From Arenibacter arenosicollis (GTDB taxonomy: Bacteria > Bacteroidota > Bacteroidia > Flavobacteriales > Flavobacteriaceae), in assembly GCF_014397245.1 (NCBI RefSeq), contig NZ_JACLHY010000001.1:620001-684000 (forward strand): a stretch of DNA of 64,000 nt. Direction: 5' to 3'. Below are positions 1-64,000 of this stretch, piece by piece (position 1 is the first letter of the stretch; every line of letters begins with the position of its first letter). The notes under the pieces are model-generated. The model was not told the DNA's origin. It saw only the letters and a list, made by a program, of their open reading frames with translations, and ran no database searches. The position numbers and the translations under genes are program-made.

Positions 1-1
1 T

Positions 2-88
2 AAGGATGTCCACTATAATAAGGAGGGATATAACGATCTGGGAAAACTAATTGTTCCTGTGCTTCAAAAAACGATGAAGAAATTATAG
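2..88 (+). CDS. C-terminal fragment of a possible SGNH/GDSL-type esterase (5' end outside window)
   Basis: An open frame enters from the left edge and ends at TAG 86-88, giving 28 codons. The fragment contains a D-V-H-Y-N block followed by an E-G-Y...L-G-K pattern and a basic tail. This resembles the C-terminal block of SGNH/GDSL hydrolases, where the catalytic His lies shortly after an Asp in a D-x-H or D-x-x-H setting. The upstream catalytic blocks lie outside the window, so the family assignment is an inference from one short motif. It is followed by 143 bases of AT-rich spacer before the PQQ dehydrogenase. It could belong to the same sugar-degradation cluster. Confidence 0.45.
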   Translation, partial: KDVHYNKEGYNDLGKLIVPVLQKTMKKL

Positions 89-231
89 TGCAAACAATTT
101 TTTGCATTTTAAAGCCTATCCACTTTCGGGGTATTTTAAACAGCATGAAATTGAACCATCTTATATCCAACCAAGAAATAACACTTATGTTCTTTAAAAA
201 TTAATTAATTTAAGCGATAAAACCACTACCA

Positions 232-2355
232 ATGTCGCTTCAAATTGCCAAATATTTATCGCTCTTTACCGCAGCGGCGCTTTGTTTAACAGGTTGCCAG
301 GATGTAACTTCTACCAATACCGATTCCAGTAAGTATACCAATTGGTCCTCCTATTTGGGCGGGCCGGACCGCAACCACTATTCCACCCTTTCACAAATAA
401 CCCAGGAAAATGTTACCCAACTTAAGGTGGCCTGGTCTTACTCCGCACCGGATAGCGGTCAGATGCAAATGAATCCCATTGTAGTGGATACTATCTTGTA
501 CGGAGTTACGGCTGCATTGCGGGCTGTGGCGCTCGACGCCCGAACTGGATTGGAAATATGGAGATTTGGCGATTCATTAAACCAGGAGAATTCCACCAGC
601 CGAGGCGTAGCATACTGGAAAAAAGATGATGACGAACGCATTCTGTTTACCCAAGGTGCCAATCTTTTTGCCTTAAATGCAAAGACAGGCGAACTTATTT
701 CTTCATTTGGTGAAAATGGAAAAATTGACCTGCACTCCGGATTGCCATCTAATGCAAAAGATAAATTTGTAGTATCCAACACTCCGGGAACGGTTTTCAA
801 GGATCTAATAGTAATGCCTATTCGACTGTCTGAGGGGAGTGGTGCAGCCCCGGGAGACACTATGGCTTTTAATGTAATAACGGGGACCCTGGAATGGGCA
901 TTCCATACCATACCCCATCCTGGTGAACCTGGTAATGAAACCTGGGAAGATCCCAATACCTATAAAAGTGACACCGTAGGTGCGGCCAACAACTGGGCCG
1001 GTATGGCCTTGGATGAAGAAACTGGAACACTTTACGTGCCAACAGGATCTGCAGCTCCCGATTTTTACGGCGGCAATAGAAAGGGAAGTAATCTTTATGC
1101 CAATTCTTTATTGGCATTGAATGCCAATACCGGAAAACTCCTTTGGCATTACCAATTTACCCACCACGATCTATGGGATAGAGATCCTCCGGCACCCCCC
1201 AATCTATTAACAATTACCAGAGCGGGAAAAAAGATTCCAGCCGTGGCCCAAGTAACAAAGCAGGGATATGTATTTCTTTTCGATAGGGGAATGGGGGCCC
1301 CTTTGTTCGATATTGAGGAAATCCCCGTACCTGCCTCTACTTTAGAAGGTGAAAAAACTTGGGAAACCCAACCATTTCCAACAAAACCCAAGCCTTTTGC
1401 AAGGCAATCCAATCTTTTGACCGAAAACGACCTTAGTCCATATGCCGAAAACAAGGAGGAATTACTGACTCAGTTCAATGAAGCGGATAAAAGAATCTAC
1501 GCTCCACCGGGTTTGAATCCAGTTCTCCTATTGCCTGGATATGACGGAGCTGCTGAATGGGGTGGGGCTGCGGCCGACCCCGAGGAGGGTATTATTTACG
1601 TAAACTCCAATGAAATGGCCTGGTTCCTTCAAATGAAAAGAGATACCTTGGATACAAACCTGCCATTAGGGGAAAGTACCTATAACAAATATTGCGTTGT
1701 ATGCCATCAAAAGAACCGTAATGGTAATGTTGCAAGTGGATATCCATCCCTCCTAAACCTAAAATCATCTCATAAAAAAGACGCTGTTGCCTTGACTATT
1801 CAAAAGGGAAAAGGAATGATGACCGGATTTCCACAGATTACGAAAGAGGAAATGGACGCATTGCTTCAATTCTTGTATGGAGAGGAGAAATTAAAAAAGG
1901 TAGCTAAAAATGAGGCAAAACCTATAGAAACTACTTATAAACATACCGGGTATAAAAAATTCTTGGATAGTAATGGACTGCCTGCCATTTCCCCGCCATG
2001 GGGCACATTGCATGCCATTGACCTCAATACCGGGGATTACCTTTGGTCCATTCCCTTTGGAGAGACTATAAGTCTAAAAGAAAAAGGATTCCCTCAGACA
2101 GGATCGGAAAACTACGGCGGCGCAATAGTGACCAAAAACGGACTTTTGTTTATCGGGGCCACAAAAGATGGATATTTTAGAGCTTTCAATAAAAATAGCG
2201 GTAAGTTACTTTGGGAATACAAACTCCCAGCGGCAGCATTTGCCACTCCCGCCATGTATGAAGTAGCCGGCAAGCAATATATAGCCATTGCATGTGGTGG
2301 CGAAAAATTAGGAACCGAAAAAGGAAACCAAATTATTGCTTTTGCCTTGGAATAG
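232..2355 (+). CDS. PQQ-dependent sugar/alcohol dehydrogenase lipoprotein with internal cytochrome c domain
   Basis: 707-residue quinoprotein of the membrane-bound glucose/alcohol dehydrogenase class, expected to oxidise an aldose or alcohol outside the cytoplasm and pass electrons to haem c and the respiratory chain. The N-terminus is a lipoprotein signal with lipobox L-T-G-C, Cys at about residue 22. Repeated W-motif strands (for example LKVAWSYS, TGKLLWHYQF, SGKLLWEYKL) mark the eight-bladed propeller. A single C-V-V-C-H haem site lies at about residues 488-492 with a downstream Met-rich G-M-M-T-G-F-P segment that can supply the axial ligand. The haem domain is inserted before the last propeller strands rather than added at the end. 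It is the first complete gene of a five-gene plus-strand cluster and lies 29 bp before the Gfo gene. Substrate is not determinable by eye; the neighbours suggest an aldose. No PQQ biosynthesis gene is present in the window. Confidence 0.88.
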   Translation: MSLQIAKYLSLFTAAALCLTGCQDVTSTNTDSSKYTNWSSYLGGPDRNHYSTLSQITQENVTQLKVAWSYSAPDSGQMQMNPIVVDTILYGVTAALRAVALDARTGLEIWRFGDSLNQENSTSRGVAYWKKDDDERILFTQGANLFALNAKTGELISSFGENGKIDLHSGLPSNAKDKFVVSNTPGTVFKDLIVMPIRLSEGSGAAPGDTMAFNVITGTLEWAFHTIPHPGEPGNETWEDPNTYKSDTVGAANNWAGMALDEETGTLYVPTGSAAPDFYGGNRKGSNLYANSLLALNANTGKLLWHYQFTHHDLWDRDPPAPPNLLTITRAGKKIPAVAQVTKQGYVFLFDRGMGAPLFDIEEIPVPASTLEGEKTWETQPFPTKPKPFARQSNLLTENDLSPYAENKEELLTQFNEADKRIYAPPGLNPVLLLPGYDGAAEWGGAAADPEEGIIYVNSNEMAWFLQMKRDTLDTNLPLGESTYNKYCVVCHQKNRNGNVASGYPSLLNLKSSHKKDAVALTIQKGKGMMTGFPQITKEEMDALLQFLYGEEKLKKVAKNEAKPIETTYKHTGYKKFLDSNGLPAISPPWGTLHAIDLNTGDYLWSIPFGETISLKEKGFPQTGSENYGGAIVTKNGLLFIGATKDGYFRAFNKNSGKLLWEYKLPAAAFATPAMYEVAGKQYIAIACGGEKLGTEKGNQIIAFALE

Positions 2356-2384
2356 AAAATTTAGAAACTATATAAATAAGGATT

Positions 2385-3446
2385 ATGAACAAACTAAAAA
2401 CCCTTGTCGTAGGTTGTGGAAATATGGGAATTTCCCACGCCAGGGCCTATCACCAACTTCCTGAATTTGAAATTGTGGGACTTGTAAGCCGTAAGCCCCA
2501 AAGTAGGGAAAAGTTATCCCAGGAATTGGGAGGCTTGCCCACCTATGATAATTTTGATAATGCATTGAGGGAATCCAAACCAGATGTGGTATCCATTAAC
2601 ACCTATCCGGACACCCATGCCGACTATGTTAGAAAAAGTCTAAACGCAGGTGCCCATGTTTTTGTTGAAAAACCACTTGCCCTCACGGTTGAGGAGGCTG
2701 AAGATTTGGTGGCTTTGGCAAAGGAAAAAAATAGGAAAATGGTGGTCGGTTATATACTTAGGGTACATCCTTCATGGACCAAGTTTGTGGAGATTGCACG
2801 TACACTTGGCAAACCCTTGGTAATGCGAATGAATTTAAACCAACAAAGTTCCGGAGATAAGTGGTATACCCATAAACAGTTAATGAATTCCATGTCGCCC
2901 ATAGTGGATTGTGGTGTTCACTATGTGGATATTATGTGTTTAATGACCCAATCCACACCCATCAGTGTCAGTGCCATTGGAGTTAATTTAACCGAAGAAA
3001 TTGATGCCAAAATGTATAATTACGGTCAACTGCAAGTGCGTTTTAAAGATGGGTCCGTTGGATGGTACGAGGCTGGTTGGGGACCCATGATGAGTGAAAC
3101 AGCCGTTTTTATCAAAGATGTGATTGGCCCAAAAGGTGCTGTTTCCATTGCTGACAAACCAAATGATGATTCCCAGGATATAGAAGGACATACAAAAACC
3201 GGTAGCTTAAAGATTCACTATAGCCAATTGGATAAGGAAGGACATTTTATTAAAAAAGATGACCATATTACCACGGAAGAAGAACCCGATCATGATGGAC
3301 TTTGTTTACTGGAACAAGAATTTTTATTGAATGCCATTGTTAACGACCACGATCTGTCATCCCATTTGTTGGATGCTATCAATAGCCTGAAAATTGTTTT
3401 GGCAGCCGACGAGTCGGTTAGAACTGGACAAACTGTTACACTTTAG
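2385..3446 (+). CDS. Gfo/Idh/MocA family NAD(P)-dependent oxidoreductase
   Basis: 353 residues, the usual length of this family. The N-terminus carries a Rossmann fingerprint (V-V-G-C-G-N-M-G) and the diagnostic E-K-P motif follows near residue 95 (VFVEKPLALTVEEAE), where Lys helps catalysis. The C-terminal part is the alpha/beta dimerisation domain with the catalytic region around D-C-G-V-H-Y-V-D, whose Asp and His are typical catalytic residues. There is no signal peptide, so it is cytoplasmic. The family oxidises or reduces sugars, inositols and related polyols. Its place between the PQQ dehydrogenase and the sugar-acid dehydratase suggests work on the same carbohydrate, but the exact substrate is unknown. 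It is probably cotranscribed with the gene 29 bp upstream. Confidence 0.88.
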   Translation: MNKLKTLVVGCGNMGISHARAYHQLPEFEIVGLVSRKPQSREKLSQELGGLPTYDNFDNALRESKPDVVSINTYPDTHADYVRKSLNAGAHVFVEKPLALTVEEAEDLVALAKEKNRKMVVGYILRVHPSWTKFVEIARTLGKPLVMRMNLNQQSSGDKWYTHKQLMNSMSPIVDCGVHYVDIMCLMTQSTPISVSAIGVNLTEEIDAKMYNYGQLQVRFKDGSVGWYEAGWGPMMSETAVFIKDVIGPKGAVSIADKPNDDSQDIEGHTKTGSLKIHYSQLDKEGHFIKKDDHITTEEEPDHDGLCLLEQEFLLNAIVNDHDLSSHLLDAINSLKIVLAADESVRTGQTVTL

Positions 3447-3623
3447 GTCAATCGGTTAAAAAATTACGATGTTCTATATATTCATAACAATTAGTTATAT
3501 TTAATTCCTAAATACCTTATGGAATCACGGGCCAGAGAAAAGGCTTAATCTATATAAACCAACCAAAAATTAAAACAATTTTTAGAATACCCTACTAAGG
3601 GCCGAAGTTTTTGTAAAAGCATT

Positions 3624-4784
3624 ATGAAGGAACAACTTATTATTGAAAAAATTGAACTTTTTAAAGTTCCGCCAAGGTGGCTTTTTGTTAAAATAACCAC
3701 CAGAGAGGGGATTATTGGCTGGGGCGAACCAGTAGTGGAAGGAAAGGCAGATACTGTAGCCGCCTGCGTAATGGAATTACAACAATACCTCATCGGGAAG
3801 TCGGCCACCAATATTGAAGACATATGGCAAATACTCTATCGTGGAGGGTTTTACCGCGGTGGGCCCATTCTCATGAGTGCCCTATCAGGTATAGACCAGG
3901 CGCTTTGGGATATAAAGGGAAAATTCCTTGGTGTTCCTGTTTACGATTTATTGGGAGGAGCGGTGCGACATAAAATGAAAATGTACTGCTGGATAGGAGG
4001 CGATCATCCGGAAGTATTATTGGAACAGGCGCATGAAAAGGTAAAGGCCGGGTTCCAGGCTGTAAAAATGAACGCTACTGGAGGTATGGACTGGATTTCC
4101 ACCTTGAAGGATGTTAAACAGGTAGCCAACAACATTAGATTATTAAGGGAAGAATTTGGAACCGATTTGGACATAGGATTGGATTTTCATGGCCGCGTAC
4201 ATAAAGGCATGGTAAAGCGACTTATAGATGAGCTGGCGCCATATGAACCCATGTTTATTGAAGAACCTGTACTTAGCGAAAATAACGATGCCTTAAAACA
4301 TATTTACCCTTACACCAGTATACCTATTGCCACAGGGGAGCGTATGTTTTCTCGTTGGGATTTTAAGAAAATTCTGGAAGAGGGTGTAGTAGATATTATC
4401 CAGCCAGATCTTAGTCACGCAGGAGGTATTTCGGAGGTAAGGAGAATAGCGACCATGGCCGAAGCCTATGATGTAGCTTTGGCTCCGCATTGTCCCTTAG
4501 GCCCTATATCCTTGGCTTCTGCATTACATGTCGATTTTGTTTCTGCCAATGCCTTTATCCAGGAAAACAGTATAGGAATCCATTACAATCAAGGCTTTGA
4601 TCTGTTGGACTACGTACTGAATCCAGAAATTTTCGATATCAAGGATGGGTATATTGAATTGTTTCAGAAACCAGGATTGGGTGTTGAAATGAATGAAGAA
4701 AAATTAAGGGAAGGTCAGAAAATTGGCCATAATTGGTCCAACCCTATATGGCGAGGACCCGATGGAAACTTTACAGAATGGTAA
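3624..4784 (+). CDS. dgoD: D-galactonate dehydratase-like enolase-superfamily enzyme
   Basis: 386 residues, close to the 382 of E. coli DgoD, and recognisably similar along its whole length (KVPPRW start block, GWGEPV.EGKA, FYRGGPILMSA.GIDQALWDIKG, GIHYN, PGLGVE). DgoD removes water from D-galactonate to give 2-keto-3-deoxygalactonate. Expected active-site residues are present: metal ligands at D187 (in D-F-H), E213/E214 (in I-E-E-P) and E239 (in G-E-R), with catalytic candidates H189 and H289 (A-P-H-C-P). This set is the mandelate-racemase/galactonate-dehydratase subgroup signature. The start at 3624 matches the family N-terminus. It is followed after 40 bp by a GntP-type permease. The substrate could also be another aldonate, since this subgroup has many close relatives with different specificity. 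Confidence 0.85.
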   Translation: MKEQLIIEKIELFKVPPRWLFVKITTREGIIGWGEPVVEGKADTVAACVMELQQYLIGKSATNIEDIWQILYRGGFYRGGPILMSALSGIDQALWDIKGKFLGVPVYDLLGGAVRHKMKMYCWIGGDHPEVLLEQAHEKVKAGFQAVKMNATGGMDWISTLKDVKQVANNIRLLREEFGTDLDIGLDFHGRVHKGMVKRLIDELAPYEPMFIEEPVLSENNDALKHIYPYTSIPIATGERMFSRWDFKKILEEGVVDIIQPDLSHAGGISEVRRIATMAEAYDVALAPHCPLGPISLASALHVDFVSANAFIQENSIGIHYNQGFDLLDYVLNPEIFDIKDGYIELFQKPGLGVEMNEEKLREGQKIGHNWSNPIWRGPDGNFTEW

Positions 4785-4824
4785 AAGAATAACCGAATAA
4801 TACCAATAACCAACCAAAAAAACC

Positions 4825-6147
4825 ATGACTTACCTTATCGCCTTAGTACTTTCCCTTGCCTTATTGATTATAGGTATCATTAAATTTAAAATACATCCTT
4901 TTTTTGTGCTCCTTTTTTCAGCTGTAGCTTACGGGTTTATGACTGGAATGGGTATTGAAGCCATTATCAATTCCATCAACAACGGATTTGGGGATATAAT
5001 GGGTAAAATAGGACTTATAATCTTGTTTGGAGTTACCATTGGCAAGGTCTTGGAAAAATCGGGCGGAGCTTTTGTTATCGCCTCCAAAATTTTACAACTG
5101 ATAGGTGCAAAATCTATCCACTTGGCCATGCTCCTTACAGGATATATACTTTCTATTCCTGTATTTGCAGATAGTGCACTTTTAATAATGAACCCCTTAA
5201 ACAAGGTGCTCTCCTCCAAGGCAGGTGTTTCCTTTGCAGGTACCACCGCGGCCCTGGCCTTAGGTTTAACAGCTTCACATACTATGGTGCCCCCTACCCC
5301 TGGACCTATAGCTGCAGCCGGTATCTTGGGAGCAGATTTGGGAAGTGTTATGATTTGGGGTTTGCTGATCAGTAGTATTTCCTTGATTGCCTGTTATTTC
5401 TTTGCAACCAAATTAGCATCCCGAATTCATGTTCCTATAATTCTAGAGGCTGTGACTACCAAACAGGAACAACTGGCCCTGTGGAAATCCTTATTGGCCA
5501 TTGTGATTCCCATTTTGCTGATTATTTTTAAATCGGTCATGGATTATCCGGAATTCACTTTTCAACCTTCAATATTTAAAACAATTATAGCATTTTTAGG
5601 CACTCCAGTAATCGCCCTTTTGGTAGGGGTCTTATTGTCCTTGGTTTTACCAAAAAAGTTGGACGAAAAGATTTTCTCCTCCACAGGTTGGTTTGGAGAA
5701 TCGTTAAGGGAGGCCGCTCCAATTATTTTTATTACCGGTGCCGGTGGCATTTTTGGCAAGATGTTACAAAATTCAGGAATTGCCGATACCATTACCTCAG
5801 AGTTTACTGGTATGGAGTTAGGTTTGTTCCTACCTTTTCTATTGGCTGCCTGCCTTAAGACCACTCAGGGATCATCTACAGTGGCATTGGTGACCACTGC
5901 CTCCATAATAGCCCCTTTAATGCCTGCATTAGGCCTTAGCGAGCCTTTTATGGCTACAATGACCGTTTTGGCGATAGGCGCAGGAGCATCAGTAGTATCT
6001 CACGTAAACGACAGTTTCTTTTGGGTACTTACCCAACTTACCGGAATGAATGTAAAACAAGGCTATCAGATTCAATCTGCCGGAACTTTTGTTTTAGGTG
6101 TCACTTCCATGACCGTTATCACTATAATCGTTAAAATAATGACCTAA
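4825..6147 (+). CDS. GntP-family gluconate/sugar-acid:H+ symporter
   Basis: 440 residues made almost entirely of hydrophobic segments, about 12 predicted membrane spans. The N-terminal pattern (IIKFKIHPFFVLLFSAVAYG) and the conserved internal blocks (G-F-G-D-I-M-G-K-I-G, P-P-T-P-G-P-I-A-A-A, Q-G-S-S-T-V-A) are those of the GntP family of inner-membrane gluconate and related sugar-acid transporters. It follows the dehydratase by 40 bp and is separated from the lactonase gene by one base, so the three are almost certainly one transcript. The gene context (dehydratase plus lactonase) suggests the cargo is an aldonate such as galactonate or gluconate. Confidence 0.88.
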   Translation: MTYLIALVLSLALLIIGIIKFKIHPFFVLLFSAVAYGFMTGMGIEAIINSINNGFGDIMGKIGLIILFGVTIGKVLEKSGGAFVIASKILQLIGAKSIHLAMLLTGYILSIPVFADSALLIMNPLNKVLSSKAGVSFAGTTAALALGLTASHTMVPPTPGPIAAAGILGADLGSVMIWGLLISSISLIACYFFATKLASRIHVPIILEAVTTKQEQLALWKSLLAIVIPILLIIFKSVMDYPEFTFQPSIFKTIIAFLGTPVIALLVGVLLSLVLPKKLDEKIFSSTGWFGESLREAAPIIFITGAGGIFGKMLQNSGIADTITSEFTGMELGLFLPFLLAACLKTTQGSSTVALVTTASIIAPLMPALGLSEPFMATMTVLAIGAGASVVSHVNDSFFWVLTQLTGMNVKQGYQIQSAGTFVLGVTSMTVITIIVKIMT

Positions 6148-6148
6148 A

Positions 6149-7177
6149 ATGAATAAAATAACATATGCTATCATAAGCTCCGTACTTTTCTTGGGGTCTT
6201 GCAAAGAAGTAAGCAAAAAATCTATACCTGCTGAAGATATTTCTTCATCATTTTCTATAGAAATACTTGATGACGAAGCGCGGCAGATTATTGATCCAAA
6301 ATCGAAAATTGAGGTACTTGCAAGCGGATTTGCCTGGACCGAAGGACCGCTTTGGATAAAAGAAGGCAACTATTTATTGTTTTCGGACATACCAAATAAT
6401 AAGGTCTACAAACTAGATCCAAAAAATAATGATACGGTTACCTACCTACATCACTCAGGGTTTTCGGGAACTGACTTTACAGGAGAAGAACCGGGCTCCA
6501 ACGGTCTAATGCTTAATAAGCAAGGTGACCTAGTGCTTATGCAACACGGTAATCGTCAGGTAGCCAAAATGAATACACCCATAAATTCCCCTAAACCAGA
6601 CTTCTCCTCCTTGGTTTCTTCATATATGGGCAAGAAATTGAATAGCCCCAATGACGGAACATTCGATAATAATGGGAACTTATATTTTACCGATCCTCCT
6701 TATGGCCTTCCAAAAAGAATGGATGATCCGGCCAAAGAGCTAGATTTTCAAGGAATTTATTGTCTGTTGTCTTCAGGGGAATTAATATTATTGGACTCCC
6801 TTTCCCGCCCTAACGGAATTGAAATAGCAGCCGATGGCAACACTCTTTATGTTGCAAATTCTGACGAGGAGCATGCAGCTTGGTACCAATATAACATTGA
6901 GGAACCAGGAAAAGTAAGCGATAAAAAGCTTTTCTATGAGGTAACCCATCTTATAGGAAAAAAAGGGCAACAGGGATTGCCGGACGGACTAAAAATTAAT
7001 AGCAAGGGAATTCTATTTGCTACAGGACCGGGCGGTGTTTGGATCTTTAATCCCATGGGGAAAGCTTTGGCAAGAATCCATACGGGACAAGCCACCGCAA
7101 ATTGCGCTTTTGATACGGAGGAAAAAAGACTCTACATAACAGCCGATGACTATATTTTGGCGGTTAATTTAAAATAA
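6149..7177 (+). CDS. SMP-30/gluconolactonase-family lactonase lipoprotein
   Basis: 342 residues. The N-terminus is a lipoprotein signal with lipobox L-G-S-C, so the enzyme is exported and lipid-anchored. The body is a six-bladed propeller of the SMP-30/gluconolaconase (SGL) family: W-T-E-G-P-L-W near residue 61 supplies the first metal ligand (Glu), L-N-S-P-N-D-G the Asn, and R-P-N-G-I...V-A-N-S plus L-P-D-G the later Asn/Asp pair. Such enzymes open aldonolactones to aldonates. Its ATG is two bases after the permease stop (one-base gap), indicating tight coupling. With the PQQ dehydrogenase this gives an oxidase-lactonase pair on the same side of the inner membrane. Seven bases separate its stop from the stop of the converging NlpC gene. 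Confidence 0.87.
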   Translation: MNKITYAIISSVLFLGSCKEVSKKSIPAEDISSSFSIEILDDEARQIIDPKSKIEVLASGFAWTEGPLWIKEGNYLLFSDIPNNKVYKLDPKNNDTVTYLHHSGFSGTDFTGEEPGSNGLMLNKQGDLVLMQHGNRQVAKMNTPINSPKPDFSSLVSSYMGKKLNSPNDGTFDNNGNLYFTDPPYGLPKRMDDPAKELDFQGIYCLLSSGELILLDSLSRPNGIEIAADGNTLYVANSDEEHAAWYQYNIEEPGKVSDKKLFYEVTHLIGKKGQQGLPDGLKINSKGILFATGPGGVWIFNPMGKALARIHTGQATANCAFDTEEKRLYITADDYILAVNLK

Positions 7178-7184
7178 TCTGGGC

Positions 7185-8387
7185 CTAGTCCTTAAAGACA
7201 GGGGTTTTGGCGAGCTCAATTAATCCGTCTTTGGATTCATCGAGATAACGATTGGAACGCAAATACCTATTTAAATTATACTCGTCATAATTAGGAGCAT
7301 TTTTGTCCATACTACTAATATGCACCCTTCCGGCAGAGTGGATAAATTCATTGTTCCCTATCCACATACCCACATGGATTACACGTTCCTTGGTCGTAGC
7401 TGTTGCCGGTTTTCCAAAAAATAATAAATCGCCAGGAACCAACTTTTCAAAGTCCTTCTCAGTATCTACCTGTTTACCGGTATGTATTTGTTGCGAGGCG
7501 TCTCTAGGTATAACAATACCGTTTAAAAAATATATTGTTTTTGTGAATCCACTACAATCTACCCCTTTGGTAGAAGTACCACCCCAAAGATATGGGACTC
7601 CCATTAAGGTTTTAGAAGTTTCCACCAAAGATTCCTGATTGGGATCCAAAGCAGCCAACCAAGTATCATAATCCATAGCTTCACTTTTGAGAATATAAGC
7701 TTTTCTTCCGTCTGGATAAGCTACAAAATAAAACTCCCCTTCTTCCCCAATACGCTCCAATACGCCTCCAGCCACCATATCGGAAACCACTTGTGTATTC
7801 TTAACCGGTTCTGAATAGGAATGTCCTATGGTATTAGTGTAAATAACTTTTGGTGTGGATTTCCAAGTTGTATACTTCTCACTGGAAAGTACTTCTATAC
7901 CTCCTCTGTCTACCCATGATAAATATTTATCCGGAGTTTGAATCAAATACCAGTCATCCTCTTCCTTCAATATCTTTACAGGGGTTCCCAAAGTGGCCTG
8001 GGTCACCAATTCCGACGAATGTGCAGGTTTACCCCTTAAATTTGCTACGGATATGGTGATTAATCCTTGTGTAGACCCCTCCAAATTGGATGCTGGCAAT
8101 AATTGAATACTATCTATAAAGTCGATTTTATTTTCTACCAGCTTTTCTTTGAATGTATCAACAGCCTCAGGCAGATCGGACTCCCCTTTCAAGATATTTT
8201 CGTTCCCGCTTTTAACAAATTCAACATTAAAAAGAGCCACCCTTTTGTCCGGAGCAAATTCCTGTTTAATATCTTCCAACAAGGTATTAATGACAAGCTC
8301 TCCTTGGTCAACTTTGGGCTCACAGGAAAGGAATAATAAAACTCCTGAAATCATTAGAAAAAATATTCCCTTTTGGCAGCGATTCAT
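7185..8387 (-). CDS. NlpC/P60 (C40) cell-wall peptidase lipoprotein with SH3-like domains
   Basis: 400 residues. The signal ends in lipobox L-F-L-S-C (Cys22), so it is an exported lipoprotein. Residues of about 100-165 and 185-245 look like two bacterial SH3 domains (I-S-V-A-N-L-R-G-K-P-A-H-S; Y-S-E-P-V-K). The C-terminal 150 residues are NlpC/P60: V-P-Y-L-W-G-G-T-S followed by the catalytic Cys278 in G-V-D-C-S-G-F, then P-G-D-L-L-F-F-G and the catalytic His in I-H-V-G-M-W-I. Relatives cleave peptidoglycan stem peptides (dipeptidyl-peptidase VI type). The gene converges on the lactonase gene with only 7 bp between the stops and no obvious hairpin. A GTTTCACAAC element reads on the minus strand at 8404-8413, just upstream of the start. 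Confidence 0.87.
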   Translation of the reverse strand: MNRCQKGIFFLMISGVLLFLSCEPKVDQGELVINTLLEDIKQEFAPDKRVALFNVEFVKSGNENILKGESDLPEAVDTFKEKLVENKIDFIDSIQLLPASNLEGSTQGLITISVANLRGKPAHSSELVTQATLGTPVKILKEEDDWYLIQTPDKYLSWVDRGGIEVLSSEKYTTWKSTPKVIYTNTIGHSYSEPVKNTQVVSDMVAGGVLERIGEEGEFYFVAYPDGRKAYILKSEAMDYDTWLAALDPNQESLVETSKTLMGVPYLWGGTSTKGVDCSGFTKTIYFLNGIVIPRDASQQIHTGKQVDTEKDFEKLVPGDLLFFGKPATATTKERVIHVGMWIGNNEFIHSAGRVHISSMDKNAPNYDEYNLNRYLRSNRYLDESKDGLIELAKTPVFKD

Positions 8388-8521
8388 GTAAATTATTTTA
8401 GGGTTGTGAAACGAAAATTATTTTGGAATCCGGAAAATTATAAAAATTTAAGGATTGTGGGGTACTACAATTCCTAAAATTAAATTTATGACTTATTTTT
8501 TGTCTAATTTTAGACACTGCA

Positions 8522-9751
8522 ATGACGAAAAAATTAAAAACCATAGAATTATTTGCCGGAGTTGGAGGCTTTCGATTAGGCTTGGAAAGAACGAAAAACT
8601 ACGAGATAATTTGGTCCAACCAATGGGAGCCATCTACCAAAATCCAACACGCTTCTTTGGTATATGAACATAACTTTGGTAAGGAGAACCATTGCAATAT
8701 GGATATATCGGAAGTTCCTGTTACCGAGATTCCTGATCACGACATTTTGGTGGGCGGGTTTCCCTGCCAGGACTATTCCGTAGCCACCTCCCTGAAGAAT
8801 TCCAAAGGTCTTATTGGAAAAAAAGGAGTGCTATGGTGGAGTATACACAACATATTGAAGGAGAAAAAAAACAAGCCAAAATACCTCTTTTTAGAAAATG
8901 TGGATCGATTGTTAAAATCACCCTCTAACCAAAGAGGGAGGGACTTCGCAGTAATGTTGAAAAGTTTGGACGAGTTGGGCTATGCCGTAGAATGGCGCGT
9001 TATTAATGCTGCAGATTATGGAATGCCACAGCGCAGGCGACGCGTATTTATTTTGGCTTACCATATGTCTACAGCAATCTATAAATCCATTAAATCATTA
9101 GATCCCTTAACATGGCTAATTAAAAATGGTACTATTGCCCAATCCTTCCCAGTTAATGGATTAACGTCTCAAATAACCAATTTAAACTTGGATGGGGATT
9201 TGATTACTATTTCCAATAATTTCAATTTGGAAGCAAAGCTGTCACCATTTCAAAATACAGGAATCTGTGTTGATGGTACTATTACCACTACAAAGACAAC
9301 TGCTGATTATGAAGGACCAAGAACAACTCTTGGTGATATTCTACATAATGGAAAAATAACCGATGACTTTTTAATTGCTCCCGCAGATATATACAAATGG
9401 GAGTATCTAAAAGGTGCAAAAAAAGAATTACGCAAGGCCAAAAACGGATTTCAATATGAGTATGGGGAGGGGAAGATGGTCTTTCCAGATAATCTTGACA
9501 ATGCGTCCAGAACCATAATTACAGGTGAAGGAGGAAAAAGTCCCTCACGATTTAAACATGTAGTAAAAACCCAGAAAGGATTAAGAAGGTTGACCCCTTT
9601 GGAACTGGAACGCTTAAATATGTTTCCGGACAATCATACCAAACTACAAGGAATAAGTGATACCAAACGCGCTTTTTTTATGGGTAATGCGCTTGTCGTA
9701 GGCGTTGTTGAACAAATAGGTAAAACCCTCTTTGCTAAAGTTAATATGTAA
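8522..9751 (+). CDS. DNA (cytosine-5-)-methyltransferase
   Basis: 409 residues with the ordered motifs of C5 cytosine methyltransferases: motif I F-A-G-V-G-G-F at residues 11-17 (SAM binding), motif IV G-F-P-C-Q-D with nucleophile Cys82, motif VI E-N-V at 125-127, motif VIII Q-R-R-R-R at 170-174, a target-recognition stretch of roughly residues 190-345, and motif X G-N-A-L-V-V-G-V-V at the C-terminus. It therefore methylates cytosine within a sequence that cannot be read from the protein by eye. No recognisable restriction endonuclease lies beside it; the only close gene is the 124-residue protein at 9930-10304, 178 bp downstream. It may be solitary (epigenetic) or paired with that protein. 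It probably arrived by transfer, as such genes usually do, but I see no integrase or flanking repeats. Confidence 0.92.
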   Translation: MTKKLKTIELFAGVGGFRLGLERTKNYEIIWSNQWEPSTKIQHASLVYEHNFGKENHCNMDISEVPVTEIPDHDILVGGFPCQDYSVATSLKNSKGLIGKKGVLWWSIHNILKEKKNKPKYLFLENVDRLLKSPSNQRGRDFAVMLKSLDELGYAVEWRVINAADYGMPQRRRRVFILAYHMSTAIYKSIKSLDPLTWLIKNGTIAQSFPVNGLTSQITNLNLDGDLITISNNFNLEAKLSPFQNTGICVDGTITTTKTTADYEGPRTTLGDILHNGKITDDFLIAPADIYKWEYLKGAKKELRKAKNGFQYEYGEGKMVFPDNLDNASRTIITGEGGKSPSRFKHVVKTQKGLRRLTPLELERLNMFPDNHTKLQGISDTKRAFFMGNALVVGVVEQIGKTLFAKVNM

Positions 9752-9929
9752 CCCACAGTGATTAATTAAATGTTCTGAACAACAACAGTTTACACTTTTA
9801 AATACATTATAAACCTGTCCTTTTTCCTATAATTTTTCCAAAGCCTATTTTTTTGTTAAACTCTACTTAAATAACTGTTAATCAGCGTATTTATTTGCTC
9901 TTTGTCGATTTTTTTCGTAAATTACGACT

Positions 9930-10304
9930 ATGATAAAAATTGAAAAGTCAGCTAACGAGGAGTTCATAAAGAAGTCCATTACCCATTTGGAAGCGCACGG
10001 TTTTGAAAAAATCAAGGCGGATTTAGAAGGTTATGATTGTCCAAAATCCTATTTAAAGAAGGGTAGTGACACCAAAATTACCCCGGATATTGTGGCTTTA
10101 AAAAATGGTAAAAAATATTATTTTGAAATCAGTTTAAAATCCGATAGACCTCTATTGTTAAAATCCAAATGGTTGTTTTTGGATACCCTAAGCAGAATGA
10201 ATTCCAATCGCTTTAAAATTATAACCACAAAGGGGCATTATAAATTTACGGATAGTATGTTGGAGGACATTAATTTAAGTGACAAAACACCTATAAAAAT
10301 TTAA
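9930..10304 (+). CDS. Small unknown protein with a faint PD-(D/E)xK-like pattern
   Basis: 124 residues, no signal peptide and no membrane segment. I do not recognise a named family with confidence. Residues 49-70 read K-I-T-P-D-I-V-A-L then K-K-Y-Y-F-E-I-S-L-K, that is P-D (Asp53) on one strand and Glu66 with Lys70 on the next, which faintly resembles the P-D...E-x-K core of restriction-endonuclease-like folds, although the Lys is two residues too far along. The protein is basic and small. It sits downstream of the C5 methyltransferase in the same orientation and ends in front of a strong hairpin terminator at 10331-10356. It may be a general conserved flavobacterial protein with no link to the methyltransferase. 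Confidence 0.7.
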   Translation: MIKIEKSANEEFIKKSITHLEAHGFEKIKADLEGYDCPKSYLKKGSDTKITPDIVALKNGKKYYFEISLKSDRPLLLKSKWLFLDTLSRMNSNRFKIITTKGHYKFTDSMLEDINLSDKTPIKI

Positions 10305-10330
10305 ATTTACATAGCTAGACTATATTCCAT

Positions 10331-10356
10331 AAGAGCTGTAATTACAGCTCTTTTTT
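10331..10356 (+). terminator. Rho-independent terminator
   Basis: AAGAGCTGTAA and its exact complement TTACAGCTCTT form an 11-bp perfect inverted repeat followed by a run of T. It lies 27 bp after the small protein ending at 10304 and in front of the converging elaA-like gene, so it probably serves both directions. Confidence 0.8.
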
Positions 10357-10390
10357 ACGGACTGAACCGAAAAACCAAGCTTAATTGGAA

Positions 10391-10843
10391 CTACTCCTTG
10401 ATCATTGCAAGATGGGGAATACCGTCCTCCAAATATTCCTCACCAACTTTCTTAAAACCAAGGGAAGAATAAAATTTAGTTAAGTATTTCTGAGCAGAAA
10501 TATGAATTCGGATAGAACCAAAATTTTGTTCTATAACAGCAATTGAAGCTTGCATAATTTGTAATCCAAATCCAAACTGACGTTCAGATTTTCTTACCAC
10601 TACCCTACCTATACTTGCTTCTTTAAAATAGTCCCCCGCCCTAAAAACCCGGGTGTATGCTACAACTTTTTTATTTTTATATCCTATTACATGAAGGGCA
10701 AGTTCATCTTTTCCGTCCAAATCCTGGTATACACAGTCCTGTTCAATAACAAATACTTCACTTCGTAATTGTAAAATATCATATAGTTCCTGCACCCCAA
10801 GTTCATGAAACTTTTTTATTTCCACCTTCATAAATAAGGACAA
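10391..10843 (-). CDS. elaA: ElaA-like GNAT-family N-acetyltransferase
   Basis: 150 residues, the normal length of ElaA. The N-terminal block (L-R-S-E-V-F-V-I-E-Q-D-C-V-Y-Q-D-L-D-G-K-D) is the recognisable ElaA signature, and the acetyl-CoA pyrophosphate loop follows as V-V-R-K-S-E-R-Q-F-G-F-G around residue 85. The C-terminus carries the F-Y-S-S-L-G-F-K-K-V-G strand typical of GNAT proteins. It is cytoplasmic and has no known in vivo substrate in the family. It starts 18 bp after the rpiB stop and both read on the minus strand, so they are probably cotranscribed from the promoter upstream of rpiB. Confidence 0.85.
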   Translation of the reverse strand: MSLFMKVEIKKFHELGVQELYDILQLRSEVFVIEQDCVYQDLDGKDELALHVIGYKNKKVVAYTRVFRAGDYFKEASIGRVVVRKSERQFGFGLQIMQASIAVIEQNFGSIRIHISAQKYLTKFYSSLGFKKVGEEYLEDGIPHLAMIKE

Positions 10844-10861
10844 TTAATTAAAGCAATTATT

Positions 10862-11293
10862 TTATTTACAGGGAATCTTCTCTATTCTTCTTTCATGACG
10901 ACCACCTTCAAATGAAGTATTCAAAAACGTTTTCACCATCTCCAACGCCTGGGGTAAAGAAATAAACCGGGCAGGTAAGCTTAAAATATTGGCATCATTG
11001 TGTTCCTTGGCCAATTGTACAATCTCGGTTGTCCAACATAAAGCCGCCCTAATTTTCTGATACTTGTTCGCCGTCATGGAAACTCCATTGCCACTTCCAC
11101 AAATTATAATTCCCAAATCTACATTTCCTTCCTCCACTTCCCTGGCCACAGGATGTACAAAATCAGCATAATCAACACTATCATTGCCATCTGTACCATG
11201 ATTTACTACATCTACACCCATAGATTTCAGTAACCCAATTATTGCAAGTTTATACTCGGTTCCCGCATGATCATTACCTATAGCTATTTTCAT
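10862..11293 (-). CDS. rpiB: Ribose-5-phosphate isomerase B
   Basis: 143 residues, matching RpiB/LacAB family length. The N-terminus M-K-I-A-I-G-N-D-H-A-G contains the D-H substrate-binding pair, and the catalytic Cys sits in I-I-C-G-S-G-N-G-V-S. The enzyme interconverts ribose-5-phosphate and ribulose-5-phosphate in the pentose phosphate pathway. It is transcribed leftwards, away from the candidate origin, and has a good TAnnTTTG promoter element on its strand at 11369-11362, about 69 bases ahead of the start. Confidence 0.93.
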   Translation of the reverse strand: MKIAIGNDHAGTEYKLAIIGLLKSMGVDVVNHGTDGNDSVDYADFVHPVAREVEEGNVDLGIIICGSGNGVSMTANKYQKIRAALCWTTEIVQLAKEHNDANILSLPARFISLPQALEMVKTFLNTSFEGGRHERRIEKIPCK

Positions 11294-11948
11294 TGTTTAA
11301 GGTTAGTTATTAATGAATAAAGTAATATAATATATATATGAAATAAATACTCATATACACACAAATGTACAAATACCCATGGTTTCACCACAGAAATGAC
11401 GTTATTAACAACATAAATTATAGAAAAAAAGAAAACCGTTGTTATTTAGTGGTTTAATGACAATGACTAATTGTTAACAAACTACTTATAAAAAGTAAAT
11501 ATTAAATTTTGTTTATCCGCTTTAATATTGCTTTACAAAATGTTATCCTAAAAGAATAATTTACTTCTTAGAATCTAATAGAAAGATATTAAATAATTAA
11601 ACGAAGTAATTAACATTCCCATTGCATTAACTTTTCAATAATTTTATGTTGATATTGGTTGTCAACAAATATTAATAACCCATTTAAGTCATTGATTTAT
11701 AATATTTAGTTGCTGTATAAATTGTCAATAAACTTATTTAATGGTTCAAAGCAAATTTATAAGTGCTTTTTTATATCCACTATAAACACACCATTATAAT
11801 CACCATTTTATTTTAAATTTTAGAAAAAAGAAAACATATATATATAATAGATGTTGATAACAACATTTATTAAAGAAGATGGAAACTTAAAAATGGAAAT
11901 TAAAGACAATGGATTATAATTCGTAATTTTCCAAAAATAAAAGTGTTA
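11294..11948. other. Candidate chromosomal replication origin (oriC) between rpiB and rnr
   Basis: A 655-bp gene-free, extremely AT-rich stretch between divergent rpiB and rnr. It contains repeated 9-mers of form TTRTYAACA, close to the DnaA box TTATCCACA: TTATTAACA 11402-11410, TTGTTAACA 11471-11479, TTGTCAACA 11659-11667, and on the minus strand ATATCAACA 11655-11647 and TTATCAACA 11860-11852. Strand composition flips here: by hand count 10861-11160 has 44 G and 79 C, while 11941-12240 has 65 G and 38 C. The flip persists when gene strand is matched: plus-strand gene samples are about G=C on the left (dehydrogenase gene) but 71 G to 46 C on the right (mnmG), and a minus-strand sample in the giant adhesin gene is 44 G to 49 C compared with 44 to 79 in rpiB. 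Two parS sites about 38 kb away agree with an origin region. This is an inference; no dnaA gene is in the window. Confidence 0.5.
11362..11369 (-). promoter_or_regulatory. Bacteroidota -7 element (TACATTTG) for rpiB
   Basis: CAAATGTA on the plus strand reads TACATTTG on the minus strand, an exact match to the TAnnTTTG consensus of the Bacteroidota primary sigma factor. It lies about 69 bases before the rpiB ATG. I see no convincing -33 TTTG at the expected distance. Confidence 0.5.
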
Positions 11949-14138
11949 ATGTCAAAGAATAATAAAAGAAACAAAAATCAAAGAAAAAACGAAATAACCA
12001 GAGGTATATTCACTGTTCTAGAAAAGGAGCCAGAGAAATCTTTTAACTATAAGCAAATTGCTGCTAAAATTGGAGTAGTAGAAGCCAATGATAGGAACAC
12101 CCTTATTAAAAGATTGGTAGAATTAAAGGAAAAGAAGCGAATTTTGGAAGAAGGAAGAGGTGCTTATAAGGCCATAGCTTCAAATAAGACATACCATACT
12201 GGAACGGTCGATATAACAGGTAGGGGCAATGCTTACATTGTAATTGAAGGTTTGGACGATGATGTTTTTGTTCCGTTCAATAAATTAAAAAAGGCTTTCC
12301 ACAAAGATGTGGTAGAGGTATATATTTTTCCTAGAAGAAAAGGAAAAAAATTGGAAGGTGAAATTACCAAGTTAGTATCCAGAAATAAGACCGCTTTTGT
12401 TGGTATTGTGGATATGCAAAAGGATTTTGCCTTTGTCCGTCCTACGGATTATAGAATGTATACCGATATTTTTATACCAAAAAATAAAATTTCAACGGCC
12501 GAAGATGGTGATAAAGTTATTGCAGAAATAAATGAATGGCCAGATAATGCGGATTCCCCATTCGGGACTATAACCCAAGTATTGGGAAAACCAGGGGAGC
12601 ACAATACGGAAATACATTCCATTTTAGCTCAATATGGTCTGCCATACGAGTTTCCTACAGAGGTAGAAATGTTTGCCGACACACTGGATACCAGTATAAA
12701 AGAGGAAGAAATAGCTAAGAGAAGAGATCTTAGAGATACTTTGACCTTTACTATTGATCCCAAGGACGCCAAGGATTTTGATGATGCCCTTTCCTTTAAG
12801 ATATTGGAGAATGGCAATTATGAGATTGGCGTTCATATTGCCGATGTTTCACATTATTTGGAAACTGGTACTATCCTGGATGATGAAGCCTATGACAGGG
12901 CAACATCTGTTTATTTAGTAGATAGGGTAGTTCCCATGTTACCGGAGGTATTATCCAATAATGCCTGTTCCCTGCGACCGAATGAGGAAAAATATACATT
13001 TTCAGCCATTTTTGAAATTGATGATAAAGCCGTTATTAAAAACGAGTGGTTTGGACGTACCGTAATAAATTCGGATGAACGATTTGCCTATGAAGAAGCT
13101 CAGCATATTATTGAGACAGGTAATGGTAAAATTCCACAGGAAATTTCTATTAGGGAAGAAGCTTATACCGTTAGTGATGAAGTAGTTAATGCTACCTTGA
13201 ACATGGACCGACTTGCTAAAATAATGCGTAATCAGCGTATGCAAGAAGGAGCTATTTCCTTTGATAAAATAGAAGTTCGTTTTAATCTTAATGAAAAAAT
13301 GGAGCCGGAAGGTGTTTATTTTAAGGAATCCAAGGATGCCAATAAACTAATTGAAGAGTTTATGTTGTTGGCCAATAGAAAAGTAGCCCGTTTTATAGGC
13401 AAGCAAAAACCAGTAAAAACATTTGTTTATAGGGTCCATGATGAACCTAATGAGGATAAATTAATGGCTCTTAATGGTATTATTTCACGTTTTGGACACC
13501 AGTTAAATTTTAAGGATAAAAAATCTATAAGTAATTCCTTAAATCAGCTTTTGGAGGATGTAAAAGGTAAAAAGGAACAGAATTTAGTGGATACCTTGGC
13601 CATTCGTAGTATGAGCAAGGCAATTTATACGGTGGACAATATTGGCCATTATGGGCTGGCTTTTGACTATTATACACATTTTACCTCTCCTATTAGAAGG
13701 TATCCGGATGTTATGGTACACCGATTGTTACAGCATTATCTGGACGGTGGGGAGAGTCCAAAAGCGGAATCTTACGAAGAAAAATGCAAGCATTCCTCTG
13801 ATATGGAAAGTCTGGCCGCAAATGCGGAACGCGATTCCATTAAATATATGCAGATAAAATTTATGGAAGATCATCAGGACCAGGAGTTTGTAGGTGTAAT
13901 TTCCGGGGTTACCGAATGGGGTTTATATGTTGAGATTATTGAGAATAAGTGTGAAGGAATGGTCAGAATTAGGGATATAAAGGATGATTATTATACCTTT
14001 GATGAAAAGGAATATGCCATTGTTGGTGAAAAAACCAAGAAATCCTATCAATTGGGAGACGAGGTTGTAGTGATGGTAAAGAGTACAGATTTAATAAAAC
14101 GCCATTTGGATTTTTCCTTATTGGGAAAAAACGATTAA
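11949..14138 (+). CDS. rnr: Ribonuclease R (3'-5' exoribonuclease, RNB family)
   Basis: About 729 residues from ATG 11949; the frame also allows a GTG at 11943. Domain order is a basic N-terminal helix-turn-helix (about 10-75), two cold-shock OB folds (about 80-230), the RNB catalytic domain with the acidic metal cluster in I-D-P-K-D-A-K-D-F-D-D-A (near residue 275) and the Y-T-H-F-T-S-P-I-R-R-Y motif, and a C-terminal S1 domain (E-F-V-G-V-I-S-G-V-T-E-W-G). It degrades structured RNA, including rRNA fragments and tmRNA-tagged messages, in the cytoplasm. It is transcribed rightwards from the candidate origin region. I find no exact TAnnTTTG just upstream. Confidence 0.95.
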   Translation: MSKNNKRNKNQRKNEITRGIFTVLEKEPEKSFNYKQIAAKIGVVEANDRNTLIKRLVELKEKKRILEEGRGAYKAIASNKTYHTGTVDITGRGNAYIVIEGLDDDVFVPFNKLKKAFHKDVVEVYIFPRRKGKKLEGEITKLVSRNKTAFVGIVDMQKDFAFVRPTDYRMYTDIFIPKNKISTAEDGDKVIAEINEWPDNADSPFGTITQVLGKPGEHNTEIHSILAQYGLPYEFPTEVEMFADTLDTSIKEEEIAKRRDLRDTLTFTIDPKDAKDFDDALSFKILENGNYEIGVHIADVSHYLETGTILDDEAYDRATSVYLVDRVVPMLPEVLSNNACSLRPNEEKYTFSAIFEIDDKAVIKNEWFGRTVINSDERFAYEEAQHIIETGNGKIPQEISIREEAYTVSDEVVNATLNMDRLAKIMRNQRMQEGAISFDKIEVRFNLNEKMEPEGVYFKESKDANKLIEEFMLLANRKVARFIGKQKPVKTFVYRVHDEPNEDKLMALNGIISRFGHQLNFKDKKSISNSLNQLLEDVKGKKEQNLVDTLAIRSMSKAIYTVDNIGHYGLAFDYYTHFTSPIRRYPDVMVHRLLQHYLDGGESPKAESYEEKCKHSSDMESLAANAERDSIKYMQIKFMEDHQDQEFVGVISGVTEWGLYVEIIENKCEGMVRIRDIKDDYYTFDEKEYAIVGEKTKKSYQLGDEVVVMVKSTDLIKRHLDFSLLGKND

Positions 14139-14288
14139 GTTTTTGTTTTGGAATGGAATTTGTTTAACTATTTGAGTTAGCTCGATAAAGTTGAAAGAAT
14201 TATTGCCAATACATAAATACGTGTTACGGAATTTGTCCGAAAAGAATGTTTTTGGGTTAATGAATATTGACCTAAAAACTATAGCTCT

Positions 14289-14978
14289 ATGATAATGGAT
14301 CAAAAATTAATAGTGATGCTTTTGTTTGTGATTGCGACCCATTCATTGAGCTCGCAAAACGAAAAGGTAACTCAGAATTTACAGCCATTTAAAGAAGTTA
14401 AGGCTTTTGATGGTCTGTCTGTGAACCTTATAAAATCAGACGTTAACAAGGCTGTAATTACTGGTGCCAATACTGGTAATGTGGCTATTGTAAATAATGA
14501 GGGTGTATTAAAGATTCGTATGGAAGTTAATAAGCTATTTAGCGGCTATAGAACTTTTGTTGATCTGCACTATACAGATAAACTTGTTATTATTGATACC
14601 AATGAAGATGCCAGAATTTCATCCAAAGAGCCTATAAAACAGGATATATTGGAGCTTAAGGCACAAGAAGGTGGAGAATTGATTATTAGTGCCCAAGTAG
14701 ATCAAATGCTAATAAAAAGTGTCACAGGTGGTATTATTTCTGCATCTGGTGCATCTAACATTCAAGATGTACAGATTAATACCGGAGGTATATATAAAGG
14801 AAAGGATTTTAAGACCAAATTCAGTACCATTAATGTAAACGCCGGCTCTAGGGCAGAGGTGTATGCAACGGATTATGTGAAGGCGGCCGTGAAGGCTGGT
14901 GGAGAGGTTATGGTATATGGTAATCCTACTAAAATGGAAGAGAAAACGGTTTTTGGTGGTAAAATTACCAGAATGTAA
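14289..14978 (+). CDS. Secreted DUF2807 (head GIN domain) protein
   Basis: 229 residues. A signal peptide covers about the first 20 residues (hydrophobic core L-I-V-M-L-L-F-V-I-A, ending near S-S-Q), so it is exported. The body, from V-T-Q-N-L-Q-P-F-K-E-V-K-A-F-D-G-L, is the short beta-strand repeat pattern of DUF2807/head GIN domains, predicted right-handed beta helix. ATG codons at 14289 and 14295 are both possible starts. Function is unknown; family members are surface or periplasmic proteins in Bacteroidota. It precedes the LysE-like gene by 13 bp and is probably cotranscribed with it. Confidence 0.82.
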   Translation: MIMDQKLIVMLLFVIATHSLSSQNEKVTQNLQPFKEVKAFDGLSVNLIKSDVNKAVITGANTGNVAIVNNEGVLKIRMEVNKLFSGYRTFVDLHYTDKLVIIDTNEDARISSKEPIKQDILELKAQEGGELIISAQVDQMLIKSVTGGIISASGASNIQDVQINTGGIYKGKDFKTKFSTINVNAGSRAEVYATDYVKAAVKAGGEVMVYGNPTKMEEKTVFGGKITRM

Positions 14979-14991
14979 GTAAAAGAACTTT

Positions 14992-15657
14992 ATGATCGAG
15001 GATATACAGGCGGCAATTCCATTGGGCTTTTTATTAAGCTTTATGATTGGGCCTGTTTTTTTTGTTCTTCTGGAAACCAGTGCAATTAAAGGGTTTAGAG
15101 CGGCATTATGTTTTGATATTGGTGTTATTGTTGCCGATATTATTTTTATTTCCTTAGCCTATTTTAGTAGTTTTCAACTGTTGGAAAATCTTAGTAATCA
15201 TCCTGGACTATATGTTTTTGGTGGTACTATCCTATTGGTTTATGGACTTACCAATGTTTTTAAAAAAGAATCCCATAAACAGGAAACAAAAATTAGGATT
15301 TCCAAAGGGGACTACCTTAGTTTGTGCGTCAAAGGTTTCCTATTGAATTTTATTAATATTGGAGTACTTGTATTTTGGCTAGGTATTATTATTGTAGTGG
15401 GGCCTAGTTTGGATAATGATTCAAATAGAATAATACTTTTCTTTTCAGCTATGATCGGTGCTTATTTTGTTACCGATATATTTAAAATATTATTAGCTAA
15501 ACAATTGCGAAAAAAACTGACCAAAAGGCGAATTCTATTGGTTAAAAAAGGACTTGGAATTATCCTTGTTATTTGTGGTTTGGTTTTAATAGTAAAAGGC
15601 TTTCTTCCTAAAGATCAATTAAATATAGAAAAGGGGATAGAGCTTATTAGGGAGTAG
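14992..15657 (+). CDS. LysE/RhtB-family amino-acid exporter
   Basis: 221 residues with about six hydrophobic spans. The N-terminal block I-P-L-G-F-L-L-S-F-M-I-G-P-V-F-F matches the G-P-x-x motif of LysE-family exporters, and the remaining helices (V-I-V-A-D-I-I-F; G-F-L-L-N-F-I-N; G-L-G-I-I-L-V-I-C-G) follow the family pattern. It should sit in the inner membrane and export an amino acid or similar solute; the cargo is not determinable. It lies 13 bp after the DUF2807 gene. Confidence 0.85.
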   Translation: MIEDIQAAIPLGFLLSFMIGPVFFVLLETSAIKGFRAALCFDIGVIVADIIFISLAYFSSFQLLENLSNHPGLYVFGGTILLVYGLTNVFKKESHKQETKIRISKGDYLSLCVKGFLLNFINIGVLVFWLGIIIVVGPSLDNDSNRIILFFSAMIGAYFVTDIFKILLAKQLRKKLTKRRILLVKKGLGIILVICGLVLIVKGFLPKDQLNIEKGIELIRE

Positions 15658-15697
15658 GCGGTTGTTTTTTTAGCTACCTGGACATTGTATAAAACAA

Positions 15698-15726
15698 AAA
15701 ACCTTCATCAATTAAGATGAAGGTTT
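15698..15726 (-). terminator. Terminator downstream of tRNA-Cys
   Basis: AACCTTCATC at 15700-15709 and GATGAAGGTT at 15716-15725 form a perfect 10-bp stem with a 6-base loop. On the minus strand the stem is followed by a T-rich run (complement of AAAACAAAAA), so it terminates transcription of tRNA-Cys. It may also stop the lysE-like transcript arriving from the plus strand. Confidence 0.75.
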
Positions 15727-15728
15727 AG

Positions 15729-15799
15729 AGGCATCGAGCGGATTCGAACCGCTGTACAAGCTTTTGCAGAGCTCTGCCTAGCCACTCGGCCACAATGCC
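15729..15799 (-). tRNA. tRNA-Cys (anticodon GCA)
   Basis: On the minus strand the acceptor GGCATTG pairs with CGATGCC. The D arm is GCC-loop-GGC, the anticodon stem GAGCT/AGCTT holds loop CTGCAAA with anticodon GCA, and the T arm AGCGG-TTCGAAT-CCGCT is canonical. The discriminator base is U73, the hallmark of tRNA-Cys. The gene is 71 nt and CCA is not encoded. A TACCTTTG element sits 12 bases upstream and a hairpin terminator immediately downstream. Confidence 0.96.
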
Positions 15800-15810
15800 T
15801 TTTTGCAGTG

Positions 15811-15818
15811 CAAAGGTA
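15811..15818 (-). promoter_or_regulatory. -7 element (TACCTTTG) for tRNA-Cys
   Basis: CAAAGGTA on the plus strand is TACCTTTG on the minus strand, an exact TAnnTTTG match placed 12 bases before the mature 5' end of tRNA-Cys. Confidence 0.6.
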
Positions 15819-15841
15819 ATACTTTTTTTATGTTTCAAAAA

Positions 15842-16210
15842 CTAAAACCCCGATCTTTTGGATTTAAGTATTATGGTTACTTCTTTAACATCCCCACCAA
15901 TGGGAGGATTGATTTTGGAGACGGCAACTTCTACTTTTTTTGCTATGGATATTTCAGCAAAGATTCTGTGAAGTATCCGTTGAGCTACATGTTCCAATAG
16001 TTTTGAAGGAATGGCCATTTCTTCTTTTACAATATGGTTTATGTGAACATAATCTACAGTTTCACTAAGATTATCTGATTGGGATGCCTGTCTTAAATCG
16101 GCACTTACCTCAACATTTACCTGATAATCGCTCCCAATAATGGTCTCTTCTTTAAGACAACCATGATTTGCATAAACTTTTATATTGCTAACCCTAACTT
16201 TCCCCACCAT
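15842..16210 (-). CDS. folB: Dihydroneopterin aldolase
   Basis: 122 residues, the standard size of FolB. The N-terminal block V-Y-A-N-H-G-C-L-K-E-E carries the conserved Glu region, E-T-V-D-Y is the substrate-binding motif, L-L-E-H-V-A is the conserved core and K-I-N-P-P-I-G-G contains the catalytic Lys. It converts dihydroneopterin to hydroxymethyl-dihydropterin in folate synthesis. It is monocistronic, reading towards tRNA-Cys, with a -7 element 15-22 bases upstream of its ATG. Confidence 0.92.
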   Translation of the reverse strand: MVGKVRVSNIKVYANHGCLKEETIIGSDYQVNVEVSADLRQASQSDNLSETVDYVHINHIVKEEMAIPSKLLEHVAQRILHRIFAEISIAKKVEVAVSKINPPIGGDVKEVTIILKSKRSGF

Positions 16211-16224
16211 ATCAATAATTTCTT

Positions 16225-16232
16225 CAAAATTA
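16225..16232 (-). promoter_or_regulatory. -7 element (TAATTTTG) for folB
   Basis: CAAAATTA on the plus strand is TAATTTTG on the minus strand, matching TAnnTTTG exactly, 15-22 bases before the folB start. The short leader is compatible with the weak Shine-Dalgarno use of this phylum. Confidence 0.45.
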
Positions 16233-16346
16233 AATCAATCTAAGTGCAAAAGAACGGAAATTATATAAATTTTAAGGAGTAATGCCGAACTTGACCTTAA
16301 GTAGCGGAAGTATTTTATGTATTTATGATATAACTAAGGCAGTAAA

Positions 16347-17321
16347 TTAATAAGTACATCTGCAATTACTAATTCCTTGGAAGAGGTCTACCCCGATGGT
16401 TACCACATGGGTTCCTGTACTATATCCCAAAATTTCGTTTAATATAATCTGATAGGAATATCCGAAATAGAAATTGCTTTTCTTAAGTCCGGCCAAGGGA
16501 GCTATATATAATGGCCTACCAATTTGGTCATTTAAGAAACGGTAAGTAATACCTGCATAATAGTAATCCTCAAAATCATACCATCTGAATTTCAGGTTTA
16601 AATCGGCTTCCGACCTACCATCACTTTCAAATATTTTGTATAAAATGGAAGGTTCTATTTCCATATTACTGTTTCTGGACTTTTTGTATCTATATCCTGA
16701 ATAAACATAGAAGTTTCTAAGCTTGCTGGGCTCATAGATGGGATCGAATATGTAAACATCCTTGTTGATAATGTTAGAAGCATTTACACTGAAATAAAAT
16801 GCATTTTTTCTGTACAAAAGACCTACATCAAAATTATGGTTGGATGTGGACCGGTCATTGGTAACCCCGGGATCAAAACCTGCGTCAATAAATTCATTTA
16901 CATCCAATCTAAATTGATTAAAATTATAGGAAATCCCAAAGGATAAAAACTCATCCTCATAGCGATTCAAGGTTAAATGGTGGGCAAAGGAAATCCGTGC
17001 TCCTTGTTGTTTTGTATACCCGTTGGAGTCGTTGTAAAGGAAGAGGCCTACACCAGATTTTTCCCCTAACCTCATATCCGCGGCCAGGGATTGGGTTCTA
17101 GGTGCGTCCTTAATGCCAACCCATTGTGCAAGTCCGTTCAACCTAATTTTCACATGATCGCCAATACCGGCATAAGTTGGGGATAGCACAAAAGGATTAT
17201 CAGCCAAATATTGTGAAAGTTGAGGCGAATTAAGTTCTTGGGCACTAGTAACCAGGGTACTTAAAAGCAACAAATAGATTAATAGTTTACTGCGCATTGT
17301 ATATTTGGTTAAGTTCTTCAT
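16347..17321 (-). CDS. sprF: PorP/SprF-family T9SS outer-membrane protein (SprF-like partner of the giant adhesin)
   Basis: 324 residues with a signal peptide ending at T-S-A-Q (about residue 28). The mature protein begins with the family block [21 protein letters not shown], then [15 protein letters not shown] and many alternating beta strands of a barrel. PorP/SprF proteins accompany type-B T9SS cargo; F. johnsoniae SprF is needed for surface delivery of SprB. Its ATG overlaps the stop of the giant adhesin gene by 4 bases (ATGA), indicating translational coupling and a dedicated partnership. The symbol is given by similarity and context and could be replaced by a generic PorP/SprF name. Confidence 0.88.
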
Positions 17322-20300
17322 CTATAAAGGGTGAAATGTCCAACAAATTCCCTGTCATCTTCCTCTCCTTTAAGTTTTATGACGTACCAATAATCCCCGG
17401 TCGGAAGCTCTGTACTGTGGTAAAGTCCGTCCCATCCTTGGTCATTCATACCCATTCTGTAAACCTCCCTACCATAACGGTCAAATACTATAGTTAGTAT
17501 TTTTGGGAACCCTTCTTGGTTTGCAGGTCTCCAGAAATCATTTTTACCATCACCGTCCGGAGTAAAGAAATTGGGAATTTCTATGTCAATGAACTCCATG
17601 AATATTTCTGCCGTGGCCTCACATCCATTCTCATCTACAACCCTTACCGTATGGGTTTTTGTTTCTTTAATGTAATGGGTATTGTCAGATCCGTTGTCCT
17701 TATCATTAAAATAGAAAGTGTACTCTTTTTGACCTCCAGTGGCTACAGCCGCTATTTCGTTGATGTTATTTTGTTCCAAGGTAAGAACCAGGGGTTCAAA
17801 GTTATCTATTTCAAAATCTATGGTCAATACACAACCATTGGCATGGGCTATGGCAATGTAGTGGTTCCCAGGAGCGATATTGGTAAAGTTGGGATTCAAA
17901 ACCATGTCTGCTGGATCTGTTGAATCCAAAGCGTACAACACATCTTCTGAAACTGAAGCATCATGTAAAGTAAGGATAATTGAGGCCTCGGGGGTAGCTC
18001 CTGTACATTCATATACAGGCTCTATTTCCGCGTTTAGATTAACACCCTCCTCTATCTCAACAATGATGTTGGTCTCACACCCTTGACTGTCTTTTACAAA
18101 TATTACGTAGGTCCCTGCTGCCAAATTGCTGAACGATGTTTGGCCAGGCACAAAATCGGATGGACCATTAGAGTTGAAAGCAGCGCTGTATGGTGCTGTT
18201 CCCCCTGTTATATCTATTACTATAGAACCATCCTGGCTACCAGTACATATTTCAGATTGTACCATGGTAGTGGTAACTTCCAATGGAAGAGGCGCTACAA
18301 TCTCCAAGTCGAATATGAATGGCTCACAACCATTGGAATCCTGTGCAATAATAGTATAGGTTCCAGGTAACAATTCCGTAAATATATTTTTGGAGCTGAA
18401 CTGGTTCAGGTTGGGAGAAATGGCATACTGATATGTACCAGTACCGCCTACCAAACCAACTTCTATACTACCAAAATCATCGGAACAAAGTGGATTGTTG
18501 ACGATGGGCGTATTAGCCGTCAATATATTTCCTTCTGTAATGACCACTTGTTCCCTATCCATACAATCTTGACTGTTAACTTGGATATAATAGGTTCCTG
18601 CCACTAAGTTATTGAAGGTGGTTGATTTCTGTGGTCCTCTCACTATTGTTGTTTGATCTTGTGCCAATAAGGTATAGGAATAACCTCCAAGTCCGCCTAC
18701 AGCCTTAACTTTGATGAGACCTGTAGACTCGCCATAGCAGCCAACATTTACAGTGGCATCTGCAGTTATTTTTAATTCAGGAATAGCATCAACGGTTACA
18801 GTGTTGGATACTGCTGAAATACATCCATTGGCGTCTTTGATAAAGTATTGGTAAGTACCGACGGCTATATTGGTCAATGTTGCTGTATTCCCAACCATAG
18901 AAGTAAACACTCCTGAAGAAGTGGTGCTATAACTGTATGGAGAGGTGCCTCCGTTGCCCGTTAATCTAAGATCGGCACCTACGGTACATGTATTTAATTT
19001 AGTAATGGCTAAGGAAGCAAGCACTTTTGAAGGTTCGTTGATAACTACAGTTGCCGTAATAAAATCACAGTTCCAGCCATCAGTAACCGTCACCGAATAA
19101 TTTCCAGCTGCCAAATTAGCAAATATGTTGGACGTTTGTGGTCCTGATGAAATTCCCAGATCTATATGGTTTAGAATATAATTGTACCTAGCTGTTGGGT
19201 CAATAGCAGGTCTTCCTCCTCCAGTAACGGTAGTTGTAATGGAACCACCAAAATCCCCTTCACACATAATAGTAGCCGTGGCAGAGGCAGTAGCACTGAT
19301 CTGTACTGGTTGTACCAATGTTTCTGTTGAGAAAACCTCACATCCATTCAAATCCCTAACATATATCTCATAAGTTCCTGCTGTAAGCCCTCCAAAAACA
19401 TTATTGGCAGTAAAATCTCCCGCAAGAGGTGGTGTGCCTTGTTTTATGGCATAAGTGTAGGTACCCCATCCACCAAATGCATTGGCAGTAATTTGTCCAG
19501 GATCCGAACATGTAATTTCTGTCGAAATATCCGTAACTAAATTAAGTGCGGTATTTGGTGATGCAATTTTTATGGTATTTGTAAGCGCGTCACAGAACGG
19601 TGTGCCGGTAGCGATTACGTTTACATAATAGTTGCCTGCAGGTAACCCAGTAATATTTATTGGGTTCGTTGAGGTGTTTGAAGCAACCACACCGGTGACT
19701 GCCGTACCATTGGACCTAAATACTTGATATGTATATGATCCTCCATAATTATTTATCTGTAAGGACAAGGCTCCATCAGTGTCTCCAAAACAGGTAACCG
19801 GTTTTGTAGGTGTTGCTACAGCTTCGATAATATCAAAAGGCGCAATGGTATAAGGTGTGGTTGTAAAATAACAACCAGTCGCGTTATCTGTCACCCTGAA
19901 CACATAGTCCCCAACAGCTGTAAGATTGAAGTCCGCGGTTTGCACTCCAGCTCCTGGTGAAACCATAGCGGTTCCCATGGGCAAGAGATCAAATGTGAAA
20001 TCTCCAGATCCTCCGTTAACTGTTAAGCGAACTGTTTCATCATTGATACAGGTAATGGCTGTTTGTTGTGTAAAATTAACAGTCGAAATTTTTGGTAGTG
20101 GATTAATTGTAACAACTGTATCATTGGTACATCCATTATCATCCTTAACGGTTACTGTGATATTTTGTACAGCTCCAGTGTCCGTTATGGCAAAGGTATT
20201 GGAGTTTACAAAATTTACCCCATTGATACTGTACGTATACGGAGCTGTACCATTGGCTCCCGTTGCCGTAATGATAGCCTGTGCGACTGTATTATTTGGG

Positions 20301-23300
20301 TTACAGGCGAACTCGGTATTTGTTGTTGTTACGGTAACAATTGCTGGTTCCGTTATGGTTACGGTTTGGGTATCCAAACAGTTCCTATCTGAAGTAACTG
20401 TAATATCATATGATCCAGCGTCCAACCCTGTAAATAAATTACTGTTTTGGGTGGTCGTGGTAGTACCATCAAAAATGGTATAGGTGTAAGGAGGATTATT
20501 ATTGGAAGTATCAAGGATAACCTCAAAGGATCCGTCTGCTCCTCCATTACAAGACACATTTTCCTGAGTATATGTAAATACTACTGGCGTTGGTATTTCC
20601 AAAGAAACCGGTGCTTGGGTATTACATCCAGAACCTCCATTATCATGAAGTACGGTAATATAATTACCAGGTGCCAAACCAGCAAAAAGATTAGAGGCTT
20701 GTGGTGCAACCATTTGGGCTCCGAATTCATCTTGTAGTTCATAAAGATAATTTCCTGAACCTCCTGCTGCTATAACAGTAACTTCTCCATCACTGGCTCC
20801 ACAAGAAGGTTGTGAAGTAGCCATAGGCGTTGCTCCCAAAGGTGGTAATATTACCATTGGTGTTGTTGCAATACAGCCATTGGCGTCCCTTACGGATACG
20901 GTATATGTACCTGGGGCAGAAACGGTAAGGATTGCACTGGATTGGAATCCGTTACCTACACTGTATTGCAATGGTGCTATTCCAGTACCGGTTGCTGTAA
21001 AGATATATGATGTTCCATTGGAAGTACACTGATCGTCAGCGTAGGCTGGTACAGAGACCGTTGGCAATGGATCTTCATTGACCGTTACGGTAATGAAGGT
21101 GAAACATCCCTTGGAATCCTGTACGTAAACATCGTAGTTTGTAGGGTAAGCCGCTGGGTTTAAGGTTGCGCTTGCACTAGCCGTGTAATTGCCTGGTGCA
21201 GGGACATTTCCTGATGTCATAAATGCATAAGTATACTCTGGAGTTCCACCGGCGGCTTTTACGCTCACCTGTGCCCCAATGTTACAATTGGCGTTAACAT
21301 TGTTGGTTTCTATAATGCTTATAGCGGCATTTGGAGATCCAATGGTTACAGCATTTGATTGTTCATCGCAAAATGGTGTGCCCAAGGCCTCAACCACTAT
21401 ATAGAAGTTTCCTGCAGATAATCCAGTAATGGTAAGGGTAGTAGAAACAGATGTGTCACCCGACCCTATAATTCCAGTAGTCGTTCCTGCAGTGTCAAAG
21501 ACTTCATAATTGAAAGTCCCTAGGTATCCTGTGATTTCGATACCCATTTCCCCATCACTGTCCCCAAAACAAGTTACGGACTTCAATGCTGTAGCAACTA
21601 CATCTATTGTGTCATAAGGGGCCACTGTATACTCAATGGTTTTAAAACAAGCTGTACCATTATCGGTCACCTTAATAGTGTACGTTCCTGGATTGGGAAG
21701 GCTTATATCCGCTACATTATTTTGAATAATTCCATAGCCCAATATCTCAAAGGTAAGGTTAGACGGAGTGGATTCACCACTAACATTTACCCTAATAATT
21801 TCTCCCGTATTATCGCACGTAATTGCCGTTAACAGGGTGGTACTCAATGTTATCACAGGTAAAGGGTCTATAGTTTGTGACAAAGGTGTTATAATGGAAC
21901 AACCATTATTGTCCTTTACATTTACCGTAAAATTGCCTGCGGTATTGGTCACATAGGTATATACATTTTTAGAGACTCCGGTTCCTTCAAAATAGGCACC
22001 TCCGTCTATACTGAAAAAGTATGGTCCAGTACCTGTTGTTGCATCGGCCGTAATATCAAAAGAAGCTGTTTGTGCAGTATTGTTTGCATCACAAGCAAAA
22101 TCTACCACATTGTTAATGGAGGCAACAAGTTGTGCTGGTTCAACAATTGATATGTTGTCCGTAGCCACGCAGTTTCTGTTGGAAGTTACGGTAATTACAT
22201 AATTCCCTGGGTTCAAGCCTGAGAAGAACCCATTACTTTGGGTAATTGCAGGATCCACGCCATTGTCTATAGTAAAGGTATATGGTGGATTATCATTGAC
22301 TCCAGCACTTGGAGTAACCAAGCTAACCTTTATGGTACCATCGGCTGCACCAAAACAACTAATATCGGATTTTTGGGTCACCTGTAAGGTTACTGGTGAT
22401 GGTTCTTCTAAAGTAAGCTGTATTTCTTTGGTACAATTGGTAGGATTTCCTAAGGAATTGTCTGTAACACGAACCACATAGGTTCCAAATGCCACTCCTG
22501 TAAATTGGTTTCCAGCAGGAGCAATCCCTGTTGTAGTAATTCCATCCGCTTCGAACAATTCTACCGTATTAACTCCAGATCCTCCTGTTACGGCAAAGTC
22601 GATAACCCCGTCGTTGGCAGTACAAGTAGGTTGGGAATTTACCGTAGCACTAAATTCCAATTCAGGGTTAATGGTAATCGATTCAGTTTCACCACAACCA
22701 TTGGCATCCAGCACTTCTATATTGTATGATCCAGAAGAAAGATTGCTGAATATATATGGGAATGATGCTATATTTTGGAAAGCATTACCAACAATTCTAA
22801 TTCTATATGGAGCTACGCCAGTATTGACAGCATCCAAACTCACTTCTACCGAGAAACTACCCTCATCCTCACATTCATCAACAATCGCCAAGGAAATATC
22901 TGGTCTTGTATCTTCGGTGATGGTAATATCCAAGACTTGGGAAATACATCCATTGGAATCCTGGGCATATACATCCCAATTTGCACCTAGACTAAAGTCC
23001 AAGTTTAGCGTTTCATCCTCTGGAAAAGCTCCTGGGATAGCTGCACCATCCAATACATACGCATAGGTATAAGGTCCGGATCCTCCACTGGCCTGCACCA
23101 CAACAATAGCATCTTCATTACAGTTGTCAGGGGTATTGCTTACCTCAACCACAACCACTTCTTCCGGAGCATCTATGGTCACCGAATTGGACACATCGTC
23201 ACAGAAAGGAGTTTGTGTTTCTGTTACCTCAACGGTGTACATACCCGCTGGTAATGTCTGTGGTATTACATAATTAAAAGGATCTGAAATAGCATCTGAA

Positions 23301-26300
23301 CTTCCAAATGCACCAGCCACTGGGTTCCCTAAATTATCCAAGACTCGATAATCAAATGTGCCTATATAGCCGGAAATATTAACTTGCATCTCCCCATCGG
23401 AGCTATCGCTACAGGTAGCATCTTTTACCAAAGAAGCTGTTATCGTTATAAGGTCATATGGCGCCACATTGTGTTCTACAATTACGGAACAATTTGTGGT
23501 TGTATCCAGTACCTCAAAAACATAATTGCCAGGAGCGGTTAGTATTATATTGGTTGGGTCCGCTACTACATTACCACTTGGCAGTTCAGTATAAGTATAA
23601 TTCCCAGATCCATCTGCAGGAACAATTTCTATGATTTCCTGACCATTGGTACAATTAATGGCTTGATGTTGTGTAATAGTCGCTGTTACTTTTTGTTTTG
23701 CAGGAATGGCTACAGAGGTTGAAACTGTACAGCCATTATCATCCTTAACGATAATATTTACATTTGGAGATCCATAAGCTACCATATAAGTATTATCGGA
23801 TTGGAACGATCCTCCGTTATAACTATACAAATAAGGAGCAGTTCCAGAAGGGTTACCTGTGCCATCATTTGTAATGCTTACGGTTACTGTACTGGCATTG
23901 TCATCACAGGTATAATCAGTGGCAGAGGCCGCGATTGCCAATAGTGATGGCTCATTAATTGTGATGGTCTCGTCATACGTACACCCTTTATCAGAAATAA
24001 CGGTAACGGTATAGTTTCCTTGGGTCAACCCAGCAAATACGTTGGAGTTTTGGGTAGTGGTACCCCCGTCCAAACTATATATATATGGATTGTCTGTATT
24101 TCCTGCATCTAGGGTCACAGTTATGGTTCCATCGTTTCCGCCAAAACAACTTACATCTGTTGCAGATAATGTAAATGTTGGGTTGGTAGGGGCATCAATG
24201 GTTATAGAAACACTCTTGCTACAACCAGTTATGTTATCGACGATATCAAAATCATAGGTGCCGCTCGTCAACCCAGTAAATACTGCGTTATTTACTTGTG
24301 CAGGTCCTGCTGGACTGGTTTGGGTAAATGTAAAATCATTGGATCCACCATCCGTAAGAATGGTAACCTCAGCACTATTGGCAGGGTCACATTGCTCTTC
24401 AGCAGTTATCCTTGCATTTGCGAATAGTGGAGGATGAATGGTAATGGATTCGGCCGCTTCCCCACATCCACTGGAATCCACTACCCTCACGGTATGGGTT
24501 CCAGATGAAAGGTTAGGGATTAAAACAGTATCTCCAGAAACGGATAGGTTTACCGGTTCCAAACTTCCGCCATCCACGCTCATGAAATACGGCGCGACCC
24601 CATCATTATCCAAGGTTACTATAATTTCGAAAGCTCCTTCATTGGCGCAAGCCGTTGTCAAGGCTATGGAAATAGTAGATTCCGGTTCCAAATTATTGGT
24701 TACAGCGGCTGATTGAATACAGTTATTGGCATCCTTTACGTACACAATATAATCACCATATTCTACATTGGCGTAATTCTGTGAAATCCAACCTGGGCTG
24801 GTCGCCGTTGGCGGTGCATCCGCAGGGGTTAGGAATTGATATAAATAAGGTGAAGTACCGTATTTCGCTGTTCCAGTTATAATACCTTCATTTGATAAGC
24901 AGTTGTCATCTTTTACAGAATTAGCTGTAAGTTCCAATAAAACAGAGGATTCATCAATGGTGAAATTCTCAGTTCCTACTGAACAATCATTATATGCGCC
25001 ACCTACTTCTTTGAAAAGCACATAGTAAATTCCAGGTGCCAATGGGCCTAAATCGGTAACGCTCACTGGACCTGGATGGGGAAGTGGACCGGAAGCTCCT
25101 GTAATGCCTGTGGACGCGTTGGATTGGGAATTGAATATTTCATATGAAACACTTGTAGCACCTCCATCGTAGTTATCGAAGGTAAAAGATATGGCACCAT
25201 CCGCTGCACCTTTGCAACTAACGTTGGTAGTTGCATCCCAAGTATAGGTTAAACCCGAAGGGGAATCTATAGGGGAAGCTGCGGATTCAAAATAATAACA
25301 GTTATTGGTAAGGTCGTGTACAACAAAGGTATAGGTTACCCCTGGTGTTAAACCAGTGAAAGTCGTAGTATCCGGAGTTCCCCCGTCTGCAGGTTGGTAA
25401 ACACTGGCGTAAGGGGAAGTGTAGGTATCCAATATACCAAACTCATAATTACCGCTGCCTGCTGCAGAAGAAACGGTAACAACCGCGGTTCCACCTACAG
25501 AGCAGTCAGCCGTGATAGCAGAAACATCTATATCCAAATCATCCGGTGGGGAGGCAATAATATCTGTTTTACTCAATGAACATCCATTGGCGTCTACTAC
25601 ATCAATTTCGTAAATACCGAATTCCAAAATCGTAAATGTATAGTCTTCTCCGCCAGAAGTTGTTGCATAGGAATCTGAAAATCCATTGTTTCCTGTTAGA
25701 TAATAAGTGTATTCTGCAGTGCCTCCTGTAAGGTTTTCAACTGTGATGCTCCCTGGAGTAACTCCTCCTACGTCACATCGAATCGGAGTTACCGAATAAT
25801 CATAGACTATTGGATCTGGTTGTCCTATTGTAATATGAAAGGGGTTTGATTTACACCCTTTACTGTCGGTTATTGTAACTTCATAATCCCCAGCAGGTAA
25901 ACCAGCTGTTTGATTCCCGTAATTGGTTGGTGTTCCTATTTCAATTACTTCTGTTGTAAACGGTCCAATTCCTTTGGAGGTATCAATAGTAACGTTCAAT
26001 GTACCTGTGAAGTCCCCATTACATAATGGATCTGTTGCCGTTACAGTCAATTCTGGTTGTTCAGTCGGATTTACTTTTATTGGATTAGAAAGAGCCTCAC
26101 ATCCGGAGTCGTCGTATACTTTAAAAATATAGTCCCCCGCAACATTGGTGTTAAAACTAAAGGTTGCACCTGCTAAAGCAGCTCCAGGGTTAAAGGTGGC
26201 ACCACCATCGGTACTAACCTCATAACGGTCATATGGTGGATATCCTCCACTAACGGTAACATCTATCACGGCATCGGTAGGTGCAGAACAAGTAAGGTCC

Positions 26301-29300
26301 TTGGTAACCACGGCGCTGGCAAAAATCAATCTTGCTGGAACCACAACTTGTAATGTAGCTGCTGTACAACTATAGGCATCAGTCGCCTCAAAATCATATG
26401 TTCCAGGAATTATCCCGGAAAAGGTATTACTAAGTTGATAAGGACCTCCGTTTACTCTATACCTATAAGGAGCTTGTCCTCCTGTTATATCCAAGACAAT
26501 CTGCGCTCCATTATCATCAAAACATAGATCTGAGCTTGAATCCAAACTTAAACTGGGAATAGATGCAGGAGCAATGGAAATAGGCTTGTTTACAATACAG
26601 CCATTGGCGTCCATTACATAAATGGTATAATCGCCGGCCGAAACATTACTGAAAACCCTGTTCCCTTGGTAAGGCACTATGGTAGCCGTACTTGTGGCAT
26701 CCATTAATTGATATTGATACGAACCCCATCCACCTGTAGCGTTCACCGTAATCGCTGCATTGTTTGTGCAGGTTACATCGGTATTTGTATAGGTGAAATC
26801 TAAGGGACTAATTGGTTCGCTTATCAGTGCCGGAGCAGAAGCTGTACAAGTAGTGGTATCATCCGTAACATTTACGCTATAGATGCCCGCTGGGAGATTA
26901 GGTACCGAAATAGGTGTAGTCGTAGATATATTATTTTCAAATTGTACCGTAACTCCCGAGCTATTTTTAACGGTATAACTGAAGGTCGATACAAAGTCAC
27001 TTGTGGTAAAGGCAAACTCTCCATCAGTATCCCCTTTACAGGTCACATTTTTCACCAATTGGTACAATACGCTTACCTTGGGGATAGTATTGATGGTATA
27101 GTTTTTTCGAATAGTACATCCCTTGGCATCCGTAACTTCAAAAGTATATGTTCCAGGTGTCAACCCTACGAACGTTGAATTATTGCCATTATTTGTAGCC
27201 TTAAGTAAAGGAGCCACAATCTGATAGATAAAAGGTCCATTACCATCAGTTACATTCACGGTAACATTACTAAGAATGGCCGGACAGGTCAATGCCGATG
27301 GGGAAAATGAAAGGTCTGAAGGTGCGTTTAATGGAGCAATGGTTTGGGTACTCGTTGCGATACAACCTTTTGCATCCCTTGCCGAAATAGTATAGGTGCC
27401 GGCCATTAACCCCGAAAACGTAGTGGAAGCTCCAAAATTTACCCCGTCAATACTGTATTGATAAGGAGCGGTACCTCCATTTGTACTGGTTACTGTAATT
27501 GTAGCAGAACCGGTAGTACAGGTATAATCTTGGGAAACGGTTGTTGTAGTTGTCAATACAGGAGGATCTGTAAGGGTCACCGAACCTGTTATTTGACATC
27601 CCTTGGCATCTGTAATTGTGTAGTTATAATTACCAGCCGTTAAACCAGAATAGGTAGTTTGTGTGGTTGCAGGACTACCGTTAAATATCACTTGATATGG
27701 TGGTGTTCCTCCAGTTACGTTCAAGTTTACTGAACCATCTGCAGATCCTGCACAATTTGGGTCAGTTACTACTGGTGTCGCTGTAGGTGGTGTATTGCTG
27801 CTTACAATAATTTGATTGGAAGTTACGGTACAACCCGAACCATCGGTAATCCTAAATTCATAAGACCCGGTAGTTGATGTTGTATAGGTAAACGGTGTTC
27901 CTGGAACAGCGGCGCTAGCCTGAAAAATAGCCCCATCCAAAAACACTTCGTAAGAATATGCAGCTGTGCCGTTTGCAATGGAAACACTAATTTGAGCATC
28001 TGGAGTTATACTACAATCCATATCCTTTACCAAATTTGCATTAACGGTTAAGGTAGGGTTGACCGTAATAGATTCAGTATCGGTACAGTTCTTATTGTCT
28101 ATAACGTCTACGGTATAGGTCCCAGGTGCCAATCCGCTAAAAACGTTGTTGGACTGGTAGGCACCACCGTTGATTCTATATTGAAATGGTGCTTGTCCAC
28201 CTGAGCTTACAGAAGCAGTTATGGTTAAACCAACTGCGGCATCATAACAAAGGTTGTTGGCACTTATGGCCAAGTCAGGCGCTATGGCGGGGTTTAAGGT
28301 AAAGGATGTGGAGACGGTACACCCATTCACATCGGTAATATCAACATTGTAAGGAGCAGAAGTGTCCAAAAGCCCACCAAAGACACCCGTAGTATTGGAT
28401 GTAATTGTCCCGCTTGGGTCGGTAATTTGGTAAGTATAACCGCCCCATCCTCCGGAAACACTAATGTTCACTGATCCTGGAACGGCTCCACTTGGGGAAC
28501 AACTTGGATCTGTTACTGCCACTGCATCAATTACCAAAGGTGCTGCAGGTTCATTTACGGTTATGGTGGTGGTATCAGTACAGCCAGTGGTCTCATCCGT
28601 TACTACAATAGTGTAATTTCCCGCAATTAATCCATTAATGGAGGTAGTTCCAGCTGATTGATTAGTTATAGGAGCGGCCCCGTTTACCGTATACTGATAG
28701 GTTGTGGAAAAGCCAGAAGTGTCAAAAGATATCACGCCGTCAGCAGCTCCCTTGCAGGTAACATTGCTTACCAAAGCCCCTACAACGGTTATTGGATTAA
28801 CGGGTGCAATGGTGAATGTTTCAGAATATGAACAACCATTGGAATCGGTGACTAAAAAGGTATAGGTATCCGGTGCAAGTCCCAAAAAGACATTGTTATT
28901 ACCATTATTTAGTACGGCTGGTGCCGTCATTTCGTATGTAATTGCTCCTGTTCCGCCAGTAACCGCGAGGGTTACATCGGACGTCTGAGTGGGACAATTT
29001 GGAGGGGTTGCGCTAAAGGTAATGTCCGTAAGTGGATCCAATGCAGGTATAGCTACCGAATTGGTTACAAAAGTACATCCACTGGCATCTTTTACGGTAA
29101 TGGTATAAGTACCATCCGTTAAGTTGGCAAAAGTATCCGATAATCCAAAAGTAACGCCATCAATACTAAAGGTGTAAGGGGCCGTTCCTCCAGTTACATT
29201 ATGAGCTTGTATGGTACCATTCTGTAAACAGGTATATGACTGTGTTAATACGGCGTCTGCCGCAATAGGGTTAGGGGTGGTTAAGGTAACACTATCGCTA

Positions 29301-32300
29301 TACGTACATCCTTTACTATCCTCAACAATATAAGTATAGGTTCCTGCTCCCAAGCCAGTGTATAAGGTTTGTGAAGAAAGACCCATCCCATTAAAATCTA
29401 CTTGATATGCCGATGTTCCAAAATTGCCATCTATAACTATTTCAATACTACCATTGGTAGCGCCATCACAGTCTGGATCAATAGCATTGTGAGTAGCCAC
29501 TGGGTTTGATATTGCATCAATGACCACCGTTGTTTGGGCTGTACAACCTTCGCTATCTGATATTGAAAAGGAAAAAGAACCGTCGGTTGGGGTCGTATAT
29601 GAAATGGTATTTCCAATGACGGGGTTACTTGTACCACCATTAATTTGGTAGGTATATCCTGGGTAGCCATTATTTATAGTAATATCAATTACTGCATCTG
29701 GCGAAATACTACAGTCCAATTCCTTGGTCAAAACCGAGGAGACCGTTAGTTGTGCATTAATTACAACTGTATTGGATGTTGTGGTACAACCATAGGCATC
29801 CCGGACTACCACTGAATATGATCCAGGAGTAAGGCTGGTGAAGACGTTTCCGTTTTGAGCTGGGGCACCATTCAGACTATAGGTATAAGGAGCTATCCCC
29901 CCAGAAGCATTGGCCGTTAGGCTAACGCCTGTTCCGGGCACATAACAAAGATCTGTAGTCGGATCCAAGGTAACTGTTGGATTAACTGGTGCGCTGATAT
30001 TGAATGTATTGGTTATGTTACAACCGCCTGCATCGGTAACACTAATTGTGTACGTACCTGTTTGGGTTAGTCCAGAAAACACATTTCCTGGTTTTGGACC
30101 AAGCACACTAGCATCTGGTTGTGTGAGCTGGTAAGAATACCCACCCCAACCATTGGAAGCAGTAATGGAAACAGATCCATTGGCCACACAAGTAAGGGGT
30201 GTAACATTAAAAGTAAAGCCAAGTGCTGCCGCAGGCTGATTTACGGTTATTGTATTGGTAGCGGTACAAGCCGTAGCCTCATCCGTAACTTGAATGGTAT
30301 AGTCTCCTGCAGTTAGACCAGTAAGATTAATGGTCGGTGATGACTGGCCAGTAACGGCCGCTCCCCCATTAATGGTGTACTGATAGGAAGTTCCAAATCC
30401 GGCAACACTGAAATCTATGGCGCCATCGTTACCACCAAAACAACTTACATTCCTATTTAATGCTCCATTAACGGTTATATAGGTAATATCATTTATGGTA
30501 TAGTTCTCAGTGTAGATACAATTATTCTCGTCAGTAACTTCAAATGTATAAGTACCAACTGCCAATGCATTGAAAGTTGCCGTTACTCCATTGGTAGTAT
30601 CCGGATTTTTTACGCTTGGACTTGTCATTCTGTAAGTCAACACCCCTTTACCTCCGGTGGTGCTCAATGAAACATTTGAAGTTGGCACTGCACAAGTTAT
30701 TTGGGAAGCACTAAAACTTAAATCTGTTGGCGGTGTCAATGGTGCAATGACAATTTGAGGCAATGAAATAATACAGCCAGGGTTGTTGGTATCCCTAATA
30801 GCTGGAGAATAAGTGCCATTGGTTAAATTGGAATACGTAGTTGTGGCACCAAAGGTAACCCCGTCCAAACTGTATTGGTAACTACCAGAGCCGCCTGTTG
30901 CTCCGGAAAAAGTAATCACCCCATTTTGTAAGCACGTATAAGTCTGTGTTAAGGCAGCCGTTGCTGTAATTTCCGCGGCTGGATTAATAGTGATTGGATA
31001 ATCATAATCACAACCATTTTTCCCCTTTTTCAGCCTTACATAGAGGGTGTAATCTCCAGGGGCCAAGTTGTAATAATTTTTTTGACTTGTGAAAGTTATA
31101 CCATCCAAACTGTATTCCACGTTGAAGCCATTGCTATTGATTAGATCAACTCTTATACTTCCATCATTTGCATTAAAACAAGTCTCGTCTGTATTTGTTA
31201 TATTGTAATCTGCTTCCTCTTCCAAAGTAATGACAGCAGTATTGGAAATGGCAACACAGTTGTTTTCATCCAAGACTACATATTGGTAAGATCCCTGTTC
31301 CCCTATCTTAACGTCAAAGATAACACTGGTTTGGTATGCCGAAGCGGGTATATCGTTCACATCGCTATACAAAGGACCTCCCACACCGCTTTCATCAATA
31401 TAACTCCAAACAGCATAGTAGTATTTACCAGAACCGCCAGATCCCTTTACCTGAATGTTTCCTTCCTTACAACTTACATTTTGTGACACCACCGCAGTAG
31501 CCGAAAGTTTGGAGGAGGAAATAATCGATACATTTTGGGTATAGGAACATCCATCATCCGTTGTGGCTGTTACCATATAGTCACCAACGTTTACAGAGGT
31601 AAATGTATAGTTGTTATCATCGGAAGGACCAAAGGAATCGACCAGTGATCCACCTTGTCTTAGTTCGTAATAATACTGGGGATCCACATCATTGACAGAC
31701 ATACTGATGGTACCTTTTCCATTGGCACAGAAAGGATCTGTCTTGGTAACATTAACAGAAAAGTTGCGTTGAAAAACATCAATACTCTGAACCTCGAAAA
31801 TACATGGGTTTGTAAGAACATTTTGTTGTCTGATGTACACGCTATAAGACCCCGGGGTAGCTATATCAAAAACACCCGTAGTATTGGAAGCGCTCCAATC
31901 ATTTTGATCTAGACTATACTCATAACTTCCGGGAACATTAGTAATGGTAATATTTCCTGGTTGACTACACATAATGTCTTTTTTAATGACATTTGGTGTT
32001 AATATGTTTTCATATACCTTAAAATTGAACCTGTTGGAACATCCGTTTTCATAACTTACTACAAAACGAAATGTTCCCGCTTCAGTAGCTGTGTAGTCCT
32101 CTGTAGTAGCTACGGTATTCCAAACACAAGAAGCGTTCGTAGTAACACAATTATCAGAGGCAGGTGCTGAACAACTACCCTCATCCAATTTTTGCCAGGC
32201 ATAAGAAATGGCATCGGTGAAGGTAGTTTCTATTAAACGCTCATCATTTGCACCACAAAGAAATATTTTAGGTAAAGCAGAGCCATCATTGGAACAGGTG

Positions 32301-34222
32301 GCCACTTCATCCGCATAAGGGATAACCGGATTAGGTACGCTGTTGGTAAAAGGTACTACCTCAATAACCTCATCAAAGCTCAAACAAGGTGCAGGAGCTG
32401 TTTTAGTTACCGTGTATGTGCCTAAATTGGTTACCACTATACTTTGTGTGTTACCAACTATGGCACCATTTTGATCCTTCCATTCATAGGTGTCAAACCC
32501 AGTACCTGCCGTCAATGTAGCTGTACTACCACATAAATATTGCTCTCTAGTGAAATCACAGTCTTCCAGGTTCACCAGGAAGTTGGTTGCACCTGGTACT
32601 GCATACCCACAATTGTCAAATTTGGATACACTTGGATCGTCTGTGATTACATTATTGTTGAATTCACCGCTATACGTGGCGTATGCAGTGTTTTGAATTA
32701 TATTGGAACAGGCATCCCTTAAGCGGTAGCAATCAGGAACTACTCGAACTTTTAATTTGATGGTATATCGTGGGTCCCCCTTTTCCACGAATTCCTTGGG
32801 AATGGTAAATACCACTTCGTGGTCACTTGAATTGTAATTGTAGGTAATGGATTTTCCATTTATAGGGGCTGGTAGCACCAAACCAGCTGGTAGAAAATCA
32901 ACATTAGTAGGCAATGCATCTTTTAGGGTAAAGTTTAATGCATTATCATTACCAATGTTTTGGAACTTTAAAATATAGTACATTTCCTGACCCAAGGTCA
33001 CATCGGCATTGGAAATATCGTTACCGGCAACATCCTCGACATTTTTGGTTATCTCTATTTCTGGCTCAATGATCTCTACATTGAAAGAATTGAAAAAAGG
33101 ATAGTATTGGTCCCCTGTTGAGGTAAAACGAAACGTTGCCGAAGTTTCTGAGTTGGGCAAAGTAGCATTTGCAGGGTTGTCTAAAAAGAATAAATCTGTG
33201 TCGTATCCTAATGTATTTGTGCTATTTGGGTTTCTAGTGGTAACTACAGCGCCGTTTTTGGTTATATTGCTATTAAAGAAATTGTCCACAGGATTGGTGG
33301 CATTGCTCAACTGTGTAAAAGTCGCCTTGCTTGCAGCTTTAATGCTCAATTGATCTCCACTGATCCTAAAATCCCCTTCAAGGGCTGCTACACCTATGTT
33401 CGCCTTAACAGGACCAGAAGGTATAGTCTTAAAACCAGCATAGTTTATATCCACTTGTGGATCTGCTCCTCTTACCCTTGCAAAACCGTCAAAGGTTGTA
33501 ATCAACTTTCCGGATATCGTTGGGTTTTCATAAACAATTACTAAGGTCCAGCCAGCTGATGCACCGCCGGAAGTACCGGTCCCTGTGACAGATCTAACAT
33601 TGGCAATAGTATATAAACCTTGTGGGTTGGCTAATCCGGATAATAAAGTGGTTACATCGGCGTAACAAGCATAGGGACTATTGGCCCTCATGGAGGCATC
33701 TGTGCTGGTAAAACCATCATAAAGAATTTCATTGGCCGTAATATCAACATAGGTACCCCCCGGCACTTTTAGTTTAACTTTGTTAAAATCATTTTGGCGT
33801 CCTGTACCAAGACTTTGTCCACCTTGGGCACTTGGGTAAGTTGCGGACCAGTAGAGTCCCGCATACCGAATCTGATTACAGTCCGGAGAAGGATAGCTTA
33901 GAGTTGCACTACTGGAACTAAATGTTGATGCGTCACTGTCCACATCAATATATTGCATGTTCTTGTAGTCGTTATAATTATTGGCGCCACCGGTCTCATT
34001 ATTGCTACTCCCATTTGTACTAAGGTTATTGTAGGCATCCACTGGTCTTGTTGTACCAGTTCCGCCATCCCTGTTAACGATATTATTGGCGATAAAGGTT
34101 AAATCTCCTTTAATATTGTTCTGGTACCGCACCTCAAAATTGTTGAATTCCTGAGAAATACCGGCATACCCCATTAGGACTACTAGGGTCAGTATAATTT
34201 TTGAGTAGAATGTTAATTTCAT
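17318..34222 (-). CDS. sprB: Giant SprB-like surface adhesin with type B T9SS sorting domain
   Basis: About 5,634 residues from ATG 34222, chosen because the signal peptide [11 protein letters not shown] begins there; the frame extends up to 34324. The N-terminal 400 residues hold beta-rich domains, including a DUF11-like region near 33.05-32.85 kb ([10 protein letters not shown]). After that come dozens of 35-85-residue modules of SprB-repeat type with the pattern C-x-G-x-x-D-G, Y-x-Y-S, L-x-x-G-x-Y-x-V-x-V-x-D-x-x-G-C, one Cys at each end. They are arranged into two arrays of larger repeats (19.2-25.3 and about 25.8-31.0 kb). The last 90 residues ([16 protein letters not shown] ... G-D-Y-W-Y-V-I-K-L) are the gliding-motility-associated type B sorting domain. 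In F. johnsoniae SprB moves along the cell surface and drives gliding. The next gene is the SprF-like partner. It may instead be a polysaccharide-binding adhesin not used in motility. Confidence 0.9.
19200..25300 (-). repeat. Type II super-repeat array in the giant adhesin (units of about 1.8 kb)
   Basis: A different ordered module series repeats in the C-terminal half. The Cys codon of the [IV]-S-C-[FN]-G module lies at 24146, 22355 and 20549 (spacings 1791 and 1806). The Cys codon of the C-x-x-x-x-D-G-[EA] module lies at 25214, 23411, 21569 and 19790 (spacings 1803, 1842 and 1779). The array thus holds three full copies and part of a fourth. Its unit length and module order differ from those of the type I array. 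Boundaries are approximate. Confidence 0.75.
25800..30960 (-). repeat. Type I super-repeat array in the giant adhesin (three copies of about 1.7 kb)
   Basis: The same ordered series of about seven distinct modules recurs three times. Anchor: the Cys codon of the T-Y-T-C-L-Q-N-G module lies at 30932, 29228 and 27518, spacings of 1704 and 1710 bases. A second anchor, the N-V-[ST]-C-[FK]-G module, gives similar spacing (about 30.45, 28.77 and 27.04 kb). Modules within one copy differ strongly, but equivalent modules in different copies are clearly alike (for example D-G-V-T-F-G and G-W-G-G-Y-[ST]-Y-Q). Boundaries are approximate. Confidence 0.75.
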
Positions 34223-34324
34223 TCGGCTAATTCGTTTAGTAAAACCCGCACATTCCATCTCTTGATGGAAAGCGCTTTTGTTATTTTTAAATAGCAGGAT
34301 GTTGGATGTGGTTTTGATTTCCAT

Positions 34325-34787
34325 GTAGAAAAATCATGGGGAACTTCCAAAAGCCTGGTATTCAATAACAAATATTCACTTTATAAATGAGGCTAGGAAG
34401 TTATTGTTGTAGGGGCTTATATTTATGTTGTGAAACGCATTTTACGTATGGTGTGATCACTTTTTCAGATAATCTGGCTAAAAATGAGATTTCGATAGAA
34501 TACGGGATTTATCGGTAAAGGTGTATACATCAAGGTGTACGATATTAAACGGCAATTCTGCCTGGATAAGGCATACCTTTTATTCCCCAAAAGATAAATA
34601 GTTGGGATAATAATAAAATTATAACAACTGAATTTGGAGGGTTCTAAAATTTGATTGTAAATAGAAATATGTTATTGAGGATTTATTGCTATCGGTTTTA
34701 CTGCTTTTTTACTGCTTTCTTATTATCTAAGACGTATTTTAAATTGAGAATTATATTCTTTTTTTACCTTATTCTATATTACACTTC
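34325..34787. other. 463-bp gene-free spacer upstream of the giant adhesin gene
   Basis: The spacer separates the upstream PorP-SPOR gene from the adhesin gene, which read the same way. It contains the conserved two-block element at 34427-34455 and AT-rich DNA, but no open frame worth calling and no clear terminator hairpin. The length suggests the adhesin and sprF form their own transcription unit. Confidence 0.6.
34427..34455 (-). promoter_or_regulatory. Conserved element upstream of the giant adhesin gene
   Basis: On the minus strand this reads CACACCATAC, 9 bases, GTTTCACAAC. Almost the same two blocks, with 10 bases between them, occur at 39305-39334 upstream of the other operon of this locus. 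Shared position and spacing suggest a common promoter or regulator site; neither block matches TAnnTTTG. Confidence 0.45.
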
Positions 34788-36875
34788 CTAGGTAATATTA
34801 TTTGGGTTAACTCGCATAATCCACATTTTTTCATTGTAAGTGTCATTTATTTTTGAGTAATAGGAAACAAGTGCATTATTCCAGGATTCGTGCCTTTTTA
34901 AATAAACATACCGATAATTATTTTCTGGGTTTATAAAGTAACTGGCACTAAGTCCTTGGGCATTTAACATTTTTACAAATCGATTGGCGTTGTTGGCATT
35001 GGCAAATACATTGGCAATAATATAGTATCCAGTTCCCAAACCATTTATCTTATATACCTTGGCTGTTGGGTCGTTGGAAGTAACATTATCTTTGACAACT
35101 ACATTCTTCTGTAGTTTGTCCACCGCATATTTAGATGATTTTTCCTTGATTTTGTTTACGTTATCCACATAGGCCTTACCTGCATCCGTATAATTGGTGT
35201 TGTCAACATTCATGATCCACATGTCCTTGTTATAGGAACCGTTTAAGTTGGATTTATGAGCAGCCAAGGCTTCTTGCCATGTGTCATACCTTTCCAGATA
35301 TACATATTTAAGGCCATTGTTTGAATTTTCGAAATGGTCTGCTCGTACTCCGGAATTGGCAAGTTCTTCTACGAACTTGTTAAGATACTTCTCGCCTTTA
35401 TATACATTGGCTACAATATAGTATCCGTCTGCTACGCCATCCAAGTTCCTGAATTTTCTGCTCTTAATATTGTTTTGTTGTGCAACCTTTGTAAACTCAT
35501 CCTCTTGGGTGTCCTCCGTCTTGGTCCTTGGAGTTATTTTGGTTTTCACTTCCCTAGTGACTATGGCATCCTTGGATTTGGTAACCGAGTTTATAGCGTT
35601 CGGTTTATTTTCCTTGTTAGTTGGTTTTGAATTGGCAACCAAGCCTCCGTTTTCATTATTTACCAAGTACATCTTCTTGGCTTTTTCCTCTATGTCTGGA
35701 CGCTTGCCCTGGGTTTCTGCCCTAACCATTCTCATTACCATTTCGAACCTGCGTTCCAAATCCTTTTGACGGTTGACTTCCGATGAATCCTGACGGAACA
35801 TTAGCTCGGCCAAAATTTCATCATTTTCTGCCAAAGCCTTTTTCAGTTTTTCTATTTCCAGCTGTTGCGCTGTTAATTTCTCTTCTGGTTCTTCTGCGTT
35901 CTGCGCCAGTTCCTCATAACCTTCCTCCAACATTACCCTATCTTCTGTTAGGGTTGGTGTTATGGAACAGGCAAAGGATATTTCATGGGTAAGCCCGAAA
36001 TTGTCAAAATTGTTGGACAATCCCTTTTCCATAGTATATCCTAAAGAAAGCCTTCGATTTATGTTAAAACCTATACCTGCGGAAGCACCATAAAAACTAT
36101 CGTATCCGCCTTGTAACCAACCTAATTTTGGCAGGTCAAGGATTAAACTTCCGCCCAGAACTACTTCTTCTGTTCCAATTTTACGTACTCGAGCCAAAGG
36201 CATTAGTCGCCCTTTTTCAAAGATACCGTCACCGTTTTCAAACTGATGGGTATATTGTAAATGACCGGAGAATGTTTTATCCCCGAATTGGGTTATTGTT
36301 TCACTAGACTTTAGGTTATAATCAAATAGGTTTTCAGCGAATACACCAAAATCAAATTTTCCATAAGAAAGATTAAATCCTGGTTGAAAAGATAATAGAT
36401 TGGAATCCTGTAGGCCATTTAGCGCCGGATCGTTGGGATCTAACGCGTTTGCCCTGTTCCTGTCAAAACCACTGTTGTAATAGGCAAGGTTTGCTCCAAA
36501 TGTAAAATTACTTTTATCACTAAGTTTTATACCATAGGCATAGTTGGCCATAACCCCGTAGTTGGAAATTAAACCTTCTCTCTGAGTATATAGGCTTAGA
36601 CCCAGACCACTACGGTCATTAACCCTACCACTGTAACTTAGGAAATAGTCTTGGTTATTATCATTAAAAGATACCGATTGGTTTCGGTGTAGTAGGTTTA
36701 TATAGGATTTGTCTTCCCGTACTGTGGAAAACGTAGGGTTTATTAGGAATCTATTAAATTTTAGGAGGTTCTGTGATGGAACATCGTAAGACACAAACGG
36801 ACTTTCTTCCTGCCCTGTAACCTTGGTAAGGCAGAGTAGAAGGAAAAGAATATATAAGTAGTTTTTATTAAACAT
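34788..36875 (-). CDS. PorP/SprF-family outer-membrane protein fused to coiled coil and two SPOR-like repeats
   Basis: 695 residues. Signal peptide about 1-21 (L-Y-I-L-F-L-L-L-C-L, ending V-T-G-Q). Residues of about 25-305 form a PorP/SprF-type beta barrel domain (L-L-K-F-N-R-F-L-I-N-P-T-F-S; S-G-L-G-L-S-L-Y). Residues 310-385 are Glu/Lys-rich and predicted coiled coil (Q-Q-L-E-I-E-K-L-K-K-A-L). After a Lys/Thr-rich linker come two SPOR-like repeats, about 475-560 and 600-690, each with G-Y-Y-I-[VI]-A-N-V-[YF], K-F-V / R-F-V, a [YR]-Y-V-Y-L-[EK]-R strand and M-W-I-M-x-V at the end. SPOR domains bind peptidoglycan strands lacking stem peptides; here that would tether a T9SS barrel to the cell wall. 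The gene starts 6 bp after the stop of the upstream type-B cargo gene, so the pair is an operon. Confidence 0.85.
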   Translation of the reverse strand: MFNKNYLYILFLLLCLTKVTGQEESPFVSYDVPSQNLLKFNRFLINPTFSTVREDKSYINLLHRNQSVSFNDNNQDYFLSYSGRVNDRSGLGLSLYTQREGLISNYGVMANYAYGIKLSDKSNFTFGANLAYYNSGFDRNRANALDPNDPALNGLQDSNLLSFQPGFNLSYGKFDFGVFAENLFDYNLKSSETITQFGDKTFSGHLQYTHQFENGDGIFEKGRLMPLARVRKIGTEEVVLGGSLILDLPKLGWLQGGYDSFYGASAGIGFNINRRLSLGYTMEKGLSNNFDNFGLTHEISFACSITPTLTEDRVMLEEGYEELAQNAEEPEEKLTAQQLEIEKLKKALAENDEILAELMFRQDSSEVNRQKDLERRFEMVMRMVRAETQGKRPDIEEKAKKMYLVNNENGGLVANSKPTNKENKPNAINSVTKSKDAIVTREVKTKITPRTKTEDTQEDEFTKVAQQNNIKSRKFRNLDGVADGYYIVANVYKGEKYLNKFVEELANSGVRADHFENSNNGLKYVYLERYDTWQEALAAHKSNLNGSYNKDMWIMNVDNTNYTDAGKAYVDNVNKIKEKSSKYAVDKLQKNVVVKDNVTSNDPTAKVYKINGLGTGYYIIANVFANANNANRFVKMLNAQGLSASYFINPENNYRYVYLKRHESWNNALVSYYSKINDTYNEKMWIMRVNPNNIT

Positions 36876-36881
36876 GGTATA

Positions 36882-39143
36882 TTATCGTATTACTGTAATA
36901 GTTCCTTTTTTCAAGGTTTCTTTGGCATTTTTTATGGTATAATAAAAGACCATATTTTGCTTTGGGAATTTCATGGTAGCCTCTGGCCAGTTATTCTGAT
37001 ATTGTTTCTGACTTATCACTTCCTCTCCCTTATCGTTATAAATAATAACTGAAATATTGGGGTCTTTAGTATATGTATTGGGAATTACCCATTGATCGTT
37101 GAAGCCATCACCATTGGCAGTGATTACATTTGGTATTCCGAATGTATCCTGAAAAGAGGCGGTGAACGATTTTGAAACCTCACAGTTGTTAATGGTCGCC
37201 GTAACCAAATAACTTCCTTCCTGGGTGATGGAAACCGTATCAGTATCACTAATTAGAACATTATTTTGGTCGTACCACTTATAGCTTATAGCACCACTGG
37301 CTGAAATTATTTTGCTGCCACCTTCTGGAAATACTACTTCATTGTTGGTTGTGCTTAGGGCAATCAATGAAGCGTCCAAGGGTGAAATAATTATTTCATT
37401 TGATTTAAGGTCGCATCCGTTTTTCTGAATTATCAATTGATAGGTACCTGGGGTCGTAGCTGATAAGGATTCGCTGGCCGTATTTAAATTTACACCATCT
37501 CTAAACCAATCATAGCTTTCACCAGTCAACACGGTTGTGGTAAAAATATCGATACTTTCGTTGGAATTACAGATAACACTACCGCTGGCTGAAACAGTTA
37601 AGGTTTCGTTTGTCAACAAGCGCACTGTTAGGGCATTGGAGCTTGAATTGAAACTGTCCAAAGTTGCCAGAACTTTATATTCGCCATTTTCATTGGTATT
37701 CGTTAAACTTATACTACTACCATTGGCACTTGGTACGTTGGCGCCATCTTTGGTCCACTGATAGGAAAAATTGCTTTTTAAGTCTGCTGTTACATCTGTT
37801 TTGGAACCATCTGATAGTACTGCATTAATCTTACTTACCTCTAAAGCTACACTAGTATTAACACAATCCGTATATTCTGTAGTGTAGTCTGTAATTATCT
37901 CAAAGGAATCTGGGTTTACTAGGGTAGTTGTTTCTGTATTCTTGGTAGCTGAGGTACAGGCGCCTCCGCTTAATGTAACTTCTGCGTAGTAGACACCTAT
38001 TGTATTGGCCGTTAAAGTACTGTTTGTTTCACCTACAATGGCAGTGTTATCCTTATACCATTGGTAAGCTGGTGAAGGGGCAGAGGTACTTACGGTAAGA
38101 GTTTTTGTTTGGTTGGGTAAAATAACAATGTTAGGTTCATTGTCCCTAGTCACTGTAAAATCCCCGGCATTGGTCATAGTAATGGAAGCCGAACGCTCCA
38201 AGCAAGTGCCGTCCCCATCTATTTCAACGGCATAATCACCTTCAAAACCTACAATAGCGGCATCCACGGTATATGTATATGCATCTACAATAGGGGCAGT
38301 AATTGCTGTTCCATTTTTGAACCAAGTATAGCTTAGACCCTGACCCATTATATTTGCCTCCAATACTTCGGTTTCTCCACTGCAAAGAGCGGTTTTGGAA
38401 GGCGCGTTTAATGCGATTCCCAGACTGGCACCTGTAGTTATTTCTATATAATTGGATAATGTATTTGCGGAACCTGAACATACGGTCCCATAATCTACTT
38501 CTACCATATAGATACCGGCTTGAGAAATAGTAATGGAATGACTTTTCTCTGCTAGTGGTGACCCACTTCTATACCAATTATACTGATAGGTTTCTGGATT
38601 CGGTACATTGTGAACTGCCAGGGTTGCGCTATTACCATCACAGAGTTCAATGGTTCCTCCTGGAGGAATATTGCCATTACCGTTTGGGCTGATTAATAGG
38701 GAAGACTTAAAATCAATATAATACATTTCAAAAGCGTCTGAAACAGGACTTGTTTTAGCGGGACTGGTACTCCTAACTCGCATTTTATAACCGTCGCCCC
38801 GTGCAATTGTTGGCAATTCAAATTTAAAATCGAAATTAAATGTGGTATTCTTGGTATTATCAGATACTAGTTGGGTAGGAGATGCAAAACTTCCATTAGC
38901 GTCTGATAATTCCAATATAAAGGTATTGTCGCTATTGACTAATGGTGGGCTCCAAGAAAACTTTACATAGTACTCATTAAAATCGGCCGAGGCACACACG
39001 GCTGTCCATGGACTATTGCCCGCAATATTTGGGTTGTCGGCCGGAGTAGGTTTGTTCAATGTCTGGGCGGAAATAAAGTTTATACCCAACATCATAAATG
39101 TTAGAACGAAAATCAGTAGGTTATTTTTCTTGTTCGGGTTCAT
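36882..39143 (-). CDS. Secreted Ig-like repeat protein with type B T9SS sorting domain
   Basis: 753 residues. Signal peptide about 1-26 ends at I-S-A-Q. Residues 30-135 look like a fibronectin-III/Ig fold (Y-V-K-F-S-W-S-P-P). About five Ig/PKD-like segments follow, each with a C...Y-x-W-[FY]-[KR]-[DN]-G-x-x-[IL] core (Y-N-W-Y-R-S-G; Y-T-W-F-K-N-G; Y-Q-W-Y-K-D-N; Y-Q-W-T-K-D-G; Y-D-W-F-R-D-G). The last 90 residues (I-P-N-V-I-T-A-N-G-D-G-F-N-D-Q-W) are the gliding-motility-associated type B sorting domain, so it is exported through T9SS, usually with a PorP/SprF partner. The next gene, 6 bp on, encodes such a partner. The order cargo, barrel, giant adhesin, SprF recalls the sprC-sprD-sprB-sprF operon of F. 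johnsoniae, but I cannot equate individual genes by eye. Confidence 0.85.
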   Translation of the reverse strand: MNPNKKNNLLIFVLTFMMLGINFISAQTLNKPTPADNPNIAGNSPWTAVCASADFNEYYVKFSWSPPLVNSDNTFILELSDANGSFASPTQLVSDNTKNTTFNFDFKFELPTIARGDGYKMRVRSTSPAKTSPVSDAFEMYYIDFKSSLLISPNGNGNIPPGGTIELCDGNSATLAVHNVPNPETYQYNWYRSGSPLAEKSHSITISQAGIYMVEVDYGTVCSGSANTLSNYIEITTGASLGIALNAPSKTALCSGETEVLEANIMGQGLSYTWFKNGTAITAPIVDAYTYTVDAAIVGFEGDYAVEIDGDGTCLERSASITMTNAGDFTVTRDNEPNIVILPNQTKTLTVSTSAPSPAYQWYKDNTAIVGETNSTLTANTIGVYYAEVTLSGGACTSATKNTETTTLVNPDSFEIITDYTTEYTDCVNTSVALEVSKINAVLSDGSKTDVTADLKSNFSYQWTKDGANVPSANGSSISLTNTNENGEYKVLATLDSFNSSSNALTVRLLTNETLTVSASGSVICNSNESIDIFTTTVLTGESYDWFRDGVNLNTASESLSATTPGTYQLIIQKNGCDLKSNEIIISPLDASLIALSTTNNEVVFPEGGSKIISASGAISYKWYDQNNVLISDTDTVSITQEGSYLVTATINNCEVSKSFTASFQDTFGIPNVITANGDGFNDQWVIPNTYTKDPNISVIIYNDKGEEVISQKQYQNNWPEATMKFPKQNMVFYYTIKNAKETLKKGTITVIR

Positions 39144-39304
39144 AAGATGTTGTAGTTAGGGGTTACTACCAGCATTTATTGTTGATAATTATCAGATAAC
39201 TTTTTTTAAAATTTGGCAATACCTTGAGTTACAAAGTATCCAACCACAAATATGTCATATAATTATAATACTGGAAATTTAAAGTTGTAAGGACATTTAA
39301 ATCT

Positions 39305-39334
39305 GTTGTGAAACCCACTTTATTGTATGGTATG
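39305..39334 (-). promoter_or_regulatory. Conserved element upstream of the type-B cargo operon
   Basis: On the minus strand this reads CATACCATAC, 10 bases, GTTTCACAAC, the second copy of the two-block element also found at 34427-34455. It lies about 160-190 bases upstream of the start at 39143, comparable to the distance seen for the giant adhesin. Confidence 0.45.
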
Positions 39335-39368
39335 CGTAAATTATAGTCTGCTTTCCCTGCATTTTCCG

Positions 39369-39376
39369 TACATTTG
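39369..39376 (+). promoter_or_regulatory. -7 element (TACATTTG) that fixes the glnS start
   Basis: Exact TAnnTTTG match ending 18 bases before ATG 39395. It overlaps the alternative in-frame TTG at 39374, which therefore cannot be the start if this promoter is used. The transcript leader would be only about 10-15 bases. Confidence 0.6.
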
Positions 39377-39394
39377 CGCATCAAAAAAGAGAAT

Positions 39395-41080
39395 ATGAGT
39401 GAAGCATCAAAATCGCTAAATTTTATAGAGCATATTGTGGAGGAAGATTTAGGTAAGGGTTTTCCTAAGGATAAGCTTCGATTTAGATTTCCACCTGAGC
39501 CAAATGGTTATCTTCATATAGGACATGCGAGTTCTATATGTCTTAATTTCGGTTTGGGATTAACATATCAGGCACCTGTTAATTTGCGTTTTGATGACAC
39601 CAATCCAGCCAAGGAGGAACAGGAATATGTAGATGCCATTAAAGAGGACGTTAAATGGCTTGGTTACGAATGGGATACAGAATGTTTTGCTTCCGATTAT
39701 TTTCAACAGTTATACGATTGGGCCGTAGTGCTGATAAAACAGGGAAAGGCCTATGTAGATAGTCAGTCCTCTGAGGAAATTGCGGCCCAAAAAGGGACAC
39801 CTACTGAGGCAGGTACTCCTAGCCCTTACAGAGAGCGCACTGTGGAAGAGAATTTGGAGTTATTTGAGGGAATGCGGAATGGAAAGTTTAAAGAAGGAGA
39901 ACATGTTTTAAGGGCTAAAGTGGATATGTCCTCTTCCAATATGTTGATGCGCGATCCAATTATGTACAGGATTTTATACCGAGCTCATCACAGAACAAAT
40001 ACCGATTGGTGTATTTATCCGATGTACGATTGGACCCATGGGGAGAGCGACTATATAGAACAGGTTTCGCATTCGTTGTGTACGTTGGAATTTGCTATGC
40101 ATAGGGAGCTTTATGATTGGTTTTTAGATCAAGTAGTGGACCAGGAATTAGTGCGACCCAAGCAAAGGGAGTTTGCAAGGAGAAACTTTAGTCACACCGT
40201 TGTTAGTAAACGAAAGTTACTTCAATTGGTGGAACAAGGCTTTGTAAGTGGTTGGGATGACCCTAGAATGCCTACCATCTCTGGATTGAGAAGAAGAGGG
40301 TATACACCAGAGTCCATTAGAAATTTTGCGGATACAATTGGAATTGCAAAAAGAGATAATGTGGTAGACGTTTCCTTGTTGGAATTTCATGTACGGGAAC
40401 ATTTAAATAAAATTGCGCCACGGGTAATGGGCGTTTTAAATCCGTTAAAGGTAGTTTTGACCAATTATCCCGAAGGGAAAGAAGAATGGTTAGAGGCGGA
40501 AAACAACCAGGAAGACGAGGGAGCTGGGTATAGAAAATTACCATTTTCAAGGGAATTGTATATTGAACAGGAAGATTTTTTGGAGGAGGCCAATAGAAAA
40601 TTCTTCAGATTAAAACTTGGAGGCGAGGTTCGCCTTAAGAATGGATATATTATAATGGCGGAATCCTGCACAAAAGATACCGATGGGAATATTATTGAAG
40701 TTCAATGTACCTACGATCCAAAAAGTAGGAGTGGAAGTGGAACGGAAGAAAGTTTAAGAAAAGTAAAGGGTACCTTGCATTGGGTTTCCGTAAAGCACGC
40801 TTTGAAAGCAGAGGTTAGGTTGTACGATCGTCTTTTTACCGATGAGACACCGGATTCACATAAGGATAAAAATTTCTTGGACTTCATTAATCCTGATTCT
40901 CTAAAAATTATCTCGGCTTTTGTGGAGCCAAGTTTGGCCGAAGGAAATATTGGTGATATATTTCAATTTCAACGTATGGGATATTTCAATATCGATAAGG
41001 ACAGCAAACCCAATAATTTGGTTTTCAATAGAACGGTCGGATTAAGGGATACCTGGGCGAAAATTCAGGAAAAAAAATAG
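39395..41080 (+). CDS. glnS: Glutaminyl-tRNA synthetase
   Basis: 561 residues from ATG 39395. Class I synthetase signatures are present: P-P-E-P-N-G-Y-L-H-I-G-H with HIGH at residues 41-44, and the KMSKS-equivalent V-V-S-K-R-K-L near residue 270. The R-F-D-D-T-N-P block and C-I-Y-P-M-Y-D-W-T-H-G are typical of GlnRS rather than discriminating GluRS. The C-terminal beta-barrel anticodon-binding domain is complete. It charges tRNA-Gln with glutamine. A -7 element sits 18 bases before the start and a hairpin terminator follows at 41137. Confidence 0.95.
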   Translation: MSEASKSLNFIEHIVEEDLGKGFPKDKLRFRFPPEPNGYLHIGHASSICLNFGLGLTYQAPVNLRFDDTNPAKEEQEYVDAIKEDVKWLGYEWDTECFASDYFQQLYDWAVVLIKQGKAYVDSQSSEEIAAQKGTPTEAGTPSPYRERTVEENLELFEGMRNGKFKEGEHVLRAKVDMSSSNMLMRDPIMYRILYRAHHRTNTDWCIYPMYDWTHGESDYIEQVSHSLCTLEFAMHRELYDWFLDQVVDQELVRPKQREFARRNFSHTVVSKRKLLQLVEQGFVSGWDDPRMPTISGLRRRGYTPESIRNFADTIGIAKRDNVVDVSLLEFHVREHLNKIAPRVMGVLNPLKVVLTNYPEGKEEWLEAENNQEDEGAGYRKLPFSRELYIEQEDFLEEANRKFFRLKLGGEVRLKNGYIIMAESCTKDTDGNIIEVQCTYDPKSRSGSGTEESLRKVKGTLHWVSVKHALKAEVRLYDRLFTDETPDSHKDKNFLDFINPDSLKIISAFVEPSLAEGNIGDIFQFQRMGYFNIDKDSKPNNLVFNRTVGLRDTWAKIQEKK

Positions 41081-41135
41081 CATAAATTTAGTTGATACCT
41101 TTTGATATAACAATTGGTATTTTCTATAAAAAACG

Positions 41136-41170
41136 GAAGCCATAGCTCTTATTTGCTGTGGTTTTTTTTT
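41136..41170 (+). terminator. Terminator of glnS
   Basis: AAGCCATAGC and GCTGTGGTTT pair through 10 positions with two G-T wobbles around an 8-base loop and run directly into a T tract. It lies 56 bases after the glnS stop. Confidence 0.7.
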
Positions 41171-41501
41171 GAGCCAAGGTAAATCCATCTCGTAGATTTT
41201 TATGTTCTTTAAAATGCCTTAAATTGGTTTTAGGGTAAAAAATTGTCCATCACGGCTATTTAGGTCAAAAGTTTGTTGGATAGTGGCAATGTTAAGTTCT
41301 CCTTCCCCTTAATTTTGAACTATTAACAACTGCTTCATATTTTCAAGAAGAATTTATTCCAATATGGGATTTAGAACCCCGGTAATTTCCATATGCTGCC
41401 AGGATTTTTTTTATTTAACTGGAAATTAACAGCAAATGGTTTTTATTGGATGTAAATTAATTTGAACGAAATAGGAAGTAATAACATTAAAAACAATTAT
41501 T
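41171..41501. other. Gene-free spacer between glnS terminator and the YtxH gene
   Basis: 331 bases of AT-rich DNA. I find no open frame, no exact TAnnTTTG and no strong hairpin. It must hold the promoter of the YtxH cassette, but I cannot locate it. Confidence 0.5.
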
Positions 41502-41831
41502 ATGACAAACGACAGTGGAAATACTTTGTTGGCTTTGCTAACAGGTGCTGCAATTGGTGCCGGAATAGGAATATTATATGCTCCTGATAAGGGAACCAAA
41601 ACCAGAAAAAGGATTAAGAAAAAAGCTATGGAAACAACGGATGATCTAACTAGTAGAATATCCCTTGCAAAAGAAGAGCTTACAAAAACGGCCGAGGCCA
41701 AGAAGATTGACTTTGATCAAAAATTGGAAGAGACCATCTCCAATATGAGCTATAAGGCAGACGATATTATATCCGCACTGGAAAAGAAGTTGGCCGACCT
41801 AAAAGTAAAGAACGCACAACTACAGAAGTAA
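41502..41831 (+). CDS. YtxH domain-containing protein
   Basis: 109 residues. A single N-terminal membrane span with small residues (L-L-A-L-L-T-G-A-A-I-G-A-G-I-G-I-L-Y-A-P) followed by D-K-G-T-K-T-R-K-R is the YtxH signature. The rest is charged and probably helical. Family members are stress- or envelope-associated and of unknown mechanism. It is the first gene of a three-gene cassette, 11 bp before the holin-like gene. Confidence 0.85.
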   Translation: MTNDSGNTLLALLTGAAIGAGIGILYAPDKGTKTRKRIKKKAMETTDDLTSRISLAKEELTKTAEAKKIDFDQKLEETISNMSYKADDIISALEKKLADLKVKNAQLQK

Positions 41832-41842
41832 AGAAAAGTTAG

Positions 41843-42187
41843 ATGGCTTTAGAGGATATAAAGGAAAGTTTTACAGAAGTTGATAGTGATGTTAGGTCGT
41901 ATTTGGAAAATACTGGTGAGTATTATAAACTGCAGGTGTTCAAAATTACAATGCGTAGCATTACTACCTTTGCCAAGGTCTTGATGGTTGGAAGCATAGC
42001 GTTACTTGCTTTGTTTATGTTATCCTTCGCGGCAGCTTATGGGATTGGCATTTGGTTGGAAAATACTTTCCTGGGATTCTTGTTTGTGGGGCTATTTTAC
42101 GTACTTATTGGAGCAATATGTTTTTTATACAGACATAAATTGGACAAACCCATGTTGAAGAATTTTTCTAAATATTATTTTGATTAA
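41843..42187 (+). CDS. Holin-superfamily-III-like membrane protein
   Basis: 114 residues with an N-terminal amphipathic segment (I-K-E-S-F-T-E-V-D-S-D-V-R-S-Y-L-E-N) and two hydrophobic spans (about 45-68 and 75-98). This plan matches the phage_holin_3_6/DUF1469-like family common beside YtxH genes in Bacteroidota. It is not evidence of a prophage. The gene ends 6 bp before the next. Confidence 0.72.
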   Translation: MALEDIKESFTEVDSDVRSYLENTGEYYKLQVFKITMRSITTFAKVLMVGSIALLALFMLSFAAAYGIGIWLENTFLGFLFVGLFYVLIGAICFLYRHKLDKPMLKNFSKYYFD

Positions 42188-42193
42188 CAAGTT

Positions 42194-42409
42194 ATGGCAA
42201 TACCTTCATTTAATTCTTTTGAGGAAATAGATCAAAAGTTGAGAATTTTAAAATTACAGAGAGCTATTGATAAGGAGCAGCTTAAAGGGCACCTTAACAA
42301 TGCAAAAACTAGTTTGTATCCCACTAGGTTATTGGGAGGATTTGCAGGTATAACAAAAAAATTGATTATTTCCTTTGTGGCCAATAAGATTTTAAAGAAA
42401 CTTGGTTAG
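42194..42409 (+). CDS. Small conserved protein (DUF6327-like)
   Basis: 71 residues beginning with S-F-E-E-I-D-Q-K-L-R-I-L-K-L-Q-R, a pattern I associate with the DUF6327 family found after YtxH/holin-like genes in flavobacteria. The C-terminus has a weakly hydrophobic stretch. Third and last gene of the cassette; a strong terminator follows. Confidence 0.7.
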   Translation: MAIPSFNSFEEIDQKLRILKLQRAIDKEQLKGHLNNAKTSLYPTRLLGGFAGITKKLIISFVANKILKKLG

Positions 42410-42428
42410 TTTCATCTTTTATGTAAAG

Positions 42429-42473
42429 AAAAACCTTTTACTACTTGTTAAACACAAACAGTAAAAGGTTTTT
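42429..42473. terminator. Bidirectional terminator between the YtxH cassette and the SPFH gene
   Basis: AAAAACCTTTTACT and AGTAAAAGGTTTTT form a perfect 14-bp stem with a 17-base loop. A-rich and T-rich flanks make it work for both converging units. Confidence 0.8.
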
Positions 42474-42495
42474 GCTTTAAAGGAAAAATTGTAGA

Positions 42496-43425
42496 CTATT
42501 TGGTATCTTTCTTTTTATTTTGCGTTTTCATAGATTCTCCAATCATATTACTGGCGGTAAAAGAGGCTACCATGTTATTTAACATGTCACTTCCGGCCTG
42601 GGGAGAATTAGGCAACAGTATTAAATTGGTGTTAGTAGCTTCCCCTATGGACTGTAGGGTGTCATAATGTTGTGTAACAACGATTAGGGCAGAGGCCTCC
42701 TGTGAATTTATACCGACTTTGTTCAAAACTTCCACAGATTCCTCCAGTCCACGGGCAATTTCCCTTCTCTGATCGGCAATACCCTGACCCTGTAGCCTTT
42801 TGCTTTCTGCTTCTGCTTTTGCTTTTTCTACGATTAGGATACGTGCTGCATCACCTTCAAATTGTGCAGCAATTTTTTCCCTTTCAGAGGCATTGATACG
42901 GTTCATGGCTTCTTTTACCTGTGCATCCGGATCTATATCCGTTACTAGGGTTTTAATAATATCGTATCCATAATCCAACATCGCATCTTGAAGCTCGGTT
43001 TTAACTGCAATGGCGATATCGTCCTTTTTTACGAATACATCATCCAATTTCATTTTCGGAACTTCGGCACGTACCACATCAAATACGTAAGAGGTAATTT
43101 GATCATGTGGATATTCCAATTGATAAAAAGCTTCGTAGACTTTATTTTTTAAAACAACATATTGTACTGAGATTTTAAGTTTTACAAAGACATCGTCCAA
43201 GGTCTTGGTCTCAACAATTACATCCAATTGTTGAATTTTTAGCCCAACACGGGCGACAATGCGGTCTACAAGCGGAATTTTCATTCCTAAACCGGAAGTA
43301 CGTACACTATTAAATTTTCCAAAACGCTCAATAATAACTGCGGTTTGTTGCTTAACAGTAAAGAAAGAAGAAAAAAGAATAATAAGACCGAATAACAGTA
43401 TCGGTATTAGTAAAAATGAACCCAT
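42496..43425 (-). CDS. SPFH/band-7 (stomatin-like) membrane protein
   Basis: 309 residues. One N-terminal membrane span (about 4-22) is followed by the SPFH domain: V-K-Q-Q-T-A-V-I-I-E-R-F-G-K-F, then G-L-G-M-K-I-P-L-V-D, and R-A-E-V-P-K-M-K-L-D-D-V-F. A long helical region with A-E-A-E-S-K-R-L-Q-G-Q-G-I-A (about 200-240) predicts oligomerisation. These proteins organise membrane microdomains and often modulate membrane proteases. No NfeD partner lies beside it. Confidence 0.88.
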   Translation of the reverse strand: MGSFLLIPILLFGLIILFSSFFTVKQQTAVIIERFGKFNSVRTSGLGMKIPLVDRIVARVGLKIQQLDVIVETKTLDDVFVKLKISVQYVVLKNKVYEAFYQLEYPHDQITSYVFDVVRAEVPKMKLDDVFVKKDDIAIAVKTELQDAMLDYGYDIIKTLVTDIDPDAQVKEAMNRINASEREKIAAQFEGDAARILIVEKAKAEAESKRLQGQGIADQRREIARGLEESVEVLNKVGINSQEASALIVVTQHYDTLQSIGEATNTNLILLPNSPQAGSDMLNNMVASFTASNMIGESMKTQNKKKDTK

Positions 43426-43577
43426 GATTAAGTGTTTAAAATTAGTTAATGAATTTACAAAAGACTTTGCAGATATGTCGCTTTTTAGTCCAAGATGTTA
43501 CATTTTCAATTTCATGGCCACGGAGGCCTTTTCTTAAAGGGCATTCAAATCTTTCCTTATTGTATGAAATAAATGGT

Positions 43578-45089
43578 CTACAAAACGGAAATAGCTGTTT
43601 TAATTCTGTCCATGCTATCCTTCTTGCCAATTAATGCAATAATGTCGAATATATGTGGTCCTTTCATCTCACCAACAATAACTAAACGTAATGGGGGCAT
43701 TACCTTTCCAAAGGATAGTTCGTTGTCTGTAATCCATGCCTTCACTTGATTTTCAAGATTTTCAGAGGAAAAAACATCGATACCCTCCATTAGGGTTAAC
43801 AATTGTGTCATTATAACAGCACTGTCTTCCTTCCATTGCTTTTTAACCGCCTTTTCATCGTAGTTGGTTGGTGCAACAAAGAAATAACTGCCTAAGTCCC
43901 AAAAATCGTTTACAAAGGTTGCACGTTCCTTAATTAATGTAATTACTTCCTTTATATAGTTTGCATTATCCTTTTCTTGTGGTAAAGGAATACCTCTGTT
44001 TTTCAAGTTCAACATAAACGCATTGGCCAGTTGGGCATTGTCCTGCGTCTGCATATAGTGTTGATTATACCATTTGGTTTTATCTGGATCAAATCGTGCT
44101 CCTGATTTGTTTACTCTTTCCAAGCTAAAGGCAGCTACTAGCTCATCAAGTGAAAAGATTTCTTGTTCTGTCCCTGGATTCCATCCTAGTAATGCCAGGA
44201 AGTTGGTAACTGCTTCTGGAAAATAGCCTTCCTCGCGGTATCCAACGGAATCTTCCCAAGTGAGTGGAAATACAGGAAAGCCCATTTTTGCTCCATCCCT
44301 TTTACTTAGCTTGCCTTTTCCTACCGGTTTCATTATTAAAGGTAGATGTGCAAATTGTGGTGCTTCCCATCCAAAAGCGTCGTATAATTGCTGGTGAAGG
44401 GCTAATGATGGTAACCATTCTTCACCCCGTATAACGTGGCTAATCTGCATTAAATGGTCATCCACTATGTTGGCTAAATGATAGGTTGGCATTCCATCAC
44501 TTTTAAACAATACCTTGTCGTCAAGGGTATTGGTATCTATTTTTATGTCGCCTCTAATGATATCGTGAAGTTGTAATTGGGAATCCTGTGGAGTTTTAAA
44601 GCGTATAACAAAGTCCTCTCCTGCTTCCAATTTGGCCTTTGTTTCGGATGGACTTAAGGACAGGGAGTTGGAGAGTTTTAACCGGTTGTGGTAATTGTAA
44701 ATAAAAGTTTTCCCTTTTTCTTCGTGGTCCTTTCTATGAAAATCCAGCTTTTCACTTGTGTCAAATGCATAATAGGCGTGTCCGTTATCAATAAGGGTAT
44801 CGGCATATTTTTTATATAGATCTTTCCTACTGCTTTGTCGGTACGGACCATAACCGCCATCTTTTCCGGGACCTTCATCGTAAGGTATATTACACCAGTT
44901 TAGGGCATCTATTATATATTGTTCGGCACCTTCAACATAGCGATTTTGGTCTGTGTCCTCTATTCTCAATAAAAAGTCCCCATTGTTCTTTTTCGCAAAT
45001 AAATAATTGAAGAGAGCGGTACGAACACCACCAATATGTAATGGACCTGTTGGGCTAGGAGCAAAACGAACGCGTACTTTCTTGGTCAT
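43578..45089 (-). CDS. gltX: Glutamyl-tRNA synthetase
   Basis: 503 residues from ATG 45089; the frame stays open to 45152 but the family N-terminus (V-R-V-R-F-A-P-S-P-T-G-P-L-H-I-G-G) and a -7 element at 45113-45106 place the start here. HIGH-equivalent H-I-G-G is at about 18-21 and the KMSKS-equivalent K-L-S-K-R-D-G is present in the middle. It charges tRNA-Glu. It is transcribed divergently from the DUF4175 gene. Confidence 0.95.
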   Translation of the reverse strand: MTKKVRVRFAPSPTGPLHIGGVRTALFNYLFAKKNNGDFLLRIEDTDQNRYVEGAEQYIIDALNWCNIPYDEGPGKDGGYGPYRQSSRKDLYKKYADTLIDNGHAYYAFDTSEKLDFHRKDHEEKGKTFIYNYHNRLKLSNSLSLSPSETKAKLEAGEDFVIRFKTPQDSQLQLHDIIRGDIKIDTNTLDDKVLFKSDGMPTYHLANIVDDHLMQISHVIRGEEWLPSLALHQQLYDAFGWEAPQFAHLPLIMKPVGKGKLSKRDGAKMGFPVFPLTWEDSVGYREEGYFPEAVTNFLALLGWNPGTEQEIFSLDELVAAFSLERVNKSGARFDPDKTKWYNQHYMQTQDNAQLANAFMLNLKNRGIPLPQEKDNANYIKEVITLIKERATFVNDFWDLGSYFFVAPTNYDEKAVKKQWKEDSAVIMTQLLTLMEGIDVFSSENLENQVKAWITDNELSFGKVMPPLRLVIVGEMKGPHIFDIIALIGKKDSMDRIKTAISVL

Positions 45090-45105
45090 TGTATTAATTT
45101 TTGCC

Positions 45106-45113
45106 CAAAGATA
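45106..45113 (-). promoter_or_regulatory. -7 element (TATCTTTG) for gltX
   Basis: CAAAGATA on the plus strand is TATCTTTG on the minus strand, an exact consensus match 17-24 bases before ATG 45089. It excludes the upstream in-frame start at 45152. Confidence 0.6.
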
Positions 45114-45199
45114 CGTAAAGCGTTCTATTTGGTTAAGGGGTTTTTGCGGCATGGGGCCTATTCGGGTTTTTCGTATCTTGGTTCTAAATATGTTGGACT

Positions 45200-48100
45200 T
45201 TGGAGAATTATAAAAATATATTGGATAAGCTTAATGCCTTTATTGCAAAGTTCTATACCAAGATGTTGCTTAAGGGGGTGGTTCTTTTTATGACCTTTGG
45301 GGTGCTTTTCTTTTTTTTCGTACTGGGTGTAGAGTATTATTTGTGGTTGAATTCTACCGGAAGGTTTATCCTCTTTCTTTTGTTTGTATGCACGGAATTA
45401 TATTTGGCGTGGAAATTCATTCTTATTCCCTTATCCTTTTTATTTAAATGGAAACGTGGACTAAGCAATAAGGAGGCTTCCCTTCTTATTGGAAAGTATT
45501 TCCCGGAGGTTGATGATAAACTGTATAATTTGTTGGATTTGGCCGATAGTGATTCCAAATCTGAGCTACTATTGGCTAGTATCCAACAGCGTTCAACAAG
45601 CCTTGGGACAGTTCCATTTGTTAAGGCAATCAATTTTAAGGAAAATATTAAGTATATAAAGTATTTATTAATTCCGATTGGTATTTTTGGTTTAATATGG
45701 GTTTCAGGTGATATTGTTTCCTACTTTAGTTCATATAAAAGGGTGGTTAATTATGATTTGGCCTATGAACCTCCTGCACCGTTTAGATTTTTGTTAGTGA
45801 ATGCTGATTTAAATGTATTGGACAATGAACCAACGTCTCTAATGGTGACTACCGAAGGTCGTATTAGGCCGGAAACTATGTCTATTGTAGTTAATGGTAA
45901 GGAATTCCTTTTGCAGTTTAAAGATGGCTTTTATCAATATCTTTTTACACCGCCTCTGCGTAGTACACCTTTTTATTTCTTGGCAAATGGTGTTAGATCA
46001 AAGGAATATTTTTTAAATGTTCTTAAAACTCCTACTATAGTGGATTTTGATATGGTGTTGGATTATCCTGACTATACCAAGAAAAAGGATGAAGTTATTA
46101 GGAGTACTGGAAACGGTGTTTTTCCGGAGGGTACAGAGGTGTTGTGGAGAATTAATACCAGGGCTACTGAGGAGGTAATTTTTCATACCAATGATAGTTC
46201 AGAAATTTTTAATAAGTCTAACGACCGTTTCACTTTTTCGAAAAGAATTTTTTCGGATTTGGATTACGAATTGGCTACTGCCAATAGTAATATTAAGGAT
46301 TACGAGAGATTGGGTTATCGGTTTACGGTGGTTAGGGACGCTTATCCTAGTTTACGCGTTGAACAAGTATTGGATTCCTTAAATCCAAATGTATCTTATT
46401 ACCTGGGGGAGGCTACAGATGATTACCAAATAAGCACTGTTAGATTGGTGTATTATAGAAAGGGGGAGGAAGATAGGAAGGTTTTGGAGTTGTCCAGGCC
46501 AAATTTGAATTATGATAAGTTTTATTACACTTTCCCTTCTGGTTTGGATTTGTTGGAAGGTGTTACTTATGATTTTTATTTCGAGGTTGTTGATAATGAT
46601 GCCATTCATAAGGGTAAAGTAACTAAGAGTCAGGTGTTTAGCTCTTCATTGTTGGATGATAATATGTTGAAGGATAGGGAGTTAGAGTTGCAAAGGTCGG
46701 TTTTGAGTAATTTGGATAAGTCTTTGGAGAAATCTAAAAATCAACAGCAGACCTTGAAAGAACTAACCAAGGAACAAAGGGAGAATAGTAGTTTGAGTTT
46801 TTCCGATCAGAATAGGATTAAGGATTTTTTGAAACAACAGGAGCAGCAGGAGGAGTTAATGAAGAAGTTCAGTAGTCAGTTAAAGGATAATCTTAAAAAG
46901 ACCCATGATGAGGATAGTAAGTTGAATAAATTGCTCCAAGAGCGAATTGAACGACAGGAACTGGAGGCTAAAAAGAATGAAAAATTATTGGAGGAGTTAA
47001 ATAGGATAGCCGAGAAGTTGGACAAGGAAGATTTGGCCAGGCGTTTGGAGGAGTTGGGTAAGCGGCAGAAGAATGGTGACCGTAATTTGGAGCAGATTTT
47101 GGAGCTTACCAAACGGTATTATATTCAACAGAAATCTGAACAGTTGGGCAATGAATTGGAAAAGTTGGGAGATAGGCAGGAGTCTTTGGAGGAAAGAGAT
47201 TTGGATCTTTTGAAGGATGAACAAGAAGAGTTGAGAGCCAAATTTGAGGAAATTAGTAGGGAGGTTGAAGAATTATTGAAGGATATTGCTAGCTTAAGAA
47301 AGCCTATGAATTTTAAGGTTGATATGGGTAGACTTGAAGATGTAAAGGAAGATCAAAATCAGGCTTTGGAAGAGATTGGTAAACAGCTTAAATCTCAAGA
47401 TGGATCTCAAGACGATAAAAAGCTCTCAGACAAGGGCAAATCCAAGCAGAAGTCAGCTGCCAAAAAGATGAGTGAAATTGCGGAAGATTTAAAGCAATCC
47501 GCTTCTGGGGCTGGAGGGGGATCTTCGGAAGCTGAAGATGCCGAGGTGTTGCGACAGTTGTTGGATAATTTAATTACTTTTTCCTTTAAGCAAGAGAGTT
47601 TGTACAATAGTTTAAGTCAATCCGAGATTTCCAGTACTGTAAATTCATCTAGTATTCGGAAGCAGCGGGAATTAAGGGAATTGTTCAAACACGTGGATGA
47701 TAGTTTGTTTGCTTTGTCCTTAAGACAGGCGGAGATGACCGAGTTCGTAAATGAACAGATAGGTGAGGTTTATTATAATTTGGATAAGGCCCTTGAAAGT
47801 ATGGCAGAGAGTGAGATGTATCAGGGGGCTTCATATCAGAAGTATGTTTTAAATGCTTCCAATAGTCTTTCGGACTTTTTAGCCAATGTTTTGGAGAATA
47901 TGCAGCAAAATATGAGTATGGGTTCTGGTAAAGGAAAAGGGCAAGGATTTCAATTGCCTGATATTATTATGGGTCAGGAGAAATTGGGTGAGAAGTTGGG
48001 AGAAATGGGTAAGACGGGATCAAAAGGAAAGAGTCCTGGAGAAGGTGAGGAAGGTGAAGGTAGTGGAGATAAGCAGGGGAAGGAAGGTAATAGTGGTGAA

Positions 48101-48658
48101 AAAGGTGATGGTCAGGGAGGTGAAGATGGTAGCAAGGGAAAAGAAGGTAAGGGCAAGGGTTCTGGTGGTTCCAAAGGTGAAGTAGGTGGAGTTGGAGGTG
48201 AAGGTGGTTCTAGTAGTAAGCAAGGAGGACCTAGTGAGGAGGAGTTGAATGAAATTTATGAAATTTACAAGGAGCAACAAGCTTTACGGGAACAACTTGA
48301 GAATCAATTGAAGGACCTTATTAATAATGATGATCGTAGGATAGGAGAGAAATTGATTAAGCAGATGGAAGATTTTCAGAATGAATTATTAAGGAATGGT
48401 GTTACCCAGCAAAGCCTTAATAAAATGAATAATATTAACCGTGAAATGCTGAAATTGGAAAATGCGGCTCTTAAGCAAGGGAAGTCAGAGAAAAGGGAGA
48501 GCAATAGAGCCATTGATGTGTTTCAGAACCCGATACTTACTAAACCCTCAATATTAGATAATTATCGTAATGAGGTGGAGATTTTAAACAGACAAGCATT
48601 ACCTTTGCAGCAAAATTTTCAAATTAAGGTTAAGGAATATTTTAGAATTGATGATTGA
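45200..48658 (+). CDS. Large DUF4175-family membrane protein
   Basis: 1152 residues. The family N-terminus (Y-K-N-I-L-D-K-L-N-A-F-I-A-K-F-Y) begins at TTG 45200; the first in-frame ATG would remove it, so a TTG start is preferred. Membrane spans lie at about 24-45, 52-72 and 150-170. A beta-rich middle part of about 190-490 is followed by long Glu/Lys/Gln coiled coil (about 500-700) and a Gly/Lys/Glu low-complexity stretch (about 910-1010, nucleotides 47925-48235), then another helical end. DUF4175 proteins are conserved in Bacteroidota and of unknown function. A near-consensus TATCTTGG (one mismatch) lies at 45174-45181. The gene overlaps ybeY by 8 bases. Confidence 0.87.
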   Translation: MENYKNILDKLNAFIAKFYTKMLLKGVVLFMTFGVLFFFFVLGVEYYLWLNSTGRFILFLLFVCTELYLAWKFILIPLSFLFKWKRGLSNKEASLLIGKYFPEVDDKLYNLLDLADSDSKSELLLASIQQRSTSLGTVPFVKAINFKENIKYIKYLLIPIGIFGLIWVSGDIVSYFSSYKRVVNYDLAYEPPAPFRFLLVNADLNVLDNEPTSLMVTTEGRIRPETMSIVVNGKEFLLQFKDGFYQYLFTPPLRSTPFYFLANGVRSKEYFLNVLKTPTIVDFDMVLDYPDYTKKKDEVIRSTGNGVFPEGTEVLWRINTRATEEVIFHTNDSSEIFNKSNDRFTFSKRIFSDLDYELATANSNIKDYERLGYRFTVVRDAYPSLRVEQVLDSLNPNVSYYLGEATDDYQISTVRLVYYRKGEEDRKVLELSRPNLNYDKFYYTFPSGLDLLEGVTYDFYFEVVDNDAIHKGKVTKSQVFSSSLLDDNMLKDRELELQRSVLSNLDKSLEKSKNQQQTLKELTKEQRENSSLSFSDQNRIKDFLKQQEQQEELMKKFSSQLKDNLKKTHDEDSKLNKLLQERIERQELEAKKNEKLLEELNRIAEKLDKEDLARRLEELGKRQKNGDRNLEQILELTKRYYIQQKSEQLGNELEKLGDRQESLEERDLDLLKDEQEELRAKFEEISREVEELLKDIASLRKPMNFKVDMGRLEDVKEDQNQALEEIGKQLKSQDGSQDDKKLSDKGKSKQKSAAKKMSEIAEDLKQSASGAGGGSSEAEDAEVLRQLLDNLITFSFKQESLYNSLSQSEISSTVNSSSIRKQRELRELFKHVDDSLFALSLRQAEMTEFVNEQIGEVYYNLDKALESMAESEMYQGASYQKYVLNASNSLSDFLANVLENMQQNMSMGSGKGKGQGFQLPDIIMGQEKLGEKLGEMGKTGSKGKSPGEGEEGEGSGDKQGKEGNSGEKGDGQGGEDGSKGKEGKGKGSGGSKGEVGGVGGEGGSSSKQGGPSEEELNEIYEIYKEQQALREQLENQLKDLINNDDRRIGEKLIKQMEDFQNELLRNGVTQQSLNKMNNINREMLKLENAALKQGKSEKRESNRAIDVFQNPILTKPSILDNYRNEVEILNRQALPLQQNFQIKVKEYFRIDD

Positions 48659-49070
48659 TTTTCACTACGAGACTGATTTTGTAATAGGGGATGAAACCAA
48701 GTTTGCCGATTGGATTAGTAGGTTGGTAGTGTCTGAGGGACGAAATCATAGCCAGTTGGATTTTATCTTTTGTGATGATGAGTATCTATTGAAGATAAAT
48801 CAAGACTATCTAAATCATGATACCTATACTGATATTATTACTTTTCCTTATGAGGATTTAAATGGACTCGCAGGAGATATTTTTATTTCTGTTGAACGTG
48901 TCAAGGATAATGCCTCTGATTTTGGGGTAGATTTTAACACTGAATTGAAACGAGTAATGGCTCATGGTGTGTTACACCTTATTGGGTTTGGTGACAAGAG
49001 TGTGGAAGAAGCCTTGTTGATGAGGGCAAAGGAAGATGAAAAAATTAAATTGTTCCACGTGGAACATTAG
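48651..49070 (+). CDS. ybeY: Endoribonuclease YbeY (rRNA maturation factor)
   Basis: 139 residues from ATG 48651, which overlaps the end of the DUF4175 gene by 8 bases. The metal-binding motif reads H-G-V-L-H-L-I-G-F-G-D: the first two His are present and the third ligand position holds Asp instead of His, a variant I believe is common in Bacteroidota. D-Y-L-N-H-D-T-Y-T-D-I-I-T-F-P is the conserved core. YbeY acts in 16S rRNA 3'-end processing and ribosome quality control. Its final codons (L-F-H-V-E-H) are formed by a parS palindrome, with the stop directly after it. Confidence 0.92.
   Translation: MIDFHYETDFVIGDETKFADWISRLVVSEGRNHSQLDFIFCDDEYLLKINQDYLNHDTYTDIITFPYEDLNGLAGDIFISVERVKDNASDFGVDFNTELKRVMAHGVLHLIGFGDKSVEEALLMRAKEDEKIKLFHVEH
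49051..49066. promoter_or_regulatory. parS: parS site 1 (ParB-binding centromere), inside the 3' end of ybeY
   Basis: TGTTCCACGTGGAACA, a perfect 16-bp palindrome that fits the universal parS consensus TGTTnCACGTGnAACA. It is read as the last codons of ybeY and ends 9 bases before the mnmG ATG. parS nucleates ParB spreading and recruits condensin near the origin. Confidence 0.9.
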
Positions 49071-49075
49071 AAATT

Positions 49076-50944
49076 ATGTTTGAAAAGGAATATGATGTTA
49101 TAGTGGTTGGTGCCGGTCATGCCGGTGCCGAGGCTGCTGCTGCTGCGGCTAATCTTGGGTCTAAGACCCTTTTGGTTACAATGAACTTACAGACTATTGG
49201 GCAAATGTCCTGTAATCCCGCCATGGGTGGAATTGCAAAGGGACAGATTGTCCGCGAGATTGATGCCCTTGGCGGCTATAGCGGCATAGTTAGTGACAAG
49301 AGTGCCATTCAGTTTAAGATGCTTAATAAAAGCAAGGGTCCTGCCATGTGGAGTCCTAGGACACAAAACGATAGGATGCGTTTTGCGGAGGAGTGGAGAA
49401 TGGCTTTGGAAAACACCTCTAATGTTGATTTTTATCAGGAGATGGTGTCTGGACTTTTGGTAGAGAATGGTCGTGCTGTAGGTGTTAAAACATCCTTAGG
49501 AATTGACATTAGATCTAGGTCTGTTGTGCTTACCAACGGTACTTTCTTAAATGGTTTAATTCATATTGGAGACAAGCAATTTGGTGGGGGTAGAGCAGGT
49601 GAAAAGGCGGCTACCGGAATTACCGAACAATTGGTGGGACTAGGTTTTGAAAGTGGGAGAATGAAGACAGGAACACCACCCAGGGTGGACGGACGTTCCT
49701 TAGATTATTCTTTAATGATTCCCCAGCCAGGTGATGAAATTCCAGAGAAGTTTTCATATTCGGATACAAAGGCACTTACTAAGCAACGGGATTGCTATAT
49801 GTCCCATACAAGTCTTTTGGTTCACGATTTGCTTAGAGAGGGGTTTGATCGTTCTCCTATGTTCAATGGGAGGATTAAGAGTTTGGGGCCAAGATATTGT
49901 CCTTCTATTGAGGATAAAATCAATCGATTTGCGGATAAGGATAGTCATCAACTTTTTGTGGAACCTGAGGGTTGGAATACGGTAGAGGTGTACGTGAATG
50001 GATTTTCTACTTCCTTGCCGGAGGATGTTCAATATAAGGCTTTAAAATCCGTTAAAGGTTTTGAGAATGTCAAATTTTTTAGACCGGGTTACGCCATAGA
50101 ATATGATTATTTTCCGCCTACGCAATTAAAGCATACCTTGGAAACAAAGCTTATTGATAACTTGTATTTTGCTGGTCAGATTAATGGAACTACTGGTTAT
50201 GAGGAGGCTGCTTCCCAGGGATTAATGGCCGGGATAAATGCACATTTGAAAATCAATGAAAAGGAAGCTTTTATTCTCAATAGGGACGAAGCTTATATTG
50301 GAGTATTGGTAGATGATCTTATTACGAAGGGTACGGAGGAGCCATATCGAATGTTTACTTCGAGGGCAGAATACAGGACTTTATTAAGACAGGATAATGC
50401 GGATTTAAGACTTACACCTAGAAGTTTTGAAATGGGCTTGGCTTCAAAAGATAGGCTCGAAAAGATGGAAGAGAAGGAGCGTAAATCAAATGCTTTCGTA
50501 GAATTCTTTAGAGAAACCAGTTTTAAACCTGAGCAGATAAATCCTATTTTGGAAGAGTTGGATTCGTCTACCGTTAAGCAACCGGATAAGATGTTTAAAG
50601 TGTTTTCAAGACCCAAAGTAACCATGGAACATATGATGCAATTGGAAGGTGTTTCTGAGTTTGTTTCAGATAATAATTTGGATCGAGAGATATTGGAGCA
50701 GGCGGAAATTCAGGTTAAATATTCTGGTTATATTGCCAAAGAGAAGAACAATGCTGATAAATTGCAGCGGCTTGAAAACATAAAAATTCCAAAAGGATTT
50801 GATTACAGTAAATTGAAGTCGCTTTCCTATGAGGCTCGTGAAAAGCTTAAAGCAATACAGCCAGTTACTATTTCCCAAGCATCTAGAATAAGCGGTGTAT
50901 CTCCAAGTGATATTAGCGTTTTGCTGGTTTATATGGGGCGATAA
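49076..50944 (+). CDS. mnmG: tRNA uridine-5-carboxymethylaminomethyl modification enzyme MnmG
   Basis: 622 residues, normal for MnmG/GidA. The FAD-binding fingerprint V-V-G-A-G-H-A-G lies at residues 10-17, followed by C-N-P-A-M-G-G-I-A-K-G, the G-T-F-L-N-G block, K-T-G-T-P-P-R and the C-terminal helical domain ending S-G-V-S-P-S-D-I-S-V-L-L-V. With MnmE it modifies the wobble uridine of several tRNAs. It starts 5 bases after ybeY ends. A parS site lies on each side. Confidence 0.96.
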   Translation: MFEKEYDVIVVGAGHAGAEAAAAAANLGSKTLLVTMNLQTIGQMSCNPAMGGIAKGQIVREIDALGGYSGIVSDKSAIQFKMLNKSKGPAMWSPRTQNDRMRFAEEWRMALENTSNVDFYQEMVSGLLVENGRAVGVKTSLGIDIRSRSVVLTNGTFLNGLIHIGDKQFGGGRAGEKAATGITEQLVGLGFESGRMKTGTPPRVDGRSLDYSLMIPQPGDEIPEKFSYSDTKALTKQRDCYMSHTSLLVHDLLREGFDRSPMFNGRIKSLGPRYCPSIEDKINRFADKDSHQLFVEPEGWNTVEVYVNGFSTSLPEDVQYKALKSVKGFENVKFFRPGYAIEYDYFPPTQLKHTLETKLIDNLYFAGQINGTTGYEEAASQGLMAGINAHLKINEKEAFILNRDEAYIGVLVDDLITKGTEEPYRMFTSRAEYRTLLRQDNADLRLTPRSFEMGLASKDRLEKMEEKERKSNAFVEFFRETSFKPEQINPILEELDSSTVKQPDKMFKVFSRPKVTMEHMMQLEGVSEFVSDNNLDREILEQAEIQVKYSGYIAKEKNNADKLQRLENIKIPKGFDYSKLKSLSYEAREKLKAIQPVTISQASRISGVSPSDISVLLVYMGR

Positions 50945-50962
50945 TTTTTTGGCCCACTTTAA

Positions 50963-50978
50963 TGTTCCACGTGGAACA
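50963..50978. promoter_or_regulatory. parS: parS site 2, downstream of mnmG
   Basis: TGTTCCACGTGGAACA again, 18 bases after the mnmG stop. The palindrome extends perfectly to 24 bp (50959-50982, flanks TTAA on both sides). It is 1.9 kb from the first site. Confidence 0.9.
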
Positions 50979-51038
50979 TTAATCAACTGAATGTGATCTT
51001 AGGGTTTTTTAAGAGCTTGTAATTGAATTTTATGTAGA

Positions 51039-51076
51039 GGGTGTTTGCACTATTTGAGAGGCAGACACCCTTTTTT
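51039..51076 (+). terminator. Terminator after mnmG
   Basis: GGGTGTTTGC at 51039-51048 pairs with GCAGACACCC at 51061-51070 (one T-G wobble) around a 12-base loop and is followed by six T. It closes the DUF4175-ybeY-mnmG unit. Confidence 0.8.
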
Positions 51077-51567
51077 ATGGCTTAGTTTTTGTGGCCAAAT
51101 ATTAAATCGATTGGCTGAAGTTTGACAAATCTCGAAGGAATTTTTGGGCAGAATTTCGTTCCTTTAAAACTAAACAACTGTTTGTTTTCAGATTCGAAAT
51201 AAGTCAGTTAAATCAATTTTCGAAAGGTCGGAAAATTTTAGTCTTTAAAAATTTCTATTCAAATAGGTTTGATAGTTTAATGTGTGCCTGAAGTTTTGCT
51301 GCATGTCCTAAATTGTTATTTATGAATATAGTTTTGCCTGATTCCTGGATGAATGATTTATGGGTCAAATTTTAATCCTTCCGTACCTAAAATGTGGATA
51401 CTACTTTTTATAATGTAGAAAGGGATTAATGACCTATGGAATACTATTATTGATTTGGAGGATGGGTGCGCTTAAAGAATAATGTTATTTAAAATTCACT
51501 TTCATGAACTCCTGTTTTAAAGTATCTTCGTTGCTTCGTGTATTTATAATTATCCGCGCTTTATACC
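51077..51567. other. 491-bp gene-free spacer after the mnmG terminator
   Basis: AT-rich DNA with no open frame I would call and no tRNA-like structure. A near-consensus TATCTTCG lies about 40 bases before the methyltransferase start. Otherwise I see nothing defined in it. Confidence 0.5.
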
Positions 51568-52395
51568 ATGAATCAGTATTTAGAGACTAAAGATTACACC
51601 CTAACTGGAGAGTCGTTTCAATTGTTGCACGACCCTGTATTGGATATGTTGGTGACCAAACCACAACCGGAAGATCTGGGTAAATATTATGATAGTGAAG
51701 ATTATATTTCACATACGGATTCTAAGAAATCCTTAGTGGATAAAATTTATCAAACGGTAAAGGGTTATAATCTCAAAAGTAAACTTTCACTTATTGAATC
51801 CTATTCTTCTAAAGAAAAAACGCTGTTGGATGTGGGAGCAGGTACTGGCGATTTTTTAGCGGTAGCGAGAAGGCACGGCTGGGAAATTTTTGGGGTTGAA
51901 CCTAGTGTGCTGGCTAAACGTAAAGCTAGTAAAAAGGATATTGAGCTATTTGAAAATTTGGATGCTCTGCCGCAAAAGAAATTTGATGTCATAACCCTTT
52001 GGCATGTGTTGGAGCATTTGCCAAATTTGGATGAACAGATATCCAAGTTGGTAGGACTCCTATCTGATTCAGGAACGCTTATTGTGGCTGTTCCTAATTT
52101 TAAATCGTACGATGCTGGTTACTACAAACAATTTTGGGCAGCTTTCGATGTGCCGAGACACCTTTGGCATTTTTCTAGAAATAGTGTTCACAGGATTTTT
52201 GAGAAGCATGGGATGAAAGTGGTAAAAGTTAAACCTATGATATTTGATGCTTTTTATGTTTCCCTGCTTTCTGAAAAGTATAAGACAGGTAGACAGAATT
52301 TTGTAAAAGCACTTTGGTCAGGATTTAAGTCTAATTTGTTTGCATTTAGGTCCAAAGAGTATTCTTCCTTAATCTACATAATTCAAAGGCACTAA
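51568..52395 (+). CDS. Class I SAM-dependent methyltransferase
   Basis: 275 residues with the SAM-binding motif L-L-D-V-G-A-G-T-G-D-F at residues 87-97, the acidic ribose-binding strand I-F-G-V-E-P-S, the post-motif W-H-V-L-E-H-L and S-G-T-L-I-V-A-V-P-N. The ordering is that of the Methyltransf_23/11 type often involved in modifying polysaccharides, lipids or quinones. The N-terminal Y-T-L-T-G-E-S-F-Q-L-L-H-D is typical of members that lack a metal-binding Cys cluster. Substrate unknown. Monocistronic. Confidence 0.85.
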   Translation: MNQYLETKDYTLTGESFQLLHDPVLDMLVTKPQPEDLGKYYDSEDYISHTDSKKSLVDKIYQTVKGYNLKSKLSLIESYSSKEKTLLDVGAGTGDFLAVARRHGWEIFGVEPSVLAKRKASKKDIELFENLDALPQKKFDVITLWHVLEHLPNLDEQISKLVGLLSDSGTLIVAVPNFKSYDAGYYKQFWAAFDVPRHLWHFSRNSVHRIFEKHGMKVVKVKPMIFDAFYVSLLSEKYKTGRQNFVKALWSGFKSNLFAFRSKEYSSLIYIIQRH

Positions 52396-52670
52396 TACTT
52401 GTTTTAAGACGTTCTCAGCGGGTTTGTGGCCCTTTGCCTTCTCCTAATATGGCTCCTTTGGGAAAGACGCTGGTAGTCTTATTAATCGCTTTATTTTTAA
52501 TAATCAAAAATTATGAATAGACAATATTATATAGATTTTATCTATAGTTACTAAAATGGGTTTTGGTGTTCAGTACTGGAAGACCATGGGAGATGTTCAC
52601 CTAAAAACTTGTGTTCTAATGTTTGACAACAATTTTTGACTTATTCTAAAAAACCTTTTCTATTTTTGCC

Positions 52671-52678
52671 CAAATTTA
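52671..52678 (+). promoter_or_regulatory. -7 element (TATTTTTG) that fixes the OmpH-like start
   Basis: Exact TAnnTTTG match ending 14 bases before ATG 52693, in the 297-base spacer after the methyltransferase gene. It falls inside the longer open frame beginning at 52636, so the real start is 52693. The rest of the spacer shows nothing defined. Confidence 0.6.
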
Positions 52679-52692
52679 AATTAAAGAGAAAA

Positions 52693-53199
52693 ATGAAAAA
52701 ATTAGTTTTGGCGATGGTATTTATCGGAACAATATCTTGCCAACAAGAAAAGATAGCTTTCGTTGATAATGTAAAGTTGATGGATACCTATCAAGAGAAA
52801 ATTGATATTGAGGCTAAATTTAAGACAAGAACTGAAACTTTTGGAAAAAGGAGGGATAGTATTTCCCAAGCTTTTCAAGTGGAGGCCCAAGCATTCCAAG
52901 CTAAGGCTCAAAAAATGGCACAGGCTAAGGCACAAGAGGAGTATGGTCAGTTGCAACAGCGTAGTCAGTTTATAGGTCAACAGTTGCAACAGGAAGAGCA
53001 GCAGTTGCAATTGCAAGGTCAGACAGAGATGGATAGCTTGGTATCTAAAGTAAAAAAGCAAATCAAAGCTTATGGGGAATCAAATGGATATTCTTTTATT
53101 TTAACCGGAGGTGACGGGGGTAGCGTTCTTTATGGAACCGAATCCCATAATGTTACCGATGCCATCGTTAAAATTTTAAACGATAATTACAAGAAGTAG
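52693..53199 (+). CDS. OmpH/Skp-family periplasmic chaperone-like lipoprotein
   Basis: 168 residues from ATG 52693. The signal peptide ends in lipobox G-T-I-S-C (Cys about 17), so it is a lipoprotein rather than a soluble Skp. The start of the mature domain, K-I-A-F-V-D-N-V-K-L-M, is the OmpH/Skp opening. A long Gln/Ala/Lys coiled coil fills about 35-125, and the C-terminal strand Y-S-F-I-L-T-G-G-D-G-G closes the trimer core. The family holds unfolded outer-membrane proteins. It is followed by a perfect hairpin. Confidence 0.87.
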   Translation: MKKLVLAMVFIGTISCQQEKIAFVDNVKLMDTYQEKIDIEAKFKTRTETFGKRRDSISQAFQVEAQAFQAKAQKMAQAKAQEEYGQLQQRSQFIGQQLQQEEQQLQLQGQTEMDSLVSKVKKQIKAYGESNGYSFILTGGDGGSVLYGTESHNVTDAIVKILNDNYKK

Positions 53200-53235
53200 T
53201 ATATCATTCAATTATCCTTAAGGACAATCTATCAT

Positions 53236-53272
53236 AAAAAAACCTTCGAACTTAAGTTCGAAGGTTTTTTTT
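53236..53272. terminator. Bidirectional terminator
   Basis: A perfect inverted repeat (ACCTTCGAACTT / AAGTTCGAAGGT) with A tract before and T tract after, between the converging OmpH-like and alcohol dehydrogenase genes. Confidence 0.85.
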
Positions 53273-53321
53273 GTTGCAACTAGAATGTGCTCAGTAACTA
53301 ATAATTTGTGTTTGTAAAGGC

Positions 53322-54482
53322 TTAATAGGCCATTTCTACAATTTTGGCTACATCGGAGGGCGAGAGAGCTTTATGCTCACCTAGGCCCAACCACCCTCTA
53401 TCTTTAAACCTATTGGAAATAACATTTGCGGTTCCGTCAAATTCCTCGGTATAATCTGAAAGTTTGGTTTTTATTCCCAATTCATGAAAAAAGGACTCCG
53501 TTTTTTCAATACCCAAATTGGCTTTTTCCTCCAAAGTTCCTTCGGTGATATTCCAAACTCGCTCTGCATATAGTGCCAATTTTTCCTTTTTACGGTCAAA
53601 ATTATAGCGATAATGACTTGGAGCAATCACGGCCAAAGTTCTGGCATGATCTATACCGTATAGCGCCGTTAATTCATGCCCAATGGCATGCACTGCCCAG
53701 TCGGTAGGTACGCCCAAAGGCAATAGACCGTTAAGGGCCATGGTGCAGCTCCACATGAAATTGGATGCTGCTGTATAATCCTTGGGATTTTTGATAATAA
53801 CCGGTGCCACCTCTATCAAGGTCTGTAAAACACTCTCTGCCATACGATCTTGAAGTGAGGCTCCTATGGGATAGGTCATATATTGCTCCAGTACATGGGT
53901 AAAGGCATCGGCTATTCCATTTGCTAATTGGCGCTCTGGAATGGAGGCAATTACTTGTGGATCTAGAATGGAAAATACTGGGAACAATCCAGGTCCGCCC
54001 ATGGCTAGCTTTTCCTTGGTTTCTGCCCTGGTAATCACCGCTCCTGAATTCATTTCGGAACCTGTTGCGGGCAGGGTCAATACCGTTCCAAAAGGTAGAC
54101 CTTCCAATGTTGGTGTTTTTTGTGTTAATAGATCCCAAGGAGTGTCACCTTTATAAAGTGCAGCTGCGGATAAAAATTTGGTGCCATCTATTACAGAACC
54201 TCCACCTACGGCCAGCATAAAAGTAATATTCTCTGATTTTATTAACTGCAGGGCACGCAAAAGAATGTCATATTCCGGATTTGCGGGAATACCTCCAAAT
54301 TCAATTACCTCATAATTTTTAAGTGCTTTTTTTACTTGGTCGTAAATACCATTCTTTTTAATGCTTCCTCCCCCATATAACATTAATATTTTGGCATTGG
54401 CGGGAATCTCTTCTGTCAAATTTTCTATTTGTCCCTTACCGAACAATATTTTGGTCGGATTTTTATATTTAAAATTATTCAT
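53322..54482 (-). CDS. yqhD: YqhD-like iron-containing alcohol dehydrogenase / aldehyde reductase
   Basis: 386 residues, the size of YqhD. The nucleotide-binding blocks Y-G-G-G-S-I-K-K-N-G and G-G-G-S-V-I-D-G-T-K-F are those of the YqhD/BdhA branch of group III dehydrogenases. The metal site is complete: D and H in G-I-A-D-A-F-T-H-V-L-E, and the two His in H-A-I-G-H-E-L-T-A-L-Y-G-I-D-H. Members use NADPH to reduce aldehydes, often for detoxification of lipid peroxidation products. Single gene with its own -7 element on the minus strand at 54531-54524. Confidence 0.9.
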   Translation of the reverse strand: MNNFKYKNPTKILFGKGQIENLTEEIPANAKILMLYGGGSIKKNGIYDQVKKALKNYEVIEFGGIPANPEYDILLRALQLIKSENITFMLAVGGGSVIDGTKFLSAAALYKGDTPWDLLTQKTPTLEGLPFGTVLTLPATGSEMNSGAVITRAETKEKLAMGGPGLFPVFSILDPQVIASIPERQLANGIADAFTHVLEQYMTYPIGASLQDRMAESVLQTLIEVAPVIIKNPKDYTAASNFMWSCTMALNGLLPLGVPTDWAVHAIGHELTALYGIDHARTLAVIAPSHYRYNFDRKKEKLALYAERVWNITEGTLEEKANLGIEKTESFFHELGIKTKLSDYTEEFDGTANVISNRFKDRGWLGLGEHKALSPSDVAKIVEMAY

Positions 54483-54523
54483 ATTAATAGCGTATAATGT
54501 TGAACATTTATTTAATTACAGTG

Positions 54524-54531
54524 CAAAGATA
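54524..54531 (-). promoter_or_regulatory. -7 element (TATCTTTG) for the alcohol dehydrogenase
   Basis: CAAAGATA on the plus strand is TATCTTTG on the minus strand, 42-49 bases before the start at 54482. Exact consensus. Confidence 0.55.
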
Positions 54532-54868
54532 CAAGAAAATGAATGTTCATTCACTATATGATTGGCTTTAACAAAAGAATGGGATATGGATTTTTAAATT
54601 AAAAATTATTCTAGTGTAGAATCAAAATTCTAATCAATGGATTAGGATACTCATATATTTCCACACTAGGTAAAATATGAAATGGATGGTTTTAGTTTGT
54701 TGATATTCAATTAGTAATTAGATCAATTTTAACTGAAAGAGGTATTAATATTCACGTTAAAGTCAAAAATAGGACGTTTTGGCTATTACATTTGTGATTA
54801 TTTCCGGATTAATATAAAATTAATGTTAAATTATGGTCTCTTGATAGATGAATTTAGCCGTTTCATCG

Positions 54869-54876
54869 TATTTTTG
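54869..54876 (+). promoter_or_regulatory. -7 element (TATTTTTG) for the T9SS type-A cargo gene
   Basis: Exact consensus, 159 bases before ATG 55035, implying a long leader. The whole spacer 54483-55034 (552 bases) is AT-rich and also contains the divergent alcohol dehydrogenase promoter; I see no open frame or structured RNA in the rest. Confidence 0.5.
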
Positions 54877-55034
54877 CCTCCATTCCCCCTTAACATTTAT
54901 TTAAGAGTTATCCATTTCGGTGGATTTACTTTCGGAAAAGTTTTGTAAAGCCATAAAGGATATATATGCTTTTTTTGTGTTCTACATAATCTATAACATT
55001 AATTATACATTAACCCCACTAAACATTATGAATT

Positions 55035-57323
55035 ATGAAAACAAAAATTACTCTCTTATTACTCGTTAACATCATTTTTTTTCAACAGGTCTATTCCCAG
55101 TGCACGGGTGTTGATTTTGAAGAGCGAAATGGAATTGCAATTTTGGAAATGGAAGCTAAATTAGCTGGAAGCTGGCGTAAGGAATCAGTTCCGGATGCAT
55201 CCGCAAATTCAGCTTTGGTTTATAGAGGAAACGACTCATTTGGCGCACCCGGTAGTTCTGTTATAACATATAGTGTGAGGATTAATTCTCCAGGAACATA
55301 CAGGTTTATTTGGAGGAATAAAATCGGGGTAATCGCCAGCTCCAACCCCTCTACTGAACATAACGATTCCTGGCTGAAAATCAATGCCTCTGATTTTTAT
55401 GGTTTAAAAGGCTCACATAGGGTTTACCCAGGGGGGTCTGGTAAATCTCCAGTCGCAAATGGGGCTACATCTGGCGGGTATTTTAAAATTTTCACCAATG
55501 TTATAAATTGGAGTTGGTCTACTCAGACCAGTGACCACGATGATCATTTTATATATGCCACTTTTAATCAAGCTGGTGTTTACTCCATTCAGGTATCTGG
55601 AAGATCTTCCGGACATTCTATAGATAGAATGGTTCTCTACAAGGAGGGTAGCTATTCTGCATCCAGTGCCCAAAACTTATCCACAGCTCAGACAAATTGT
55701 AGCGGAGGTTCTACCCCTCCAACAACTCCACCCCCCCCTACGCCTCCAATACCACCGGCTAACAATATCCCACCAACTGTAAGTTTCTCTAACATTACCA
55801 ACGGACAGAACTTTTCAGTAGGTAGTAGTTTATCTGTTGGGTTATCTGCAAACGATTCTGATGGAAATATTTCCAAGTATCAAATTTTTGTAAATAATAC
55901 TCTGGTAGACACGGATGGGGCAAGCTATTCGCCCTATTTGCTTAACCAGTTAACAGCAGGAAGTTATGCTTTAAAAGCAACGGTTACCGATAACAGTGGA
56001 GCAAGTACCTCGGCAACGGTTAACTTCACGGTAGGCGGTAGTTCTCCAACACCACCAACACCACCAACACCACCTACAACACCACCTTCCGGCAATAATC
56101 CACCATCTGTAATTTTTACCAACATTACTAATGGGCAGAATTTTGCAGTTGGCAGCAGTTTATCAATTGGATTATCTGCTAGTGATCCGGGCGGAAGTAT
56201 TGTACAACATCAAATTTTTGTTAACAATTCTTTAGTGGACACAGATGGAACTTTTTACACGCCACATCTACTTAATCAAATGAGTGCAGGAAATTATGGT
56301 ATTAAGGCAACGGTAACTGATAACAGTGGAACCAGTACATCGGCAACTGTGAATATTACTGTTGGGGGAACTTCTCCAACGCCTCCTTCCCCGACTCCTC
56401 CAACTGGCGGGAATAAAGCTCCTACAGTTAGTTTTACGACCTTAATTGATGGTCAACAGGTTAATCCAGGCAGCACGGTATCAGTCGGTGTGTCTGCCAG
56501 CGACAGTGATGGAAGTGTAATTAAATATCAAATTTTGGTAGATGGAATAGTGGTGGATACGGATGGAGCGAGCTTTACACCTCATCCAATTGTAGGAATT
56601 ACAGCGGGGAATCATGAAATAAAAGTGATTGTAACTGACAATTTGGGAGCCACAGCATCGAAGACAATAAACATTATAGCTGGTTCTGGCCAGCCTACGT
56701 CACCCACTGTTCCCACGATAAGTTTTGATTTAATCAATGCCTCCTCCAATGCAAACCTTGGTCCAATCTCCAACGGAGCATCGCTGACTTCTATTGCGGC
56801 TCAAGGTGTGAATATAAGAGCAAATGCCCCAACAAATACTAAGAGTGTAGTATTTATACTAACAGGAGCATTATCCAGAAGTTGGGTAGAGTCTTTCGCA
56901 CCTTATGCTCTATTTGGAGATGAGAATGGGAATTATGTTCCTGCAAATCTTTTTAATGGATCATATACTTTGAATGCTGTTGCATATTCAGGTAGTAGTG
57001 GTTCTGGTAGTGTAATTGCGACCAAAACGATTAGTTTTAATGTGGGATCTACTTTAGCTGCAAAAACTATCGCCTATCCCAATCCAGTTAAGAGTGATGG
57101 TAAAATTTCCCTGAAACTTCCAGAAGGCACTTCAGGTGATTATAATTACAGTGTTACCAATGCCGTTGGCATTCAACTTGAACAGGGTAAATTTATTGCT
57201 AAGCCATCCCAAACGGATGTGGATTTGCAATTATCCAACATTGGTAGACAGATGAAAGGGGTTTATTATCTTACCCTTACTTCATCCAATTCAAAACAAA
57301 CTATACCTATCATTAGGGAATAA
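55035..57323 (+). CDS. Secreted protein with three bacterial Ig-like repeats and a type A T9SS sorting domain
   Basis: 762 residues. Signal peptide about 1-21 ends at V-Y-S-Q. Residues 22-215 form a beta-rich domain (G-T-Y-R-F-I-W-R-N; H-D-D-H-F-I-Y-A-T-F) that resembles carbohydrate-binding or malectin-like modules. Pro/Thr linkers separate three Big_7-like Ig domains beginning near residues 248, 357 and 462, each with P-[TS]-V-x-F, N-G-Q-[NQ], S-D-x-D-G-[NS], V-D-T-D-G and V-T-D-N. A fourth, different beta domain runs about 560-675. The last 85 residues (I-A-Y-P-N-P-V-K-S-D-G-K) are the type A sorting signal. It is probably cell-surface or secreted and may bind polysaccharide. An 8-C tract sits in the first linker codons. 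Confidence 0.86.
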   Translation: MKTKITLLLLVNIIFFQQVYSQCTGVDFEERNGIAILEMEAKLAGSWRKESVPDASANSALVYRGNDSFGAPGSSVITYSVRINSPGTYRFIWRNKIGVIASSNPSTEHNDSWLKINASDFYGLKGSHRVYPGGSGKSPVANGATSGGYFKIFTNVINWSWSTQTSDHDDHFIYATFNQAGVYSIQVSGRSSGHSIDRMVLYKEGSYSASSAQNLSTAQTNCSGGSTPPTTPPPPTPPIPPANNIPPTVSFSNITNGQNFSVGSSLSVGLSANDSDGNISKYQIFVNNTLVDTDGASYSPYLLNQLTAGSYALKATVTDNSGASTSATVNFTVGGSSPTPPTPPTPPTTPPSGNNPPSVIFTNITNGQNFAVGSSLSIGLSASDPGGSIVQHQIFVNNSLVDTDGTFYTPHLLNQMSAGNYGIKATVTDNSGTSTSATVNITVGGTSPTPPSPTPPTGGNKAPTVSFTTLIDGQQVNPGSTVSVGVSASDSDGSVIKYQILVDGIVVDTDGASFTPHPIVGITAGNHEIKVIVTDNLGATASKTINIIAGSGQPTSPTVPTISFDLINASSNANLGPISNGASLTSIAAQGVNIRANAPTNTKSVVFILTGALSRSWVESFAPYALFGDENGNYVPANLFNGSYTLNAVAYSGSSGSGSVIATKTISFNVGSTLAAKTIAYPNPVKSDGKISLKLPEGTSGDYNYSVTNAVGIQLEQGKFIAKPSQTDVDLQLSNIGRQMKGVYYLTLTSSNSKQTIPIIRE
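55775..56695 (+). repeat. Three tandem Ig-like domain repeats
   Basis: Units of roughly 310-330 bases starting near 55778, 56104 and 56420, similar at nucleotide level, especially in AACATTAC[CT]AA[CT]GG and in the blocks encoding V-D-T-D-G and V-T-D-N. Copies 1 and 2 are most alike. The Pro-rich linkers between them are themselves short CCACCAACA-type repeats (for example 56049-56085). Confidence 0.75.
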
Positions 57324-57346
57324 ACGTCTAGATTTGTCATTATAAT

Positions 57347-57380
57347 AAAATCAGCTTCAATCTTGAAGCTGATTTTTTTT
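57347..57380 (+). terminator. Terminator of the type-A cargo gene
   Basis: AAAATCAGCTTCAA and TTGAAGCTGATTTT form a perfect 14-bp stem with a 2-base central spacer, followed by a T tract, 23 bases after the stop. Confidence 0.8.
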
Positions 57381-57560
57381 GATTTTAGTACTTCTACATT
57401 ACTAAAGGCAAGAGTCCCTTCATACTATAAGCCATATACATGAATTAGTTTAATTTGGAATAAGCAGACATTGTTATGGCTCGATCTTGTAATGAAATGG
57501 TTCGGCAATCGACCAAACAATTCTAGGATTTTATTGTATGTTTATGAAATAACAAGAGCA

Positions 57561-58265
57561 ATGCCCGAAACCTTTAAAATATATACAACTGCAATTTTGG
57601 TGTTTGCCAATTCCTCCAAGGAAGAATTGAAACATAAGGCCATCCCCAAGGGTAGTGTATTATTTCAAGGTTTAACGGAACATGCAATAAGTACTGCAAA
57701 AAAAACAGGACTTCCCTTTTTTCTTATTACTGAAAAGGAGCAATATGGAAAATCTTTTGGGGAAAGGTTTGTAAATGCAATCAAATCCATTTTCGATAAG
57801 GGATTTGATAATGTCATTACCATTGGGAACGATACGCCCCAACTAAAGGTTTCCGATATACTGAAAGCTTCGGGATATTTGAGAGCAAATAAGTTTGTTT
57901 TGGGTCCCTCGAGGGATGGAGGTTTTTATTTAATGGGACTTAATAAATCCCAATTTGATGATACGGTTTTTAGGGATTTGCCTTGGAAAACAAATTCACT
58001 CATCAAAAAAATTACTGAACTTATTGAAGTTTCGAATATTCAAATAATTCAACTTCAAACCCTGTTGGATCTGGATAATTATACCGATCTAAAAAGGATT
58101 CTAAATGGGTTTAGGACATATTCAGCAAAGATCTTTCATATAATTAAATCCTTAATAGTACCGGGGAAAAAATATATTCATCATCGGAGCATATTCATAA
58201 ATTTTTGCTTTGTAAGCAATTATTTTAATAAAGGTTCCCCTTCCTGTTCTACCGTCTTTTCTTAG
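57561..58265 (+). CDS. DUF2064 / TIGR04282-type glycosyltransferase-like protein of an arsenosugar cluster
   Basis: 234 residues from ATG 57561; the frame is open from 57471 (TTG), with another ATG at 57492, but upstream residues do not look like the family N-terminus. Recognisable blocks: A-I-L-V-F-A-N-S, Y-G-K-S-F-G-E-R-F-V-N-A, I-T-I-G-N-D-T-P-Q-L (the D-x-P nucleotide-sugar pocket), L-G-P-S-R-D-G-G-F-Y-L-M-G and F-R-D-L-P-W-K-T. The family is a GT-A-like transferase that often accompanies ArsS and is proposed to add a sugar-like unit in arsenosugar formation. The C-terminal 45 residues after L-D-N-Y-T-D-L-K-R look atypical. It heads a loose cluster with the AhpD-like gene and arsS. Confidence 0.78.
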   Translation: MPETFKIYTTAILVFANSSKEELKHKAIPKGSVLFQGLTEHAISTAKKTGLPFFLITEKEQYGKSFGERFVNAIKSIFDKGFDNVITIGNDTPQLKVSDILKASGYLRANKFVLGPSRDGGFYLMGLNKSQFDDTVFRDLPWKTNSLIKKITELIEVSNIQIIQLQTLLDLDNYTDLKRILNGFRTYSAKIFHIIKSLIVPGKKYIHHRSIFINFCFVSNYFNKGSPSCSTVFS

Positions 58266-58463
58266 TTGAGGAAATCAATTTCCAAATCACTTTCGCCCTT
58301 ATCGTTCAAAATTTTAATAACGGGACTCTACATTAGTATTGTTACTTTTTATCCGGTATTAATATTGCTATAACGGATGTGGTCCTAAAACACATTAATT
58401 CAATAATAATGGAAATCCACTTAACAAATGGCTTCCAAAAAATATAACTATAAAAAATATATA

Positions 58464-58799
58464 ATGGCAGATTCTTATTATGACCCAGCGGATTTACGCA
58501 AGTTTGGAAATATAACCGAATGGAGCGAGGAATTGGGAACCAAGTTCTTTGATTATTACGGAAAAGTATTTGAGGAAGGTGCCCTGAGTGCTAGGGAGAA
58601 ATCCCTTATAGCACTTGCTGTAGCCCATGTGGTTAAGTGTCCTTATTGCATTGATGCATATACAAAGGACGGTTTGCAAAAGGGGATAACCAAAGAGGAA
58701 ATGATGGAAGCGGTACATGCTGGCGCGGCCATTGAAAGCGGTGCCACCTTGGTACATGGGGTTCAAATGATGAATAAATACAAGAAGCTATCCATGTAA
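58464..58799 (+). CDS. AhpD/CMD-family peroxidase-like protein associated with arsenosugar synthesis
   Basis: 111 residues from ATG 58464, preferred to the upstream start because Y-Y-D-P-A-D-L-R-K-F-G-N-I is the usual N-terminus of this group. The CxxC pair C59-P-Y-C62 and the helices around S-A-R-E-K-S-L-I-A-L-A-V-A identify the carboxymuconolactone decarboxylase/AhpD fold. Proteins of this exact type are commonly encoded beside arsS; their role is not established, perhaps thiol redox or arsenic reduction. The gene lies 131 bp upstream of arsS. Confidence 0.83.
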   Translation: MADSYYDPADLRKFGNITEWSEELGTKFFDYYGKVFEEGALSAREKSLIALAVAHVVKCPYCIDAYTKDGLQKGITKEEMMEAVHAGAAIESGATLVHGVQMMNKYKKLSM

Positions 58800-58848
58800 T
58801 ACACGAAGCTTTCTTGATTAAGGATATGCCTAATTTTTAGAAATGGTT

Positions 58849-58888
58849 TTACAGAAAGGTGCGGGCCGAAAAGCTCAACTTTCTGTAA
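58849..58888 (+). other. Hairpin in the spacer before arsS
   Basis: TTACAGAAAG and CTTTCTGTAA form a perfect 10-bp stem enclosing a 20-base G/C-richer loop. No T tract follows at once, so it is not an ordinary terminator. It lies about 40 bases before the arsS start and could be a leader structure or processing site. Confidence 0.45.
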
Positions 58889-58930
58889 TCTTTCAGAGAT
58901 ATGGCGTACTAATAACAGAATACGATTATA

Positions 58931-59986
58931 ATGGCAACGAAATCTTTAAAGGCAAGGCACGAAGACCTTGTGATGGACAACAAACAAATGGAAATCCTTA
59001 ATGGTGGAATTTTTGAGGATGGGGAGCTGCCCTATTTCAAGGATAAAATTGCCCATACTGGGCAGTTTCCACTGCGTCCCAAAAAATTGGAAATTCTACA
59101 GATTAATGTAGGCTATATGTGCAACCAGGTTTGCGAACATTGCCATGTGGATGCCGGTCCGGACCGTAAGGAAATAATGACCAGGGAAACCATGGAAATG
59201 TGCTTGGAGGTCATCCGTAATACTTCTGCCCATACTTTGGATTTAACCGGGGGTGCACCAGAAATGAATCCGGATTTTAGGTGGTTTGTGGAAGAGGCTG
59301 CCAAAGCTGGAATAAAAGATTTTATTGTGCGCTCCAATCTTACCATCATTAGGGCGAACAAGAAATATTATGATCTTCCCCAATTTTTTAAGAAACACAA
59401 TATCCATGTTATTTCATCTATGCCACACTACACTCGTGGAAAAACGGATAGACAGCGGGGAGAAGGAGTTTTTGATCTATCCATAAAAGCACTTCAGGAG
59501 TTAAATGCGGTTGGATATGGTATGCCGGAAAGTTCCTTAAGGTTAGATTTGGTTTATAATCCCTCAGGGGCCTTTTTGCCTGGAGATCAGGTAGCAATGG
59601 AGCGCGACTTTAAAAAGGCGCTCAAGGAGGATTTTGAGATTAATTTTCACAACCTTTTTTCCATTACAAATCTACCCATAGCCCGTTTTTTGGATTATTT
59701 GATTGCATCGGGGAATTATGAAGATTATATGTATTCCTTAGTTGAGGCCTATAATCCTTCGGCCGTTGCCAATGTAATGTGCACCAATACCATTTCAGTG
59801 AGTTGGGATGGATGGCTTTACGATTGCGACTTCAATCAGATGTTGGGATTAAAAGTGGCCAGTAAAATTAGACATATTAAGGATTACAATGAAGATATCC
59901 TAAATGACAGGAACATTATAATTTCACAACATTGTTATGGATGTACGGCAGGGGCGGGGAGCAGCTGCCAAGGTTCCGTTACTTAG
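58931..59986 (+). CDS. arsS: Arsenosugar biosynthesis radical SAM protein ArsS
   Basis: 351 residues. The radical SAM cluster motif is C64-x3-C68-x2-C71 in M-C-N-Q-V-C-E-H-C-H-V-D-A-G-P, followed by L-D-L-T-G-G-A-P-E-M-N-P, a block I recognise as ArsS-specific. The C-terminal C-Y-G-C-T-A-G-A-G-S-S-C is also typical and may bind a second iron-sulphur cluster or arsenic. ArsS joins a 5'-deoxyadenosyl group to dimethylarsenic, the committed step to arsenosugars. The methylating enzyme ArsM is not in the window. Neighbours (DUF2064, AhpD-like) support the assignment. Confidence 0.9.
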   Translation: MATKSLKARHEDLVMDNKQMEILNGGIFEDGELPYFKDKIAHTGQFPLRPKKLEILQINVGYMCNQVCEHCHVDAGPDRKEIMTRETMEMCLEVIRNTSAHTLDLTGGAPEMNPDFRWFVEEAAKAGIKDFIVRSNLTIIRANKKYYDLPQFFKKHNIHVISSMPHYTRGKTDRQRGEGVFDLSIKALQELNAVGYGMPESSLRLDLVYNPSGAFLPGDQVAMERDFKKALKEDFEINFHNLFSITNLPIARFLDYLIASGNYEDYMYSLVEAYNPSAVANVMCTNTISVSWDGWLYDCDFNQMLGLKVASKIRHIKDYNEDILNDRNIIISQHCYGCTAGAGSSCQGSVT

Positions 59987-60160
59987 AATCTTTTGCATTT
60001 TTCTGATTAAAAGTCAGATGATAAATTGGAAAATAAATGGACCATTTGGTTTGTAGCGGATAAAGAATGTCGTTAAGATTGCTTTTTTTGTGTATTTTAT
60101 CGATTTAAAGTTATTTTTAGCTTTATTTTTTAAATAAAAGACCAAAATTAGAGTTAGGGT

Positions 60161-60180
60161 AACAGACTTATAGGTCTGTT
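60161..60180. promoter_or_regulatory. Near-perfect palindrome, probable TetR operator
   Basis: AACAGACTTATAGGTCTGTT: two 7-base arms AACAGAC / GTCTGTT around a 6-base centre (T-TATA-G), symmetrical except for one T-G pair. It ends 18 bases before the TetR start, the usual place for an autoregulatory operator. Confidence 0.6.
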
Positions 60181-60198
60181 TATAGAAAACCAAATCTT

Positions 60199-60813
60199 AT
60201 GGACAAACAATTGAAGCGCATGGCAACCATGCAGCGCATACAAACTACCGGCTTAGAGATTTTTTACCAAAAGGGCTATCATAATACCAGTATTGACGAT
60301 ATTTTAAAGGAACTCCGCCTTTCTAAAGGTGCGTTTTACTACCATTTTCAATCCAAGGAAGAGTTTTTCATTAGTATTGTGCAAAACCTTTTATTTAGAA
60401 AAGTCTACAGCAGTCTAATAGAACCCATTGAGGGCGAAGAAGACCCCTTGAACAAGATTGCAGCTTGTTTTGATAATGCATTGGAAACTGCAGAACATAA
60501 TTTTCTGGATTACGGATTCGTTCTGAGTAATTTCATTACCGAATTTAACGGGAAGAACCCTGATATCATGAATTATCTTCAGGACATTTTAAAAGTGTGG
60601 GAAGTTAACTTGGTAACCGCCCTACAGAAGGGAAAAACGGACGGATATGTAAACAGGCATATAGATAGTGAAGCAGTAGCCACTTATTTAATATCATCCT
60701 ATATTGGTATTCGTACCTTGATGGTTGAAGGAAATGGTAAAATGTTACGCTACAAGTATATTCAACAGCTTAGGCATTACTTTAAATTAATAGAGCATAA
60801 GGAACCTGCATAA
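60199..60813 (+). CDS. TetR/AcrR-family transcriptional regulator
   Basis: 204 residues. The N-terminal helix-turn-helix is clear: I-F-Y-Q-K-G-Y-H-N-T-S-I-D-D-I-L-K-E, L-S-K-G-A-F-Y-Y-H-F-Q-S-K-E-E. The rest is an all-helical ligand/dimerisation domain. ATG codons at 60199 and shortly after are possible starts. A 20-bp palindrome directly upstream suggests autorepression. The ligand is unknown; the adjacent arsS gene reads the same way but ends 212 bp earlier, so regulation of the arsenosugar genes is possible but not shown. Confidence 0.88.
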   Translation: MDKQLKRMATMQRIQTTGLEIFYQKGYHNTSIDDILKELRLSKGAFYYHFQSKEEFFISIVQNLLFRKVYSSLIEPIEGEEDPLNKIAACFDNALETAEHNFLDYGFVLSNFITEFNGKNPDIMNYLQDILKVWEVNLVTALQKGKTDGYVNRHIDSEAVATYLISSYIGIRTLMVEGNGKMLRYKYIQQLRHYFKLIEHKEPA

Positions 60814-60961
60814 TTTATTGTTTTTCTAAAGTGCCTATCATTGTTTCCAGGCATCTTACCTAAAGTAGTTTGGTTTAGATAAGATAAACCATGGAACCTT
60901 GCTTTAGTTTTATGTGCGATTTTGGAGTCGCTACTAAAAGCACATGAAGTTCTATTTTTTG

Positions 60962-62077
60962 CTACTTTTTTAATATTTCCTCAATTTTTAAAACAACATC
61001 CTCTGGAGAAATGGTGCGCATTGCGTTTTCATAACCAATAGGGTATTTGTTTCCATAAACCGAGGTTGGAATCAGAGGAAATTGTTCCCTATCTGCCAAC
61101 ATTGCATAATTGGAATTTTGTCCAAAGGGATAAAATCCTGCATAAGGATGGGTAACTCCCCATAGTGTTATTGTTGGTATTCCAAACAAGGCAGCTAAAT
61201 GCGCATTTCCACTATCCATAGCCACCATTAAATCCAGTTGGGAAATTAAGGCCAATTCATCCTGGAATGGTAATTTGCCCACCAGGTTGATACAATTACT
61301 GAATTTGGTTTCCCATTTTTCCAGTTGTTGCTGCTCGTTTTTTCCGCCTCCGAAGAGTAGTATTTTGTTTTGATCTGTATTATTCAGTGCATCCACTACT
61401 TTTTCCATCAAATCCAAAGGGTACATTTTGCCGTCGAAAGCGGCAAAAGGAGCTATGCCGATCCATATTTTTCCTTTGCCATCCACCAAGTTAGTTGTAG
61501 CAGATGCAATGGATCTTACAGGAAGTACGGTGGCTGTTTGTAAATCTATGGGCATTCCTAGTTTTCCAAAAACATCCGCATAACGCTGGTGGGTGGTTTT
61601 AAGTTGTCGAAATTCCTTTGAATGCAAAGCAGTCAAAGCTTTTTTTTCTGCCCGGCCCTTGTCTATCTGAACAAAGGGTGTATTCCCCAACTTAAAATAC
61701 CTTTTTAGGATATTGCTGCGCAATACATTGTGCAAATCGGCAACTGCATCTATGTTTAAGTTTTTAAGTTCCTTATATAGCTTCCAAAGACCAAATATGC
61801 CTTTGTGCTTTCCCTTTACATCCGCCTCGTAAATGCTTACATTGTCAAGGTTTTGAAAAATAGGTTTGAAGAAACTTCTGGTCAGTACCGTGACTTTTAA
61901 TCCTGAATATTCCTTAACCAAGGTGGATAGGACAGGAACCGTCATGGCCACATCGCCCATTGCTGATAAACGAATGACCAGTATGTGCTTTTTTTGATCA
62001 GCCTCAAGGGGAGTTGTATTAGTTACATCCTTTACTTTCCCCTCAACATCCTTTGAAGTACTTTTCTCCTTTACCAT
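60962..62077 (-). CDS. Glycosyltransferase family 9 (heptosyltransferase-like) protein
   Basis: About 371 residues from ATG 62077; the frame stays open to 62164, which would overlap the preceding DUF4254 gene by 41 bases, and the first conserved block only begins at I-L-V-I-R-L-S-A-M-G-D-V-A-M-T. Other GT9 blocks: V-L-T-R-S-F-F, D-L-H-N-V-L-R-S, W-I-G-I-A-P-F-A, M-A-M-D-S-G-N-A-H-L-A-A and P-T-I-T-L-W-G-V-T-H-P. GT9 enzymes transfer heptose or related sugars onto lipopolysaccharide core in the cytoplasm-facing side of the inner membrane. A DUF4254/GT9 pair is common in flavobacteria. Confidence 0.87.
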   Translation of the reverse strand: MVKEKSTSKDVEGKVKDVTNTTPLEADQKKHILVIRLSAMGDVAMTVPVLSTLVKEYSGLKVTVLTRSFFKPIFQNLDNVSIYEADVKGKHKGIFGLWKLYKELKNLNIDAVADLHNVLRSNILKRYFKLGNTPFVQIDKGRAEKKALTALHSKEFRQLKTTHQRYADVFGKLGMPIDLQTATVLPVRSIASATTNLVDGKGKIWIGIAPFAAFDGKMYPLDLMEKVVDALNNTDQNKILLFGGGKNEQQQLEKWETKFSNCINLVGKLPFQDELALISQLDLMVAMDSGNAHLAALFGIPTITLWGVTHPYAGFYPFGQNSNYAMLADREQFPLIPTSVYGNKYPIGYENAMRTISPEDVVLKIEEILKK

Positions 62078-62123
62078 CAATTCTTTTGTTGCAGGGCTAA
62101 GATAAGCTATCCATATTTTGGAA

Positions 62124-62726
62124 TCAGGGCGCTTTGCGAAGAACAGGGTTAAGTTCATTGTCATTATACATTTTCATCTGCTTATAGACTTTCATGTATT
62201 TCTTGCCAGATTCAATATCCAATAATAGTTGATCTATAGCATAACATAGATCTTTCTTCTGTTCCAATAAAATGTTAAGCTTGGTGCTGCATTTTTGAAT
62301 ATGATCTTGGGTGGCGTCCTTTCTGTCTACTTCTTCCTGCATATGATATATCTTTAAAGCCAAAATGGATAGTCGGTCTATGGCCCAAGCTGGACTTTCC
62401 GTATTTATTGTAGCATTTTTATCTTTTTCAACCGATTGGTATTTATTTAGGAAGTAACTATCTATAAATTCAACCAAATCTGTTCTATCCTGGTTACTGG
62501 AGTCGATTTTTCTTTTGAGCTTAAGTGCTGCAACCGGTTCAATATTGGGGTCCCTGATAATATCTTCATAATGCCATTGCACGGTGTCGATCCAATTTTT
62601 ACGATATAACAAGTGGGCAATATCTTCTTTTGGATATGGATTGCTGAACGATTGGGACACATCATCCACTAAATGATATTTTTCTATGCTTTCTTCAAAT
62701 ATTTTATAGGCAAAATCACTGAACAT
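62124..62726 (-). CDS. DUF4254 protein, partner of GT9 glycosyltransferase
   Basis: 200 residues, predicted all-helical, no signal or membrane segment. The blocks H-L-L-Y-R-K-N-W-I-D-T-V-Q-W-H-Y-E-D and T-E-S-P-A-W-A-I-D-R-L-S-I-L are those of DUF4254, a Bacteroidota family of unknown function usually encoded next to a GT9 enzyme. It has its own -7 element at 62752-62745 and probably heads the two-gene unit. Confidence 0.85.
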   Translation of the reverse strand: MFSDFAYKIFEESIEKYHLVDDVSQSFSNPYPKEDIAHLLYRKNWIDTVQWHYEDIIRDPNIEPVAALKLKRKIDSSNQDRTDLVEFIDSYFLNKYQSVEKDKNATINTESPAWAIDRLSILALKIYHMQEEVDRKDATQDHIQKCSTKLNILLEQKKDLCYAIDQLLLDIESGKKYMKVYKQMKMYNDNELNPVLRKAP

Positions 62727-62744
62727 AACTACAATATTTTAAAA

Positions 62745-62752
62745 CAAAGATA
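62745..62752 (-). promoter_or_regulatory. -7 element (TATCTTTG) for DUF4254-GT9
   Basis: CAAAGATA on the plus strand is TATCTTTG on the minus strand, 19-26 bases before the DUF4254 ATG. Exact consensus. Confidence 0.55.
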
Positions 62753-62896
62753 CCGTTTATTTAAAAAACGCATTTTATTTATTTAGAAGCTATTTTGTGG
62801 GTTGAAGACTTAAGGAATTAATGATGTTTCACAGAAATATCGCAAGTTTTGAAAGCAAATCATAAGAAACTTCGGTTTCATTTATAAATAGCCTTC

Positions 62897-63835
62897 CTAA
62901 TTCATTATGATGTTGGTCAGAAGTACAATAAAAGGAATAATTACGGAGGCCATGAGTACTATTTCCCTGATACTATCTTTTTTGATGGATTGGACATAGG
63001 TGGTAATAAAGACTACTGCAGGAAAGAACGTTATAAGAATGGGGTGTGTATCCGGGGAAGACTTAAGGATCTTTACCAACAACCCAATAAGGAAAAGAAC
63101 CAGAATTAGACGCATAGTAACCAATTTACCTACCCCAACGTTGCCTAATTTTAGAAACGCCAAAAAGCCGCAGAGTAAAACGGTAAAAACATAAAGAAAC
63201 AAAAGGGTGCTATTACTCCAATCATAAAAATAAACGGCATTGAACTTAAAATCGAAAAAATAATGATTCCATAAAAAGTCCATATTGTTGCTCAGCACCA
63301 GAACTGCCAGCATAATTAGGAACATCGCTATAATTGCAGCAAAAGGAACAAGCCAATTTCTAATATTTTTTGGATCATAAAAGTATATGGCAATGACAAC
63401 CATTATAAGGTATAAAATGGCCCAGTCGTAAAACAAACTGGCAATCAATATCCAAAAGGTGGCATCAAAAATTTTTAGTTTAATATTTTTTAGAGACCGG
63501 AAACTTAGAATACGACGAATGGCAAGCAACAAAAAAAAGCTACATAGTATGGCATTGGAATCGGTCAACACTTCCGGGAACAGTACGATCAACAAGGTAT
63601 AAAATAGGATGGCCAATGAATTTCCGCCGGTTATTTTATTTCTTAAGGTAATAAAATTAACTACAAAAATGCTAAAGGATAAAAATCCTAAAATTGCTGT
63701 TTGACCCAATATTTGTTCTGGAGAATACGATTTTTGGAACAGGAAAAAGTGGACAAACCAATAGAAGAAAAATAGAAATACCAGAAGTATTATGTAATTT
63801 ATTGGTTTTGTTCTTCCAAAAATGCTTGAAATCAT
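62897..63835 (-). CDS. DUF6427-family membrane protein
   Basis: 312 residues with about eight to ten hydrophobic spans and almost no soluble part. The opening M-I-S-S-I-F-G-R-T-K-P-I-N-Y is one I associate with the DUF6427 family of flavobacterial inner-membrane proteins, which have no assigned function and are often found near glycosyltransferases or polysaccharide genes. It diverges from the DUF6341 gene with only 39 bp between the starts. Confidence 0.8.
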   Translation of the reverse strand: MISSIFGRTKPINYIILLVFLFFFYWFVHFFLFQKSYSPEQILGQTAILGFLSFSIFVVNFITLRNKITGGNSLAILFYTLLIVLFPEVLTDSNAILCSFFLLLAIRRILSFRSLKNIKLKIFDATFWILIASLFYDWAILYLIMVVIAIYFYDPKNIRNWLVPFAAIIAMFLIMLAVLVLSNNMDFLWNHYFFDFKFNAVYFYDWSNSTLLFLYVFTVLLCGFLAFLKLGNVGVGKLVTMRLILVLFLIGLLVKILKSSPDTHPILITFFPAVVFITTYVQSIKKDSIREIVLMASVIIPFIVLLTNIIMN

Positions 63836-63847
63836 CCTAGGTTTTTA

Positions 63848-63855
63848 TATTTTTG
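63848..63855 (+). promoter_or_regulatory. -7 element (TATTTTTG) for the DUF6341 gene
   Basis: Exact TAnnTTTG match ending 19 bases before ATG 63875, inside the 39-bp spacer between divergent genes. Confidence 0.55.
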
Positions 63856-63874
63856 CATGGTAAATATAATTAAG

Positions 63875-64000
63875 ATGGATGCATTTTTTTACGGTATTGA
63901 GGATTTATTTGTAAATGTGCTTTTTGCACCTTTCGACGCTTTGCGTAGTATGGAGAATTGGTGGGGAGCAAATACATTGAATTGGATTTTAATGCTGATT
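63875..64000 (+). CDS. DUF6341-family small membrane protein (3' end outside window)
   Basis: 42 codons of an open frame running off the right edge. The beginning (A-F-F-Y-G-I-E-D-L-F-V-N-V-L-F-A-P-F-D-A) and E-N-W-W-G-A-N-T-L-N-W are the recognisable DUF6341 signature. These short proteins carry one or two membrane spans and have no known function. The frame starts too close to the window end to be seen as a long open frame, but the conserved sequence and the promoter support it. Confidence 0.75.
   Translation, partial: MDAFFYGIEDLFVNVLFAPFDALRSMENWWGANTLNWILMLI

Follow-up and report, generated by a model that had tools for sequence, protein, structure and literature searches.

The chromosomal replication origin (oriC) of Bacteroidetes commonly lies far from dnaA, according to DoriC data (partial text of PMC4755523). 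In chromosome 1 of Prevotella intermedia OMA14, the predicted oriC is described (DoriC; PMC4755523, partial text) as a cluster of DnaA boxes located at the skew transition, with a distant dnaA. The intergenic region of the marine bacterium Arenibacter arenosicollis reported here shares these features, but differs in place and host; the search rule used there admitted E. coli-type boxes with one mismatch, here the sites are mostly of the TTATNAACA type, and the place is tied to rpiB. Boxes of E. coli follow TTATNCACA, and while changes at position 5 are irrelevant, other deviations reduce affinity (PMC5043019, partial text). Epsilonproteobacterial origins feature, as the present one, a lineage-wide preference at one box position; according to the same excerpt, position 5 is there fixed as T, whereas here position 5 is free and position 6 is changed. 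The description of Ori-Finder 2022 (PMC10225481) mentions boxes that are species-specific. A caution has been raised that the origin recorded in DoriC is wrong in some entries (excerpt of PMC13342612), and in Blattabacterium, which lacks dnaA or boxes, the origin has been set by skew alone (excerpt of PMC2768785). No description of an origin between rpiB and rnr, or of the TTATNAACA box, was found in the literature searched; DoriC lay outside this search, and an earlier prediction there is likely. The region is very probably an ordinary oriC of an already known kind, well located, and marked by an uncommon box letter.

The window analyzed is a 64,000-nucleotide stretch of DNA, corresponding to positions 620,001-684,000 of contig C1 (776,680 bp) in a draft assembly of 5.40 Mb and 77 contigs. 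The candidate oriC spans positions 11294-11948 of the window (C1:631.3-631.9 kb; no strand assigned), and is flanked by the divergent genes rpiB (ribose-5-phosphate isomerase B, 10862-11293, minus strand) and rnr (ribonuclease R, 11943-14138, plus strand). The rnr start is GTG 11943 in the list of open reading frames; an ATG at 11949 agrees with the limits set in an earlier note on this DNA, which had pointed to a gene-free, AT-rich stretch of 655 bp. The two genes do bound such a stretch, and its AT content is 0.788. When a 655-bp frame was slid over all 777 kb of C1, this value was reached only by frames lying on the gap. We are highly confident that replication of the chromosome originates in the stretch between rpiB and rnr.

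Strand asymmetry changes across the gap. The 300 bases adjacent to it contain 35 G and 84 C on the left, 63 G and 38 C on the right. The direction of the bias is the one noted earlier, and the right-hand count (65 G, 38 C) was nearly exact, that on the left (44 G, 79 C) somewhat off. The bias had been said to persist when genes of the same strand are compared, and it does so at 4-fold degenerate sites on both strands: the G fraction increases from 0.33-0.34 left of the gap to 0.41-0.46 right of it in plus-strand genes, and from 0.56-0.58 to 0.63-0.65 in minus-strand genes. In its raw form, uncorrected for gene strand, the cumulative GC skew of C1 falls over about 600 kb, reaches a minimum at 606.3 kb, 25 kb from the gap, then goes up to 680 kb, down to 720 kb, near the minimum again, and up once more. 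A skew minimum far from the gap had been named as evidence against an origin. Along the 777 kb of C1, with genes called by a simple ORF rule, the cumulative minimum at 4-fold sites is located at 634.8 kb and the gene-strand-corrected change-point at 634.0 kb, with a gain of 70.7 log-likelihood units over a model of no change; the place of the gap lies 0.97 units below the best change-point. In 200 gene bootstraps, which searched the interval 560-700 kb in steps of 4 kb, the change-point varied from 632 to 648 kb (median 632 kb).

The skew of relatives was read in 20 stretches from each of the chromosome-sized contigs carrying rpiB in genomes G001 (3.755 Mb) and G002 (4.049 Mb). Plus-strand genes of G001 have a G fraction of 0.31 at 1085-1105 kb and of 0.46 in the sample including the rpiB-rnr pair (1105-1125 kb), and a change in the opposite sense separates the sample at 2.28 Mb from that at 2.85 Mb. 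One sample of the left arm, at 3.61 Mb, is discordant (0.46 on plus-strand genes), and contains 8.4 kb of N. In G002, where rpiB-rnr are found at 3.04 Mb, the values for minus-strand genes are 0.51 at 3.00 Mb and 0.65 at 3.20 Mb; at 3.00 Mb there are few plus-strand genes, and their G fraction is 0.47 (n=91). A skew switch with the sign of an origin is thus seen, after gene-strand correction, in one contig of A. arenosicollis and in two sampled relatives.

The gap is enriched in DnaA-box-like 9-mers. At least five sequences of the TTRTYAACA type had been noted. Exact matches occur at four distinct places (11402, 11471/11472, which is palindromic, 11659 and 11852), and the fifth sequence, at 11647, is ATATCAACA, one letter off. 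By counting the palindrome on both strands, the gap features 5 strand-hits, whereas 650-bp windows of C1 contain 0.04 on average. Over a grid of 2388 windows a count of 5 was never reached, and in a finer scan this number was found only in frames on the gap, the runner-up being a place with 4 hits at C1:475,201. Over the whole 64-kb window strand-hits are 12 (5.7 expected). Sites differing from TTATCAACA at one position at most are 5 in the gap (0.37 expected), and 5 or more such sites were found in 3 of 7761 C1 frames, all three overlapping the gap. The cluster, more dense than expected by chance, is one of TTATNAACA-type boxes. E. coli-type boxes were considered as the sites of the gap and discarded: neither TTATCCACA nor TTATNCACA has an exact match in it, and a single site differs by one mismatch from TTATCCACA (0.27 expected). 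A match to the E. coli consensus is not demanded of every oriC.

Nine sites may be distinguished, and their variation was analyzed by aligning 78 gaps, the one in the window and 77 others; locus L087, whose homologous upstream gap includes 350 letters read as N, was excluded. The best conserved among the aligned sites is the DnaA box TTATCAACA (11852-11860, minus strand), in which positions 1-4 and 6-9 are conserved in 0.96-1.00 of the gaps, variation being confined to position 5 (C 0.68, T 0.22). As in DnaA boxes, the sole variable position is the one published as free. Position 6, C in the textbook box, is A in 0.97 of the gaps. The same residue is found at position 6 of ATATCAACA (11647-11655, minus strand; A 0.99, variable at positions 1, 3 and 5) and TTGTCAACA (11659-11667, plus strand; A 0.96, variable in the family at positions 5, 8 and 9). 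A at position 6 is not universal. In TTATTGACA (11723-11731, minus strand) this position is G (0.56) or C (0.35), and positions 1, 2, 4, 7, 8 and 9 are conserved at 0.97 or more. In the leftmost site, TTATTAACA (11402-11410, plus strand), an exact TTRTYAACA which could be aligned free of gaps in 50 of the 78 sequences, C (0.52) exceeds A (0.30), and positions 1-3 are weakly conserved. The palindromic TTGTTAACAA (11471-11480) has the family consensus TTGTTAATAA, which corresponds to TTATTAACA on the minus strand; TTATTAACA is also the family consensus of the box-like TTATTAATA (11670-11678, minus strand). The remaining box-like sequences are TAATTAACA (11607-11615, plus strand), the AACA part of which is conserved in 0.99-1.00 of the 78 gaps, and CTATAAACA (11780-11788, plus strand), which varies at position 5, has AAC conserved at 0.99-1.00, and adjoins a triplet block.

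This block, made of five NAY triplets (CAT TAT AAT CAC CAT, 11792-11806, plus strand), has the central A conserved in 0.95-1.00 of the 78 gaps. It is located to the right of CTATAAACA, and is followed by an AT tract. Nearest-neighbour sums place the lowest stability over 100 bp of the gap at 11805-11905, which represents the candidate unwinding element, an AT-rich, easily melted segment set beside boxes. An equally low value over 100 bp is found at 16 places of C1, the element itself included, and by itself carries little weight; over 60 bp, the weakest part of the gap is the left end (11297-11357), which is poorly conserved. The order of box, triplet-periodic motif and AT-rich tract is that known from the DnaA-trio of Firmicutes (PMC7561715, partial text), but the triplets of the gap are NAY on the box strand, and not 3'-[G/A]A[T/A]-5'. 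A canonical DnaA-trio, meant as 3'-[G/A]A[T/A]-5' repeats after a GC cluster, was rejected for the gap in the window, in which no run of at least 5 trios with at least 2 C was detected. Such runs were found in 15 of the 78 gaps, and in 0-3 of the gaps in each of 10 shuffled sets, so that some relatives may carry a DnaA-trio.

The association of rpiB and rnr is conserved in relatives. In named genomes, the six rpiB sequences nearest to that of the window come from Arenibacter, and are 92-97% identical. Among the best 80 named relatives, taken from at least 567 confirmed rpiB stretches, a divergent rnr is found 558-781 bp from rpiB in 78; in the other two, contigs stop 601 and 370 bp from rpiB. 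In a family sample including one genome per genus, a divergent rnr was found at 481-1166 bp in all of 29 loci, the best 29 besides our own from 117 genomes with a match. In two genomes of the same family (G067 and G130) rnr was not seen up to 1.5 kb from rpiB, and one more (G100) has a weak rnr match at 1142 bp. Outside the family, rnr resides within 1.5 kb of rpiB in 2 of 26 loci of the class, and is divergent in neither. The sequence of the gap is conserved as well as its position, in the interior as at the ends: many 9-mers recur across the 78 gaps far above shuffled sets, and TTATCAACA is present in 57 of them (2.9 expected).

Elements of transcription are seen at the two ends. TACATTTG (11362-11369, minus strand) is likely the -7 element in the promoter of rpiB; the consensus of such elements is TAnnTTTG. 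The conserved GATTATAATTCGTAATTTTCC (11912-11932, plus strand), located immediately 5' of rnr, is probably the rnr promoter. A sigma-70 scan gave 13 hits, compared to 9.2 (sd 2.8) in shuffled sequences, and one terminator was predicted, compared to 0.4; neither difference is informative. A search of Rfam at the gathering threshold, extended from 9 to 18 kb, returned nothing beyond one tRNA.

Two parS sites had been reported to the right of the gap, and the 5.4-Mb draft indeed contains no other exact match to TGTTNCACGTGNAACA. Both read TGTTCCACGTGGAACA (49051-49066 and 50963-50978), and lie 37-40 kb from the gap, on the rnr side, in the same domain. They are located at the two sides of mnmG (gidA, 49076-50944, plus strand), a classic neighbour of the origin. 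The two sites are 1.9 kb apart, and a spacing of about 1.9 kb recurs in many of the relatives listed. The ybeY gene (48648-49070) is found immediately upstream of mnmG, and its end is overlapped by the first parS. ParB_N has a single match in the genome, on another contig (C21:50592-50870), so that parB was not seen beside parS in the draft. Exact parS sites were found in all five named relatives searched, in four of them about 8-40 kb from rpiB by contig coordinates, and in 109 of 119 genomes of the family. Among the matches listed, 45 genomes have parS; in 40 parS and rpiB reside on one contig, in 5 on two. In all of the 40, the distance between the two is 5.8-62.9 kb, and parS is located upstream of rpiB, which is here the rnr side, in 39, on the opposite side in one (G268).

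The origin had been supposed to be separated from dnaA. The draft contains a single dnaA match, which is on contig C10 and not on C1. Distances between dnaA and rpiB, computed with rounded genome sizes, are 0.91-1.9 Mb in all 12 genomes that could be measured among 60 sampled from the family (11 made of one contig, and G171, all with dnaA and rpiB on one chromosome-sized contig). No dnaA adjoins the gap; adjacency is common elsewhere, and is not a defining trait in Bacteroidetes. The separation is neither novel nor unusual for the phylum, since it has already been published as common in Bacteroidetes (partial text of PMC4755523).

The skew, the gaps at the homologous place in relatives, the synteny of parS and the conservation of boxes all support the candidate origin between rpiB and rnr. 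It might be argued that replication starts elsewhere in the same domain, for instance in the vicinity of mnmG and parS, the gap being a cluster of boxes which titrates DnaA or has a regulatory role. The bootstraps of the skew, which reach 648 kb, and the presence of parS and mnmG at C1:669-671 kb go in this direction. The parS sites, however, are 21 kb past even the 648-kb upper bound, no second region of this kind, both AT-rich and box-rich, occurs in C1, and the 20-kb sample of G001 including the gap already features the skew of the right arm; we consider such a start very unlikely.

A reading to which we give still less credit is that the gap is merely a long region of divergent promoters for rpiB and rnr, the change in skew having been left by a rearrangement. 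Long divergent spacers are often AT-rich, and promoter-like elements are conserved at both ends, but conservation extends over the interior in the 78 gaps and is of the box type, G001 and G002 also change skew at these genes, and two genomes of a sister family keep an AT-rich gap with box-like sites upstream of rpiB even though rnr is found downstream, on the same strand. A switch in skew has, taken alone, two possible meanings, and could also denote a terminus. In the window G rises rightward, which is the sign of an origin, as an excess of G is usual in leading strands; moreover, parS is nearby, and an array of boxes is expected at an origin. The chance that the switch marks a terminus is negligible.

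If the rpiB-rnr gap is oriC, DnaA made by the distant dnaA gene would bind about nine 9-bp sites, mostly of the TTAT(N)AACA type or near to it. A DnaA filament would then open the AT-rich part, most likely around 11,800-11,905, beside the conserved triplet block, the helicase would be loaded at the opened part, and two forks would depart in opposite directions. ParB, bound to the two parS on either side of mnmG, 37-40 kb away on the right, would segregate the new origins. The place, the switch in skew, the enrichment in boxes, the conservation, the synteny of parS and the distance from dnaA have been established by computation; DnaA binding, the site of DNA opening, and the start of replication at this place in living cells are predicted.

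The recognition helix of the A. arenosicollis DnaA reads DHATV, and is aligned with DHTTV of the E. coli structure 1J1V. DHATV was found in 31 of 32 DnaA sequences of the family, a set including that of A. arenosicollis and those of the best 30 loci from 60 genomes. The one sequence that departs, from G310, a genome labelled as belonging to this family, reads DHSTV; no origin was located in the 12 kb examined there. In the phylum sample, the 30 best-scoring loci of 99 genomes (G310 included) have DHSTV (25) or DHTTV (5), a list which, being ranked by score, favours the commoner type. In the order sample, 30 loci were read: DHATV was found in 22, for which box evidence at origins is confined to the overlap with the family sample, and DHSTV in 8, seven from genomes of a sister family (f2) and one from G310.

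Family f2 belongs to the same order. In two of its members, G349 and G396, an AT-rich gap is located directly upstream of rpiB, as in Arenibacter, and a few kb from parS, but rnr follows rpiB on the same strand, and DnaA carries DHSTV. TTATCCACA occurs once in each gap, together with TTATTCACA in G396 and with one A-type TTATTAACA in G349. Over the 140 kb read of G349, AT content peaks at this gap, which lies 2-5 kb from parS; the local minimum of the raw skew is about 17 kb off. These gaps are oriC-like, a status based on AT content, boxes and parS. Two parS sites in G349 flank an ORF similar in size to mnmG.

Published box work (PMC5043019, partial text) leads one to expect a loss of affinity upon changes at position 6. 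It is conceivable, though we would not favour it, that DnaA and the origin boxes of Flavobacteriaceae shifted recognition together, DHATV being paired with A at position 6 (TTATNAACA). The sister family, with S at that residue, may have kept TTATCCACA, and the NAY block might represent a lineage-specific unwinding motif; to these points we attach the same guarded degree of belief. A simple rule linking DHATV to A at position 6 is weakened by G349, a DHSTV genome with one TTATTAACA beside TTATCCACA, by G310, which carries DHSTV under the same family label, and by the more distant G292 and G273, also DHSTV, which mix TTATCAACA and TTATCCACA in candidate box clusters that feature no clear skew switch. 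The facts on G349 and G310 made us slightly lower the weight assigned to a joint shift. Since one letter of the box and one residue of DnaA are involved, co-evolution of initiator and origin is directly testable.

The region upstream of rpiB provides a conserved oriC address for much of the large family Flavobacteriaceae, useful for coverage-based estimates of growth rate, to orient chromosomes, and to construct replicating vectors. The aligned sites constitute a family-specific DnaA-box matrix; a one-mismatch search for the E. coli box finds one site in the gap.

Two other features of the window may be mentioned. A gene for a C-5 cytosine DNA methylase is found at 8522-9751, 1.5 kb off the origin gap. 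Positions 17318-34324 are occupied by one minus-strand ORF of 5668 aa, which adjoins a PorP/SprF-type gene, and perhaps encodes a giant surface protein secreted by the type IX pathway.
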